Below are positions 1 to 64,000 of a stretch of DNA of 64,000 nt, one piece after another. Origin of the DNA: Isoetes taiwanensis (Eukaryota; Streptophyta; Lycopodiopsida; Isoetales; Isoetaceae). A model generated the notes under the pieces. The model had not been told where the DNA came from. It made no database searches and was given only the letters and a program-made list of their open reading frames with translations. Where the stretch lies: NCBI GenBank assembly GCA_021234155.1, contig JAJEKV010000044.1, positions 11,988,803-12,052,802 of the forward strand. Direction: 5' to 3'. Both the position numbers and the translations under genes were made by a program. Each line of letters begins with the position of its first letter. Position 1 is the stretch's first letter.

Positions 1-1350
1 CGTTACGGAGAAGGTTTCAGTCCCCTCGAGGTTTGTAGAGGGCTTACTTCTCCCAGTAGTCCTAAGCATGTCATATAGTTGGCTCGTCTATTACTTCAGC
101 TAGGGTGTTGCAAAATTCTCCTCCAAGTCATATGTGAGCATCCCGCATAAGCCTCTCAGATATAATCCAATCGCAGCTTGAGGCATGCGAGGACCTATCA
201 TACAAGGGGCTCGAATAGTCTGCCAAGCCAGCTGCAAGTAAAGTGGTAAGTGGTCTGAATTGACCTTCTCATCCCTACTATCGGTTCCCACTCGGAAGTG
301 CTTGGCCATACGTATATCCTACTCAGCCACCAACACATAATCCACCATACTTCGCCCCCCGCAAGTGCGCATGCGGGAGGATGGCCATGTGCTAGTCCAT
401 TGCAAATTACCAGGTCAAAGATGCTGCAAAGCAAAAGCAACTGCCTACTATAGCACGTGATCTAAGGATGCTCGTGGCTAAGCTCCTTCTGCAGGGTGCA
501 ACTGCAACACATCATTAGTCCGCAGCTCAAATCTCATGGGTTGTTCCACCCCGCCTGCATTCTGTGAGAAGGGCCCCGAGGGTTCATAGCATTCGCGAAC
601 AACATTTGGTGGCCGAAAGATATGCATCTTGCCTCGGATCAATCCTCCAGCTCCCCCGCAAACGCCCTAACTTTGGCCAACTCATGCCTCGTGGATCTTC
701 CTCTCGTGTTGAAGGCAATCCCTTCAACCGCTTTGCCCGACGAAGATAGTTGCTTCGACGTGCACAAACTGTGATTGTGAATACGAGCCCGTGAGGAGTC
801 GTAGGCACCGGGTGCCATGGCGTCGCCTTAAAATGCCCATCGGCGCTCGAAATGTCATTCAACGAGGGTCGGCATCTAGGGCCAGTTGATGAGGTTCTCC
901 CCTGCTTCTTCTATTAGACCATGTACCACTACATTATGGCTTCTGCATCTCAACCTTTGGAGTCCTCTGATGTCGGGTCAATCGCCGACCGGAGCGGCGG
1001 GTGATGTTTGTGTTTGATGATGTGTGGGTTGTCACGGCACCGGGCAGCAAAGTGGTGGCATAGGGCAGATTAGTGGTGCAAATGGCGACCCTGGCCTGAC
1101 CTCATGCGGGCTTTGGACGTGTGGGACTCGTGGCCTATGCAATGGGTCAGCCGCTCTTGAAGTTTGGAGCTTAGCTGCGGGAATTGTTGCTGCCTTGCCA
1201 TCTCATGCATCGCTGTAGTTGCTTATGAGCCTCTGCATGGAGCCCTTGCCTTGTTGGGCAGCGGCTGCCCGCAGCTCTTGCACCTCCCGATCCCGAGCAG
1301 TAGAGCTGTGCTTCAGATCTGTAAGCGGGAGTCCAGCACACGGTTCAATG
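1..1350 (-). pseudogene. LINE ORF2 endonuclease remnant (copy A)
   Basis: Minus-strand frames carry pieces of a LINE endonuclease (EEP family, which nicks target DNA for target-primed reverse transcription). Around 440-340 the frame reads DLVICNGLA, then a degenerate GG..MVDYVL stretch. Around 310-240 it reads RVGTDSRDEKVNSDHLPL, the usual SDH-type end of the catalytic domain. Stops and frameshifts break it, so it is a pseudogene. It continues off the left edge. Copy B of the same segment lies at 11148-12500, and a third member of the family lies on the plus strand at 49583. The family assignment is by motif; the exact clade is not determined. Confidence 0.65.
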
Positions 1351-1355
1351 CCAAT

Positions 1356-1876
1356 TGTGACGACCATACGGATATTCGTATCATACAAACGTTATACTCG
1401 TATGTACAAAAGATGGTCATCACACGGATGCAAAAGGGTAGTTGCACAAAACAGGGTATGAACTCGCAACCTTTCAGGTGCGAGTCACACACTTTTGCCA
1501 AGTGCACTACCAATATTTATTAGAGACATTCCCTCATGTCTTTCTCATATGCGGGGCTGCTTCGAGGAGGTTCTAAAATATTCTAGAACCTACATGCATG
1601 CGCGACACTTGGCACGATCTCATCCATTAAAGTGGCGCGATCCTGACCATTGGCTTAGATACATAAGGAGGCACCTCCTTCTTGTCGAACCATTCCGATT
1701 CAATGCCAGTCTTGAGCCTTCTAGGCATCTATCTCGTGTTCCTGCTTGCCTTCGGGCCATTGCACTCTTGATTCCTGTTCATATATCAGATTCTTTGCCG
1801 ATCTTGGCATATTTCTTCCGTATTTCTTGCGTATTTTCCACGTGCTTTCCTTCATTTCACGTAGGTTCATTGAACA
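1356..1876 (+). repeat. Chromovirus LTR, copy A
   Basis: It begins TGTGACGACC and probably ends ...GAACA. It matches the LTRs at 12501, 17768 and 19160 over about 500 bp. The preceding five bases are CCAAT, and the same five bases follow the 3' LTR at 18278. That supports these ends as TG...CA with a 5-bp target duplication. The end coordinate is an inference, because I could not recognise a primer binding site after it. Confidence 0.7.
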
Positions 1877-2911
1877 TGAATCCCTTATCGGTTCTTGCTC
1901 TCTGACCCTAAGCATTTTTTTGCTCGTGTTAGGTGATTTTATATCTATGGAGGTTTCGACTTTATTACAGCAGGTCTAGCAGCTTGTTCAAGTATGCCAG
2001 CAGTTGCAGTTGGACAATAAAAAACTTAAAGAATGTGTTGCTTCACATGAATCTACTTCTAGCTCTAGATTAAGGCTATCAGAGCCTAAGATCAGCCCTT
2101 ACCCAGAGAAGTTTGACGGCACTTTCGGTCCAAGCTACGTGGTTTTTTGAATCAGATTAGGGTTGTGATCCAGCTCCACCCTCATAGATATCTCACGGTC
2201 CAGGAACAAGTTGGGTTGATTGGTTCTCTCCTCACAGGGCCACCTCTAAGTTGGTTTGCTCCTTTATTGGAGAAAGAAGCCCCAGAGCTACAAGATTTTG
2301 TTGCTTTTACTGCAGAGTTCGAGGTATACTCTGGAGACACCAATCGTCAGCACACAGCAGTCACAAAACTTTGCAATCTAAGGCAAGACGCTTGTCCAGC
2401 TTCAGTATATGCATCCGAAATTCGTCAAATTGCGATAGATACTGCCTGGATAATGTTGCACTTCGAGATTGTTTCGAAGGGGTTACGTGGAGGATGTCAA
2501 AGATATGTTGTTATCTATGGAGGACCCTCGACTTTGAAGAAGCCATCAAATTCTATTCGATGATGTGATAATCGGCTCTTTCAACGTAGGCAGGAGAAAC
2601 GTGACAGATCTTTCCAATCACATAAGCTACCAGAAGCTTCATTCTCCCCCTACTCATCTCAGAATTCAAACAGTCCGGACCGAGCCTATGCGCTCGAGGA
2701 CCTTTATATCGCCGAGAAGCAGCAGAGAGAGGCTAATCTTTGCCTCTACTATGGAGGAGCTGGCCATATTGCTCGTGGATGCCCCCGTGAAGCCCAAATC
2801 AAAAAACTTCAATGGTCGAAAGTACTAGGAGTCTCTCGCTGGCTGGCCAGCCTTTTCTCATACTCCTTCCACACTTCTTGACATGTTTATTCCATCGGAT
2901 AAGGTCAACAA
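1877..2911 (+). pseudogene. Ty3/gypsy gag fragment (copy A)
   Basis: A broken gag frame. At 2100-2560 it shows PEKFDGT, LNQIRVVIQLHPHRYLTV, WFAPLLEKEAPELQDF and LCNLRQDA, which form the Retrotrans_gag (capsid) region. Near 2735-2790 a zinc-knuckle-like CLYYGGAGHIARGC has Tyr where the second Cys should be. Small indels shift the frame several times relative to copy B (13149-13990). Similarity to copy B stops abruptly near 2911, before the protease. There is no pol in this copy. Confidence 0.75.
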
Positions 2912-5355
2912 GGCAAAAAGATTAGTACTACCTAATCCAATGCAAATGCCTCCAACACCTGGACTTTAAAGCCTTATCTTACATTTTTAGAACATGCCAG
3001 CGCAGCCCTATGGGCAAGCTAAGTTTTGCAAAAATCAACTGCATATATATATAGGCAAGTTACGTAACAAGGAGGTCACTAATGTCACGCCCGCAATTTT
3101 ACAAAACGTAAATTGTCTAAATTATGAAGACTGGTAGATGAATGTTATTCTCTTCGTAACATCCTCACCTTTGCTTTGTAGAAACAAAGTAAATGCTATA
3201 TACTTACTTCATCCGGTCATCAAGAACATGCACGCTTATTGGCTGCATCGTAATATGGCCTACCAATTTGTAACCCTAAAAATGTTCATTTGATACCTCT
3301 TCTTCGTTTTCGATTCTTCTTCTAGCTCATCATACAGCCTACGAGTTGAAGCTTTAACAAGTTTCACATGTCCTAAGCGTAAACTGAAGCAATGTAAACC
3401 AGGCTTCGATTGTAGCAAGGGAAAAAAAGGGGCAAAAAGAAGCTTACTTGCACGGCGATGTTTGGTTCTCGCCACCAATTTTGACATCTCGTTTTGATCG
3501 GGCGGTGACGGCCATGCAAACAACTCGACAACACAAACCACGAGATTTTCTAGATAGAGTGCCAAAGTTCATACCCGGGCGAAGAAACCTCCGTTCGCAA
3601 GTACGATCCAATTAGCCATGTCCAAATGACATGCATCGATTGGAGGAGCCCAAAATAAAATGGCCTCCAATTCTAGGGTTCCTTCCATTCTAGGGTTCTT
3701 CTAAAGCGCATTCATTTTCATTCAACTAGTGAGCCAAATTCAAATGGGCTCTTTGCAAGGCATCTATGCCAAGAGTATACAAAAATACCCTTGCTTGTCC
3801 ATCTTCTCCATGCTTATCATGTTGTTCGTGCTCGGTTGGGAACTTATCCTCCTCACCCTGATCCCCATCATCACGACCTGGTGCATCTTTCATGTTCTTC
3901 GCTTATTTTTATGTGTCTTCAATGCTCTCTGACCTTTGCCGAGGCTAGATGTATCTCGATGGAACCTAAGTACCAGCAATGCATCAATGGGAGCTTCTTC
4001 AACTGTGCTTCTTACTTTTTCTTCAAAACTAGATATCCTAGTCCACAATCCTTCCTCCTGTTGGAAAATGCGATTTGAAGATGTTCGAATTAATCTTCTA
4101 CTACATACGAAGCACTTTAAGTTTCCGCTTGGATATGGCAATGTATGCTTCTGACTTTTTAAGAGTGTCATATGATCGCTTAGATAATTTCCCTTTGCTT
4201 CCAGGTCTCTCGATTTCACCAATTACCACATACAAGAAAATACATAGCAGTGAATGTGGGTGCATTTGAAAGTCCGTTACTTTATAATGTAGAGTTCATA
4301 CGACCAAAAGGAAAGCATTTCAATTTATCTTACGAGGGCAATTTTCATGCCACACCTTATACTTGGTGGTTCTGGGTTCCGTATGACTATTCATATCATT
4401 ATACATGTACTTTGGGGTGCTCTTTATCGCAAGAGAACCAATTGATTGTTATGAATAACGTATGTAACTTTTCATGAAATGCACCTATTGGTTTTAAGAC
4501 TAAATTTCTCCATAGCAATTGATTGTAGCAATAAACAAGTTTATTATTGCTTTATTAAGGGCGAGAAAATAATATGGGTTAACTAGATTCTGCCCAACAT
4601 TGTTGGGCTATAAGATAAGATAAGAGGTTTATGCACATTTGTCCCCTTTTCCCTCCCCCATTTTTTCCTTTATTTTCACCTTTTATATTTTTCCTTTTTT
4701 TCTTTTTTTTCCATCTTTTTTCTCCTTTACCTTTTTACCCCTTTCCCTAGGGTTTGTTCCACGATTCTTGACCATCTAATATGGAAGGTCAACATGAATT
4801 ATCATATTTACATTTTGGCTCACAACATGCATACACTAAGACGTTATAATATGAGAAGATTCTATTCAACTATTTTAATCTTGTAGCATGTGAAAATCCG
4901 TTAAAGTCCTTCACTATCTATATCAAAGAGCAAGTGCAATCCAACTTTGTGCTCTCTTAAAGTCAATGATATGGTCTATGGGGTATGGGATGAAGTCTTG
5001 GAAAGTGGGGCACATTGGATAACGATTTTGATAAAAGATATGCACTTTTTGGTGTATAGGTTATTACCAAAGGTGCTAGTGTCCAAAGAATTTGGTATCA
5101 AAGAGTCAACGTTCAATTCCTCGTGGCAATCCACATGCATGCAACATTGGTGTGTTCCACATGCTTGAGGGCAAGCATCTCAAGGAAGGGAGGACTTGAT
5201 ATGGTCTATGGGGTATGGGATAATTTCCATGAAGACTCTGTCTTTTGATGTGTTGGTTATCATTAGAGGTGCTAATAAATTGATCAAGGCTAAAAGTCAA
5301 TAAGAAGGATCCACCCTTTGATGTATTTGTTAACATTAGAGGTGCTAATGCATAA

Positions 5356-5464
<109 letters not shown>

Positions 5465-5541
5465 CCCACAACCAAGCAATGTAGTGTGGTGTGTGGTCAC
5501 ATGTCCAGTTGGATGGTGCCTAGTGGCGTGACGTTAAAATA

Positions 5542-5607
<66 letters not shown>
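5542..5607. repeat. (CTAT)n microsatellite
   Basis: About 16 perfect CTAT tetranucleotides, 80 bp downstream of the CT array. Confidence 0.98.
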
Positions 5608-6285
5608 CGCGCCAACTCCAGTTGCTCTACTCTCTGCACTTCTTTCTCTCTTTAGGGCTTTTCTCTCCCTAAGGTTTTGGGGGATTTAACTCGAGGTCAA
5701 GACATGATGATCTTGCATACTCTAAATGCCCACAGCTAAGGGTACATTCAAACCATAGTATTAAATTACACTAAATTTTAAGTTAATGAATTGTTATGCT
5801 AAATTAAGTTTAATTTTATGGAGGTTTATGTTATTCAATACATTACAGAATCTGTTAAAACTGGTTTCACATATAATTTGTTACGTTAACTACTAACATA
5901 ACAAAATCTGTTCAAAACTCTTTTGCACAATGGTTTGTTACATTAAATACTAACACAATAGAATTTGTTAACGTTCTTTTCACATTGTACATTGCTGTGC
6001 TATCATCCCTTATACTTGGGCAGCTGTCATCCCATGTCATCACATGTCGATCGCAGCAAAGATCTTCTACATCCTTAACAAGTGTTTTTAGAGAGCAATA
6101 TGTCTCTCGCCTATAAACGTAGAATCATGTATGCCACAATACATCAAGACAAATAGGAACATCAACATCTAATATGTCATAGTGAACGAGCCATATACTC
6201 ATATAATCATGCAAAGCCTGTCTATTGTGAATGGCCATAGACCAACAGTATCTGCAAATGTAATAACGAGGCAAAATCAGTTGTT

Positions 6286-7797
6286 AATTTTGCAGCAATG
6301 ACATGTTTTTGCCAGATGAAGGAACGGAGGCGCCGAAACGGGCCGGCGATGGCGGCCACAATCTTGGCAGAGTCGTAGGAGACGGCTCTGGCCGTCTCTG
6401 TTGCGTGGAGAGCAGTCTTTGTGCAAGAAGCTGGAGGGCCAAAAGGGATCTGCGCATCAGATAACAGGGCTGCGTTCCTATGCAGCTGGGTTTTCCAATC
6501 TTTTGTTTCCTTTTGAGCTACTAACCAGAAAGCCTTCTTGCCTTATCTTTCAAATTTCTAACGATCCAGGGGCTTCGTGGTTGCTTGGCAAGGACGGCAT
6601 ACCCGTTTTCGGCCAGATATTTCAAAGATCTCCCACAAGATTTCCTATTGTGAGCCGTGGCCTCGTGTTAGTGGTCTGGTTTATGGGGAGGAGCTCTATT
6701 AGATACATCTTTTCTTGTTTACTTCGGTATGCCGGCCGGGAGAAGGTCATATTGTGGTTCAGAAAACAATGCAAGCAAGAGCTATAGTATTCAAAGCCTA
6801 AGGAAGAAGGAGAGCTCGCTAGTACAAAGAATCCTTTGCTTGAAAATTTTTCTGGGGATCTTTTATGGCTAGGCAAAAGGCGTGGATGGAAAGATCTGAT
6901 GTCTTCTATAGTACTATGGTAAGGAAGAAGAAGACTCGCTTCATTACTAGTACTAGACTCAGATTATCTTTGAGCATATGCCGGGAGTTGGCAAGAACAA
7001 GAGCCATTGAATGGAGCAACTCCTCACAACCGGCCTCAGATTTATTTAAAGATTTTGTGGTAGTTTGTTTAACATGTAGTGAGGCACTGCCCCCCTTTCC
7101 CGCAAGGGGTGGCTTGTGTATGGATAGTCATGACGACGGGCAGATTGAGAGCCAAGGGCTTCTAGTGGGCGGAGACCCTAGAAATGTTTCACTCTTGGTT
7201 TTGCAGAAGACAAGGCCTGCATAGCTAGCTAGATGCATGGGCTTAGCATGATTCGTGATTCTAGCGGTGATGCCCTTGCGGGTCCGCTTGGTGAGAAGAA
7301 GGTTGAGGCCGCAAGACACCGGCACTCCCTATAGTATCAAGCATGATCCGGGCGTGGGCCATCACTACATTCGGGAGGAGCGCATGAGGATTCTTAACTC
7401 TTGCTTGGTGGCGGTCGCTGCACTTGGCTGTCCCGCTTCTTTTATGGCTCTCTAACTCAAGTCTGGTTTCTCCGCTTATCTTAGGGCCAACATTTTTGAA
7501 GCCGTGATGCAACCGGGGCACAGGAAAGATAAGAGTCAGGCTCCCATAGTATCTGTCCCGAGAAGAGGCCGGGTAGCTCTTGTCCAAAAGAGTTGGCCCT
7601 TGTTGCATCACTAGGGTCTAGGAACTTAGTCCTCTGCTCCTGTAGTATCCTATGGAGAAGAAGTTGAGAGGGGTGCTAGGAGTACTAGGCTCTGAGTGTG
7701 GACTGCTATTCATGGATCAGAGAAGTGGTAGCAGCTCCATACTCAACTGTATGTACATAAAAGTTTTATCATTCGAATAAATACAGACTCTTGCCTT

Positions 7798-7836
<39 letters not shown>

Positions 7837-7845
7837 GCAGCAATG
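6286..7845 (+). mobile_element. Poly(A)-tailed retrotransposed insertion with 15-bp target duplication
   Basis: The 15-mer AATTTTGCAGCAATG occurs at 6286-6300 and again at 7831-7845. Between the two copies lies about 1.5 kb ending in some 32 A residues (7799-7830), preceded by AATAAA at about 7775. This is the hallmark of LINE-mediated insertion of a polyadenylated RNA. The insert has no long conserved ORF that I recognise; a 128-codon plus frame (6401-6787) has no motif I can name. Its base composition and phrases differ from the AT-rich flanks. It could be a processed pseudogene, a retrocopied noncoding RNA or a non-autonomous element. I do not know the source gene. Confidence 0.85.
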
Positions 7846-8583
7846 CAATGATGGTATTCGTTGGTCCTTTAGCAGCAATACTATATGCACTGCTTTGCTT
7901 GATATCAACCTACATCATAACTTGCAACTATGAGGTTAATGCTAATTGTGTACTATGTCCAATGGTGACTTGGATCATATTACAACCTTCGTCAGTCTGT
8001 TACTAACTCAATGCATAGTATTCCAGCTTCTTGATTTTCAGATTGCTTCTTGGTTTAAGATCCAAATGCAGAGGCATACTTACCATGCCTATGGACAGAG
8101 TCTGACGCACGTTAATCGTATAAATATGTACTTGGCAAATGCAGTACTGAAGGAAGTATTGAATCTTATGATCTTAAAATTGGTTTTTTTATTCGTGGAC
8201 AAGGTACTGAACCTTATGATCCTAGAAAATTTTTCTAATTGTTCTCAAGCATTAAACGAACCAAAACCATCCATCAATTTGATATATATGGGATCTTTTG
8301 TACAGAAGATGGCTTGATAATTAAAAGGAATGGCTCCGTATCACATATTTTCTCCTAGATCTTAAAAATAGGTAACTAAAAAGGATTATGTCAAACCATA
8401 GGCTGAAGACAAATACTTGCATTAGCTTTTGAGTCTTAAGGTAAGTTCGCAACAACAGCTTCCAAGTTCAAAAAAGGAAGTCAGATAGAGAGCAAAAGGT
8501 ACAATCAACACTAAATGTTGTCATCAGCTTACTTAGAATAGTGAATGTGATCTACACCTCCAAGCTCTCCAGGCAAAGTTAAT
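7846..8583. other. Intergenic DNA after the poly(A) insertion
   Basis: This resumes the pre-insertion sequence. Short open frames are present, but no domain or splice structure is clear. A phrase with GAACCTTATGATC or a close variant appears at about 8160 and 8210. Confidence 0.5.
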
Positions 8584-8766
8584 GAATGCCATCTTTCATA
8601 CGCTGCTGCTCATGGCCTGCCAACTGTTGCAATAACAAATGGTGGGAAAGTAGACATTGAACAAGTACCATACTAATAGATTGTTAAATATATGATAATG
8701 GGCACACTATGGAGTAGAGCATAGGAGTTCTTGGGTTTGATACTGGTCCATCCTCAGACCTTTCAT
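8584..8766 (+). pseudogene. Sucrose-phosphate-synthase-like exon fragment 1
   Basis: One frame reads AAAHGLPTVAITNGGKVDIE. This corresponds to the glycosyltransferase segment of sucrose-phosphate synthase around E-A-A-A-H-G-L-P and N-G-G-P-V-D-I, which is part of the nucleotide-sugar binding region. Only about 25 codons are recognisable before a stop, and the GGP motif has Lys for Pro. A second copy of the same ~180-bp piece lies at 9053-9232. It is a gene fragment, not a functional enzyme. Confidence 0.6.
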
Positions 8767-8814
8767 ACCTTTCAGAACTTTACTGATTTGATACTGCTGC
8801 AACTCCATGGCAGT

Positions 8815-9035
8815 GAAGGATGGCGAGGATTTTGATGCTCTTTTAAAGTTCAAGAATGGAGTTTATGATAGAAACGAAATATTGTGGAACTGGAATGCAA
8901 GTAATAGAAGTTTAATATGTGCAATTGGACGGAAATAACTTGCCATTCATCCTCCAGATGTGTCCAAACTATATCATTAGATTTCGAGAATTATTATCTT
9001 TATGGAGAACTTGGTTCTGAGTTACGCAAATGCAA
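8815..9035 (+). pseudogene. LRR receptor-kinase N-terminal fragment
   Basis: The frame reads DGEDFDALLKFKNGVYD, then WNWNASNRSLIC. After a one-base shift it reads NWTEITCHSSSRCVQTISL and LYGELGSELRKC. This is the layout of the LRRNT_2 cap of plant LRR receptor-like kinases (ALLxFK...W....C.W.GITC....V..L.L....L.G.L). No LRR array or kinase follows. It sits between the two sucrose-phosphate-synthase fragments. One frameshift makes it a pseudogene fragment. Confidence 0.65.
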
Positions 9036-9052
9036 AGGTCCGAGGTCCAACT

Positions 9053-9232
9053 ATGCCATCTTTTCATAGGCTACTGCTCATGGACTGCCAACTATTGCAA
9101 CAACAAATGGTGGCTCAGTAGACATTGAATGTGTACCATTACCAACCTTTACCGATTGTTAATTAATGGGCACACTATAGAGTAGAACGCTTGGTTCCCC
9201 GGGTTTGATAATCGGGTCCATTCCCGTTTCTA
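9053..9232 (+). pseudogene. Sucrose-phosphate-synthase-like exon fragment 2
   Basis: A diverged direct copy of 8584-8766. It reads TAHGLPTIATTNGGSVDIEC, with the same downstream phrase (GGGCACACTAT.GAGTAGA) and the GGGTTTGATA end. The two copies bracket the LRR fragment, so they may be duplicated ends of one captured unit. Confidence 0.6.
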
Positions 9233-10299
9233 ACAGTTCCAAAACTCACATACATGAATTTCATGGTTTCTACATTTTCATGACCATAAAGCACTACAAG
9301 TAGTAATGAATGAAAAACGCATTGCACTTTTACAAATAATACTCGAACAAAAAGCAAAGAAAGTAGAATAAAACAAAAGACAGTAAAAAAAATTAGGATG
9401 ATAGGAAAGAAATATCTACCGAGAGTTTAGCAACGCCCGCTTTGTCAGCTGGTTAGCATTCGAAAATGACGCCACAAATGACCTCGACTCGGCCACGTTC
9501 TATCGACGGACTCGACCTCCGCCCTCGTTCTAAACTCCGCTCGTTACGACTCGCGCCGCGACCTCGAATTTGTTTGACAAACCTAAATTGGGGGCACATT
9601 AAATTTCCGTCATGAAATTGTAGGGTTGTCAACACATTGTTAACAATTAACAAAACAATAATGAATGTGGAAGGGGGTTAAATCTTGAGTTTAACTTTAA
9701 CAAGTTGTTATAAGTTAACCCCTTCGTTTTAACTATTTCCTTAACAAAAATCATATGCATTGCTAGTTAAGTTAAATTTTTTTAACATAACAATTTTAAC
9801 CCTTTAGTGTGTAGATATCCTAATACCAACAAGAACCTTGCAAAATGATAAGATGCCTTAGGGAGGCTAGTAAGACCATTGTGAGTCCCAAAATTTAATT
9901 CCGGGCTTCTATTACACGCCACCCTGCTAGATTTAGCTCAGTCCAATATAATTCGATTCACATTGTGTTCTAGAAGCAATATTCAGGGTGTTATTGCTTC
10001 ATTACTAGAATCCAATATTTATTCAGGGTAATCTTCTATGGAGACATGCTATAGTACACTTGGATCCGAATTTAACTTCATAATCAAGAGCAAAAAGCAA
10101 TATTTTGGAATGGGAATAATTTATTTTGATTTGTTTTATGCAATGATATGATGACACTTTGTCCCCTAATCTGATTGTGGGCTTAATGCCCCTGCTGAGA
10201 AGAAATGAAAGCTTCAGATGAAGCTACAAGTGGCCTGCATCCAATTTTTTATGTTAAGAGTACTATAGGAGTAGTGAAATATCTTCTGAGATTTTGCAG
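9233..10299. other. Intergenic DNA
   Basis: A CG-rich patch at 9430-9560 has many CTCG and CGAC words. At 9665-9790 there are repeated GTTAA/TTAAC phrases, including GGGGGTTAA and TTAACCCC in inverted orientation. No coding region is supported. Confidence 0.5.
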
Positions 10300-10508
10300 A
10301 AAATGAAGCATAGAGAACCTTTTAATGCTAGAAGTGACAAGGAGGTGCTTGAACCAGAAAAGGTATGCATCAACATAAGAAGACACAAACTTCTTCTTAT
10401 CGATAGTTTCTAATTAAGTTCAAATTTCATCCACCTTCTGATGTGATACAGTATTTCAATGACCAGCCCAAGGAATACAAGCAACTCTCTCTTATTGGAT
10501 ATTTTTAA
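10300..10508 (+). pseudogene. Orphan pair of splice-competent exons, unknown gene
   Basis: Two short exons with consensus borders share a reading frame. Exon one, 10300-10362, follows ATTTTGCAG, ends before GTATGC, and reads KMKHREPFNARSDKEVLEPE plus K. Exon two, 10452-10508, follows GATACAG and reads YFNDQPKEYKQLSLIGYF, then a stop. The codon phase is kept across the 89-bp intron. I do not recognise the protein. It is probably a captured or relic 3' gene end, since no upstream exons are evident nearby. Confidence 0.35.
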
Positions 10509-10689
10509 CATAAAAGTTGTTGAACTTTGTCTAGCCATGAATTACAAATGAGAAATATCCAAAGAAGGATACGTGTTGGATTAATTTAAAAAGCTTTACT
10601 AATGATTGTAAAGACATTAAGATCTCTAACAAATTTAAGGCTATCTCTAAATGAATTGAGGTGAAAGACCTCAACTAGAATCAACAACT

Positions 10690-12500
10690 GGCTGGGCAGT
10701 GCAGGTCATCTACCTTGTAGATAGGGACAACTCTGTTAGTGGTCCACTGGAAGGAGGGACATTCCTGTAACGCCTTCTGGTACTATGGACGGCCCTGCCT
10801 ACTTGAGCAACTCTGCCTGCATGCTATCCAGGTCTGGCGCTTTCCCATTGGAAAAACACTGTACGCCCTGGACCACAACTGCCTCTATGATTTCTGGTGC
10901 CAGGCCTTCCTGCGGGAGTAATGTTGCTCTTGCACTCTGCGGATCATAGAGATACTGCAACTAATGCTTCCACTGCTCGGAAGTGATGTTCTCTGTAGGC
11001 TATACTGGCTTTCTGAGCACCCTTCCTTTGATGTCATGTAATGTACTTGGCTTTCTTAGCTTTAAGAAAAGCACGTAGAGTATGATCTATGACCTGGAAG
11101 AGCCAGCATTTGTGTTTGTTGCACTCAGCATCAAACCACTGGTTACGTGAGAAGGTTTCAGTCCCTGAGGTTTGTAGAGGGCGACTTCTCCCAGTAGTCC
11201 TAAGCATGTCATATAGTTGGCTCGTCTATTACTTCAGCTAGGGTGTTGCAAAATTCCTGTCAAGTCATATGTGAGCATCCGGGCATAAGCCTCTGTATAT
11301 AATCCAATCGCAGCTGAGGCATGCGAGGACCTATCATACAAGGGGCTCGAATAGTCTGCCAAGCCAGCTGCAAGTAAAGTGGTAAGTGGTCTGAATTGAC
11401 CTTCTCATCCCTACTATCGGTTCCCACTCGGAAGTGCTTGGCCATACGTATATCCTACTCAGCCACCAACACATAATCCACCATACTTCTGCCCCCTGCC
11501 TGCAAGTGCGCTTGCGGGAGGATGGCCATGTGCTAGTCCATTGCAAATTACCAGGTCAAAGATGCTGCAAAGCAAAAGCAACTGCCTACTATAGCACGTG
11601 ATCTAAGGATGCTCGTGGCTAAGCTCCTTCTGCAGGGTGCAACTGCAACACATCATTAGTCCAGAGCTCAAATCTCATGGGTTGTTCCACCCCTGCCTGT
11701 GCATTCGGTAGAAGGGCCCCGAGGGTTCATAGCATTCGCAACAACATTTGGTGGCCGAAAGATATGCATCTTGCCTCGGATCAATCCTCCAGCTCCCCCT
11801 GCAAACGCTCCTAACTTTGGCCAACTCATGCCTGTGATCTTCCTCTCGTGTTGAAGGCAATCCCCTTCAACTGCTTGCCTGACGCAAGATAGTTGCTCGC
11901 ACGTGCACAATCTGTGATTGTGAATACGAGCTCCAGGAGGAGTCAGGGCACTGGGTGCCATGGCGGCTCGCCTTAAAATGCCCATCGGCGTTCGAAATGT
12001 CATTCGAACGAGGGTCGGCATCTAGGGCCAGTTGATGAGGTTCTCCCCTGCTTCTTCTATTAGACCATGTACCACTACATTATGGCTTCTGCATCTCAAC
12101 CTTTGGAGTCCTCTGATGTCGGGTCAATGCTGACTGGAGCGACGGGTGATGTTTGTGTTTGATGATGTGTGGGTTGTCGCCGGTACCGAGGCAGTGGTGG
12201 CATAGGGCAGATTAGTGGTGCAGCAGTCGACGACCCTGGCTGACCTCATGCAGGCTTTTGGACGTGTGGGACTCGTGGCCTATGCAATGGGCTGTCGTTC
12301 TTGAAGTTTGGAGCTTAGCTTCTGCGGGAATTGTTGCTGCCTTGCCATCTCATGCATCGCTGTAGTTGCTTATGAGCCTCTGCATGGAGCCCTTGCCTTG
12401 TTGGGCAGCGGCTGCCCGCAGCTCTTGCACCTCCCGATCCCGAGCAGTAGAGAGCGTGCTTCGATCCGTAAGCGGAGTCCAAAGACACGGTTCAATGCCA
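10690..12500 (-). pseudogene. LINE ORF2 remnant: endonuclease and linker (copy B)
   Basis: On the minus strand, 11560-11230 repeats the endonuclease motifs of copy A (NSDHLPLYLQLAW). Downstream, at about 11140-10760, comes the region between endonuclease and reverse transcriptase: LRAFLKAKKAKY, LPQEGLAPEIIEAVV and GKAPDLDSMQAELLK. The last is the GKAPGxDG signature that precedes the LINE RT. The frame then ends at about 10690 without the RT palm. The 11148-12500 part is the near-identical counterpart of 1-1350. Multiple stops are present. Confidence 0.7.
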
Positions 12501-13021
12501 CCAGACGACCATACGGATATTCGTATCATACAAACGTTATACTCGTATGTACAAAAGATGGTCATCACACGGATGCAAAAGGGTAGTTGCACAAGACAGG
12601 GTATGAACTCGCAACCTTTCAGGTGCGAGTCACACACTTTTGCCAAGTGCACTACCAATATTTATTAGAGACATTCCCTCATGTCTTTCTCTATATGGGC
12701 TTGCTTTCGAGGAGGTTCTAAAATATTCTAGAACCTACATGCATGCTCGACACTTGGCACGATCTCATCCATTAAAGTGGCGCGATCCTGACCATTGGCT
12801 TAGATACATAAGGAGGCACCTCCTTCTTGTCGAACCATTCCGATTCAATGCCAGTCTTGAGCCTTCTAGGCATCTATCTCGTGTTCCTGCTTGCCTTCGG
12901 GCCATTGCACTCTTGATTCCTGTTCATATATCAGATTCTTTGCCGATCTTGGCATATTTCTTCCGTATTTCTTGCGTATTTTCCACGTGCTTTCCTTCAT
13001 TTCACGTAGGTTCATTGAACA
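12501..13021 (+). repeat. 5' LTR of the chromovirus (copy B)
   Basis: Matches 1356-1876 almost base for base apart from a few short clusters. Its first bases (CCAGACGACC) have lost the TGTG seen in the other copies. The ~500-bp LTR contains an antisense tRNA-like segment (see findings). Confidence 0.75.
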
Positions 13022-13148
13022 TGAATCCCTTATCGGTTCTTGCTCTCTGACCCTAAGCATTTTTTTGCTCGTGTTAGGTGATTTTATATCTATGGAGGTT
13101 TCGACTTTATTACAGCAGGTCTAGCAGCTTGTTCAAGTATGCCAGCAG

Positions 13149-13990
13149 TTGCAGTTGGACAATAAAAAACTTAAAGAATGTGTTGCTTCACATGAATCTA
13201 CTTCTAGCTCTAGATTAAGGCTATCAGAGCCTAAGATCAGCCTGCCAGAGAAGTTTGACGGCACTCGGTCCAAGCTACGTGGTTTTTTGAATCAGATTAG
13301 GGTTGTGATCCAGCTCCACCCTCATAGATATCTCACGGTCCAGGAACAAGTTGGGTTGATTGGTTCTCTCCTCCTCACAAAACCTCTAAGTTGGTTTGCT
13401 CCTTTATTGGAGAAAGAAGCCCCAGAGCTACAAGATTTTGTTGCTTTTACTGCAGAGTTCGAGGTATACTCTGGAGACACCAATCGTCAGCACACAGCAG
13501 TCACAAAACTTTGCAATCTAAGGCAAGACGCTTGTCCAAATTTCAAGATATGCATCCGAAATTCGTCAAATTGCGATAGATACTGCCTGGATAATGTTGC
13601 ACTTCGAGATTGTTTCCGAAGGGGGTTACGTGAGGATGTCAAAGATATGTTGTTATCTATGGAGGACCCTCAGACTTTGGAAGAAGCCATCAAATTTACA
13701 GTTCGATGTGATAATCGGCTCTTCAACGAGGCGGGAGAAAACGTGAAGCGATCTTTCCAATCACACAAGCGCCTGTAGCTACGCCTCCCCCGGCCTCATC
13801 TGTAGAATTCAACAGGTCCGGACCGGAGCCTATGCAGTTCGAGGACCTTTATCTGCCGCCGAGAAGCAGCGCCGGAGAGAGGCTAATCTTTGCCTCTACT
13901 ATGGAGGAGCTGGCCATATTGCTCGTGTGGATGCCCCCGCGGAAGCGCCCAAATCACCGAAAACTTCGGGGCCTGGCCGAGTACTAGGAG
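13149..13990 (+). pseudogene. Chromovirus gag (capsid and zinc knuckle)
   Basis: A 209-codon open frame (13149-13778) holds the Retrotrans_gag domain: LPEKFDGTRSKLRGFLNQI, then WFAPLLEKEAPELQDFVAF, LCNLRQDA and ALRDCFRRGLREDVKDML. It packages element RNA into particles. After a frameshift, 13880-13990 gives a zinc-knuckle-like CLYYGGAGHIAR with the second Cys replaced by Tyr. A short mismatched patch (CPNFKIC) interrupts the capsid relative to copy A. Confidence 0.8.
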
Positions 13991-14029
13991 TCTCTCTATT
14001 GGCCGCTTTTCATACTCCTTCCACACTTC

Positions 14030-14380
14030 TTGACATGTTTATTCCATCTGGATAAGGTCGCTAAGGCATTTTTCATCTCTATATCATTGAAATCAGAAGT
14101 TGGAAGGTTGGAAGTGTTGGCGCAACTTGATTGTGGTGCAAATGCTTTCTTTATGGATAGTGCATTCGCCAGTAAGCACGCCATCCCTAGAAGCAAGATT
14201 GAGCATCCCCGATTCACGCCAAGTGATTGATGGACGGAGATCTCCTCGGTGCAGTCACAAAATGTAATTGTGGCTTCTTCTTCGTTTTTGTTCGAGGGAA
14301 TTTCTTGTAGTATTTCCTTCAATCTCATCGCTAGCCCACATGCGCCAATAGTCTTGGGTCTGCTCTGGCTCGAGCTACAT
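14030..14380 (+). pseudogene. Chromovirus aspartic protease remnant
   Basis: The frame VLAQLDCGANAFFMDSAFAS resembles the retropepsin active-site loop (D-S/T-G-A), here with Cys after the Asp. It is followed by HAIPRSK and, after a frameshift, NPQIDW, typical of Ty3 elements just before the Pro-rich linker. The flap region is not intact. The same sequence recurs from 19625 in the second element. Confidence 0.6.
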
Positions 14381-14390
14381 AATCCACAGA

Positions 14391-14860
14391 TTGATTGGCG
14401 TACTAGATCATTTTGATTTGCTGGTTCTAACTCTAGTTCCAGTTCATCTGCAGTTTAGGTCTCTGCACCAATATCGACTTCAGTCCGTGCAGTATTGTGG
14501 GCTCCTGATTCCACCCTTGCTGTTCTTGTTCCTACGCTATGTTCTGATGCGACTCTTGCCTCTGCTCCAGTTCATGCCCTAGATTCTAACCATATTCTCG
14601 ATGATGTCCCGACTCCAGCTCTGTGGCGATCATGACAAGCTCCAGCTCAGCCAAGCTCTTGCTCATGCTCCTTGCCTCCGGTTCCAGCTCCTCGCTCTGT
14701 CCCTCGCTCCAGTTCCTATTCCAGTTGCTCCTGCTCCTGCTTCTGTAGAGGCTTCTTCATGCCCTCAGTTTTGTATCTCGAAGATTTCTCTTCGCGGGTT
14801 CGTTAAATCTGGAAGGCAAGATCCAAGTTTAGTATTTGCAATCCAAGTTCACCCGTTAGC
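14391..14860 (+). other. Pro/Ala-rich linker between protease and RT
   Basis: Repeated CCAGTT/GCTCC codons give Pro-Val-Pro-Ala-Pro runs in shifting frames. This is low-complexity spacer sequence of the polyprotein, also seen at 19850-20150. Confidence 0.5.
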
Positions 14861-14879
14861 TAGCTCGGCACCAGTGAAG

Positions 14880-15775
14880 TCTGCTCCAATGCTCCCAGAT
14901 AAATATGATGACTTCTCTGATGTTTTTGACAAAGTTAAGACCAGCAAGGTCCCAGAGCATCATCCACATAATTGTCCTATTGATTTGCAGCTCGAGACAA
15001 TGCCGCCATATGGTCCGATATATGGTCTATCTCCCCTGAGTTGAAGGTTTTGCGGGATTATATTGAAGAGAATCTAGCCACTAGTTTCATTCGACATTCT
15101 CAGTCCCCTGCTGGAGCGTAAAAAAAGAAGGATGATTCGTTGCGTCTGGTCGTTGATTATCATGGCCTCAATAATCAATAAGATCACAGTGCCAAATCGG
15201 TATCCGCTTCCCTTGATCCAGAGTTGTTGGAGCGACTCCAAAATATGCATTATTCTACGAAGATTGATCTTCGGGGTGCCTACAATCTTATCTGGATCCA
15301 AGAGGGTGATGAGTGAAAAACAGCTTTTCGTACTTGGCACGGCCATTTTGAATACATAGTTATGCATTTAGACTTACCAATGCTCCAGTAGTATTCCAAC
15401 ATATGGCCAATAATGTCTTTCGAGAGTTCTTAGACACTTTTGTTATCATCTATTTGGAAGATATTCTTATTTATTCCAAGGCTCTCGAAGAACATGACAG
15501 GCATGTTCGACAGGTCCTTCAGAAGCTTCGTGAGCACGAGTTATATGCCAAACTTGAGAAGTGTCAGTTCGAGCATTATAATATGGAGTTCCTTAGCTAT
15601 CATATCACTTCATATGGGGTCTCTATAGACCCCAAAAAGGTCAGCACTGTTCTGGAGTAGCAAACACTTTCATCCGTTCGAGATGTTCAGTGTTTTCTTT
15701 GGTTTGCCAATTTCTATCAGTGTTTCATTCGGGATTATTTGGAGATTCCCTTCCTTTGACACGCCTCACGGTTAA
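14880..15775 (+). pseudogene. Chromovirus reverse transcriptase
   Basis: Starts LPDKYDDFSDVFDKVK and HNCPIDLQLETMPPYGPIY, the usual Ty3 lead-in. It continues with the palm motifs in broken frames, and at 15403-15660 reads VFREFLDTFVIIYLEDILIY. The catalytic Y-x-D-D is Y-L-E-D here, so the first aspartate of the pair is lost. HDRHVRQVLQKLREHELYAK and KLEKCQFE follow. Stops occur in the fingers region (around 15118 and 15315). Confidence 0.85.
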
Positions 15776-16250
15776 GGACGTGCCATTTGAATGGAGTATG
15801 GAAGTAGAATCTGCTTTCGTTACTCTGAAGCATGCTTTTATCATGGCGCCAGTTCTTGCATGATCCTTCGCGCCCATATGTTGTCGAAGCAGATGTTTCT
15901 GATTTTTCTCTTGGTGGGATCCTGTCACAGGAGGGGGGTGATCATGAATTGCATCCAATTGCCTAATCACTCATGGAAGTTTCAGGCTGTTGAAATCAAC
16001 TATCCCATTTATGACAAGAAGTCGTTGGCAATAGTGGATTCTTTCGAGGACTAGAGACGTTTCCTGGAGGGATCTCTTTACAAGTTCACAGTCTATACAT
16101 ATCATCGAAATCTAGAATATTTTCAGTCTGCTCGAGTGCTCAACCGTCGCCAGGCCCGGTGGCATATTCAAGTATTATCCCGTTTGATTTCGTGATCAAG
16201 TACCATCTTGGATCCCTCCAAGGAAAGTTTGATGCCTTGTCTCGACGCTC
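15776..16250 (+). pseudogene. Chromovirus RNase H
   Basis: The frames contain a degenerate D-x-S-D...GG-x-L-S-Q region near 15880-15935. Then come NYPIYDKKSLAIVDSFED (the KELLAIV motif), [20 protein letters not shown] (NLEYF) and [20 protein letters not shown] with RR (the end of the connection and RNase H region). This is the Ty3 RNase H that removes the RNA template. Several stops are present. Confidence 0.75.
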
Positions 16251-17270
16251 CTACCTTGAGCCCAAGCTAGGTGCTCCTGCATTTGATCAACAATCACATG
16301 TTATTCTAGGGCCTAATCGGTTCCAGCTTATGGCCCTCACTTTGTTCGAGAGGCCTCATGATACGATCTTGTTGGAGTCTGTTCGACCATCTCTGCCCTT
16401 CAACCCATTGGCTCAAGATGTATTCTCACACCTTGGCCCTGCATCATCTTCTCAGCAAATGCGATCAGACTATGATCGTTTTGAGGTTCGAGATGGACTC
16501 CTGTTCCGTGATGGGCTTCTGTATGTGCCAGATGGTTCTCCAGGCTTCGGGTTCTCCAGGCTTGCCATGATTCACCTATGGTCCGGGCTTCGCCGCCACG
16601 TCGAAGCCTTATTCGATCCTGTGACATCTGTTGTCGAGCGAAGGTTCCAAGGCATCTTCCTCATGGCCTTCTTCAGCCACTACCAGTATCAGATGGACTT
16701 TGGAAGAGCATTTTTATAGACTTTATTCCGGAGCTGCCACTCTCTCGGGGTTATGATGTCATCATGGTTGTTGTTGATCGTTTCTCTAAGACAACTCATT
16801 TTATTCCCTGCAACATCACCATCACCAGTGAGCGAACATTGGGTCTTCTTCTTCATGAAGTAGTCAGACTTCACGGCTTGCCCGATACTATCGTCAGCGA
16901 TCGTGGACCGCAGTTCGTTGCAGGTTTTTGGAAGCGGCTCACTAACATCTGGTCATCATCCAGAAAGTAATGGGCAGGTAGAGTGCACTAATCAGACTCT
17001 GGAGCAACGTACTTTATCAGTTATCAATAGGATGATTGGGTTGATTAATATCTTCCATTGGCTAAGTTTGCCGATAATAACTCAATACATGCTTCCACTG
17101 GCCAGACTCCATTCTGTCTGAACTCTGGTCAGCATCCCCGTTGGTCCCTTAGTGTCGCTGCAATGACTCTGTCAATCCTAGTATCGAGTCTCGACTTGAG
17201 AAACTCCAAGCTCTTCAATCTGATCTTCAACATCATCTTCACCGAGCACAGGAACATTATCGGCATTTGC
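16251..17270 (+). pseudogene. Chromovirus integrase
   Basis: Contains the linker FRDGLLYVPDG, a damaged H2C2 zinc finger (SCDICCRAK near 16625) and the rve catalytic core. The core reads IFIDFIPELPLSRGYDVIMV (first Asp), VVDRFSKTTHFIPC, and LHGLPDTIVSDRGPQFVAGF with W (second Asp). The glutamate motif HHPESNGQVECTNQTLEQ is in a shifted frame. All three acidic residues are visible, but frameshifts at about 16570 and 16945 separate them. Confidence 0.85.
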
Positions 17271-17274
17271 CAAT

Positions 17275-17752
17275 TTGCATCGGCAGGAAGCTCCTAAATT
17301 TCACGTTGGTGACCTTGTCCAGCTTCTTCGTAGGAACCTCCCTACCTCATGTCCCTGCAACAAGCTTGACTATTGTTGCCTTGGTCCTCACCGGATCACG
17401 GATCAGGTCAGTAATGTGGCATTCCGGCTCGAGCTCCCTCCAGTTGTTCGGCTCCATCTAGTATTTCATGTTTCTCTATTGGAGCCCTACACAGTTAATA
17501 CTTTTCCGGATCGCGTTCCTCCACCGCCACCACCAGTAGAAATTAATGATCATGAGGAGTTCGAGGTTTGAGAGATTTTGGACTCCAAGTTTCTTTATCA
17601 ACGATTGTATTACTTTGTCGCCAAGTGATAGAACCTGGGAGCCTGCCGGAATCTGACTAATGCTCCTGATAAAATTGTGGAGTTCCACCGACGTTACCCG
17701 GATAAGCCAAATTTGAGTACTCTGACCCCAGCTCCGAGGATTCGTCGCCATC
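17275..17752 (+). pseudogene. Integrase C-terminus and chromodomain-like tail
   Basis: FHVGDLVQLL, a GPHRITDQVSNVAFRLELPP segment, and LVFHVSLLEPY followed by a Pro run. Then come HEEFEVREILDSKFLYQRL and YFVAK, RRYPDKPN. The EVxxILDSxxxR...Y.V pattern is that of the chromodomain fused to chromovirus integrases, which guides insertion to modified chromatin. Two stops lie at about 17625. Confidence 0.75.
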
Positions 17753-17753
17753 A

Positions 17754-17767
17754 TAGGAGGGGGATGG
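17754..17767 (+). other. Polypurine tract
   Basis: AGGAGGGGGATGG immediately precedes the TGTGATGAC start of the 3' LTR, as expected for the plus-strand primer. Confidence 0.7.
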
Positions 17768-18278
17768 TGTGATGACTATATGGATATTTGTATCATATGA
17801 ACATTATACTCGTATGTACAAAAGATAGTTATCACGTGGATGCAAAATGGCAGTTGCACAAGACAGGGTTTGAACTCGCAAGTGCGAGTCACACACCTTT
17901 GCCAAGTGCGCTACCAATATTTATTAGAGACGTTCCCTCATGTCTTTCTCATATGCAGGGCTGCTTCCAGAAGGTTTTAGAATATTCTAGAACCTACATG
18001 CATGCGCAACACTTGGCATAATCTCATCCATTGGAGTGGCGCGATCCTGACCATTGGCCTAGATCTATAAGGAGGCACCTCCTTCTTGTCGAACCATTCC
18101 GGTTCAATGCCAGTTTTGAGCCTTCTAGGCATCTGTCTCGTGTTCCTGCTTGCCTTCAAGCCATCGTACTCTTGATTCTTGTTCATATATCAGATTCTTT
18201 GCCGACCTTGGCATATTTCTTCCATATTTTTTGCGTATTTTCCACCTTTTTTTCTTGTTTTCGGGTAGGTTCATGACA
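17768..18278 (+). repeat. 3' LTR of the chromovirus
   Basis: Starts TGTGATGACT and ends ...CATGACA. It differs from the 5' LTR by scattered substitutions and a missing ~10-bp stretch near 17880. This divergence exceeds that between copies A and B of the 5' LTR, suggesting insertion well before the segmental duplication. CCAAT follows directly. Confidence 0.8.
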
Positions 18279-18283
18279 CCAAT

Positions 18284-19159
18284 AAGGCCGTTTCATGTGC
18301 CTCGACCCTACTTTGAAGGGCCTCTTAATTGTGACCGGCTCTCTTCAAAGGCGACCTGGACAATTTGTAATATGGTAGCACTCTCCCCAGCTTCTGATAG
18401 AAAGCGAGAGATGGTTGTCATCATCTCCCCGCCAAAGACGCTAAGTTTGCTTCTTTTGTCATGGCTTCCATGGCAAAGGTCGTGGAGTCCATGCGGCCTC
18501 AGAGCTTAGCGAGACCATGCTTGTTCGCCGCGCTCGGCGTCGCCAAGCAGATGATGTCTTCCATCTGTTGTGTGTGGGTCTCTATCTCTGCAATCCGTTG
18601 TTTCTCCATTGCCAATTGCCTTCTAAGCACCTCGAGCACTAAGGACTAAACCTCTTGTATCAGACCTGCAATTCGGGTAATGTTACTCTCAATTCTTTCC
18701 TCGAGTTATTTCCACGCCTTTGTCAATGCCTAGTTTGCTAGCGCGCCGGCTACCCATTGGACCGTGCTTGTTTTGCTGCCTCGGCGCGCCAGCGGATGAT
18801 GTCTTCCATCTATTATGTGTGGGTCTCTATCTCTGCGATCCGTTGTTTCTCCATTGCCAATTGCCTTCTAAGCACCTCGAGCACTAAGGACTAAACCTCT
18901 TGTATCAGACCTGCAATTCGGGTAATGTTACTCTCAATTCTTGCCTCGAATTATTTCCAGGCCTTTGTCAATGCCTAGTTTGCTAGCAGTCAGCTACCTA
19001 CTAGACCGACTTCGTTGATTAAGTCTTCCTGCGCGCCGCCCTTCTCATGGAAGAGGGTTCTCCCTTGCCTATTCCATCTGGTCTGGGCCATTTTCGTGGT
19101 GGCCTATCTGCTTGGTCCACTCAGAGAGCTCATAATATGACGGGGCATCAGGTTGCAGG
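18284..19159 (-). pseudogene. Decayed minus-strand coiled-coil ORF with internal duplication
   Basis: A minus frame reads FEARIESNITRIAGLIQEV, stop, then SLVLEVLRRQLAMEKQRIAE with IETHTQQMED. This is a heptad-rich, coiled-coil-like stretch. It occurs twice, at about 18990-18795 and 18745-18550, because a ~245-bp unit is tandemly duplicated. Further down come MDSTTFAMEAMTKEA and RVEAHETALL. If the CCAAT target duplication is right, this DNA is what the chromovirus inserted into. It could then be the 5' (ORF1-like) part of the LINE whose endonuclease is at 11560. That link is an inference. Confidence 0.45.
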
Positions 19160-19624
19160 TGTGGCATCCATATGCACATTCGTATTATACAAAGATTATA
19201 CTCGTATATACAAAAGATGGTCGTCACATGGATGGGAAAGAGTAGTTGCACAAGACAAGTTTTGAACTCACAACCTTCTAGTTGCGAGTCATACACCTTT
19301 GCCAAGTGCGCTACCAATATTTGTTGAAGACATTCCCTCATGTCTTTTTCATATGTGGGGTTGTTTCCAGGAGGTTTCAGAATATTCTAGAACCTACATG
19401 CATGCGTGACACTTGGCATGATCTCATCCATTGGAGGGGCACGATCCTGACCGTTGGCCTAGATTTATAAGGAGGCACCTTCTGCTTATCGAACCATTTC
19501 GGTTCAACGCGAGTCTTGAGCCTTCTAGGCATCTATCTCATGTTCCCGCTTGCTTTTGGCCCATTGTACTCCTGATTCTTGTTCATATATTAGATTCTTT
19601 GCCGATCTTGGCGTATTTCCTCCG
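19160..19624 (+). repeat. Partial LTR of the second chromovirus
   Basis: Aligns with 17768-18235 (same GTATTATAC, antisense tRNA-like segment and CTTCTAGGCATCTATCTC block). It breaks at CTCCGT, where AAGCACGCCATC of the pol region begins. The junction marks a deletion of the LTR end, gag and protease. Confidence 0.75.
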
Positions 19625-20393
19625 TAAGCACGCCATCCCTAGAAATCAGGTTGATCATCCCAGTTCTATCGAAGTGATTGATGGACGGGAATCTCCTCAG
19701 GTGCAGTCACAGAATCTACTGCACCTCTTCAGGTTTTGTTCGAGTTCAATCTCATCGCTAGCCCATATGTGTCGTAGTCTTGGGTCTGCCATGGCTCGAG
19801 CTACATAACCCACAGATTGATTGGCATATTAGATCATTTCGATTTGCTGGTTCTAGCTCTAGTTTTAGTTCATCTGCAATTCAGGCCTCCGGCACCAAAG
19901 ATCGACTTCAACCGCAAAGATCGTGGGCTCCCCGATTGGCCCCCGTTGTTCCCGCTTTCTCGCGGCCCCTCCTCTGATTTGACTCTTGTCTTTCCTCCAG
20001 TTTATGCCCCAAATTCTGCCCATGCTTTCGATGATGTCCCAACTCCAGTTCTTGCTCAAGTTCCCACTCCCGCCCCCGCCTCCCGCCTTTGCTCCCCCTG
20101 CCTCCCGCCTCCCCGCCCCCGTAGAGGCTTCCTCATGCCCTAAGTTTTGTATCTCGAAGATTTCACTTCATGAGTTTATACGAGTTTATTAAATCTGAAA
20201 GGTAAGATCCAAGTTCAGTATTTGCAATCCAGGTTCATCCATCGGCTAGCCTCCACTGGTGAAGTCCGCCCCAATGCTCCTAGATAAATACTCCCAGATA
20301 TGGCGACTTCTCTGATGTTTTTGACAAAGTCAAGGTCAACAAGCTTCTAGATTTGCAGCCCGACACAATGCCACTGAGATTTGCCCTATTGAT
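19625..20393 (+). pseudogene. Protease end and Pro-rich linker of the second chromovirus
   Basis: Matches 14171-14995 in order: the HAIP segment, a Leu-Gly-x-x-W-x-E-L-H-N-P-Q-I-D-W stretch near 19775, a Pro/Ala-rich low-complexity spacer, and the FSDVFDKVKV lead-in to RT. Very C-rich runs at 20065-20120 interrupt all frames. Confidence 0.55.
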
Positions 20394-21190
20394 TTGCAGC
20401 CCGGCATAATGCTACCATATGGTCCGATATATGGTCTCTCTCTCGCTGAGTTGAAGGTTTTACGGGATTATATTGAAGAGAATCTAGCCACTGGTTTCAT
20501 TCGACATTCTCAGTCCCCTGCTAGAGCGCCTATCTTCTTCGTCAAAAAGAAGGATGATTCTCTGTATTTGGTCGTTGATTATTGTGGCCTCAGCAAAATC
20601 ATAGTGCGAAATTGGTATCTGATTTCTTTGATCCCAAAGTTATTGGAGGGACTCCAAGGTGCGTGTTATTTTATGAAGATTGATCTTCGAGGTGCCTACA
20701 ATCTTATCCGGATCCGGGAAGGTGATGAGTGGAAAACAACTTTTCGTACTCGATATGGCCATTTTGAGTATATAATTATGCCTTTTGGGCTTATCAGTGC
20801 TCCAGCAGTATTCCAGCATATGGCCAATGATGTCTTCTGGGAGTTCTTAGACACTTTTATTATCATCTATTTGGATGATATTCTTATTTATTCTAAGATT
20901 CTCGAAGAACATAAGAGGCATGTTTGACAGGTCCTTCAGAAGCTTCGTGAGCAAGGGTTATATGCCAAACTTGAGAAGTGTCAGTTCAAATAGGATAATG
21001 TGGAGCTCCTTGTCTATCATATCACTCCACATGGAGTCTCTATGGATCCTGAAAAGGTCAGCACTGTTCTGGAGTGGCAAACACCTTCCTCCGTTCGAGA
21101 TGTTCAGTGTTTTCTTGGGTTTGCCAATTTCTATCGGCATTTCATTCAGGAGTTTTCAGGGATTGCCCTTCCTTTGACATGCCTCATGGT
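20394..21190 (+). pseudogene. Reverse transcriptase of the second chromovirus
   Basis: A 177-codon open frame (20394-20927) contains [76 protein letters not shown] and IIIYLDDILIYSK. The Y-L-D-D catalytic pair is intact, unlike the element at 15450. A stop follows KRHV. The thumb and connection continue at 21000-21212 (HGVSMDPEKVSTVLEW, FLGFANFYRHFI). This is the best preserved RT in the window but has no complete polyprotein around it. Confidence 0.85.
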
Positions 21191-21215
21191 TAAGGACGTG
21201 CCATTTGAGTAGAGT

Positions 21216-21700
21216 GTGGAAGCGGAATCTGCTTTCGTTACTCTGAAGCATGCTTTCACCACGGCACCCGTTCTTGCTCATATAGGTCCTTTACGGCCAT
21301 ATGTTGTCGAAGGAGATGCTTCTGATTTTGTTCTTGGTAATATCCTGTCACAGGAGGGGGATGACCATGAATTGCATCCGATTACCTATCACTCACAGAA
21401 GTTTCAGGTTGCTAAAATCAACTATCCCATTTATGACAAGGAGTTGTTGGCGATAGTTGATTCTTTCGAGGAGTGGAGACGCTTCTTGGAGAGATCTCCT
21501 TATAAGGTCACAGTCTATACAAATCATTAAAATCTAGAATATTTTCAGTCTGCTCGAGTGCTCAACCGTCATCAGGCCCGGTGCCATACTCAAGTACTAT
21601 CTCGCATTGACTTTATGATCAAGTACCATCCTGGACCCCTCCAAGGGAAGCCTGATGCCTTGTCTCGACGCTCCTGCCTTGAGTCCAAGCCAGGAAATCC
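21216..21700 (+). pseudogene. RNase H of the second chromovirus
   Basis: ESAFVTLKHAFTTAPVLAHI, then VVEGDASDFVLGNILSQEGD (active-site DASDF...LSQ), HPITYHSQKF, YPIYDKELLAIVDSFEEWRR and VYTNH, a stop, and [18 protein letters not shown]. The D-x-S-D and E-L-L-A-I motifs are intact. One internal stop lies near 21528. Confidence 0.85.
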
Positions 21701-22125
21701 TGCATTTGATCAGCAATTACAGGTTATTCTAGAGCCTGATCAGTTCCAACTTATGGCCCTCACTGTATTCGAGAGGCCCTATGATACAACCTTGTTGGAG
21801 TTTGTTCGAGCATCTCTGTCCTCCGATCCAGTGGCCCAAGATGTATTTTCACACCTTGGCTCTGTATCATCTTCTCAGCAAATGCGATTGGACTATGATC
21901 ATTTTGAGGTTCGAGATGGATTCATATTCCGTGATGGGCTTCTGTATGTGCCAGATGGTGCTTCTAGGCTTCGACTTCTCCAGGCTTGCCATGATTCACC
22001 TATGGCCGGACACTTTGGAGTAGCCAAGACTCTTGAATTTATTAGTTGAGAGTATTGGTGGCCTGAGCTTCGTCGCTTTGTTGAATCTTTTATTCGATCC
22101 TGTGGCATATGCTTGAAGGTTTGTG
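21701..22125 (+). pseudogene. Integrase N-terminal zinc-finger region
   Basis: Continues GLLYVPDGASRLRLLQACHD and SPMAGHFGVAKTLEFIS, then a stop. Next come EYWWPELRRFVESFIRSCGI and C, the H-x(3)-H...C-x(2)-C integrase zinc finger that binds LTR ends. Similarity ends just after the finger, leaving no catalytic core. Confidence 0.75.
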
Positions 22126-22424
22126 CAAATACTGAACTGTTGAATAGCTTTGGCTTATACAAATATATGGATGTTTAGCGGGCTTCCCTAAAGAGAAGTG
22201 CAACATTTCCCGAATAAAGTGATACCATTATATAAAAGGGGAGACCAACAGAATCCAAGAAATTACAGAACCATAATGGTCACCTAGCAACACGTCACTC
22301 CCAGACGTCTATTTAAATTTGCAAAAACGCATGGCATCAAAACATTAACTTAGATTGCGGCCCAAAAAAATTCCACGCTGACGAAAATAAATAAAAATTT
22401 AGATAGATAGTTGCAATAAAATGC
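22126..22424. other. Spacer between chromovirus and YR retrotransposon
   Basis: AT-rich DNA without a recognisable gene. The phrase AATAAAATGCCAATT at its right edge abuts the terminal repeat of the next element. Confidence 0.5.
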
Positions 22425-22470
22425 CAATTCTGATGAGTGACTCGTCTAGACGGGAAAATCGACAGTTATA
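22425..22470 (-). repeat. Terminal split direct repeat B2
   Basis: GAGTGACTCGTCTAGACGGG followed by AAAATCG matches B1 over about 30 bp. It should be the right terminus of the element. Confidence 0.6.
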
Positions 22471-23194
22471 GATAGGGATATCTTTCATCACAACAATATA
22501 TACAAAGTTTGGAATATCCAAGTGGGGTAGCTGACCATAGGAACCTTATTGGACTACCCCTGAAGAATAACAGGAACCAAGTCCAGGTCGCATGTGGAGA
22601 CAGTGTCGAATTTGGAAGGGCCAAAAGAAAGGTGCCATGCGAGGGCTTATCATCGGGATAAAAAACCCTGCCCTTTCGCCAACCTTATATAGAGAAAATG
22701 CAACGTGAAAAAGTCCTCGACTCAATGCACGAAGCGGATGCAATGGAGTGAGCTTGCTCTAAGTGATCAAAAAAGCTCAAAAAAGAACCCGTTAGGTGTG
22801 AGAAAAAAAAAAGCTGACTGGATGCATGAAAAAATGTTAACAAGATGTCCATTAGGTATAAGAAACCTATAAATGAGAAAGCAGATACCATGTACGTAAC
22901 TCCACCCCAAGAAAAAGGGAGGGGCTGGTCAGGCGCGCCATGCGAAACAAAAAAACTCCCATTGTGGAGGGGCTTTTCACGCGTGCCACGCAATACAAGA
23001 CCTGGGGTTGTTCATGCATGCCACGCAAAAAAACAAATCCTCCTCATCTAGAGGGGTTGGTCACGCGCACCATGCAATAGCAAAAACTGATAAAATACCA
23101 TTACTTAAAAGAAATATATACACTTGCATACAAACATGGGAACAAGAGATTTGGGGGAGGGGGGGCGCTTAGGAGGAAAAAATGGTTCACGACA
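22471..23194. other. Spacer between repeats A2 and B2, with degenerate short repeats
   Basis: No coding signature. At 22920-23085 there are four imperfect ~45-bp units around GGGGGTTGGTCACGCGC..CATGCAA, differing mainly at CG dinucleotides (CG/TG/CA), as expected for methylation decay. Confidence 0.5.
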
Positions 23195-23345
23195 CCGCCG
23201 CGGAGAAGACGCCGATAAGGATGAAGGTATCAAGATGGATCAAGATGGATCAAGATTATTGAACGGATCAATAATGGCGATCTAACGGTGTCGAATCACT
23301 GGCATTCTAGTGAGAGACTCGTCTAGACGAGGAAAACCGGTTGAT
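23195..23345 (-). repeat. Adjacent split direct repeats B1 and A2
   Basis: A2 (23195-23306) matches A1. B1 (23307-23345, with GTGAGAGACTCGTCTAGACG) matches B2 at 22432-22460. They abut at CTGGCAT/TCTAGTGAG, reproducing the junction that would form if both element ends were joined in a circle. B1 contains the perfect palindrome CTCGTCTAGACGAG. Confidence 0.65.
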
Positions 23346-24303
23346 CCAAAGAGAACTTCCCTTTCAAAGACCAAGATGGTGGAAGAGGGAGAGCTGTTGG
23401 TGCAAGTTGGGAGTGACATAACAAGCATGAGCCAAAGGAGAACGCCATTGTCCATGAGTATGTGCAATCTCATTGTCAAACGAGTCGCCATCAGAGAAGC
23501 ACCCCTCGACGACCTGCATGAGTCCAATAATGGGGGGTCTAAGCTGATTGTCGTCAAGCAGTGCTGCCACCATTGCCTTGCAGTGTAATAAGAGAGGGGA
23601 CGAAGGGAAGAAGGGGAAAGACGAAAAAGAGGGCCACCACAAGCTGGGTCAGATAAATGGAATGCGCCACAAAAGATGAAACGTTGTAAAAGGGCAACAT
23701 GACAAGTGAATGATGGAAGTCTAGCCGCAACGACTGAATAGCCTCTAGCAGACTGACCTCGTTTGGAGCGACGAATGAAGATGGACAAGTGTGAAAGTTC
23801 AAAAGTAATATCATGCCAATTTAGGGCCAATGCCTTAGAGATACACAAAAATGTGGTGAAAAATAGAGTGATGAACGTGGCTTTTGAAAGGTCTGTAAAA
23901 GAGGCAGATGGAGAGGCAAAACGTATGACAATGGACCGCACATGGTCAGGCAGCAAAGGTAGATGAGGGCAAGAAGGGAAGGCATGACGAATACCTGATT
24001 GATGAACCAAAAGTGGTAGCGGCGAGGAGACGGGGGAAGGTAGATTGAGGAGTTGGTGGAAAAAAGCAATGGCTGCGGATGCAGAAAGGAGCGAGGACGT
24101 GGAAGATTGGTTGTCGTGAAGGGATGCAAAAAAGGCAGTAATAGTAATAGAAGATGCAGGGAGATAAGGGCAGACATACAAGAGCACCAGGCGGCAAAGC
24201 GGCAAAAAATGGCAGAATACGCACGAAGTGTAGCGGGCCCGTGAGAGGAGAGCGGGAATGGCAAGGTAGAAAAATACAGGTGCAGTTTACTAAAGGGTAC
24301 AAG
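23282..24303 (-). pseudogene. Tyrosine recombinase of the YR retrotransposon
   Basis: The N-terminal core-binding part reads STLPFPLSSHGPATLRAYSA and IFCRFAAWC (24250-24160). The catalytic part (307-codon frame 24205-23282) reads LCISKALALNWHDITFELSH, which is the L-R-I-S-E-A-L-x-L-x-W-x-D-I block with Arg replaced by Cys. It then has FIRRSKRGQSARGY, GGPLFRLSPSSL and RSSRGASLMATRL (the H-x-x-R-R-G-x-A-S box, His lost). In another frame at about 23440-23390, WRSPLAHACYVTPNLHQQL carries the nucleophile tyrosine. The enzyme would integrate a circular cDNA by site-specific recombination. Catalytic residues are damaged and the frame is broken near the end. Confidence 0.75.
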
Positions 24304-24439
24304 CCAAAACATGGCTGAAAAAAACAAAAAGATATATAGTCAGGACATTGCTAGAAAAGACAACGAAGCGCAAAGACTGCAACATGTCAACGACAACCAG
24401 CAAAAGAAAAGGGAGCCCAAGATGTGCCCAGCCATAAAA

Positions 24440-25110
24440 GAGACCATCAGGGAGCAGAAGGCCAAAATAAAATAATACGGATGATGCGAGCATGGCAGGC
24501 AGCGGCATGGGCCAAAAATCGAGGAACTAAAGGTGGGGGAGGAAAACAATAATTATTAAATACATGCAAATCATAAGTGAATGCGTCTGGAGGAATGCGA
24601 TGAGGGTAGGCAAAATAAGTGTTAAATACAAGAAGTTTGGGATTGAGAGGGATGCAAAACGGTCGACATGATGCGGCCCCCAAGCGCGATCTATGTGCTG
24701 AAACACCAAGAGGCTAAAGCAAACTCATCCATTTGAGGCCACCCTAGAGACATAGTCAGCTCACTCATTTTTTGAGCGTGGAATCCAAAGTGGGTCAAGC
24801 GAGATTGAGCAGTGAAAACAAAATAAAAAAATCTCAAGAGAAGAAATTGCAAGTCCGGAGAAAAAGAATCGCCTTTGTGAAGGAGCAAAGAAACATTAAG
24901 GTTATCATCACGAACGGTAAGATGACGAGCAATCAAAGAAGAGGCAAAGATGTTTAAGAATATGGTAGAAAGCGAAGAGCTCATGCCAGATAGAAGAGCG
25001 AGCAAGTCAGAAGGGTAAAAAATGCCAGAAAAGTCAGCACGAGGTCGACATAGGATCTGCAACCATCCTCCCCAACCAAAAGCACTGGCATCGAACCCAA
25101 TAAGTGCAGA
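24440..25110 (-). pseudogene. RNase H and downstream domain of the YR retrotransposon
   Basis: The frame from about 25105 reads LIGFDASAFGWGGWLQI (RNase H first Asp and the GWGGWL motif). It then reads SSSLSTIFLNIFASSLI, VRDDNLNVSLLLHKGDSFSP (a TDNxN-like segment with Asp) and DLQFLLLRFF. Beyond that it has EFAL, FNTYFAYPHRIPPDAFTYDL with HVFNNY, FPPPPLVPRFLAHAAACHAR and IIRIILFWPSAP. The last block resembles the region after RNase H in DIRS-group elements that ends P.WPSAPWW. Confidence 0.75.
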
Positions 25111-25489
25111 AGGGTCGCGATTCTAAGCATTGGAGCGAGAGGCTAAGGATGTCACAACTGACTCCCAAAGCAGGGTTTCCAGACGGGCCAAAGGTCTAAG
25201 AGAAATTGGAGCATCCCAATTAAGAACTGATCGCAGAAAGATCTCAATGCAGAAACAAGAGAAAAAAAAAAAACAATCCGTAAAAATTGAAGCTGAGCCA
25301 GGCGGCATAATGTAAGCACTGAAGATGAAAAGACAGCAGAAGAAAGATGGAAAAATTTCTGCTACCCGCTAAAGAGTCCAAAAGAAGGCCCAAGAAGATG
25401 GTGCAATGGGATACACGCAAACGACATTTCGTCCAAGCTAAAAGAAAACCTGCAGACTGTAGATCCTAAATGACTGAGTACTGAAGGGG

Positions 25490-26110
25490 ACCGGGATCAT
25501 CCTATGTTTAAAAAAAAAAAGTCATCCATATAGGGTATACAACGAATGCATGAACTACGCCAATGACGGACAAGCGGTTTGCATGAGTTTAGCGAAGACG
25601 AATAGAGCAGAGGATAAGCCAAAAGGGAGCATGATGAAGACAAAAATTTGATTGTCAAGATGGAATCCCAAAAATGTGTAATGTGGTGGCCAAATGGGGA
25701 CACGATGATAGCCAAACTTCAGGTCGATTGTGCAGAGAAAATCATTGGGTTGCCGAATGGCAATGGCATTAGAGATGGATTCATAACGAAAAGAGGGCAC
25801 CTATAGCCAGGAATTCAAATATCTCAAATCCAAAATTAAATAAAATTTATCAACACCTTTAGGTACGACCCCGAGAGGAGAACAAAAAAAGGGGCGAGAG
25901 CCGACTAATTGCAGGGCCCAGTGCAAAGCAGGTCGATAATGGCAGAGCGGGCAAAATCAAAGTGACCCCGGAGGGATGATAAATTGGGTTGAAAAAAAGG
26001 TTCTGAAGGTGGGGAATTGGCCCAAGGAAGAGCATAACTATGTTGGATCCAAGAGAGGACAACCAGATTTGCTGAAATAGACTGCAAAAAAGGAAGGGCA
26101 TCAGAAAGGC
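25490..26110 (-). pseudogene. Reverse transcriptase of the YR retrotransposon
   Basis: Minus frames give VVLSWIQHSYALPWANSPPS and FFQPNLSSLRGHFDFARSAI with DLL, the DIRS-type lead-in. Then come PSFRYESISNAIAIRQPNDF, LCTIDLKFGYHRVPI (palm D in IDLK.GYHHVPI), LPFGLSSALFVFAKLMQ and, in a shifted frame, CIPYMDDFFF at about 25535-25520. Y-M-D-D is the catalytic pair. The word order PRFRYES...FLCTIDLKSGYHHVP is characteristic of DIRS, Ngaro and PAT RTs and differs from Ty3 RT at 20394. Confidence 0.85.
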
Positions 26111-26317
26111 GATTGCAGACTGAGGTTTTGCTGCAATGGCATCGGCCTCCATAGGATTAAATGGTAAATGGGGGAGAGGCTCAGCAAAAAGATGACAATC
26201 TGAAAAATCAACCCATAATCTCTATTATTATAAACAACATTACAAACTGAAGATAATGTAAAAAAAACTGATTATATAAAACACCTGACTATGTACAGCA
26301 AAAAACCAACAAATCAA

Positions 26318-27346
26318 TCAAGATGACCACGCTGGCACATGGTCCCGAGGTGGCGGAGGAGAGGGAGCGGGGAGTGCATGTGGCATGGAAAAAAAGGGGG
26401 TGATCGGAGCAATAGCGTTATGTGTAAGTGCGGCTCGAAAACAAGTATTGGCAAGGTGCTCAGGTTTGCCATAGATGAAGAAACGAATAGTGGTGGAGGA
26501 ACAAGATAAAGCAATGGGTAAGGAAGAAGTAGCAGAAAAACAGGATTGGCGTTGGAGACACCGGTCGCGTGCAAGTTTCTTGGCTTGGTGCAAGCATTTG
26601 GATTCTTCAATGTTTAAGCCTAGGGCTTGAGAACCATCAAAGTGGAGGGCCACCTCGTAACCATGCTGGTCGGCGATCGCCATAAATTTCATTTGCTGGT
26701 CAACCAAGTGCTTACCATCTTCAAGCATTTGAAAAACATCATCAGGAATAGGCCAATCGAAGATAAACGTGCCTGAATCCAGGAAAAACTATCTTCCATG
26801 CAGCAAACTCGTAATAATGGCGGGTAGAGTCGCGCTCAAACGTCGGAGTATGCCGTGGAGTTCTCTCGGAAGGAGATCGAGTTGGGCGTGCAACGGTATC
26901 TGCTGAGTTAAGGTGGATTGAAGGTTGTTCAAAGTTGTACGTTGAGATTGCATCTCGTGAAGCAACTGGGTTAAAGGATCCGAGGAAGGAGCCAAAAACG
27001 GGGCATGAAACACTGGAGTAGATGCAAGACAAGCAGAAGGAAAAGCGGACGAAGGAAAGACGTGTGGAGGGACGGAAGATTGGGAAGGAACGGGCATGGT
27101 AGGGTAAAAAGTTGGGGAGGAACGAGATGGAACAGATAAGGTAGGATAAAAAGGGAGAGAAGCACATGGCCAAAATGAACGAGGAAACCTATGGTAATGA
27201 AGCCGAGGACAGAACTGGGAGGAGGAGGTCGGCTCTCTCAGATCGAATCTAAAAAGAAGCCTCACAAGATCCGGCAGGCTCCAAAAGATGGCGATGAGGC
27301 GAGTGGGAGAGACAGAAAAAGAAGGGGTGGGAGAAGACTCCGGCAA
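26318..27346 (-). pseudogene. Gag-like protein of the YR retrotransposon
   Basis: Two open frames, 27346-26789 and 26728-26318, are joined by a frameshift. The first is Pro/Ser-rich and then helical (LTQLLHEMQSQRTTLNNLQS). The second has QQMKFMAIADQHGYEVALHF and NIEESKCLHQAKKLARDRCL, like the Lys-rich middle of DIRS-type gag. It then has FFIYGKPEHLANTC, a zinc knuckle in which the first two Cys have become Phe and Tyr. A role in RNA packaging is expected from the family. The start codon choice is uncertain. Confidence 0.6.
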
Positions 27347-27494
27347 TCTGAGGAGGAAGTAGGATTAACCATCCGCCAGAGAAGAGTCACTATGGCGGAA
27401 AGAAAGACCAGAGGCCCAAGATGGCGAGCATGGTGAAGCCAAGAAAAACTAGAGTGAAGTTGATGAAGGAAACGCGGGCACGCGATTAATCGCA

Positions 27495-27606
27495 CTTCCT
27501 CGTGGAGAAGACACCGATAAGAATGAAGGGATCAAGATGCATATAAATAGTCTCGTCTCTCCCCAGAATGGTGATCCGACGATGTTGAATTGCTGGCATG
27601 AGTAAT
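27495..27606 (-). repeat. Terminal split direct repeat A1
   Basis: Shares GGAGAAGAC.CCGATAAG, GATGAAGG.ATCAAGATG and TTGAAT..CTGGCAT with A2 at 23195-23306. Its outer end (GCTGGCAT) should be the left terminus of the element. Confidence 0.65.
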
Positions 27607-28810
27607 TTCAAATTTAGAGCACTTTTCAATAAAATGTCAAAATATGGGTTCAATAGCAAATAAATTATAAAAATCGCAAATGTAATACAAACCAAAATGG
27701 CAAAAGTGAGGCGTCCACAGCATGCATTCAGATCCAAGACAGTTTCTTCTGAGTTGACGAGCAACATTCCAGTTGTTGATAGCAGATTGTAGAACTAGTG
27801 GAGCATTAGTCGCATTAAACTATAAAAGGCGTAGATTTCAATGGAAAAGAGATAAAGGATGAGTGGCTATTCTGGAATTCTTTTCTTCTTATACTCTCAA
27901 TCATGATTAATGGAATTCTACGATTCGCTAAATGATCATTGTGTGTGCAATTGCTTGTGTCATTCGTTTCTTATTGTTCATCAATTCTTTTATCACAATA
28001 AAATGCCAATTTGCTTTTACGTTGGATTCCTTTGAGTAGATTTGTGATATTTTATCTTTGACCTAAAAGCCCCATTTCTATTCTGCACTAAGCTTGAGTA
28101 ATCAAAGGAGAAGGTTGGTGGCTGGCTTTGGGTGCTTACGAATGGCTGGATAATTTTGAGGTAAGTTCCAACTTTGCTATCTTTGGGTAATCTAGTTGTT
28201 GCCTATGACAATGAGTGTGAGCGGCTCTTAAGAGGTGGTCAGTTCTTGTATTTGCTTGGTTTGGTAGAATGAAGATGGTGCTGAGAAAACGTAGCCATCA
28301 TGTGCTTCTAAGGGTACAACCAAGTATGACCAAAGATTTGTGTTACCTTTATCTCATGTCACCATTTATTGTGACAATCAGACTGAGCAAGGATTTTAGA
28401 TATCATCTAAGACAACGGACTTTGTGTTAGTTCACATATGGATCCAGCTAGGCACATGTTCATTAACTCATTGTTTTCCTCGCAACCAAGTTGCAGAGAT
28501 GCTTCATAAAACTGCTTGAAGGTGTTCCAGCTCTATGGCATAATGAAAGCAATTATTATTGACAGAAATTTTCCAGCAAATTATCCAGCAGAATGGCAAT
28601 GATCAGTCAGCATCCTGGAGACTTAAAAAAGGATAAAACAATGTAACCGAGATGTAGGGATAGAGAAAAAATTATTTTTTGTTCCAACCCTGTACTGTGA
28701 GAAGGACTAAAGGGCTTTCTGGACAAACTAGGCTAGTTGTGACAACAACCTAGTCTCATAGACGCAAACAATCTTTTGCATTCCCCTTGCTACTCACCCC
28801 ATTGTCAACT
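27607..28810. other. Intergenic DNA
   Basis: AT-rich, with no frame or splice pattern that I can support. It separates the YR retrotransposon from the 3' end of the histidine phosphatase gene. Confidence 0.5.
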
Positions 28811-30514
28811 TTATGCCAAACGTCTAAGCTCACCAGTAAGCAAAGAAAAGTCACGATGTTTGGATAATACTGATGGGTTAATTACTGATTCAAAATGCCA
28901 CGTCTGAATGCCTTCAGGTAAGCTTCGATGTGCTGCACATACAGCTCGCACAATTGTTTGCAAAATCTGCAACGTATCTCCATGGGCCACTATCAGAACA
29001 CCATACCTATAAGAAAGAGACTGCATGTTAGCTGGAGAAATTAGATAGAACATTTTTGTAAATTTACCAACCCTTGCAACTCAGTTTCTATTTTCAACAG
29101 GACTTTCAAAGCACGCTCAGCAACATCTGCAACACTCTCTCCCCCATCAGGCCCAACCATTGGATTGTTGGCATCAAGTTCCCAGATTTCTGAGTACTGT
29201 CTCCCATTCAAAACCAGCTATTGTATTAGGCAGAGAATTAACAGAAAATAGATGTAGTGGTGGCCCTTTGTACTTACATGGATATGAGACTCCAGCTCAA
29301 GTTGAGGACCAAAGTAACGTTCCCTTAATTCTTCCATCACCTGCCAAAAGGAATCAGTTGCAACAGACAATGCCAACAATTATAACCGATCGAATTCAGA
29401 TGCACTTATGCCTAGCAAGTCCTGCCTTGAGCCCTTTCTAATTGTTGAAAAATTATAAAACGACTAATTTTCCAGATGTCACTGTAACTCTGACTATTGA
29501 TCCACTTACCTCATGATTAATTAGTAAATTCGTGAGCTGCTAACAGTTGCACCCTATGTTAGTTTTGTTGGATGATGCCTAACAAGTCCACCTCCAAAAT
29601 GAGCCCTCTGCACTCTTATCTTTGTGATGAATATCTTACTGTATGCCCTAAAGTAATTGTATGGGGCTAGAAATCAAGAATCATGGAAGGTTAGTTGGAA
29701 AGATCAAGCACCGCACTATGCTTGCAAAATTGAGCAGTTCTGTTTTTTAGCTTGATGGCCAGTCAAAGGTAATGACTACATTGATGTGAAAATTTCAGGA
29801 TTTTTTATATAACTTAAGGAGATAATAGTCTCAACTTTCCCATGCAAAGTGATGGCACTATTTCAAGTCATATGTAAAGGTAACCAGTTGTGGAAGATTC
29901 TATTCACTAAAATATCATGAAACTCGTGTATTATGGAAGACACTGAAGGAAAAATCAGACACAGAGGTGCTAAAGCTCGTCCTTACCTGTATCTGTGGTT
30001 TTTCTTGCATTATGTCCAGAGATTTTGCAACTGCTTCGGAAGTCTGCAGTGTCCTGCTAAATGGTGAAGAAACGATTCGAACTCTGTTAATGCCGTACTT
30101 TTCCAGTTCCTGGTAGCAACCCATAGACCATTGTCATCTATCAGAAGCTAGAAGTTACTTTTTAGAATCAGACTTGGAAAAATATTTACCATGAGGAACA
30201 TCTGCCCAGCAGCTTCAGCCTGCTGGATACCTTCGTTCGCCAGGCCATGTTCCGCCAAAACTCCGTTGTTCTAGAAGTTGGCAGATAAATGTGAGGCATA
30301 AAACCAAGAATTAGAGACAAAATGTCTAGTTATCAATCTAGGAGGAGGTGGACAGCCATGGAATAGGTTAGATTCCTGTTCCATTGCTGCAGAAATAATG
30401 TAAGAAAGGGGTAAGGAAAAGATAGTATACTATATGGGAGACAATAAGGCCTCGTTCGTTAGGGATGCTGCGACCATGCCGGAGTACCCAGTACTTGTTC
30501 CTCAATGCCACCAT
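28811..30514 (-). CDS. Histidine phosphatase (phosphoglycerate-mutase-like), six exons
   Basis: Joining 30514-30431, 30270-30190, 30109-29987, 29340-29278, 29196-29072 and 29006-28811 gives one 223-residue frame. All introns are GT-AG and exon phases match. The protein starts MVALRNKYWVLRHGRSIPNE, with the catalytic R-H-G (His13). It has SSPFSRTLQTSE (Arg74), ERYFGPQLELESHIHYSEIW, GPDGGES (acid near residue 137), then LIVAHGDTLQILQTI (second His, residue 167), and ends LLTGELRRLA. This is the full branch-1 histidine phosphatase layout, and the length fits the small plant proteins of this family, about 230 residues. Such enzymes pass phosphate through the first His; the substrate of this one is not predictable. 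No stops or frameshifts, so it is probably functional. The exon 5 donor is a weaker GTTGGT. Confidence 0.88.
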
Positions 30515-33500
30515 TCTTCGTGGCAGAGGAATTGAATGTTTAGGTTACGTTAATTTATTATTAGGACTAAGACTATTATAGATTGCTTCTGATAATCAGA
30601 TTATTGTTCATTTCTTATGGCTTTTTTTCTATCTTTTATTTCTGACCATTAATCTCCAGAATATTCTGTGTTTTATACTAGATCAAAGGCCATTAAATTT
30701 TTTATCAAGAATTTGCCTGCCACTTCTAATGGTCCAAACCGAACGTATGGTTGGAAGCACAAAAAAAGCGAAAAACCTCCGAAGTGCGTGGGCATGAAAC
30801 CTCGACCGTGGGCCACATGAATCTACCCCTGATGGCCCCGCTTGTGTTTGATGATTTGCCATGCAGCCCCATAGGCAAGTAAGGCACAAATGGGTTTTGG
30901 CGATTTTTGATTAAAATGAGGAGCCCCAACCAGGCTTGGGAACAAAAACAGAGCATGGATTCTTAAGTCGTCACAGCGGCAAATGGCAAAGCAAGAAGGG
31001 GCGCAAAGAAGAAGTCGAAAGGCATCGATGGTAGCAGATCATAACGCCCATCGCCAGAAGCTCTGCTCCGACTATCTGCTTTCATGCCCACCTTTTCCGA
31101 GAACACAAACGGCCTGGAAACGCACCCAAACTCCCCGCAAAAAAGAAATAATGGGAAAGAACAGGACTTGCTTCTCCTCAGGCCTACCTCACAAGGCCCG
31201 CCCCTGCTCTGCCGAAATTAGAAACCATCATGCTATCTTATCCATGGCCTAATAAATCTGGTCCTTTCCTTCACAACCATCTCCTTCTAAATTCGCACCA
31301 TGCTTAACACAAATCGAAATGAACGTACCAATCGGAATCTTCGACCACTAGCTTCTTTGTGAAGGAATGAAAAATAATGAAACGAAGGACATTGCTTCTT
31401 TTTTTTCGCCAAGAAGCTCAAACCACGTTCAAAAATACCACTCGACATACTATTTTATATATACACCCCCCGAATCTAGGCAAAACCATGCATGAAATAC
31501 GGTCCCCAAATACCAAATGAAATAATTGGAAGCTTACGATTATTGTTTAATCCTGTAATTAATTACCTAATCAATTCAAGCTAGGAAGAAATGCAATTTT
31601 TACCTTCATGCCACATTTAATGCGGACTAAGAATATTAGGTTACGTTAATTTGTTATTAGGACGAAAACAACGTTAACGTGGTATTTCGGTGTTTTTCAT
31701 CTTGTTTTTAAAAAGTGAAAATTGCTGTTGATGCATTGTTGAAATATCGTGCCGTAGTTTTTTTTTATCAAGAATTCTGTGCCTACGAAAATTTTAAGCG
31801 ACGCAGCGTCCTCGCTCACACAATCGATTGCCGTGGCTTTCGTCCCAAAATTTTTGTAGGCGTGAATTACTGTTATTTAACCAAAATTTTAGTACCAAAA
31901 ATTTCGATTTGTATTCACATCAAACCATCGAGTAATAATGTAACAAGCATCGCCTCCCCACGAGGCTATATACATGAACACCACGTGATACGATAACAAG
32001 TTGACAACATAAGATAACTATACACACGCATGCTCCGCCAAACTATCAAACGGCCGCACAAGCTTCCACGTGTTAGTAACATGCATAAGAGTTATCCAAG
32101 ATGTCAATAATGAAGCAATGACCCACCTGACCGCAAGAACACACATATGGAATCCACCACACGCACCATAGCATCCGCCAAGCAGACACACCCCACCATA
32201 TCTAGACAAGACGCCGCCTAGAACCCCGCTACTGGTGGATCCACAATAAGAGAGAAACTGCAAGTAGCATTAGAACCTAGGCCGCCGACTATTTGGCCAC
32301 ATCCATCACCGCCCCATACCAAATGATGGGTTTCACCTCACCAACGCTCCCACGATTCTTAGTTAGACAAGCAACGCCATCTACTCATACCGCATATAAA
32401 ACTCTCTCGGGTAGCACTTATCGCGGCTCGCCCCCAAGACCACTAAGATATCGCAACCTTAAAGGAGCATCGCCCACAATGGATGCTCTCTGCTTTCATC
32501 GATCGTCGGCGGGCATATGATATTGTCCCATACCAATACCATTAGCCTGCCTCACCAAAGACTACACCAGAGGCATCTAAGAGAATAAGCAAAAGCTCAT
32601 CCCCATAAAAAGAGTAAGCGAGGGCTACCATTCCATATTGGATGGCACGGAAGGGATTATGGGCGTGAAATTGGCTTGCTATCAAAAGTCGGCCAAATGA
32701 CCTTGCCACAATCAAATGACACCATTGAATAGAAGAAAGGCAACTGTGTTAAGTAAACAAGGTTTATGAGTGACAACCGGAAGCTCACCCAGCTACATGG
32801 CATTCTCGATCGTAGAGCCGGTGTACCAGCTTATCACTTGGGTTCAGGTATTTTCGGGTGGCCACAGTCACCCCAGTTAATTTAATGTTTCCCACTAAGG
32901 GCAGGAGCCCACCTGAACGCCAAGTCCAATTGTTGAATCGATGTCCAGAAGTCTACACCGACCTCCCAGCAATTCAGCCGGTTGCCCACCTTTGCAAATC
33001 CGATCACTCCCTCCTTTTGCTCTTTCTTCAATCCGCCCAGTTCCCTTCTGCCGCCTCCTTATGCCTTTCGGCCTCCCCTCCTGTTTTCCCTGTAACCTCC
33101 TGCTATCAGCACAGGAGGCCTGTCAAATCGTGGCCCATCCACGTGGCACTGCCTGCAGGTGGCAGGTGATCCTGCCGGAGGCCAATCCGGTCCCCTGTCC
33201 GACTTCCCATCCGGCCGTTACAGGCCGTGGTCAGCCACGTTTCAGCCAGCCCCGATTTAGGGGTGTTTACTTTTTATTTTTAAACCATTAATAACCCTTT
33301 TAAACAACCCTTTAAAACATTGTAGCATTATGGCCACACCATGTTATGACCTTAAGGGTTATTTAACTGTTAAAGGGCCCAATGGCATTTTAGCCATTCC
33401 AACGCCCAGTAACACCAGGCCTGTGCAACAAGCAATGTTGTAACACGCTATTATTCGCACGGATCCCATTACGCCCTAGCCTAAGATCCAAGGCGCCATT

Positions 33501-34732
33501 CACTTAGACTAGGGAATACATGCGACCATAATACGTCTACGGCACAAATACCATAGAACATTTTGTTATGCCAAACATTAGCATGCATGCACAATATTAC
33601 ACAATGGTCTGTAAGAAATATTTTAGGCATAACATTACCTGTTCCTAAAAATATCATAGATTGCTTCTGATTATTGTTTAATCCTGTAATTAATTACCGA
33701 ATCAATTCAATTCAAGATAAAAAGAAATGCAATTTTTACCTTAATGCCACATTTAATGCGGCTACATTGGCACATCTAATTAAGATATGACACACACCCC
33801 ACCCGATCAACTTATAAGATGCATGACAGGCAGTGAGGCGGCGGCGGCTGCGTATTTATTGCATTGCATATATTTTTATGTCATGTCATACTACTTTTTT
33901 TCTAATGGCTGTTTTTGGGTTGCCCTTGGGAAGGTTAAAAGTTTTAATAGCTCTTTTATTACATGGTACAATGTGAACCGCCCTTATTTTTTATAAAACT
34001 CATTATAAAACAACATTTATCTATAAAAGCACACTTTTATAGAAAGCAACATAGTTTTTATTTTAAAACCGCATAGCAATTTATGTTTATAAACATCGTC
34101 ATAGATTAGGGTGGAGCTGCCATGTTTCGCGCACACAAAAATTGGTCCAATTGGTTCAACTAAGCTATCATTGGATACCTAATCAGATATGCCACATGTT
34201 TGTCAAAAAAATTGCCCTTAAAAAATCTATGGTTAAAAAGTTATGTGGCTCAAAGTCGTGGTGTGTAAAGCCCCATTGCCACACATGTGGCCTGTTACGT
34301 CATGTCTAGAGCCTACTTTCGCGCCCCCAAAACCCTCCCCTCGCTAATTAGAGTCTCTAGGTTCCATGTAATTATGATCCAGACTTTGCTAGCTGATAGA
34401 CCACGTCTTGCCACATGCGAAACCCTAGTCCCGCACACAAGGTTCCGCCTCACGTCCCCTCATGATCTGGCATCACGGTGGTAGCTTGGCCGATGGCCTC
34501 ACGCAAATATCGCGTTTGGCCCAAAATGGCCATCATGGCGGAACAGTCCCTGAACGCTAGACAGGGTCCATCATTCGCTACTATTTCTGGCTGCTTTGCC
34601 CACTTTTGCCAAAAATTCTCTCCTCTAAGACGATCGATCTACCCCCAAAAGCACTTCTCCACATAATTTGAGAGGATCATGGATTTGAGTGCCTCGTACA
34701 ATTTGGCGGAGGCACCACCATGCCATTTCGGG
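30515..34732. other. Intergenic DNA with dispersed repeats
   Basis: Upstream side of the phosphatase gene. A repeat with AGGTTACGTTAATTT.TTATTAGGAC occurs at 30541 and 31638. A longer one (GATTATTGTTTAATCCTGTAATTAATTAC, then GCAATTTTTACCTT.ATGCCACATTTAATGCGG) occurs at 31541-31630 and 33668-33775. A GC-rich stretch at 32840-33240 has no ORF that I can assign. No gene is supported between 31000 and 34700. Confidence 0.5.
33657..33830. repeat. Dispersed repeat copy carrying the minisatellite unit
   Basis: Includes ACATTTAATGCGGCTACATT, GGCACATCT and ATGACACACACCCCACC. The 3' half corresponds to one unit of the tandem array at 46850-47280. Confidence 0.5.
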
Positions 34733-35214
34733 CTTTAAAAGGGGAAGCATTTTTCTTCAATTAGCATCCCTTCTGACGTTTGAAGCTCGTTCTGGCCTGC
34801 TTCAGTTCGTTTGCCCACTTGCATCAGTTCAACTCCGAGCTCAAGGATAAGGTTTTTTATTCCAAGCTATGTGGTTGTAGAATCTAGTTCATCTAATTCA
34901 CGTCCTCTTGGTCTGCAGCATAATGGAATGGCAATGGACGCGTGGCCAAGGCATTTTAGGAAGCGCCTAACGTAAGCTTCTCAATACACCCTCTTCTTCG
35001 AAGAAGAGAGAGCGCCATTATTCAGACGCCTGTTGTGGTCACACTCGAGACCTCTGATCAGATCCAGCATGCAAAAGATGACCATGACATGGTTCACTAC
35101 AGCATCACAGTGGCTGAGGGGGATCAGGTGAAATTTGAAAGCCCTGTTAACTCTGAGACCTGGACTACTAGCTTGCTAGTGCTGCTTGGCCAAATGGACG
35201 ATCCTTATAAATAA
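34733..35214 (+). other. Possible short transcription unit, unknown ORF
   Basis: CTTTAAAAGGGG at about 34733 could be a TATA-type element. An acceptor-like TTGGTCTGCAG at 34919 precedes ATGGAATGGCAATGG. From 34960 to 35214 an 84-codon open frame, ending at TAA, contains TPVVVTLETSDQI, DMVHYSITVAEGDQVKFESP and a Leu-rich end. I recognise no domain. It may be an exon of an unknown gene or chance. The frame lacks an ATG before Met-Val-His-Tyr, unless joined to the upstream exon. Confidence 0.25.
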
Positions 35215-35705
35215 ACCCTTTTATATATACCATATAGTAACTAACTTCATGTCTACTTGCCTTTGATTATGAGTGTTTTGTTTTTGTTGTAGTGCCATGT
35301 TGTGAAAGAGTATTTTGTCAAAAGGCATTTTCTGGATTTAGTAATATAATTGCCCGCGAGGCACTATGAATGAAAAATGTTATTGCATTGGAATATTTGA
35401 TCACACAACATTGTTTTTTGGCTATTTGCTACCATGGCTTTTTTGGCCATTAACAATATTACAGGATATATAAGACTTCCCATTGGCAGAGCCGTATACT
35501 ATTCTTCTACTGTCTCATCTGAGTCATAACCATTCTGCAGGAATTGTCAAGATTTAATAATTTATAGGGTTCTGTCCATCCAAACCACATGCAAGGACTA
35601 GCATACCTTATCTGCAGCATTCGTGTTCAAAGAGAGGGCTAGCATTGTTTCTTGGACCTACATAGGGTGGGGTGTTATCAAATGTTCTATTGAATAAGAT
35701 GTAGA
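35215..35705. other. Intergenic DNA
   Basis: AT-rich, without a recognisable feature. It lies downstream of the minus-strand pogo-like gene. Confidence 0.5.
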
Positions 35706-38700
35706 ATGAAAGTTGCATACCTGTGCCATGTCTGCTCTCCAAGCCCTGAAGAAACCCTCGTCCATGCCTCGCGCTGTAACAAGGGCCTGGGCATCTACAC
35801 CTATGTCAACCATCTCCCTAATGTGTCTGGCCTTGTCAATTGCAGGCACATCTTCATTTCTTGGCCCTGTATTGGCTGCAACATAGTTAATCTATCCTTC
35901 TGTGTCCATCCTTAAAGAATGAGTGAGAGGGTTGAATTGTCCTTGACTACTGGCAAGATCCCATCTCTTCAAGGGGCTTTTAATATTGCTTACCTTGTTA
36001 GATGTAGGTCTGACCAATGGAATACAATCTTCTATGCTAATTGACTGGGGGTTGACCTCGTCTCCCTCACATAAGTGAGTGTCCTCGAGACTACACTCCA
36101 CGTCTTGTGTTTGGGTTTGGTTGAGTGTCAAGCTGCCATGACATATAGGCATATAGTCTGGTTGGCTGCTTGATACATAGGCCTGAGAATTCTCCTCATC
36201 CACAATAGGTGTATGGCAATGAACAGGACCCTTGCCCTATCTTCGTCTCATCAACCTAGCAGCCGGTCTCCTTTGCTTTGCAGCCTCGTTCAATAGTCTT
36301 TGACAACTAAATACAGCTTGAAGTCTGGATTGGCCAGTTGGATACATGAATTCCCTCAAGCTCTTATAGTGTTGGCCTCATACCAAGCCCCTTCTTGCTT
36401 TCTACTCTCCCTCTCTACTCTATTTGCAGCAGCCCTTCCGCTGGCCTCCTCCATCTCAATCCTCCTCCTTACTGCCTCAACCTTCTTGAGTGCTATCTAT
36501 TCTCTTTTAAGCCTTTCAACCTCTTCCCTCCTTGTCTTCTCTGCTGCAAGTGCTTGGCAAAACCCATCACTACTGATATGAACTCTACCATGCAGATTAC
36601 GAGCAATGCCCCTTCTTCTCGAGGCTGTCCCTTGTGTATTCTAATCTGCTTGGACTTGTGAAGTTTGACTACAAGCTTGGATCCATGCCTTGCTGTAGCA
36701 AGATCTGCTGCATGGTCCCATGTTGTAGCCCCAGCATGTTCACGTGATGCCTGGACGTGTTCCTCCTATTGTAGGTCCACTTCTTGCATGTTGTAACCCT
36801 CTACAACATGGGCTTCCATATCCAAGCCTTGCACACATGGTTCGAATTGCTCCAATGGTTCATGCATAACATTGGGTACAACATTCCCATGCTCTTCTCC
36901 AACCTCATTTGATGGTTGTCCAATGGGTGGTGCTGTCACATATACGACTTCCCTTGCAAACCTCGACCCTTCCCTTCCAAGAACCACCTTTGTTGGATTA
37001 AATGGCCATATTCTAGTTGCCATGAAACTTGCCTTTATGTTGGAGACTGTTAGACCAGCTGCAATGAACTGAGAAATCAGTTTAGCTATGTCTTCCCTCT
37101 TTGGCTATGTCCTATACTTCTTGACCATATAGTCTGCCTTAAGTCTTTTGAATGCAGCTTTGAATGGTGCAAAGCAAGACACATCTAGTGGTTGCAGCCT
37201 ATGTGATGTGTGGGCAGGTAGTAGGGCAAAATGTATGCCTATTTCTTTGGCAGCAAGGATAACATCCAGTTCCACATGGCTGTCATGGCCATCCAGCAAC
37301 AAGTGAGACATCTCCAGGGACTCTAGACTGAAAATGGGACATCCATGACTTAAACAATTCAGTGGTCATCCAAGCTTATTGCTATGCTACCTGAATTGCT
37401 CCCCCTTCACACCTTGCTATGTTGTCTTGCCTCATCCTTGTATCCTTGAAAATATATAGGTTAGGCAGCTTGAACCCTTTTGCATTGACACACACTAGAA
37501 TAATTACCCATTCCCTTGTATTACTAGCTCATTAGCCCTATTCTCCTCTTTTCTTGCAATTATCCTCAAACCCTTCACTTTCCTAGCTTGGATCCCTATC
37601 TGATCTGCATTCCAGATTCTTGAGGGGGGAAAGTTATGCTTATCATACACCTCTTTCAGCCCTATATAGAAGCTATCCAAGTTGGCTTGATTCATTGCCT
37701 GGGCACATGACACCTCCAATGCTTCGGCAATCTTGAGAGAAATCTCAGGGTGTCTTTGCTTGAAAAGCTTCCACCATTTATGATCATCTCCTTGGCAGCA
37801 ATGACATCCAGTTCCACATGGCTGCCATGGCCATCTAGCAATATGAGATGAGGTCGATCAGGTGAGACCCCTCTAGGGACTCTAGATTGAAAATGGGACA
37901 GCCATGACTTAAACAATTCAGCGGTCATCCAAGCTGATTGTTGCACTGCCTGAATTGCTCCCTCTTCATACCTTGCTATGTTGTCTTGCCTCGTCCTTGT
38001 ATCCTTGAAAATATACAGGTTAGGTAGCTCGAACCCTTCGGCATTGACACACACTAGAATAGTTACCTATTCCCTTGTATTCATCCCTAGCTCACTAACC
38101 CTATTCTCCCCTTTTCTTGCAATTATCCTCAAACCCTTTACTTTTCCCCGCTTGATCCCCCGCCTCTGCCTCGATTCTAGATTCTTGGGGGTTATACTCA
38201 CTCTTTCAGCCCCGCGGTAAAAGCTTTCATCGGTTGCCTTGATTCATTGCCTGGATACGTGACACCTTCAATGTTTCGGCTCCTGAGAGAAATCTCAGGG
38301 CGTCTTTGCTTGAAAAGCTTCCACCATTGCTTCCTGGCACACCATCAAAGGCCGAATTACCCTTCTTTTGCCATCTCGGTTGCACACACTCCTTCACAGC
38401 GGCTAGCATCACACCCATCCCCTGCTCTGCCTTGCCTATTGCCCAATCAACCAATTCCTTTTCTTGGGCTAGTGTCAGGATCTGCGGGTGCCTAGTATTC
38501 TTTTTTGAAATTCGGCTTTATAGCCAATCCCTGATAGACGACTCTAGTATGCCAGACCGTCTGAATGCCTCTCTAGTTGAAATTCCATTTTCGCTAATCT
38601 CATCAAGGGCGTCTGACATCTCTGCCTCCATCCATTGCCCTTGCTTTATTGGTTTCCTTGGCATTGCAGGTGATTCGCTTGCTGCTGGCTCTTTCTTCTT

Positions 38701-38799
38701 GGCTTTCGGCGCACAAACCCGTTTGCTAGCTACTGTCATTGGTCTGTGGCTGCTCTTAGGTGTGGCATAGATCTCTGGTCGGGCCCTAGTCGATACCAT
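35706..38799 (-). pseudogene. Pogo/Tigger-like DDE transposase gene, decayed
   Basis: Starts MVSTRARPEIY at 38799. Its N-terminus has RKPIKQGQWMEAEMSDALDE with ISTREAFRRSGILESSIRDW, a psq/CENP-B-type helix-turn-helix. A Tc5-type HTH follows (LVDWAIGKAEQGMGV). The DDE_1 catalytic core follows: RIWNADQ, LPNLYIFKDTRTRQDNIARY, LILLDGHGSHVELDV (second Asp region), then LLPAHTSHRLQPLDVSCFAP. A C-terminal helical segment has EKTRREEVERLKREQIALKK. The last exon (VDIGVDAQALVTARGMDEGF) ends at an ATGGCACAG/GTATGC donor near 35720. About 559 bp of the core are present twice. Stops and shifts make it inactive. Confidence 0.8.
37317..38340 (-). repeat. Internal ~559-bp tandem duplication in the pogo-like gene
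   Basis: Sequence from about 37317 to 37780 recurs from about 37876 to 38340. Both contain the GGACTCTAGA..GAAAATGGGACA, TTGTCTTGCCTC.TCCTTGTATCC and GACACACACTAGAAT blocks. The copies differ by scattered substitutions. As a result the encoded NADQ-to-DGH region appears twice. Confidence 0.75.
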
Positions 38800-38803
38800 T
38801 GAT

Positions 38804-38838
38804 GGGTGAAAGCGTAGCCGGGGATGCTTTTTTACCGG
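38804..38838 (+). repeat. Left terminal inverted repeat
   Basis: GGGTGAAAGCGTAGCCGGGG followed by ATGCTTTTTTACC. It pairs with 46041-46075. A subterminal AAGCACCCCCTAAGCACC follows. A close variant (TAAGCACCCCCAAAGCACC) near the other end is in direct, not inverted, orientation. Confidence 0.65.
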
Positions 38839-39179
38839 GCAAGCACCCCCTAAGCACCCTTTTACAACATTTTTTAATACTTTTTATTTTAGGTTCCCCC
38901 GCCATGCCCTTCACGTTTTATGCAAAGAGGCCGCTTCGCGTTTGCGACCCTAGCTAAATCGATCAATAGCTACATCGACAAGAGCTAGTAAGACGTGCAT
39001 CGACATGATTCACCCGATGGCTATGATTCCTATCTTTTGAAACCCTAGTTGCATTTCTCTCGTGGATCAAACAACCGCATTTTGACGCCTCGAAAAGGTA
39101 GACCCTAAAGCTATCTTGTTTCCTTTGATCTTTTTTGCATTTTTTGCCTTTATCCGCTCATGCATGCTTCTTTGTAGGT

Positions 39180-39907
39180 CGAAATGAGGTTTGCAAGCAC
39201 TATTGAGGAATTTCGTGTTTACATATTGCTTCCAAATGAAGGTAGAGATCCGTGAACTTTAACTTGGGCTGATTGCCCCACATCCGATTTTCTTAGTGTG
39301 TGGAATGGTGAAGTGAAAGACAATAAGATCAAGCTCCACCCGTGAGGCCGAATTTGCGTGATGATTTGCATGATTTGGTACACAAGGTTTATCGAAAGGC
39401 TTAAAAAATAAGGAAGCTAGGACAGCCTTTTGCTAGAGCTTTTGCATGGCAAAGATACTCAATGGCACTTGCTCATCCCGCTAAATTTATAGTGAATTGG
39501 GCTAGATTTGCATGGAATAGAATGCGACTTTCGCAGAGAAATACCCAAAAAAAAACTGATATGGAAGAAATAATTTTGAAGAATGTTGCTTTCGCTATTT
39601 CATCTTTAGAGGCAGACTTAAATGTCCTGAATGATGCGCTTGCTTTATTAGAGCTTGAACTCAAAGAAAAGCATGCTCCGCATCGTATCATGCCTTCTCG
39701 CATATACCGATGAAATTCAATCTCCCATCCGGTGGTGGCGGTTTGTTTTGCATGTTCCGCACCTATATCGCCTTCTCGCCATACCGATGAAATTCAATCT
39801 CCCGTCCGTGGTGGCGGTCCACATTTGCCTGCAAATGAATCTGATACAGAATCAGATGAAGATGGAGACATGACTCTGGAGCAATTTACAAAGAACATCG
39901 GCTGTTA
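39180..39907 (+). pseudogene. Accessory ORF of the TIR element
   Basis: After an acceptor-like TTCTTTGTAG, a frame begins MRFASTIEEFRVYILLPNEG, then stops. Later frames read DFLSVWNGEVKDNKIKLHP, and (from 39462) AHPAKFIVNWARFAWNRMRL, EEIILKNVAFAISSLEADLN, VLNDALALLELELKEKHA. After a duplicated ~93-bp patch (39690-39820) the end reads ANESDTESDEDGDMTLEQF and a stop. The pattern (basic/aromatic, coiled coil, acidic tail) suggests one small nuclear protein now broken. Function unknown. Confidence 0.4.
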
Positions 39908-40007
39908 ATTTACTCAGTTAAAGTATGCTAGTGCATGTATCTTTTGGCTGAGAAATGTCACTACTGTAAAGAAATAAGCCAAACCCGATGTAAATCCATC
40001 CAATTTT

Positions 40008-40071
40008 GCTGCCCTGATGTTTATAGTGCTGCCCTGATGTTTATAGTGCTGCCCTCATGTTTATAGTGCTC
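40008..40071. repeat. 21-bp tandem repeat, three units
   Basis: GCTGCCCTGATGTTTATAGT repeated three times, with one substitution (CTCATG) in the last unit. Confidence 0.9.
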
Positions 40072-40909
40072 TATAATACACTTGTTAGTGCAAGAAATGC
40101 CTTGTTTTGACCTAGTTGGTCATTTGACTAATATGCCATATATTTGGTTGAATCAAATTTTGGATTTTGAAAAACAACCGATAGATAAGTCTTGAAAGTG
40201 CAAAATAATGCAGTTGTCTTTTTTGGCAGGGAAACTATGTTTTGTATTATGCTTGGTTCACTGGTTAAAGATGAGCAAGGCATGACATGCAGCTTTGTAT
40301 GATCTGTATGCTGTTATTCTATATTGCAAAACAGGGGACTTGAACCATTAAATATGCATTTTGTTTTTTAGTTTAGGGCCAAGTTGCCTGAAAATGAAGT
40401 GTATTCGACTAAAACAACATTTCCTCTTGCAATCAAACTGTATATAAGTTGTGCCATCGATAAGGGAAACTTCACTTCACTTCAATCTGCATACTTCACT
40501 TCAATCTGCATACTTCACATAAAAATTTCAAACTCACTTTAGGCAAAATATTTTATGATGATTGGCTCTTTGTAAACTATGTAAAAGGAAAATAGTATTG
40601 CTTTTGTCAAGGACACGTCCTTGGATAGTTTTTAAGAACTATTCTCCGCTTTAACTACAAGGGTATGCAAAGTTAAGTGTTTTCTAATCACACTTAAAGT
40701 GCAAGCTGTATTTTGTGCTTTACGTTCCCTACAAAGGCTTAATTACAAGAGTTGCTGAAGGTTTTGCTTAAGGCATTTCTCTCTCTGAGCAATCAATTTT
40801 TCTAAAGGTCAGTTCTCTTGTATAGGTTCAAATTGCAAAACGATAGTCTTCTATTTTTTGTGAACAAGCTTAAAGCATAAAAATAGTCTTCTTGGGCATT
40901 CTATCAAAG
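40072..40909. other. Non-coding interior of the TIR element
   Basis: AT-rich. A ~21-bp phrase (ACTTCACTTCAATCTGCATA) is tandemly repeated at 40476-40520. No gene. Confidence 0.5.
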
Positions 40910-41700
40910 ACAACCTTTTGCATCTAGGGCACTATCGCGACTTGCCATACATGTTAACGATAGTCGCCTCAACAATAATATCCCAGACAATTCCATTACA
41001 CAACCTACGTGCATGTATCCATCGGCATTCCAAAAGATCTGCAAGACAAGCGTAAGCATGAAGCATGCATACAAATGATACATTATCCGCCCCACGCCTC
41101 CCAGGTTGCATTGCCTTGAACACCGTGATTGCATCCATTTTAACCAAGTTATTCTGTATAAGCCGCCATCATAATGTTCCAAGATATAAAATTTCTTTTA
41201 CCATGTTCTCAAACATACATATTGAGAAGAGCTGCTTCCCACAATGATATATAGTTCATATCCTTCTTTATAACATAAGCATGCATTCTCTTCCCTTCTT
41301 CCAAGTCCGACAGACCACCACATGCATTGATAACGCCACAAATGTCACCTTGCTTGTCTTCAATCCCTCCTCTTGCATTTGTATAAAAACATTAACAAAG
41401 ATCAACATTGTGCCCATTCTCAACATATGTCGCTAGCATGGCATTCCAGAAACAATATCTCTTTCCCGCATCTCGTTGAAGAGTTTGTGTGCATCTTTTA
41501 GACTTCCACATTTGCCATACATTTCAACAAGAGCAGTTGCAACAATTATGTTTGATTCAAGCCCAAATGCCATAATGCACCTATGCTTGGTCTCATCACT
41601 TTCTAAACTCGCACCCCATTGAAAACAAAGAACAATTGTGTTCCATGATCATATTATCAAACAAGCCAGATTCTAAGTCAGATCTTCTGCCACCATTCAG
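40910..41700 (-). pseudogene. PPR protein pseudogene fragment
   Basis: Minus frames read GLESNIIVATALVEMYGKCG and SLKDAHKLFNEMRER (about 41565-41475). After several frameshifts they read DAITVFKAMQPGRRGADNVS with FVCMLHAYACLADLLECR, then IVEATIVNMYGKS (41130-40930). These are P/L/S-type pentatricopeptide repeats of plant organelle RNA-binding proteins. About four repeats remain. The fragment lies wholly inside the TIR element, so it may have been captured by it. It is too diverged for me to say whether the gene at 56814 is its source. Confidence 0.75.
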
Positions 41701-42049
41701 ATGTTCTAAAAATCGAATGAATAGTACACAATCTCACCTGAATTGGTACACCCATCGCAATAGCAATATAGTAGTATATGGTACTTCATGATCCGCCTCG
41801 GGCCGAGATATGTCCTTGCTTTGCAAAATGTAATTTCCTTGCTTTTGCAACATGGTACTCCAAATGAGACAGGTTGCATTGAGAAATTATGACAATATTT
41901 GGCTCCTCCGGGGATGGATGTAATCAGAATGGCCATGTAGGGCAATGTACTGTTTTTTACCTGTGATAAACAAGATACCTGCCAACTTCACCTGTGAAAC
42001 AATCATCTGCATTTCCCTGCCAAAATAATAAGAATGAATTACAAGAAAT

Positions 42050-45000
42050 TGAAAAGCCAGAAATCACAACATGTTCACTACAAACCTGAACTACTTTTGG
42101 ATTTAGGGTTCCTTCCAACTGCCTTAGACTTCACTCCAACCGCCTTCTTCTTCCCAACCTTCTTCTTTTCCAACCGCTTTTTTTCTAGCTATTACCTTCT
42201 TCCGCGACAAAGATTTAGAATGTCCTCTCTTCTTTCAACTGTTTTCTTGCTTTGTCTTGGAACCGCCAAGGGCTCATGTCTCGCATCCGGTGGTGGCAAG
42301 GAATCCATGATATGCTCATGTGCTGCTAGAGGTAAATGGTACACATTATCTTCACCTAAATCAGCAAGTAACTCCCACGCTTGCAGATATTACGAGATGT
42401 GAATAGCAATTCCCATCCGCATATGGCTTAACAACTCGTGATCTACCTTCGCCAATATACTTGTAGAACTTGCCTGTTAGAATGACCTCTTTGTCTACTG
42501 AATTTTGATCCCCACCGATCCTTGAATGCTATTTCTACCATGTGCTTAGCTTCGCATTTTTACAATCCGTAAATCAACATTCTCTCGCATTGTTGGCTTC
42601 CTCAGATTAATGGCAAAATTGTCTCCAACTTGTACAAGTTCTCGCTTTCCACTGGTTATCTCCTTCATATTGCACATGAGTGACCGTGTATCCTCCTCGC
42701 ATTATCTCAAGCTTCAATTCAGAATATGTATAACGCTTTCAATCTCTTTATGTGCTTGCACCTATTCCATAATCCCATCCAAAGAACTAGTACAAAAAGC
42801 AAGATAGAGGTCTCAGGCCACCATGGTAGGTCTGTTTTGGCAGATTGGCCTCGATGATATGAATGTTTTTCGTGCCCTTCAAGGTGTCACAAATATATGT
42901 CACTTCCCTCGCACACCTCACCTAACTTTATAAGCCAAAATACCCGTAAGGGGACATTGATCACAATTAGTAAAACGCACACACATAAGCATGTTTGTGA
43001 AGTCCTAGAATTTGATCATACCTACTGATTAAAGTGTCTTTGACACCTCTTTTCACTTGGAAATACCAAATCAAGAATTGTACAACATCCTCTGCATTCC
43101 TTAGAGGCGCGCCCCCTTTTAACATTTCACTTGTAAGTATCCTCTTTATGACGGCACCAGCACCGTCATGCTCTCCCTTGCCATAGCAAGATGCAAAGAA
43201 ATTCCATGAAATCTTTATTGCATTAGATTGATAAAATCTTCCTAAGTGATAGAAGGCCCCGAGGACTTGAACCGCCACAAGCGCAACCATCGCACCAAAA
43301 TACATGATTTGAATAGCATATACCTTTTCCTTCAAGTAGTTGGCATGCTTTTTGGAGGCAGTGTTGTACGAATAAGCTATCATGCTTTCGATCATCGATA
43401 TGTAAAAGTGGGTCTCTTTCACCAACTTACGATATCGCCAATTAGAAGGTTTGAGTCTCGTCTTTCTTTGCATGTCTGTAAGTAATGTGCACTAGTATAG
43501 AACATTGATCATTCCTCCAATGCATTGTCCGATTTCCTCGCTGAATTTTGAACGTATAGTTTTCTCATGGTCTATAACAGATACAACAAGATATCCTTTG
43601 GGAATGTTTGCAAACATTCCTTAAACCGGTCCGCCTTTGCCACCTTGCACGATAGTTATGGGGAATGAATTGTTTGATAACCGCATCAGCATGCTCCATA
43701 AATTCATGTAATGATGTGCTCTTGTAAGCCAACTTCATAACGCCCCGTGGTGACTCATCGGGCTTCCCCCTTTGCTTGTATCCTTTACATAGGTTTCTGT
43801 TGTCTGCAATATAAGAGCAAATTTGATGTTGCCTTTCTTAAATACCCAACATGCCAGCATATTACCTTGCAGGAGAAACATTTACTCTTATTTATCCTAA
43901 ACTTATCCCTGGCTATAATTTACTTGCCTACCCTGTATGCATGTCTTATCCCTATGCAGGCCATAATTTACTTGGCTACCCGATATGCAGTCTTATCCCT
44001 AACCTGTGTAAGCAACACTTACAGCAGCAACCCCATCAATACTTAAGCACATGCAACACTTACAGCAGCAACCCCATCAATACTTAAGCATATGCAACAC
44101 TTACGGCAAAAGAACCCCATCAATACTTAAGCACATGCAACCTTATAAGATCAAATAACCTACACGAACTAGCTGAGCACTCTGCACATCTCCATAGCAA
44201 CATTTAAACCACCACAAGATAAATTAAATCATCTCTTCATGGCTAATCTAAACCATATCAAATAAAAGTCATAATCAAATTAATGTCAATCAAAGCATGC
44301 AACTAATGGAATGCTAACCTTCTCGAAGTTCTTCCAATCAAGCTTAATTGACTTGCGCTTCTCTTTGGGACATCTTTGGAATGATTTCAGACCACAAGCA
44401 TTGCAGTCCATGGTCAAACAAGTAGACTTATACCAACCTGCAGTTTCATCCTTAGGACACACCATAGTTTTCCACATTTCACTTACACTATTGAAAGTAT
44501 GATTGCTCGCTACACATATTGGGCCTGGACCACAGACATCACATTTGCATGTACACCTAGAACCATGGGTGTTAGAATCTCGTCTTAGCTTGTTGATTGC
44601 CTGCCTAACAAATTCCATTCTCATGTGGTATATGCAGCAACATGTTTCCCTCTCTTTAAGCCTTTTCACAAACTTGGGCTTCAAAGTCTCAAACAACCTG
44701 AGACCTATTTTCATCTCTGGATATTGATGCTTAAATTTCTTATAAAATGTGACCTGAAATGTAATAAACAATATAAGATAGAGAGAAGCTTTTTATTGTG
44801 AAAACAAGGAAGCAATTACATACCTGACTCTCTTCCAAGTAATGAAGTGGCTGCAGGTTATACGGCTTAGCAATCTTATCACCAAGTATTATTTCTTCTC
44901 AATTTCATAACCCGCCTTTTTTATTTGGACAGGACCCTAGTTTCCGTAAATCCAAAAGTTGTATACCTTTTCGCGATCTTCATCCCATAGCCGATCGATC

Positions 45001-45853
45001 TGCATTTCCTTTTGAACATAGACCACGGGCCTCCAAATTCAAGAAACTTTCTCCTCATCCAATGCGCATACACTGCTTTTCCTCATGTTCAAAACCTTTT
45101 GCAACCTGTCCCATTGGTAGATCCATTAACGACCATCATCAAGGTGGATGCCCGTGCTTGATTGATGTCCCGTGTCCTAGCACGCTTATTAGCTTGAAGA
45201 GTGTCCTTCATATTCTCAACAACATGTTGGTATACTTGTAATTTCCCGTTTCCAATGATCCCAAACTCATGTAGGTGTTCGCTGCCCTCGGATATGATTT
45301 CTTTTCTATCAGCAGATGTATCTTGAGGCATACATTGTTGATGTGATCTACAATGATTTTAGCATGCTTTTGTTTTACGCTTAGTGGTCACTTTGCCCTT
45401 GGTCTTGTCTCGCTTCTACGGTAACTTTTCAAATTCCCTCTTCCTCTTTCTCTCGCAAACTTTTCTTTTAGCGGATAAAATCCTTCTCGCATGCAATTAG
45501 GAGAAATGCAATTGCAAACTTTCTTGCACTCAACCAAGCATACCTCGTAATTTCCGTGAACCTTCTCATCGGAAATTGGAGATAAGACCACCTCGCATTA
45601 ATTTGCATTGATGGAATTTCGAAATTGCATGCCATTGCAACAATCTTCCTCTTCCTCCACGTTAAAATTTGGAATTCTATCTTGGATGTCAATTCCCAAA
45701 CTGGAAGCAAGTTGTTCTGGATCCTGGCCTCCAAATCGAGATGCAAATTCAAAGAAAGATAGCTTGCAACTGTGATCCATACAATTTCAAATGAAAAATG
45801 ACAAAACCAAAAATTGTCCATTTCAAAAGGAGCCGTAGAATCGCAAAGCGGGA
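42050..45853 (-). pseudogene. Cys-rich DDE-type transposase, superfamily unassigned
   Basis: From the 5' side on minus: an acidic N-terminus (FEFASRFGGQDPEQLASSLG, 45770), a Lys/Arg-rich segment, and helical KLQVYQHVVENMKDTLQANK (45255). The best conserved block is at 44771-44286: FYKKFKHQYPEMKIGLRLFE, KPKFVKRLKERETCCCIYHM, TCKCDVCGPGP, MWKTMVCPKD and CNACGLKSFQRCP. Next come LAYKSTSLHEFMEHADAVIK and FIPHNYRARWQ (43740), ENYTFKIQ (43560) and HGKGEHDGAGAVIKR-like YGKGEHDGAGAVIKRIL (43180). A basic tail ends near 42100. I have seen this arrangement in uncharacterised plant proteins but cannot name the family. Stops, shifts and probable introns (44316-43850) are present. Confidence 0.6.
43860..44140. 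repeat. Short tandem repeats in a probable transposase intron
   Basis: Three ~45-bp units of GCAACACTTACAGCAGCAAC, then CCCATCAATACTTAAGCA, at 44011-44140. Two ~60-bp units around TATAATTTACTTG.CTACCC at 43914-44000. Confidence 0.8.
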
Positions 45854-46040
45854 GAACTAGCCTCCTCGGGTTGGATCGATGACATGGCCAACTAACTTCC
45901 TAAATTGGAGAGGATTTGAAGCTCTCTCTACTGGGGCTTTCCATGAGAAATATGAAGAGCACGTCAAACCCTAGTTCTTGAAGGGCCGAAAATTTTCATG
46001 GGAAAGTACTAAGCACCCCCAAAGCACCAAATGTCGTGGA

Positions 46041-46075
46041 CATAAAAAGTGTCCCCCAGGTACACGCTTTCACCC
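46041..46075 (-). repeat. Right terminal inverted repeat
   Basis: Read on minus: GGGTGAAAGCGTGTACCTGG, then GGGACACTTTTTATG. The first 12 bases are identical to the left end. Confidence 0.65.
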
Positions 46076-46399
46076 TGATCTCATATTTGGCGAAAACAGG
46101 GGAAGAGATGAATTCTTGGCCGGATTGCTCTATGTCTGATCGAATTGCGTGAGCCTGCTATATAATCTTGATAATCCAACTCGTTCAACGGGATTATGGC
46201 TGCAAGTTGGACGAATAAGCGACACTTGCCACACGTTGGGAGGCAAAAATGGGACAGTGAGGAAATGGAGTTTGGTACCACAAGGTATGGTACATCCGCG
46301 AGAGTGGGCAACCCCACCCTATATGTATTAATTCAAGAAAAATTTAGAGTACTACACAAGACAAGGTAACTCTCAAAGATCAAACTACAAAACAACTTT
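46076..46399. other. Right flank of the TIR element
   Basis: Should continue the DNA left of 38804 (the pogo-like gene's upstream side) if the nesting is right. No gene is recognised. A 78-codon minus frame (46081-46317) has no family signature. Confidence 0.4.
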
Positions 46400-46630
46400 C
46401 TACAATTCTCCAATATGTCTGTCCTTTGCATTCACCCATTCCTTATAAACAGATGACCAATCAACTTCTTCCATATTCTTCGGATCGTTTAATGACATAA
46501 ACATTAACAGGTCTAAACTTTTAAAGCTCAATCTACTTCTATTATCATATTTGATGCTCATCAATTTTGAGAAACCCCTTTCACATTCCACTGTAGAGAT
46601 CGGATCACCAAAATCATTTGCCATAACTTC
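46400..46630 (-). pseudogene. hAT transposase dimerisation-domain fragment
   Basis: The minus frame reads GDPISTVECERGFSKLMSIK, YDNRSRLSFKSLDLLMFMSL and N. This is the hAT C-terminal dimerisation region (S-T-x-x-C-E-R-x-F-S...N...K...R..L....L..L), found in the ZMYM/ZNF862-like branch. The catalytic part upstream is missing, so only the last ~75 codons remain. Confidence 0.75.
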
Positions 46631-46849
46631 TTTATTTTGGGATAATTGATTTCTTATTATAAATTTTCAATTTCTTGCTTTTTACTCTAATATATGCAAT
46701 AATGCTATATTTATTTTTACTATTGACTTTTTTTATGCCACTCTTATTCATAATGGTTGTGATTTTTTCCCCCTTATTTTGAAGGAGAAAGTACCTATTT
46801 AAGGGTGGGCAGGCTATGAAAGCTAATCACTGCCCTCCCACATTGTTTG
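46631..46849. other. AT-rich spacer
   Basis: Nothing recognisable. Confidence 0.5.
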
Positions 46850-47280
46850 CAACTTTATTGGCACCATCCAATTGAACATATGACACATCCCACATTGAAT
46901 GCGGCTACGTTGGCACCACATTATAGGACTAACATTGGCAGCATATGATTGGATATATGACATATACCCCTACATTGTATGTGACTACACTGGCGCCCTC
47001 CAATTGGACATATGACACATACCCCACATTAAATGAGACTATATTGGCATCATCTGATTGCACATATGAGATATAGCCAATATTATATGCAACTACAGCA
47101 GCATCTGATTGGACATATGACACACACACCACATTAAATGCAATGACATTAGTAGCATCTGATTGAACATATGATACACACCACACATTGAATGCGACTA
47201 CAGTGGCAACATTTGATTGAACACTAAGTGCGACTACATTGGCAGTATCTTATTGAACATTGAATGCGGCTACATTGGCA
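46850..47280. repeat. Minisatellite, ~50-58-bp units
   Basis: Seven or so imperfect units of the form ACATTGAATGCGGCTACATT, GGCA-CATCTGATTG, AACATATGACACACACCCC. Phrase starts at 46876, 46951, 47009, 47062, 47112 and 47167 give spacings of 50-75 bp. One further unit lies at 47936-47985 beyond the inserted DNA, and a single unit lies at 33750. The periodic minus-strand reading frame (repeated YVQSD) is a by-product. Confidence 0.85.
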
Positions 47281-47328
47281 AAGATCCCCGATCGGTTATC
47301 GGACGTTCAATCTCGGGAAGGGAAGGAT

Positions 47329-47833
47329 TGTTACGACTTTACACCAGCTCGAGGAGCGACTCAGGCTCAACAAAATATAACTCAGTATACCCTATGAGTA
47401 GGGTGATAGGCTATATAGCTTATAAGGGGAATTGTAAATAGTAGCTAAGTCTAGCTATCCAAGGGTCTTTAAATGAAAACATATGGTTGATAACAAGGCA
47501 TTGACAACGAACAATCTGCTGAAAATACCTAGCTGACGGCAGAGCATTCAGGAGACCCAAACATATCTGTTGATGTCTACCTAATAGAGGTCGACTTGTC
47601 TATTCATAGCCATATCCATCCCTTTTCCACTCGAATTACCTTTTTCCTTGGATATTCTTACAGCGAACGGCCATGCCTGGAAAAGGGATTTACTTCTGTA
47701 TAAATATAAGAAGAGACCTCATTCTTGAGGCATTGGACCTAGCACATCCTTCAGTCTTCGCCTTCTTATAGCCAAAGTCGATCTGTATTTCATGCCTCAA
47801 TTAGATACACATCTTAAGAAGTCTTGTTGTTCA
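47329..47833 (+). repeat. Candidate solo LTR
   Basis: A 505-bp segment begins TGTTACGAC, ends TTGTTCA, and is flanked by GGAT on both sides. It contains TATAAATATAAG at about 47699 and interrupts the minisatellite. No PBS or ORF adjoins. The ends are a judgement call, and the direct repeat is only 4 bp. Confidence 0.4.
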
Positions 47834-48019
47834 GGATAAAGATTTCCTGAGTTCTGAGCTGCTCCTAGGAATTGGATCTAGATCACTTAATATTTTCCTT
47901 GTTTGATGCTTTAGATCCAAGGTTTGTCACACATTCTACATTGACAGTATCCGATTGAACATATAACACACACCTCGCACCAACATTACTTTGTTGGATC
48001 CTAATCCAACCACCTTATA

Positions 48020-48105
48020 TTAGATGTGGCACTGGTTGACCTCGAACTGGAGATATCTTTTAGGACTAGTCTATTACCACTAGACCAAATACACAGACTC
48101 AAAAA
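48020..48105 (-). repeat. tRNA-like (SINE-type) sequence
   Basis: The minus strand reads TTTGGTCTAGTGGTAAT, similar to a Pol III A box, and about 35 bases later CCAGTTCGAGGTCAAC, similar to a B box. It does not fold as a clean tRNA and has no intact acceptor stem. A tRNA-derived SINE head or a tRNA pseudogene fits best. Confidence 0.45.
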
Positions 48106-48437
48106 GCTAATCACTACACCAATTTGTAAATTAGATTTATCAAATCCCAAACAAAGGCTAATATTTCATTAGTTAGAATACCACATTTGGCTTATTGAGC
48201 TCGCCTCCCAACCGAGTCTTTAGTAGTCTTCCAAGGTAAAGGCATTTAAAGCAAAGCAATTGGATTGTACTAAATGATTACGTTGATTCCGATCATGTTA
48301 GACCACTTCCTGAGCAGCTTGCATTAGTTATATTTAAATTACTTAAAACCATTCAACTTAATGCTAACTAGTGATAGTGCCTGGCATTGGCGGACTTTAG
48401 GAACTTATTTGTCACGAAATATTAGATTTGTTGTAAT
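48106..48437. other. AT-rich spacer
   Basis: No feature seen. Confidence 0.5.
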
Positions 48438-48775
48438 GTGGAAATCAAGAAAAGGAAGCATAATGGTTGGAGAATTTTAGATAATGGGGTTAGGATGCAA
48501 GGAACATCAATCACACCGAAGAAAAGGAAGCATCATGATTGGAGAACTTTAGTAGATAATGGGTTTATAGATAATAGGGTTAGGATGCAAGGAACATCAA
48601 TCACACCAAAGAAGCATTAATCACACCCAAAAAAGCATATGATTGGAGAATCACAGGGTGAGAATGCAAGGAACATCAATCACACCAAAGAAAAGGAAGC
48701 ATAATGATTGGAGAGCTTTAGATAATGCGGTTAGAGTATAAGGAATATCAATTACACCAAAGAAGAATTTGCTTG
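48438..48775. repeat. Minisatellite, ~80-90-bp units
   Basis: Four imperfect units with GAAAAGGAAGCATAATGATT, GGAGAACTTTAGATAATGGG and GTTAGGATGCAAGGAACATC, plus AATCACACCAAAG. Units differ by internal indels. Confidence 0.85.
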
Positions 48776-49582
48776 GAAAATCACAAAGGATCTATAGACC
48801 ACTCTAGGCTGCACTAGAGTCCTCCTTGTCATCGCAAACCCATCCCAAAAGGATTACGCAGTGCATGCATTGAACCTCCCCCTCTCACCACATAGTTGAA
48901 CCCCCCAGCCCCCTCCCCTCCCCCAAAAAAAAAAAAACCACTGAGGGTGGGCATTGCTTATATTTCAATATCATACTATGGTCTAGTTGAGGCTCTTAGA
49001 ACCCCTTAGCTCCTTGAACCTTTGCTACCCATCCAACTCCCTCTCTCCATCAAGCTTCTAGACCCCTATATTACTCATGGCAATTCCAGTGATAGAAGAG
49101 CCAGATGAGCCCGGCATCCCCTCGACCTATCCCACAGGCATGTCAATGACACTAATACATAGTCCCCACCACCGCAGGCAGGCATGGCATCTAGACTTCT
49201 CTTGATAAAGTACATAGAGGCAATATCCATGCACAGAATAAATGATACGGGTAAAGTTGACAGATGTACACTGAAAAGATAAGCACGAGCAAAGACCTGT
49301 GCAACTAACATGGCCCTCTAGACACAGAGCAGACACACTCCAACCTAATAGCAAGCTGGACCTATTCACCATCACCATCGCCACTAGACCAGACAATTGA
49401 GGAGCACTGGAAACAAGTTCAGGTGATGGCAGAATCCAACACAGTTAGGATTGCTTGCTTAGAGAAGAAGTACAGACATTTTATGCCCAACTTTCTCAAA
49501 AAACCTTTTGTAGGCTCTGTGGCTACGGATATCAACTAACAGAGCCCACCAAGTCACGTAATATGGCAGGCAGCTAATTCAG
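48776..49582. other. Intergenic DNA, possibly LINE-derived at its end
   Basis: A C-rich run and 12 A residues lie near 48900-48940. The 49400-49580 part is collinear with the upstream side of the LINE endonuclease but too degraded to translate. Confidence 0.4.
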
Positions 49583-50305
49583 ATGTGCGGCATCTTTGAC
49601 TTGGTCATCTGCAATGGTTTGGCCCAATGGCCATTATCTGCTGGCTACACCTGCAGACAAGAAAACCAAAGAGGGAGCTCCAATGTCATGGTCTACACTC
49701 TAGTAGCTGAACGAAATCTGCGCCTGATCACCTACTTTAGAATTGGCATATACAACAGAGATGAGGAAATACAACAGAGATGAGAAAATAGACTAAGCGA
49801 GGGGGTCACTTTCGGGGCCTCCAGCATCTCGCTAATGGCAAGGTGGCTGACGTGGAGGAAATGCAAGAAGGGCCCTCTCGCAGGGTAGTTACCATCTATA
49901 GGAGGGTTCAACTCTCTCTTTGCAAAATTGATGGCCAACATTTTGGAGCAATAATTGATGATATGGGCGAAGGAAATAAAGGTGCAAGCCCCACAGAGAC
50001 AGGGTTTAGGCCTCGACACTTTACCATTGATCACATCTTCACACTACGCATCTTGGTTGGGGATAGCAGAAATCAACGATAGGACCTCTATTGCTGCTTT
50101 ATTGACTTTGCAAAGGCTTTTGACACTATGCCTTACAAAAAGTTGTGGGAGAGATTAGGACATTTGGAAGCCTCTATAGACTTGCAAAATGCGGTATATA
50201 GACTATATGAGACTTGCTTAGGCCAGCTGACACCGGCAAGACAACTTGTCAAGAGCAGTATTGAAGTCCGACAAGGATGCCCGCTTTCTCCAACCATTAT
50301 TTAAT
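49583..50305 (+). pseudogene. LINE ORF2 fragment: endonuclease end and start of RT
   Basis: The plus frame IFDLVICNGLAQWPLSAGYT followed by YFRIGIYNRDEE is the same endonuclease region as at 440-240 and 11560-11230 (minus). Near 50010-50300 the frames read GFRPRHFTIDHIFTLRILV, then DLYCCFIDFAKAFDTMPYKK with LWERL, and SIEVRQGCPLSPT. These are LINE RT motifs (GFRxxxSTxDHIF, FIDFxKAFDxxxxxxLW, VRQGCPLSP). The piece between (the linker with GKAPG) is absent. Frameshifted and truncated. Confidence 0.8.
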
Positions 50306-50339
50306 CTCGTACTTATATGTAGATGGAATCATCAGAGCT

Positions 50340-51117
50340 TAGATACAAATCATTTTCAAATCTTTGTTATTTGTTTTATCTAGGGTTTTAATTACCTAAA
50401 ACGAAAAGTGCGAAAAGGTTTGACATCCAAACCTTCATTTGTTAAAAAAGAAAACTGGAAGAAGTTTCGAGAATTGGCGAAGGTGAAATGCCCCATGAAG
50501 AAATTAGCGGCATCTCAAAAAAAATCCATGTATGGGTCAGGTGGGATAGATCGAACATCTCCAATTATGTGAGTACTTCTTATTTTTTGAAATCAAGTAT
50601 GTATATGATACTTATAAGTATCTCTAATATGCCTACTTTAGGGGTTATCCTAGTGAGAAAGTCACTTCTACGACTAAGAAAATTGGAGAATGGAAGAAAT
50701 GTATCAAACGCGCGAGTGATGAAGGAAGTATATTTCCAAAAACAAAGGTACAATTGGGTTAGTTGCCATTAGCTCTTTTATTTAATTATCTTGTAGTGCA
50801 TGGCACAAGATTACGTAGGTAAGGCATTGTCTCAGCAATAGATCTCAAGAGAAAAGCTATTGCGCAAGTACCAGATAAGGAGAATGAAAAGACTGTGCGT
50901 ATAAGTGATTTAGCTAGGTTGTTTATGCTTATAACTTCTAAAATTGTAGCCTAACTTTTTCTCCTTCATGCAGTTGGATATAGACGGATCATCAAGCAGT
51001 AGTGGCAGTGAAAATAAATCCAGTAGTGACAGTGAAGATAGTACATTTACTAGTGAAACGGAGGAGGTTGAAATTGATGAATACATTTGTGCTGTTTCTT
51101 TTCTGAGAGAACCATAA
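50340..51117 (+). pseudogene. Multi-exon ORF with Trp/Lys-rich start and acidic Ser-rich end
   Basis: Exon-like pieces with splice borders read: GFNYLKRKVRKGLTSKPSFV plus KKENWKKFRELAKV (after TTATCTAG, before GTGAGT at 50571); GYPSEKVTSTTKKIGEWKKC plus IKRASDEGSIFPKTK (50643-50747, before GTACAA); GIVSAIDLKRKAIAQVPDKE (50825-50897); LDIDGSSSSSGSENKSSSDS plus EDSTFTSETEEVEI and a stop (50973-51117, after CATGCAG). The W-K-x-F start resembles plant CACTA-associated proteins (transposase_24), but that match is weak. No upstream start was found. It could be a 3' fragment of a gene or transposon protein. Confidence 0.4.
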
Positions 51118-51184
51118 ACAGTTTATGTGCAATTTTTGTTTTAAATGTTGTGAAGTAATCATGGTAATTGAGACTGCTTTTATG

Positions 51185-51790
51185 TTTCCACAAATATGAA
51201 AAGTAAATATCTAAATTTTTAACAAAAGTATTGACTATAAGGGTGTCAAAAATGAATGGCAAACAAGTGACTTAAAGTTGACAAAAGAAATGATAACAAA
51301 GTGTCAAAAAAAGGGCTTAAAATATGACAAAAAGGTGACTAAGAATTGTTAAAAAAAACATTGACCTAAATGACCCAAATATAAAAATAAAAAAATGATG
51401 ACAAAAACATGTCAAAAAACAACTTAAAATATGACCAAATATGTGATAGAAAAATGCCACAAGAATGATAAATATAACCTAATGTATGTTAAAAGATAAC
51501 AAAAAGTGCCAAAAATAACTAAAAATAGGATAAACTAGTGGTCAATTAATTGCCAAAAAATGATAAAATTTGACAAAATATGTGTCAAAGTATCGCCAAG
51601 AAAAGTGAAAAAAAGGGGCATGAATGATGACAAAATATTCGTCAAGAGTTTGACACAAAAGATGACAAATAGGTGCCAAAGAATTGCCAAAAAAGCGATA
51701 AAAAATGATCAAGAATATAACACAAAAAAAGACAATAAATGTCAAAAAATAATCATAAAATATGACAAAATATGTGTCAAAACATCGCTA
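51185..51790. repeat. A-rich tract with recurring TGTCA/TGACA words
   Basis: Dozens of short phrases such as ATGACAAAA, GTGTCAAAA and TGCCAAAAA recur at irregular 10-30-bp spacing. TGTCA and TGACA are reverse complements. The unit is not a clean tandem repeat, and the frames across it carry no domain. Confidence 0.7.
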
Positions 51791-51839
51791 CCAGATTCGG
51801 CTCCATCTTCACAGGGATCACATTAATTAAGTAGAGGTT

Positions 51840-54800
51840 GGACTAATTGGGCCTCTCTTTATCGGACCAACCTTTGAGTTGGTTTGCCCCTTTTCTAGAG
51901 AGAGGGGCTCCCATGTTGCAAAATTTTACAACATTTACTGCTCAACTTGAGGTATGTTATAGAGACATTGATCAGTAGCACACAATAATTACCAAGCTTG
52001 GCAGCCTCAGACAAGGTTCTCGTCTCGCTTTGATTTACACTTCAGAGTTCTGACAGATTACCATAGATACATCATGGAATGATGCGATCCTTCAAGATTG
52101 TTTTGGCTTTGCGAGGATGTGAAGGATATGTTTCTGACCATGGAGGATTACAGAACTTGAATGAAGCTATAAAATTGTAGTTTGTTATGATAACTGGCTG
52201 CTTGAACGTAAGTAAAAAAGACATAGTCAGGTCGTCCCATGTCGCACGAGAGCCTGTAGCTACACCTATCCCGGTTCCATCTGTTGAGTCTAGCAGTCTC
52301 AGTGAGCCTATGCAGACTGATTGCGCTATTGTTCAGGTTCTCTTGTCTACAATGGAGACGCAGCATCAAAAGGTTGCTAATCTATGCCTTTATCGTGGTA
52401 GGGTCAGACACATTGCTCGAGTGTGCCTTGTTCAGCAAATTTCTAGTCCATCAAAAAACTTCAAGGTCCGATACGAGTAGTATGAGTCTCTCGACAGCTG
52501 GCTGCTGGCTGACATTTATCAGGCTTCTTCTACATCTGACAAAGGGGTTATTCCTCATGATAAGGCCAGTAAAGATTTTTTTATCTCAATACTATTGGAG
52601 TCGAAGGCTTGAAGGTTAGATGCTTTGCTACAACTCAGTAATGGTGTGAATGTTTGTTCTATGGAATATCATGTTTGCTTCTAAGCACGTCCCTATAATC
52701 AAGCTTCAGCATCCCAGTTCTTTTGATATGATTGATGGATGTGAGATCTCCTCGGGCGCAGTCACATAATGTACTGTTTAAGGGAGCTTCTTGTAGCATT
52801 TTCTTCAATCTCATTGCTAGCCCACATGTGCCGATAGACTTGGATCTTTTTGGGCTTGAGTGTTGCATAATTTACAAATTGACGGGCGCTCTAGATTGTT
52901 CCTCATGTCATGTTTTAGTTCTTATTTCTGCTCCAAATCCTGATCTTGTTGCCATCTCTGCTTCAGTTCTGTCCCCGATATTGCATGTTCCAAACATTCT
53001 AGTTCATGCACATGGCTCTGCTCATATTCCCATTCTCGTAGATGTCATATCTATCTCTGTCTCTGATCCTGATCTTGATCTTGCATCTGCTTCTGTTTTG
53101 GCTTCTGCTTCATTTCATGTTCTTGTTCCTGTCCAGGTTTCTATTTTTGTGGAGGCTTCTTCATCCCAATCATGCGCCCTCAGTTATGTATCTCAAATAT
53201 TTCTCTTCACAAGTTTTTCAAATCTAGAAGGCAAGGCCTCATCAATATTTACAATTCAAGTTCATCCGTCGACTAGCTCTGCTTCATTGAAGTTTGCCCC
53301 TATCCTTCCTGATAAGTACAATGGTTTTGCTTATTTTTTTTATAAGGTCAAAACCAACAAACTTTGGGGCATTATCTATATGACTACCCCACCATATGTT
53401 CCTATCTATGGCTTTGCAGACTTACATTGAGGCAAATCTGGTGACTTGATTTATCTAACATCCTCAGTCACCTGCAAAATCTTTCCTTGTCTACAAAAAG
53501 GATGACTCTTTACGGTTGGTTGTAGATTACTACAGCATCAACAAATCACAATCTGCAATTAATCTTCTTTCGCTTTGACTCCCGAGTTCCTTGAGCGTCC
53601 ACAAGGCGTATAGCACTACACTAGGATTGATCTTCATAACAGGTAGAATCTTATTCAGATCGAACCGAACTCGGTGGTCACATTACGGTCATACCCTTCC
53701 GCCTTATCAATGCTTCAACAGTTTTTTGACACATGGGCTAGTGATGTCTTTCTAGTCTTTGGACCTCTTTATTATCATTTCTTTGGATGATATTGTTATT
53801 TACTCAAAGACTCTAAGGAAGCATGAGGAACATATCAGGAAGGTTCTTCAAAAGCTGGGATAACATGGACTTTATGCCAAGCTAGAGAGTAGAGTGTCAG
53901 TTCAAGAATATGATTTCACAACGATTTGTCCTCCCATATCAAATCCGAGACATTATTCGACAGGCATGAAGGCCTCGGAGGTTATTTTAGTATTGATAAC
54001 ACAGCCTGTAGAATTTTTTTGATAAGATATTATTGGCCCACGCTCTATAAGGATGCTCAAGCTCATGCTCGCCAATGTGATGCTTGTCAATGAAGATGAA
54101 GACCCACAATCCGTGATGCTCTCATGTTAACACCAGTTGCCATGCCACTTCTGTTTAGCAAATGAAGGATGGATTTTGTTGGGCCTATAGATCCTACATT
54201 CAGAAACACCCATGCTCAATACATTCTTCTTATCATAGATTATGCCACTAAATGGACAGAACAGACAATATGACTGCCACCAACAATCTATTCATGCACA
54301 TCATCGTGCATTTTGAATGCCCTACAGAATTTGTCAGTGACCATGGAGTTCACTTTGTGAATCATACTATCAAGAAACTCGAGGACTATTTGCATATTCT
54401 CCATCGAAAGAATATGTCTTATTGTTTTCGAAGTAATGGCTTTGCTGAAGTAATAAAATACCCATCACGACCTTTAAAGAGATCTGTGCTACTTTTCCAC
54501 AAAGATTGGCATGAAAAGTTTAGTACAGTTTTATAGGCTTGCTATTGGACAAACACCTTTTAACTTAGTTTATGATCAAGAGGCTTAAGTGCCTTTTAAG
54601 TATATTCTACCATCACTCCCTTTCAATTTGCAACCGCAAGAGATCCGTCTACTGCTCTTCAAAAACAGGTGTATTAATTACAACAACTCGATGAGCTTTG
54701 GCATGATGCCTATCTCAGAATTCTCACAGGCAATAATTGAGAAAAACATGGCAGGATTGCAAATTCAAGACAAAAGTATTTCAACAAGGAAATTTAGTTT

Positions 54801-54905
54801 TCTTTATGATTCACATTACAAGACACATCCTGAGAAATTTACATTTCTTTCGTTGGGACCATATGAATCATTCAAGTTGTGCAACCTAGTGTGTTTCAGT
54901 TAGCA
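51840..54905 (+). pseudogene. Decayed Ty3/gypsy element (related gag, integrase of a different type)
   Basis: Gag: LSWFAPFLERGAPMLQNF and SLRQGSRLALIYTSEF, related to 13149. Zinc knuckle remnant CLYRGRVRHIARVC (52385). Pro/Val linker region 52730-53300. RT: PDKYNGFAYFFYKVKTNK, IDLH and SLDDIVIYSKTL (53780-53815; Ser in place of Tyr). Integrase: YYWPTLYKDAQAHARQCDAC, then MDFVGPIDPTFRNTHAQYIL plus LIIDYATKWTE, and ITINNL-type broken core to 54600. RNase H is missing between RT (about 53930) and the integrase finger (about 53960). No LTR was recognised on either side. Confidence 0.75.
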
Positions 54906-56813
54906 AAGTTGAGTAGTACTCCTTATCTTCTTTGGTTAATAGAATTTTCCTAAAAAAAATTAAACGCAGACGACAAAAATTGCCGCACACGATACAAGTC
55001 CACATTAAAATTGCTCGCCGGAGAGAAGAATAGAGAAATGTAGAGCAAATGTCTTTCTCTTAGCAAAAAATTTGGCCTTGACCGCATTGGTTCGGAGCCT
55101 GAAATAAAACTGGTCTTCCCTAGGAACAACTTTATGTTGGAACAACTACTGCATGCCTAGGGGGCCTCTGGACCATTGCATGTTATGCTTATTTTTCCGA
55201 CGTAAACCATCGGAAGGCGAAATTCCTTGATGTTGATGTTTCTTTAAAATAGGTTAATTTCCGCTCTGGGGTTTCTCGGCGGCGCCGCTTAGAGTGCCGC
55301 CACAAGTTTATTTACTGCTCTACTGTTACACAGATTACACTGTTTTTTACAAAGTTATTTACAATAGTGAAAACGAGATTTCATCATTGATCATAAAAAA
55401 ATTACAGATTTATGTGATTGATGATACTGATCAGAGAGCAATCACTTCAAAAAGGGTTCACTTCAGAGTTTTTAAGATCAAAAATTTTTTGAAATCATGT
55501 AAAGATTCAAAAACAAGACACATGCACGGATACCATAATTTCAGCTGCTACTCCAAATAGGCATTCAATCTGGCAAATTTCTCCGTTATAACTTCATTCC
55601 GGCAAACTCCAGAGTTGTCAACTTCCCTATCTTGAATAAACCTCTGCTGGCATGGGCAGATTCGGCAATCTCTTTCCCTACGAGATAAAAGTTCAAGAAA
55701 TACAAAATGCATCCATTTTTAGTCGACATAGCCCAAAAAAACTACAAAAAATCACTCCTATTAGACACATGGTTCGAGAAAACATGAAAGATCATACAAA
55801 ATTTGACATGCAGACCTCGTAAACTCCAAAAAAGTATCTCACAACCCCTGTGAATTACCGACCTCCAACGGCCCAAGAACTCAGGTAAACAACAAGCGCA
55901 AACTCCGAACTCCGGCAATAAACATCTACCACAGAAAAGTTGAAAAGTGTCATATACCACAAAAAAACCCACTCGGACCTCCAGAACGTCTCTAAACATC
56001 GGATTTGAGCAAGCATCGCCATCAAAACTCCAAAAAATCTACCACTTACCATAGACCACCAAAACTTGTTCCAAAACTATCAAGAAGTTGTTCAAGATAT
56101 ACCTCTGACCTCTGGCAACTCGAAAAACAAGAGTTATGGGCAAGCGCCTGGATGACGACGAAGATTGCCATCGCCATAGCCGAGCTCAAAAGGGGCGAAA
56201 AAATGATGCCAAAAAGAAAAACATCATTTATTTTATTTTTTCGAATGGCCGGAATTTTGTCTTCCGGTGGCTTACGTGAGGGAGTCTGCCGGTCATCGCG
56301 GTTTCTGGCCGTAAACTGGCAGGCACCGCCAGGTAACTGCTCTGACTGGCAGGTTCCCTAGCACGTACAAGGCCATTTATCATAAAGAAAAATGTAAAGC
56401 GAAACATACCTGACCTGAATAAGCATCTTTGTAAGACATACAAATATCTTCCTCCAGTTGAACCCATCAAGACAATGCCCTTTTTTGTTTTTGGGGTTTA
56501 GCAGAGAAATAAATAGACCATAACAATGCACTTCTGGCCATCTGCCATAGCTTGTCTATGCGATTATCGCAATGCAGGTATAAAACACTAATGAAGCCAT
56601 CCAGAAAACTTTGTTCTCGCACAGCCTTTTTTCCGTTGAATTTTTCTTCTTTTAAGCATGGGCCTCAAATCTAATAATTGCCTTATCACTCTGTGTTCCC
56701 TTCTTGTCACCTTAATCATTCTTCTGCTTTTTCAACTTATTGCATGCCCTGGCCCTTCCCTGCTGCATCACTTACATGATTTTGAAGAGTTAACGTTGTA
56801 CTCGTATGCATAA
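54906..56813. other. Intergenic DNA downstream of the PPR gene
   Basis: No gene supported. Minus frames at 55742-56052 and 56228-56470 have no motif. The part nearest 56813 shows no recognisable E+ or DYW domain remnant of the PPR protein. Confidence 0.5.
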
Positions 56814-59702
56814 CTATTTGTTTGCGACCACCTTATGTATATGTAGATTGGCATAGATATTTGATATGAGCACGTACCCAGCAGCACAATGCAAATCCAA
56901 GTCAACTATCTTACTGAAACAACATCTTGCAACTTTGATGTTTCCATGCACTCTGCAAGCGCTTAGCAAGGTTGTCCATCCAACAATATCAGTGTTCATG
57001 GTGACACAAAGGAAATCCTCTGCCTCCTCAAGGAATCCTGCACGACATAGAAGGTCAACCATGCAAGTACTGTGTTTAATAGTTGGCAAAATGCCATACT
57101 CTTTCAAAGATTTATAGCAGCAGAGGCCTTCATCTACCAAACCTGTGTAACTGCAAGCAGTAAGAACACTAATAATTGATACCTCATCTGGCCCTACTCC
57201 TGCCTGTTGCATATTTTTGAAACATTCTAGAGCTAGAAGCCCTTTCCCACTCTGCGCATATCCAGTAATCAATGCATTCCATGATACCATATTTTGGCTA
57301 GGCAACATGTCAAAGAGTTTCTGAGCTTCCTCTAGCATTCCACATTTCGAATACATAACAACCACAGCACTGCCTATCAAAACATCAGACTCAAGTCTAT
57401 AACTAGTAATCATGCTATAAGTCTGCCTACCATTCTCCAGTGCCCCTAAATTAGCACATGCTTTCAAAAGACTAACAAAAATAAAATTGTCTGGCCTTAC
57501 TCCTTCCTTTTGCATTTTGTCAAACAGTTCTAGAGACGCCAAATAGTCACCATTTTGAACATATCCTTCAATCAAAACCCCCCAGGATATCACATCTCGA
57601 TGTGCCATATTGTAAAAGACATGGCAAGCCTTCTCCAAATTCCCACTTTTAGCATACATATCAACTATAATATTTCCCATCGTAACATCTAGTTCTAACC
57701 CGCTTTCAGTGATCTTGTCATGAATTGATTTACCTTGTGCAATTGCTCCTATACTGACACATGCTTTCAAGACACTTGAATATATAACTACATCTGGCTT
57801 CGTGCCCTCCTGTTGCATCTTTTCAAAACATTCCAGAGCTAAGACACCTTCCCCGCAGTGTGTATATCCTTTAATAATTGCGCTCCATGATAGAACGTTA
57901 GCTTTTACCCCTTCATGTTTCATGCTCTCCATACAGTCTGCAGCTAAATGAACATTACCATGCTGCGCATATCCAGCAATCAATGCATTCCATGATACAA
58001 CATCCCGATATTGCAAGTTATTAAACACTTTTCTTGCCTCATCAAAACTCCCACACTTTGCATACATATCAACCAAAGTATTCTCCAGTGCAATATCTGG
58101 TTCATATTCTCTTTCAATGATCTGCTCATGGATGAGCCTGCCCCATTCTTTTTCTCCTATGATGCTGCAAGCTTTTAGAATGCTTAAAAATGTGACCTTA
58201 TCTAGTAGTATATCTTCGTATTGCATGTTCATAAAAGACTGTAAAGCTAGCAAGCCTTCTCCATGTTGAACATATGCTTCAATCATTGTGCTCCATGCCA
58301 CTACATTTCGAGCCTGCAACTTGCCAAAGGCTAAACGTGCTTCTCCTAGGCTCCCACATTTATTATACATATGGATCAGGGTGCTCCCCAGGACAAGATC
58401 TGATTGAATCCTGTTGTCTATGAGCTTGTTATGGAAAAATCTACCCTTTTGCAAGGCTTTTGATCCAGAACAGGCTTTCAGAACTCCCAGAAGAGTTACT
58501 TTGTCTGGCTCTATCCTCTCGTTCTGCATCTCATCAAAGCATTCCAAAGCTAAACCAGACTTCCCATTATCCACGCATCCTAAAATCATCGTATTCCAAA
58601 AGGCAGCATCTCTATTCTGGGACTTACTAAAAACTCCACATGCCTCTTCTAGGCTACCACATTTAAAGTACATGTCAACAAGGGTACTAAATATGAGAGC
58701 ATTCAATTCCAAACTTCCTGTTCCTCTTTCTAATATCTCAACATGGATAACTCTGCCACACTCTATGGCTGCAATCTTGCCGCATGCATTTATGATGTTT
58801 AACAAAATAATGACATCTGGCTGTAAGCCTTCACACTTCATTTCATCAAAGGAATGTAGGGCCAAGGTAGCATTCCCAAGCTGGGTATATCCCACGATCA
58901 TTGTGCTCCATAAAACCAAATCCCGGTTCGGAAGCTTATTAAACACCCTACATGCTTCCTCCATGCTTCTACATGTGGCATACATATGAAGCAGCATGCT
59001 CCCAATGATAACATCTGACACAAGCTGGCTTGTGATAATTTCATCATGAACAACTCTTCCATGTGAAATGTCTTTATTTAAAGTGCATGCTTTGAGCACA
59101 GCAATATAGACATACTTGTTGCTCTGCACCCCAAATTGAATATTATGGAACAATTCAAGGGCAATTTGGAACTGCCCCAACTTGGTATTTGCCAGGATAA
59201 TTGCAGCCCAACTATATGTGCTTGGGTTTGAAACTTTGTTGAATATCTGGTTAGCTTCGAGCAAATATTCATGGTGCACAAATAACCGAATAAGATAATC
59301 ACACAAAATAGCAACTGAATCGAGCCCATTGTGCACCATAAGAGATTGTACATGCTTTCCAGAATCCAAAGATTTTGTTGTTTCACACTTCTGTAGAAGA
59401 CGTTGGGCATCATCCTTTGACAAACACCCATCTTGGCGAAACCTGTTTAAACATTGAAACTTAATTACTTGGGGCTAGCTTAAAGGAGGGAAAGATCCAA
59501 ACAGGAATTTCACTGCATCATACCCATCAATGCTCAAAGAAATACTGAATTGCCTGATCACATCAGTAAATGGGATTGTTACCTGTTAGGAAACAAAAAC
59601 TGAGTTCGAAAAGAACGAAGTTTTTGACAAGCCAAAAACTGATCCTCATGCTTTTACCTTCTTACTTCGAAGATATGTTGCAGAAAGTTTGAGGGCTATC
59701 AT
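56814..59702 (-). CDS. PLS-type pentatricopeptide repeat protein, three exons
   Basis: Exon 3 (59442-56814) is open for 876 codons. No ATG lies at its head, but two upstream exons fit: 59702-59658 (ATG, MIALKLSATYLRSKK, donor GTAAAA) and 59582-59524 (VTIPFTDVIRQFSISLSID, acceptor CTAACAG, donor GTATGA). The joined protein is about 910 residues. It has roughly 24 pentatricopeptide units, e.g. LENTLVDMYAKCGSFDEA, DVVSWNALIAGYAQHG and GVGPDEVSIISVLTACSYTG. Such proteins bind organelle RNA in a one-repeat-per-base way. The basic, Arg/Ser-bearing N-terminus is compatible with organelle targeting. The end, GWTTLLSACRVHGNIKVARC then YVLISNIYANLHIHKVVANK, covers the start of the E motif and stops. 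E+ and DYW domains are absent, so any editing would need a partner. No internal stop. Exons 1-2 are my inference from splice signals. Confidence 0.85.
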
Positions 59703-61699
59703 AGCATGGCGACATGAAAGTTTTATACCTAGTGCCTTCTCGCATACTTAAGTTATTGCATCCCTCCCAATCCAATAATAGACAGGCTGCGATTAGGTTT
59801 CCAAAATGTTTTTTTTTTTGGGTGGTGTTACATAAGATTTTGGATGGTTTGTGGATGTATTTGTATGTAAAATTGTTATATTGCTGACTCAGTAATTAGG
59901 TTTTGGTGTTCCAATGATGCATTGGGGTTGATTGGGTTTGTTCTGGAAGCTGCAATTTTTAGAACGCCAGTCGTGGCGATGTCCTCGCGTCCGCGTGGAA
60001 CAGATGGATCAGAGCAGAGGAAGTCCGGGTGTCTTTCTTTGGAAGTCCGGGTGTGTTTTTCGGGCGGTGGCGATCTTCTCTGGCGTTCATGGCCCGTTGC
60101 GCGTGGCCATGGCGGAGTTAATGCCATTCGTTTTCTTATTGTGGCTTTTCGTTGGTGTGCGAACATGGATTTGATGTGCTTTTTCACGGCGGAGAATGGG
60201 TATGTCTTACTTAGGTTTTCTTTGCAAGAGGAGTTCATGGCAGGGCATGAAGATTGTGAGCAGGGTCACATAAGAAACCCCATCTTTTTTTCCATTGTTT
60301 CATGGACGACTTCATATGAGTGGTGTAATTTATCACGCGATGGGAGTTTTATTTTGTTCTTACGAGAATATGTTCATGGCGGGGCATTGGTACTGCCATC
60401 TCTTGGCAGGGGGTTCAAATCCCCAATTGTTTTGCTGAAGCTGCAGTATGTTGGCGGATAAATGATGTGTGGATGTCTTTGAAACAGATTTATGCTACGG
60501 ATTCAGCTGCTGTTGTTCATGTATGGCATTATGGTACGGATTCTTTTTGGTGGGGTTCAAGTCCCCATTTTTTGTATTGCTTTTCAGTGCTGTCTGCAGG
60601 AGCATGTGCTTCTGGCTTGAACTGTAGAGCAAAGCAAGCGAGCACGAGTGTATGCTTCTGAAGTAGAAGCCATAACAGAATGTTGCTTTCAGATTTGGCA
60701 GTGATTTAAAGTTTATGCATGCAAAGCTTGTTTATGTGTGTTGTGGTAGATCCGTCTACTTCTCAGCTAGTATTATTTATGTTTCCATTGTCATGTGTAG
60801 TCAATACAGTGTATATTGACTTGTTATATGGTTTTGACAAGCATATGCTGAGGTGGAAATGGGGATTTGACCCCATCTTAATTTGTGGCGGACGGTTATG
60901 GTTATTGGGTTTTGGATATGCTTGGGAATATGCTTATTATGGATGGCCAGGATTGAGTGATTATAGGATTGAGCCATTAAGGACCTAGCCTTAATAGGCT
61001 GCGATCAATTGCGGGATGTACTTTTGCCATGTTAAAATTGCCTGAAAGGGCATTTTCAATGGTTTGGTGGTTTTTCCAATTAAAAACGACACAATTCCAT
61101 GATGGTTAAAAAAACAACTTTCCCAACTAGAAATTTGCCTGCTTTATATTTACAAGAAATTTATTGCGGCGGCCAAGGCCCCCGTGAACATTTATCTGGT
61201 TCAAACTATTGTAGTTGAACTCAAACTACACTCTAGTTGCCTACTAAAAAAGAAAATGGAGTCCAAAGAAGCACAAACTAAGGTAACCATAGCTAACGGA
61301 TACATAACATTCTTAAATTATTAAATGATCTACTAGACATCCAATGAAATTGAAATATGTGAGCACCCTAAAATTAGGGATGCCCACCCATGGTGGTCTG
61401 TAAGACTTGATCAAGTCGTCACAGCGCATATAGTTTGTGCAATATAGTTATCCCACGCTATGTGAGAAATGGGCTAAAAGTTGGGTTCTGCATATTATGT
61501 GACCTAAGAAGCTAATAAAGGTATCCTAAATTACTCTTTGCACATATGGATCAAGGCAGTTGTTGTTGGGAAATGAGAATGGCATAATTCATTCCAAAGT
61601 GTAATTGGATAACAATACTTTAAAGAAAATTGCTAACATGGTCCTTTCAAAGTGTGGTTGATAACAATTCTTTAAAAAAAACGATAACGTCTAACGAGA
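59703..61699. other. Upstream side of the PPR gene and intergenic DNA
   Basis: A 179-codon plus frame (59922-60461) is open but has no domain I recognise; it reads through a duplicated AAGTCCGGGTGT phrase at 60025 and 60043. GGGGGTTCAAATCCCC at 60415 looks like a T-arm, but no tRNA surrounds it. The PPR gene's promoter should lie just above 59702; TATAAAAC occurs at about 59723 on the minus strand. Confidence 0.45.
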
Positions 61700-61870
61700 C
61701 AAATTAGGCTTTACTTATCTATAAATTTCACACTTCAAAGGGCTGGTTGACCTGCATCAATTATTAATTTCTAAAATTTGGGAGAGATTAGGCTTGCTTA
61801 TCTGTAAATTTAACACTTCAAAGGATTGGTTGATCTGCATCAATTATTGATTGCTAAAATTTGGCAGAAA
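61700..61870. repeat. ~85-bp tandem duplication
   Basis: The segment ATTAGGCTT.ACTTATCT.TAAATTT.ACACTTCAAAG ... CTGCATCAATTATT occurs at 61705 and again at 61790. Confidence 0.8.
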
Positions 61871-62046
61871 CTTATGAAATGAAATTGATTCTGTTCATCG
61901 TTATAGAGCGTTTATGTAGAAGTTGTAATAGATCTAAATCCTTTTTGGGTCTCATATATTGTTTAAAGGAAGGTATTAACATCTTAAAAGGAAATGAAAA
62001 TTAATATCTGAATTGATGCTGCACATGAGATGATAAATACACCGCA
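61871..62046. other. AT-rich spacer
   Basis: Nothing recognisable. Confidence 0.5.
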
Positions 62047-62601
62047 TTGATTCAAGCACTGCAACAATTTGATCATGCATTCATATTTCTCCGGGCAGGT
62101 ATTGAGGAAGGTGTTGTGGTTAAGGTGGCTTGGTCGAAGTGCATCCTTCCAAAATGGGCAGGTGGTCTGGGTATGATGGACTTCTTACTGCAGAGCAAAG
62201 TGCTTATTTCAAAGTTCATTTGGAGACTCCTGAATGGTGAGGATGACTCTCCTGGTTCACGCCTTCTTAGACAAGCTCTTGGTCATTGTATCCCTCTAGG
62301 CAAGAAGGGTCACCAAACCAGTCCTACCTTGGGCTTTATTTCGGACTTCTGCGGCCTTTTCCAAGCGCTTCTCCATTTTTGCGTGGCTTGTTGGCAGCAT
62401 GGGAGGCAGTCAGACATCTTTTCTGGCCATGCCCCTCTATCCACACCCTATTGGAGACTCCATGGTGGTGGGCACCACTTGCCTCGGACCCCCTCGGCAC
62501 CTCCATTGGCGGCCTCGGTTCATCCCCTTACCGAGAGACGATGGGTTCTTGCGGTGTTGTCTCTATTCAAGCATGGTATGAGGAGGCACTACAAGGGATA
62601 G
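62047..62601 (+). pseudogene. LINE RT C-terminal fragment
   Basis: The frame reads VKVAWSKCILPKWAGGLGMM, DFLLQSKVLISKFIWRLLNG with ED. This is the plant L1-type segment after the RT (W..C.PK..GGLG..D....N.ALL.KW.WR). The rest of the 184-codon frame loses similarity. No poly(A) tail or RT palm adjoins. Confidence 0.7.
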
Positions 62602-63025
62602 TCGTCCTTCAACGGCGCCGAACGTCGACGAATCGGCGTGTCGTCGTCAAAAACGGCGACATCGTCGTTCAACGGCGATTAACGTCGTTTCGGCGTCGTT
62701 CAACGGCGTGTCGTCGGGGCGACGTGTCGGTTTACTGCGTGGCATGGTGCTGGTGCCAAGCTGGCCTGTTTGCGTGTCAATACACGTCAGCTGGACGTCG
62801 TTCAACGACGTCTCACATAGCTGACGTCGCGCCGCGTCCTGCGTGGAAATGGGCTGTTGCCAACCTGGCAGCCTGCGTGTCAAGACGCGCCAGCTGGACG
62901 TCGTTCAACGACGTCTCACAGAGCTGACGTTTCATGTTGGCATCCGTGGCATGGTGCTGGTGCCAAGCTGGCCTGCCTGCGTGCCAGGACACGTCAGCCT
63001 CGACGTCGTTAAACGACGTTACACA
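62594..63025. repeat. Palindrome-bearing tandem repeats, left array
   Basis: Three ~100-bp units each carry a near-perfect palindrome, GACGTCGTTCAACGACGTC (62794-62812, 62897-62915) or GACGTCGTTAAACGACGTT (63002-63020). Each is preceded by GGTGCCAAGCTGGCCTG.. and ACACGTCAGC. The part 62594-62740 is a denser run of CGTCGTTCAACGGCG words. TGACGT motifs, known bZIP targets in plants, recur between. Confidence 0.85.
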
Positions 63026-63123
63026 GAGGAAATTTTTCTTTTTTTTTTTTTGCCAAATAAAAACCCTAACCCTAAATCCACGTTATAAGTGGATCCATCA
63101 GTAGCTGCTGTTATTCTTATCTT

Positions 63124-63348
63124 TTGAGTGTTCTTCCCTATCTTGCTATAATGGTCCGGCAGTTGAAGACCACCTTCGCGCGATATGTTCCTTCTAGCAG
63201 TAATCCTCCTCCTCCAAGGGAAGACAACTCCAGCAACCCCCCTGCTTCTCCCGCTGAGAACCCTCCCTTCACCATCGTGGCAAAGATGAGTGAAAAGGAG
63301 CTTCTGATTGCACTAACATCTGGCGTTCCATGCGAACGACGGCGGTAG
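63124..63348 (+). CDS. Short uncharacterised ORF between palindrome arrays
   Basis: The more likely start is the inner ATG at 63151: MVRQLKTTFARYVPSSSNPP, a Pro/Ser/Asn linker, then FTIVAKMSEKELLIALTSGV and a stop after CERRR. A second frame beyond (EWLTEPNKEKTTLMVQIMMQ) is open to about 63450, so a frameshift or an intron may join them. AAACCCTAACCCTAAA at 63060 could act as a telo-box promoter motif. No homology is recognised; it may be chance or part of a non-autonomous element. Confidence 0.3.
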   Translation: MSVLPYLAIMVRQLKTTFARYVPSSSNPPPPREDNSSNPPASPAENPPFTIVAKMSEKELLIALTSGVPCERRR

Positions 63349-63599
63349 AATGGCTCACCGAGCCAAACAAAGAGAAAACGACATTAATGGTGCAGATAAT
63401 GATGCAAATGGTTGCATCAAACTGTCACGTCCTCAGGATGGACATAAGTAATGTATAAGCTTTTTTTTTTGAATGGAAACAATAAGTTTTTTTATCTATT
63501 TGTGTTGTCGTTGTATAAGCTTATTTTATGAATGGGAACAATCAGTTTTTTTATTTATTTGTGTTATTTGTATTGTATGTTGTTTCTGTTGTGTTAAAC

Positions 63600-63810
63600 A
63601 ATCACAGTTGGTCGTTTAATGACGTTATGATCATTTAACGTCGTTAAACGACGTTATGATCATCCGTTAAACGACGTTATGATCATCTGACGTGGCATAT
63701 AAGGGGGCATCAGACGGCCCAAGCTGACGTGGCATGACTAGGTGTCAGGACAGTCAGCTTGGCGTCGTTAAACGACGTCACACAGACGTCGATAAACGAC
63801 GTTAAATATG
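63600..63810. repeat. Palindrome-bearing repeats, right array
   Basis: AACGTCGTTAAACGACGTT at 63637-63655, with three ~26-bp units ending TTATGATCAT. Then come CTGACGTGGCAT units and GCGTCGTTAAACGACGTC (about 63762), GACGTCGATAAACGACGTTA (about 63785). It mirrors the left array in motif content. Confidence 0.85.
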
Positions 63811-64000
63811 GCGGGAACCCGGCCGCTCGGGTTATTTACCATTTCTTTGTTATTTTGACTCGTTTGTTTCGGATTTTTTTGCGCCCGTGGGTCTTCATAA
63901 GGTAAGATCTATGCTAATTTGTTAATCTTTGTGGTTTTAGAGTTAAACACCTCCAAATGCTAATAGATTAGAAGATTGAATCTTGAAAGTATGTTAAAAA
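63811..64000. other. End of window, no feature
   Basis: AT-rich after a GC patch at 63815-63835. Nothing recognisable. Confidence 0.5.

What the first reader, a model, noticed from the sequence alone, without database searches (positions are those of the whole stretch)
22425..27606. Tyrosine-recombinase retrotransposon in a plant genome
The minus strand carries gag, a DIRS-type RT (FLCTIDLKFGYHRVP, YMDD), RNase H (DASAFGWGGWL) and a tyrosine recombinase (LCISKALALNW, CYVTP) instead of a DDE integrase. Established: YR retroelements are common in some animals, fungi and algae (e.g. Kangaroo in Volvox), and are seldom discussed in land plants. The sequence directly shows RT and YR in one unit. 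That this is a land-plant lineage of PAT/Ngaro type is inference.
Basis: partly seen in the sequence, partly recalled or inferred. Interest (0 to 1): 0.85.

Follow-up and report, generated by a model that had tools for sequence, protein, structure and literature searches.

The report
Tyrosine-recombinase retrotransposon in a quillwort
A worn-out copy of a jumping element that pairs a reverse transcriptase with a Cre-like recombinase lies in the genome of a land plant, probably a quillwort, where related copies with long open genes also occur, although a recent review placed this kind of element, among plants, only in green algae.

Summary
On the minus strand, 22427-27599 is a 5173-bp decayed tyrosine-recombinase (YR) retrotransposon: gag remnant, reverse transcriptase, RNase H, Dam-like region and YR, flanked by split direct repeats A1 ... 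B1-A2 ... B2, the PAT-type layout. B1 and A2 share two bases (AT). The copy is dead: stops, frame changes, lost catalytic residues. The genome (1.658 Gb, 1110 sequences) fits the published Isoetes taiwanensis assembly in size. It holds 42 further matches to the YR stretch (some are pieces of one copy). Related families there have open genes: one 6535-bp copy has open gag and pol, a YR frame with all catalytic residues (though shorter than its relatives' at the C-end), A repeats 167/169 and B repeats 83/85 identical. The YR profile matches Cre in the PDB. RT trees nest the window element among Isoetes elements, then Klebsormidium, then Closterium, apart from volvocine and animal elements. A 2022 review leaves DIRS out of land plants; other plant papers carry DIRS labels, but ten searches listed no structural description that I saw. 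New member of a known kind in an unexpected host; vertical inheritance likely, not proven.

The parts
27501..27599 (-). A1: 5' split direct repeat, left end of the element (starts ATGCCAG)
   Evidence: Local alignment with A2: score 85, none of 500 shuffles reach it
26321..27364 (-). gag remnant (conserved block about 26561-26846)
   Evidence: Two open stretches; tblastx to the gag side of L054 at element positions 754-1039
25887..26138 (-). conserved N-terminal block of pol before the RT core
   Evidence: tblastn of P0001, P0002 and P0004; tblastx to L052, L053 and, in part, L054 and L055
25224..25899 (-). reverse transcriptase, broken by stops and frame changes
   Evidence: PF00078 E 0.01 on one piece; P0001 39% identity over 172 residues
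24760..25122 (-). RNase H (DASAFGWGG)
   Evidence: Alignment with P0001-P0005
24435..24736 (-). Dam-like methyltransferase region (WGPHHVDRFAS ... FPPPP)
   Evidence: Aligned with the PF05869 part of P0001, P0002, P0003 and P0005, and its start in P0004
23367..24255 (-). tyrosine recombinase, frames broken; first catalytic R and HxxR residues replaced in the frames as read, K, H(GQW) and Y kept
   Evidence: P0007 score 144 against shuffle maximum 54; alignment with Isoetes YRs
23304..23366 (-). B1: inner copy of the 3' repeat, with palindrome CTCGTCTAGACGAG
   Evidence: Local alignment with B2: score 56, none of 500 shuffles reach it; palindrome read
23199..23305 (-). A2: inner copy of the 5' repeat; overlaps B1 by AT
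22488..23198 (-). tail between A2 and B2, with four copies of a 33-nt GC-rich repeat (22918-23082)
22427..22487 (-). B2: 3' end of the element (ends AGAAT)
   Evidence: the same end in 8 of 20 other fetched copies

Best explanation
A dead copy of a PAT-type tyrosine-recombinase retrotransposon from a lineage that is present, with some copies whose genes are open, in a land plant (by assembly size, the quillwort Isoetes taiwanensis). Proposed working when alive: element RNA running from A1 to B2 is packaged with gag and copied by RT/RNase H. The split repeats let the cDNA be joined through the B1-A2 stretch, so that the B2 end and the A1 end become one circle junction. The YR then recombines that junction with a short matching core in the target (AT here, AA in the well-kept copy), without a DDE integrase. 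Shown here: domain order, split repeats, exact abutment of B1 and A2, shared 3' ends in other insertions, homology of the YR to Cre, relatives with open genes. Inferred from the published model for such repeats: RNA packaging, circular intermediate, recombination step.
For: A1/A2 and B1/B2 far above shuffles and abutting with a 2-base overlap. Colinear homology to RT-RH-Dam proteins. YR homology. 43 matches of the YR stretch in the same genome, self included and some being pieces of one copy, 17 others covering at least 890 of 1022 bases at 72-92% identity. B2 ends at or within three bases of AGAAT in 8 of 20 fetched copies, with different flanks apart from shared-flank duplicates. 34 of 49 scored pol matches have no stop. 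Copy with both repeat pairs at G000:C1048:2273503-2280037. Trees.
Against: Pfam alone does not place the YR above cut-off, in the window (E 0.092) or in the 331-aa relative (E 0.0044). The Dam domain is below cut-off in the Isoetes pols tested (E 0.032 and 0.12, no match in a third). The window copy's two flanks resemble each other (score 33; 2 of 2994 random pairs as high), which a mechanism without target duplication does not predict; the young copy's flanks do not (887 of 2974 as high). B2 was not found above shuffles in 9 of 20 copies, and 3 gave no usable B1-A2 stretch. YR motifs were seen in only 7 of 20 loci with the best pols. No labelled PAT, Kangaroo or Ngaro sequence was available for the tree. 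No circle, transcript or movement was observed. The host name rests on assembly size.
Confidence: 0.93

Rival explanations
1. A Ngaro- or VIPER-type YR retrotransposon rather than PAT type; these share the split direct repeats.
For: The same repeat order A1-B1-A2-B2 is published for Ngaro and VIPER (PMC6681497 passages).
Against: A Dam-like region follows RNase H, and PMC3266345 says Ngaro and Viper lack it (passage). Nearest named relatives are streptophyte and volvocine algae and animals.
Confidence: 0.05
2. The lineage entered the plant by horizontal transfer, for example from an aquatic streptophyte alga, and was not inherited from the algal ancestor.
For: The host is aquatic if it is Isoetes (PMC8566536, abstract in listing); no other land plant could be searched here; patchy distribution of such elements is reported (PMC3266345 abstract in listing).
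Against: Two deep Isoetes clades and a tree that follows host order: Isoetes 100/98, plus Klebsormidium 99/97, plus Closterium 98/92.
Confidence: 0.3
3. Contamination of the plant assembly by algal or other DNA.
For: [quoted passage not shown]
Against: Copies lie on many large scaffolds (up to 53 Mb) and differ in age. The window copy lies on the same scaffold as Ty3/gypsy elements and an open PPR gene.
Confidence: 0.02
4. An ordinary Ty3/gypsy element beside an unrelated recombinase fragment.
For: Ty3/gypsy fragments lie next to it at about 19.2-22.0 kb.
Against: Pol and YR sit between matched split repeats and in the same order in other copies. The RT tree separates it from that gypsy RT by a branch of about 10. 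Pfam on ten pieces of the element showed no DDE integrase, and the gypsy LTR-like repeats of the window do not recur inside it.
Confidence: 0.01

Closest known systems
PAT-like elements with TOC and Kangaroo (nematodes, chlorophyte algae; PMC3266345 passages)
   Same: Split direct repeats, RT-RNase H-Dam-like pol, tyrosine recombinase; RT relatives in Gonium, Astrephomene and Steinernema
   Different: Host is a land plant; the RT forms a separate streptophyte clade; YR lies downstream of pol on the same strand, while PAT elements can carry it inverted (PMC3266345); one Isoetes clade has a CCHC zinc knuckle in gag
Reverse transcriptases of Klebsormidium nitens (P0043) and Closterium (P0059, P0060)
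   Same: Closest named RT relatives; RT in all three, RNase H match in P0043 and P0060, Dam match in P0043
   Different: Streptophyte algae, not land plants; their repeats and YR were not examined here
DIRS1-like elements
   Same: RT/RH with methyltransferase domain plus YR (PMC3266345)
   Different: They have inverted terminal repeats and an internal complementary region; here split direct repeats
Cre recombinase (phage P1)
   Same: YR profile of five Isoetes frames matches Cre, E 8.9e-9 (the aligned stretch stops before the Tyr); R173, K200, H289, R292, W315 and Y324 invariant in the five; that these are the Cre catalytic positions is recalled
   Different: Cre is a phage enzyme; here the enzyme is carried by a retrotransposon, and the window copy has lost R and HxxR residues

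Membership tests
PAT-like YR retrotransposon | Split direct repeats in order A1 - genes - B1 A2 - B2 | tested here: met
   Window copy and the C1048 copy; B1, A2 and B2 in 8 of 20 further copies
PAT-like YR retrotransposon | Tyrosine recombinase instead of DDE integrase | tested here: met
   Pfam alone below cut-off
PAT-like YR retrotransposon | RT/RNase H of the DIRS order followed by a Dam-like domain | tested here: met
   Colinear alignment with PF05869-bearing relatives; direct Pfam match in three Isoetes pols below cut-off or absent
PAT-like YR retrotransposon | RT clusters with labelled PAT and Kangaroo references | tested here: inconclusive
   No labelled references; volvocine and nematode proteins served as proxies
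PAT-like YR retrotransposon | No target-site duplication; short shared core at the ends (recalled for YR elements) | tested here: inconclusive
   Young copy: no flank similarity, core AA; window copy: core AT but similar flanks. Empty-site searches did not complete
DIRS1-like | Inverted terminal repeats with internal complementary region | tested here: not met
   None of the 6 inverted pairs found joins the two ends of the element; split direct repeats instead
Ngaro / VIPER | No methyltransferase domain | tested here: not met
   Dam-like region present
Ty3/gypsy | RT inside Ty3/gypsy, LTRs, DDE integrase | tested here: not met
ALOG-donor DIRS element (PMC3537659) | ALOG-type N-terminal domain in the YR | tested here: not met
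   Pfam at E up to 1 found only PF00589 in the one YR frame scanned, 331 aa

The most novel reading that the evidence does not exclude
Land plants inherited an active lineage of PAT-type YR retrotransposons from their streptophyte algal ancestor, and it has moved recently, perhaps still moves, in a living lycophyte; the reported absence of such elements from streptophytes is a sampling artefact, and other plant lines lost them later.
Probability: 0.55. Interest if true: 0.75.

Novelty: new member of a known kind. Interest (0 to 1): 0.62.

Why it matters
A survey of 274 genomes reported no DIRS1-like elements in streptophytes (PMC3266345, passages), and a 2022 review left DIRS out of land plants (PMC9033089, passage). 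Copies with open genes and nearly identical repeats in a land plant go against that, extend recombinase-based retrotransposition to a vascular plant, and give a datable, polymorphism-testable system. They also bear on the proposal that the plant ALOG regulators came from a DIRS-type recombinase in an early streptophyte (PMC3537659, passages): elements of that order are present in streptophytes, although the YR tested here lacks the ALOG domain.

Tried and rejected
Pfam on ten single window ORFs gave only marginal matches; full-length relatives were needed. A scan of IMG/VR with the RT profile gave three contigs with short RNase H matches, not elements. A target-site duplication was considered because the window flanks resemble each other, and set aside because the young copy shows none. 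An inverted repeat around the AT core was seen by eye and dropped as too short to count. The ALOG link was tested by Pfam and not met. Contamination and Ty3/gypsy readings were rejected as above. The genome-wide count of B1-A2 junctions and the empty-site test could not be run.
Full report
WHAT IS THERE. The minus strand of 22427-27599 holds one 5173-bp element. Its ends are defined by two pairs of direct repeats: A1 27599-27501 with A2 23305-23199 (score 85; shuffles mean 26.6, max 47, 0 of 500 reach it) and B1 23366-23304 with B2 22487-22427 (score 56; max 40, 0 of 500). The two pairs were aligned separately, yet B1 ends and A2 begins in the same AT. Flanks read ACTC|AT GCCAG at the left and CAGA AT|TGGC at the right.

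CODING ORDER. Within the element, on one strand: gag remnant, pol N-terminal block, RT, RNase H, Dam-like region, YR. The frames change several times and carry stops. A read of the pieces with X at breaks found six proteins (only the 7993 candidates sharing most words were scored): P0001-P0005 at E 3e-31 to 4e-47, with RT and Dam matches in all five (PF05869 E 3e-7 to 0.05); P0006, at E 2e-5, matches in the RT. The YR read found one protein, a XerD-type recombinase (P0007, E 8e-6); its Smith-Waterman score of 144 compares with a maximum of 54 in 1000 shuffles. Against the Isoetes YRs the window copy, in the frames as read, has lost the first catalytic Arg and the HxxR residues, while Lys, His (HGQW) and Tyr remain.

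THE HOST. The window lies in G000, 1,658,258,908 bases in 1110 sequences. PMC8566536 (passages only) reports Isoetes taiwanensis at 1658.30 Mb, 204 scaffolds plus 909 contigs. The identification is by size and is an inference. An open 886-aa PPR gene with a weak E motif (below cut-off) at 56814-59474 fits a land plant. The held main texts of that paper and of the I. sinensis paper (PMC10541799, passages) contain no 'DIRS'; their supplements were not readable here.

OTHER COPIES. The YR stretch has 43 matches in the genome, self included and some being pieces of one copy; 40 of 207 first-look candidates were scored, so this is a lower bound. I fetched 20 of the places. One (L012) shares flanks with the window copy and so is probably a duplicate of the same insertion, although its 5' junction differs; L014 and L022 also share a 3' flank. 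Eight of 20 copies have their own B2 above 100 shuffles; in each the repeat reaches AGAAT or stops at most three bases short of it, and the flanks then diverge apart from those shared-flank pairs; 9 show no B2 above shuffles and 3 gave no usable B1-A2 stretch. A second 5' end was found clearly in few copies: seven carry extra sequence of up to about 1 kb near element position 226, and most fetched stretches end before their A1.

RELATIVES WITH OPEN GENES. The Klebsormidium RT (P0043) finds 49 matches, from 48 scored of 9288 first-look candidates; 34 of 49 have no stop inside, two of these being pieces of one frame. Of the 20 loci fetched, 17 have an open pol of at least 550 aa, 7 have a YR frame with HSxRR and HxRW motifs, and 4 have both with YR of at least 280 aa; of these four, L042 lacks the N-terminal part in that frame and L047 has an internal gap. 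L050 has open pol (646 aa) and a YR of 364 aa that aligns throughout; its repeats were not examined. The copy at G000:C1048:2273503-2280037 has both repeat pairs, A 167/169 and B 83/85 identical, gag 299 aa with a zinc knuckle, pol 662 aa, and YR 331 aa with R, K, HxxR, HGRW and Y, ending shortly after the Tyr and earlier than in L033, L047 and L050. Its core is AA. Its YR has six relatives on other scaffolds at 93-97% identity over the whole query, among 45 matches from 40 scored of 100 candidates. With 6.5e-9 substitutions per site per year, the rate used for the fern in PMC6890710 and only assumed to apply here, repeat divergence gives about 1 My for this copy and 20 My for the window copy.

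YR FOLD FAMILY. A profile of five Isoetes YRs matches Cre in the PDB at E 8.9e-9, the aligned stretch stopping before the Tyr; with the window read and P0007 added, 1.4e-18. Pfam PF00589 alone gives E 0.0044, below cut-off, for the 331-aa frame. That the conserved residues correspond to the Cre catalytic set is recalled.

PHYLOGENY. From 126 proteins I took eight named or chosen ones and the first 45 others of at least 600 aa, the 17 open Isoetes pols, the window pol and the window's gypsy RT: 72 rows. For the careful tree I dropped the gypsy RT, the DIRS1-like P0006 and Steinernema (long branches) and thinned to 36 rows, 9 of the 17 Isoetes pols included. Bootstrap/SH-aLRT: window plus Isoetes 100/98, plus Klebsormidium 99/97, plus Closterium 98/92. 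Isoetes with volvocines is rejected (AU 3e-52). The order matches host relationships, which favours inheritance, but only one land plant is sampled, the root is set by hand, and the window row has an odd letter make-up and a long branch. The labels DIRS1-like (P0006) and Kangaroo-like (volvocines) are recalled or inferred.

PRIOR KNOWLEDGE. Passages of PMC3266345 (274 genomes; DIRS1-like elements undetected in streptophytes; PAT-like in chlorophytes and nematodes; Ngaro and Viper lack the methyltransferase; PAT have split direct repeats), PMC9033089 (DIRS not included for land plants), PMC3537659 (no complete ALOG-type element known in streptophytes), PMC6681497 (repeat order A1-B1-A2-B2), PMC5890265 (dinoflagellate DIRS elements with A-coding-B-A-B repeats; a Klebsormidium gypsy with DIRS-like repeats). 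Against novelty: DIRS labels occur in plant papers, for example 361 elements totalling 45 kb in Ceratopteris (PMC6890710), 8.26% of Cunninghamia (PMC13415678), a class in PlantRep (PMC9035001), single-digit counts in a plant TE atlas (PMC8729191), and a review that lists DIRS among plant retrotransposons (PMC11630846); I saw passages only. Searches listed no structural description with RT, YR and split repeats in a land plant that I recognised; most listed papers were not opened, and subscription papers, supplements and Repbase were not searchable.

MECHANISM. Shown: parts, order, exact repeat abutment, recurring 3' ends, open genes in relatives. Inferred from the published model for such repeats: RNA template, cDNA circle through the B-A junction, YR-driven insertion at a two-base core. 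Unsettled: the window copy's flanks share about 39 nt of similarity (2 of 2994 random pairs score as high), while the young copy's do not (887 of 2974).

None of them changes the odds.

Noticed in passing
window 22380-22426 and 27600-27649: The two flanks of the element resemble each other over about 39 nt (TGACATTTTATTG / TGGCATTTTATTG); 2 of 2994 random pairs score as high. Unexplained, possibly insertion into a local repeat.
   Followed up: partly
window 22918-23082: Four copies of a 33-nt GC-rich repeat in the tail between A2 and B2.
   Followed up: no
L013, L014, L017, L020, L021, L022, L031: These copies share extra sequence of up to about 1 kb near element position 226 that the window copy and L012 lack.
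   Followed up: partly
L019 702-1200: An A repeat followed by tail sequence and then gag-side sequence, as if the element were permuted or joined in tandem.
   Followed up: no
window 2-2906 and 11142-14059: A 2.9-kb stretch is duplicated at 93.6% identity; it holds one of the LTR-like repeats.
   Followed up: no
window 12504-22009: Decayed Ty3/gypsy copies, with about 500-bp LTR-like repeats at 12504, 17768 and 19168, and another at 1356.
   Followed up: no
window 56814-59474 (-): Open 886-aa PPR gene with a weak E motif.
   Followed up: no
L001-L003 (IMG/VR contigs of 38-78 kb): Short matches to the RNase H part of these pol proteins in contigs filed as viral.
   Followed up: no
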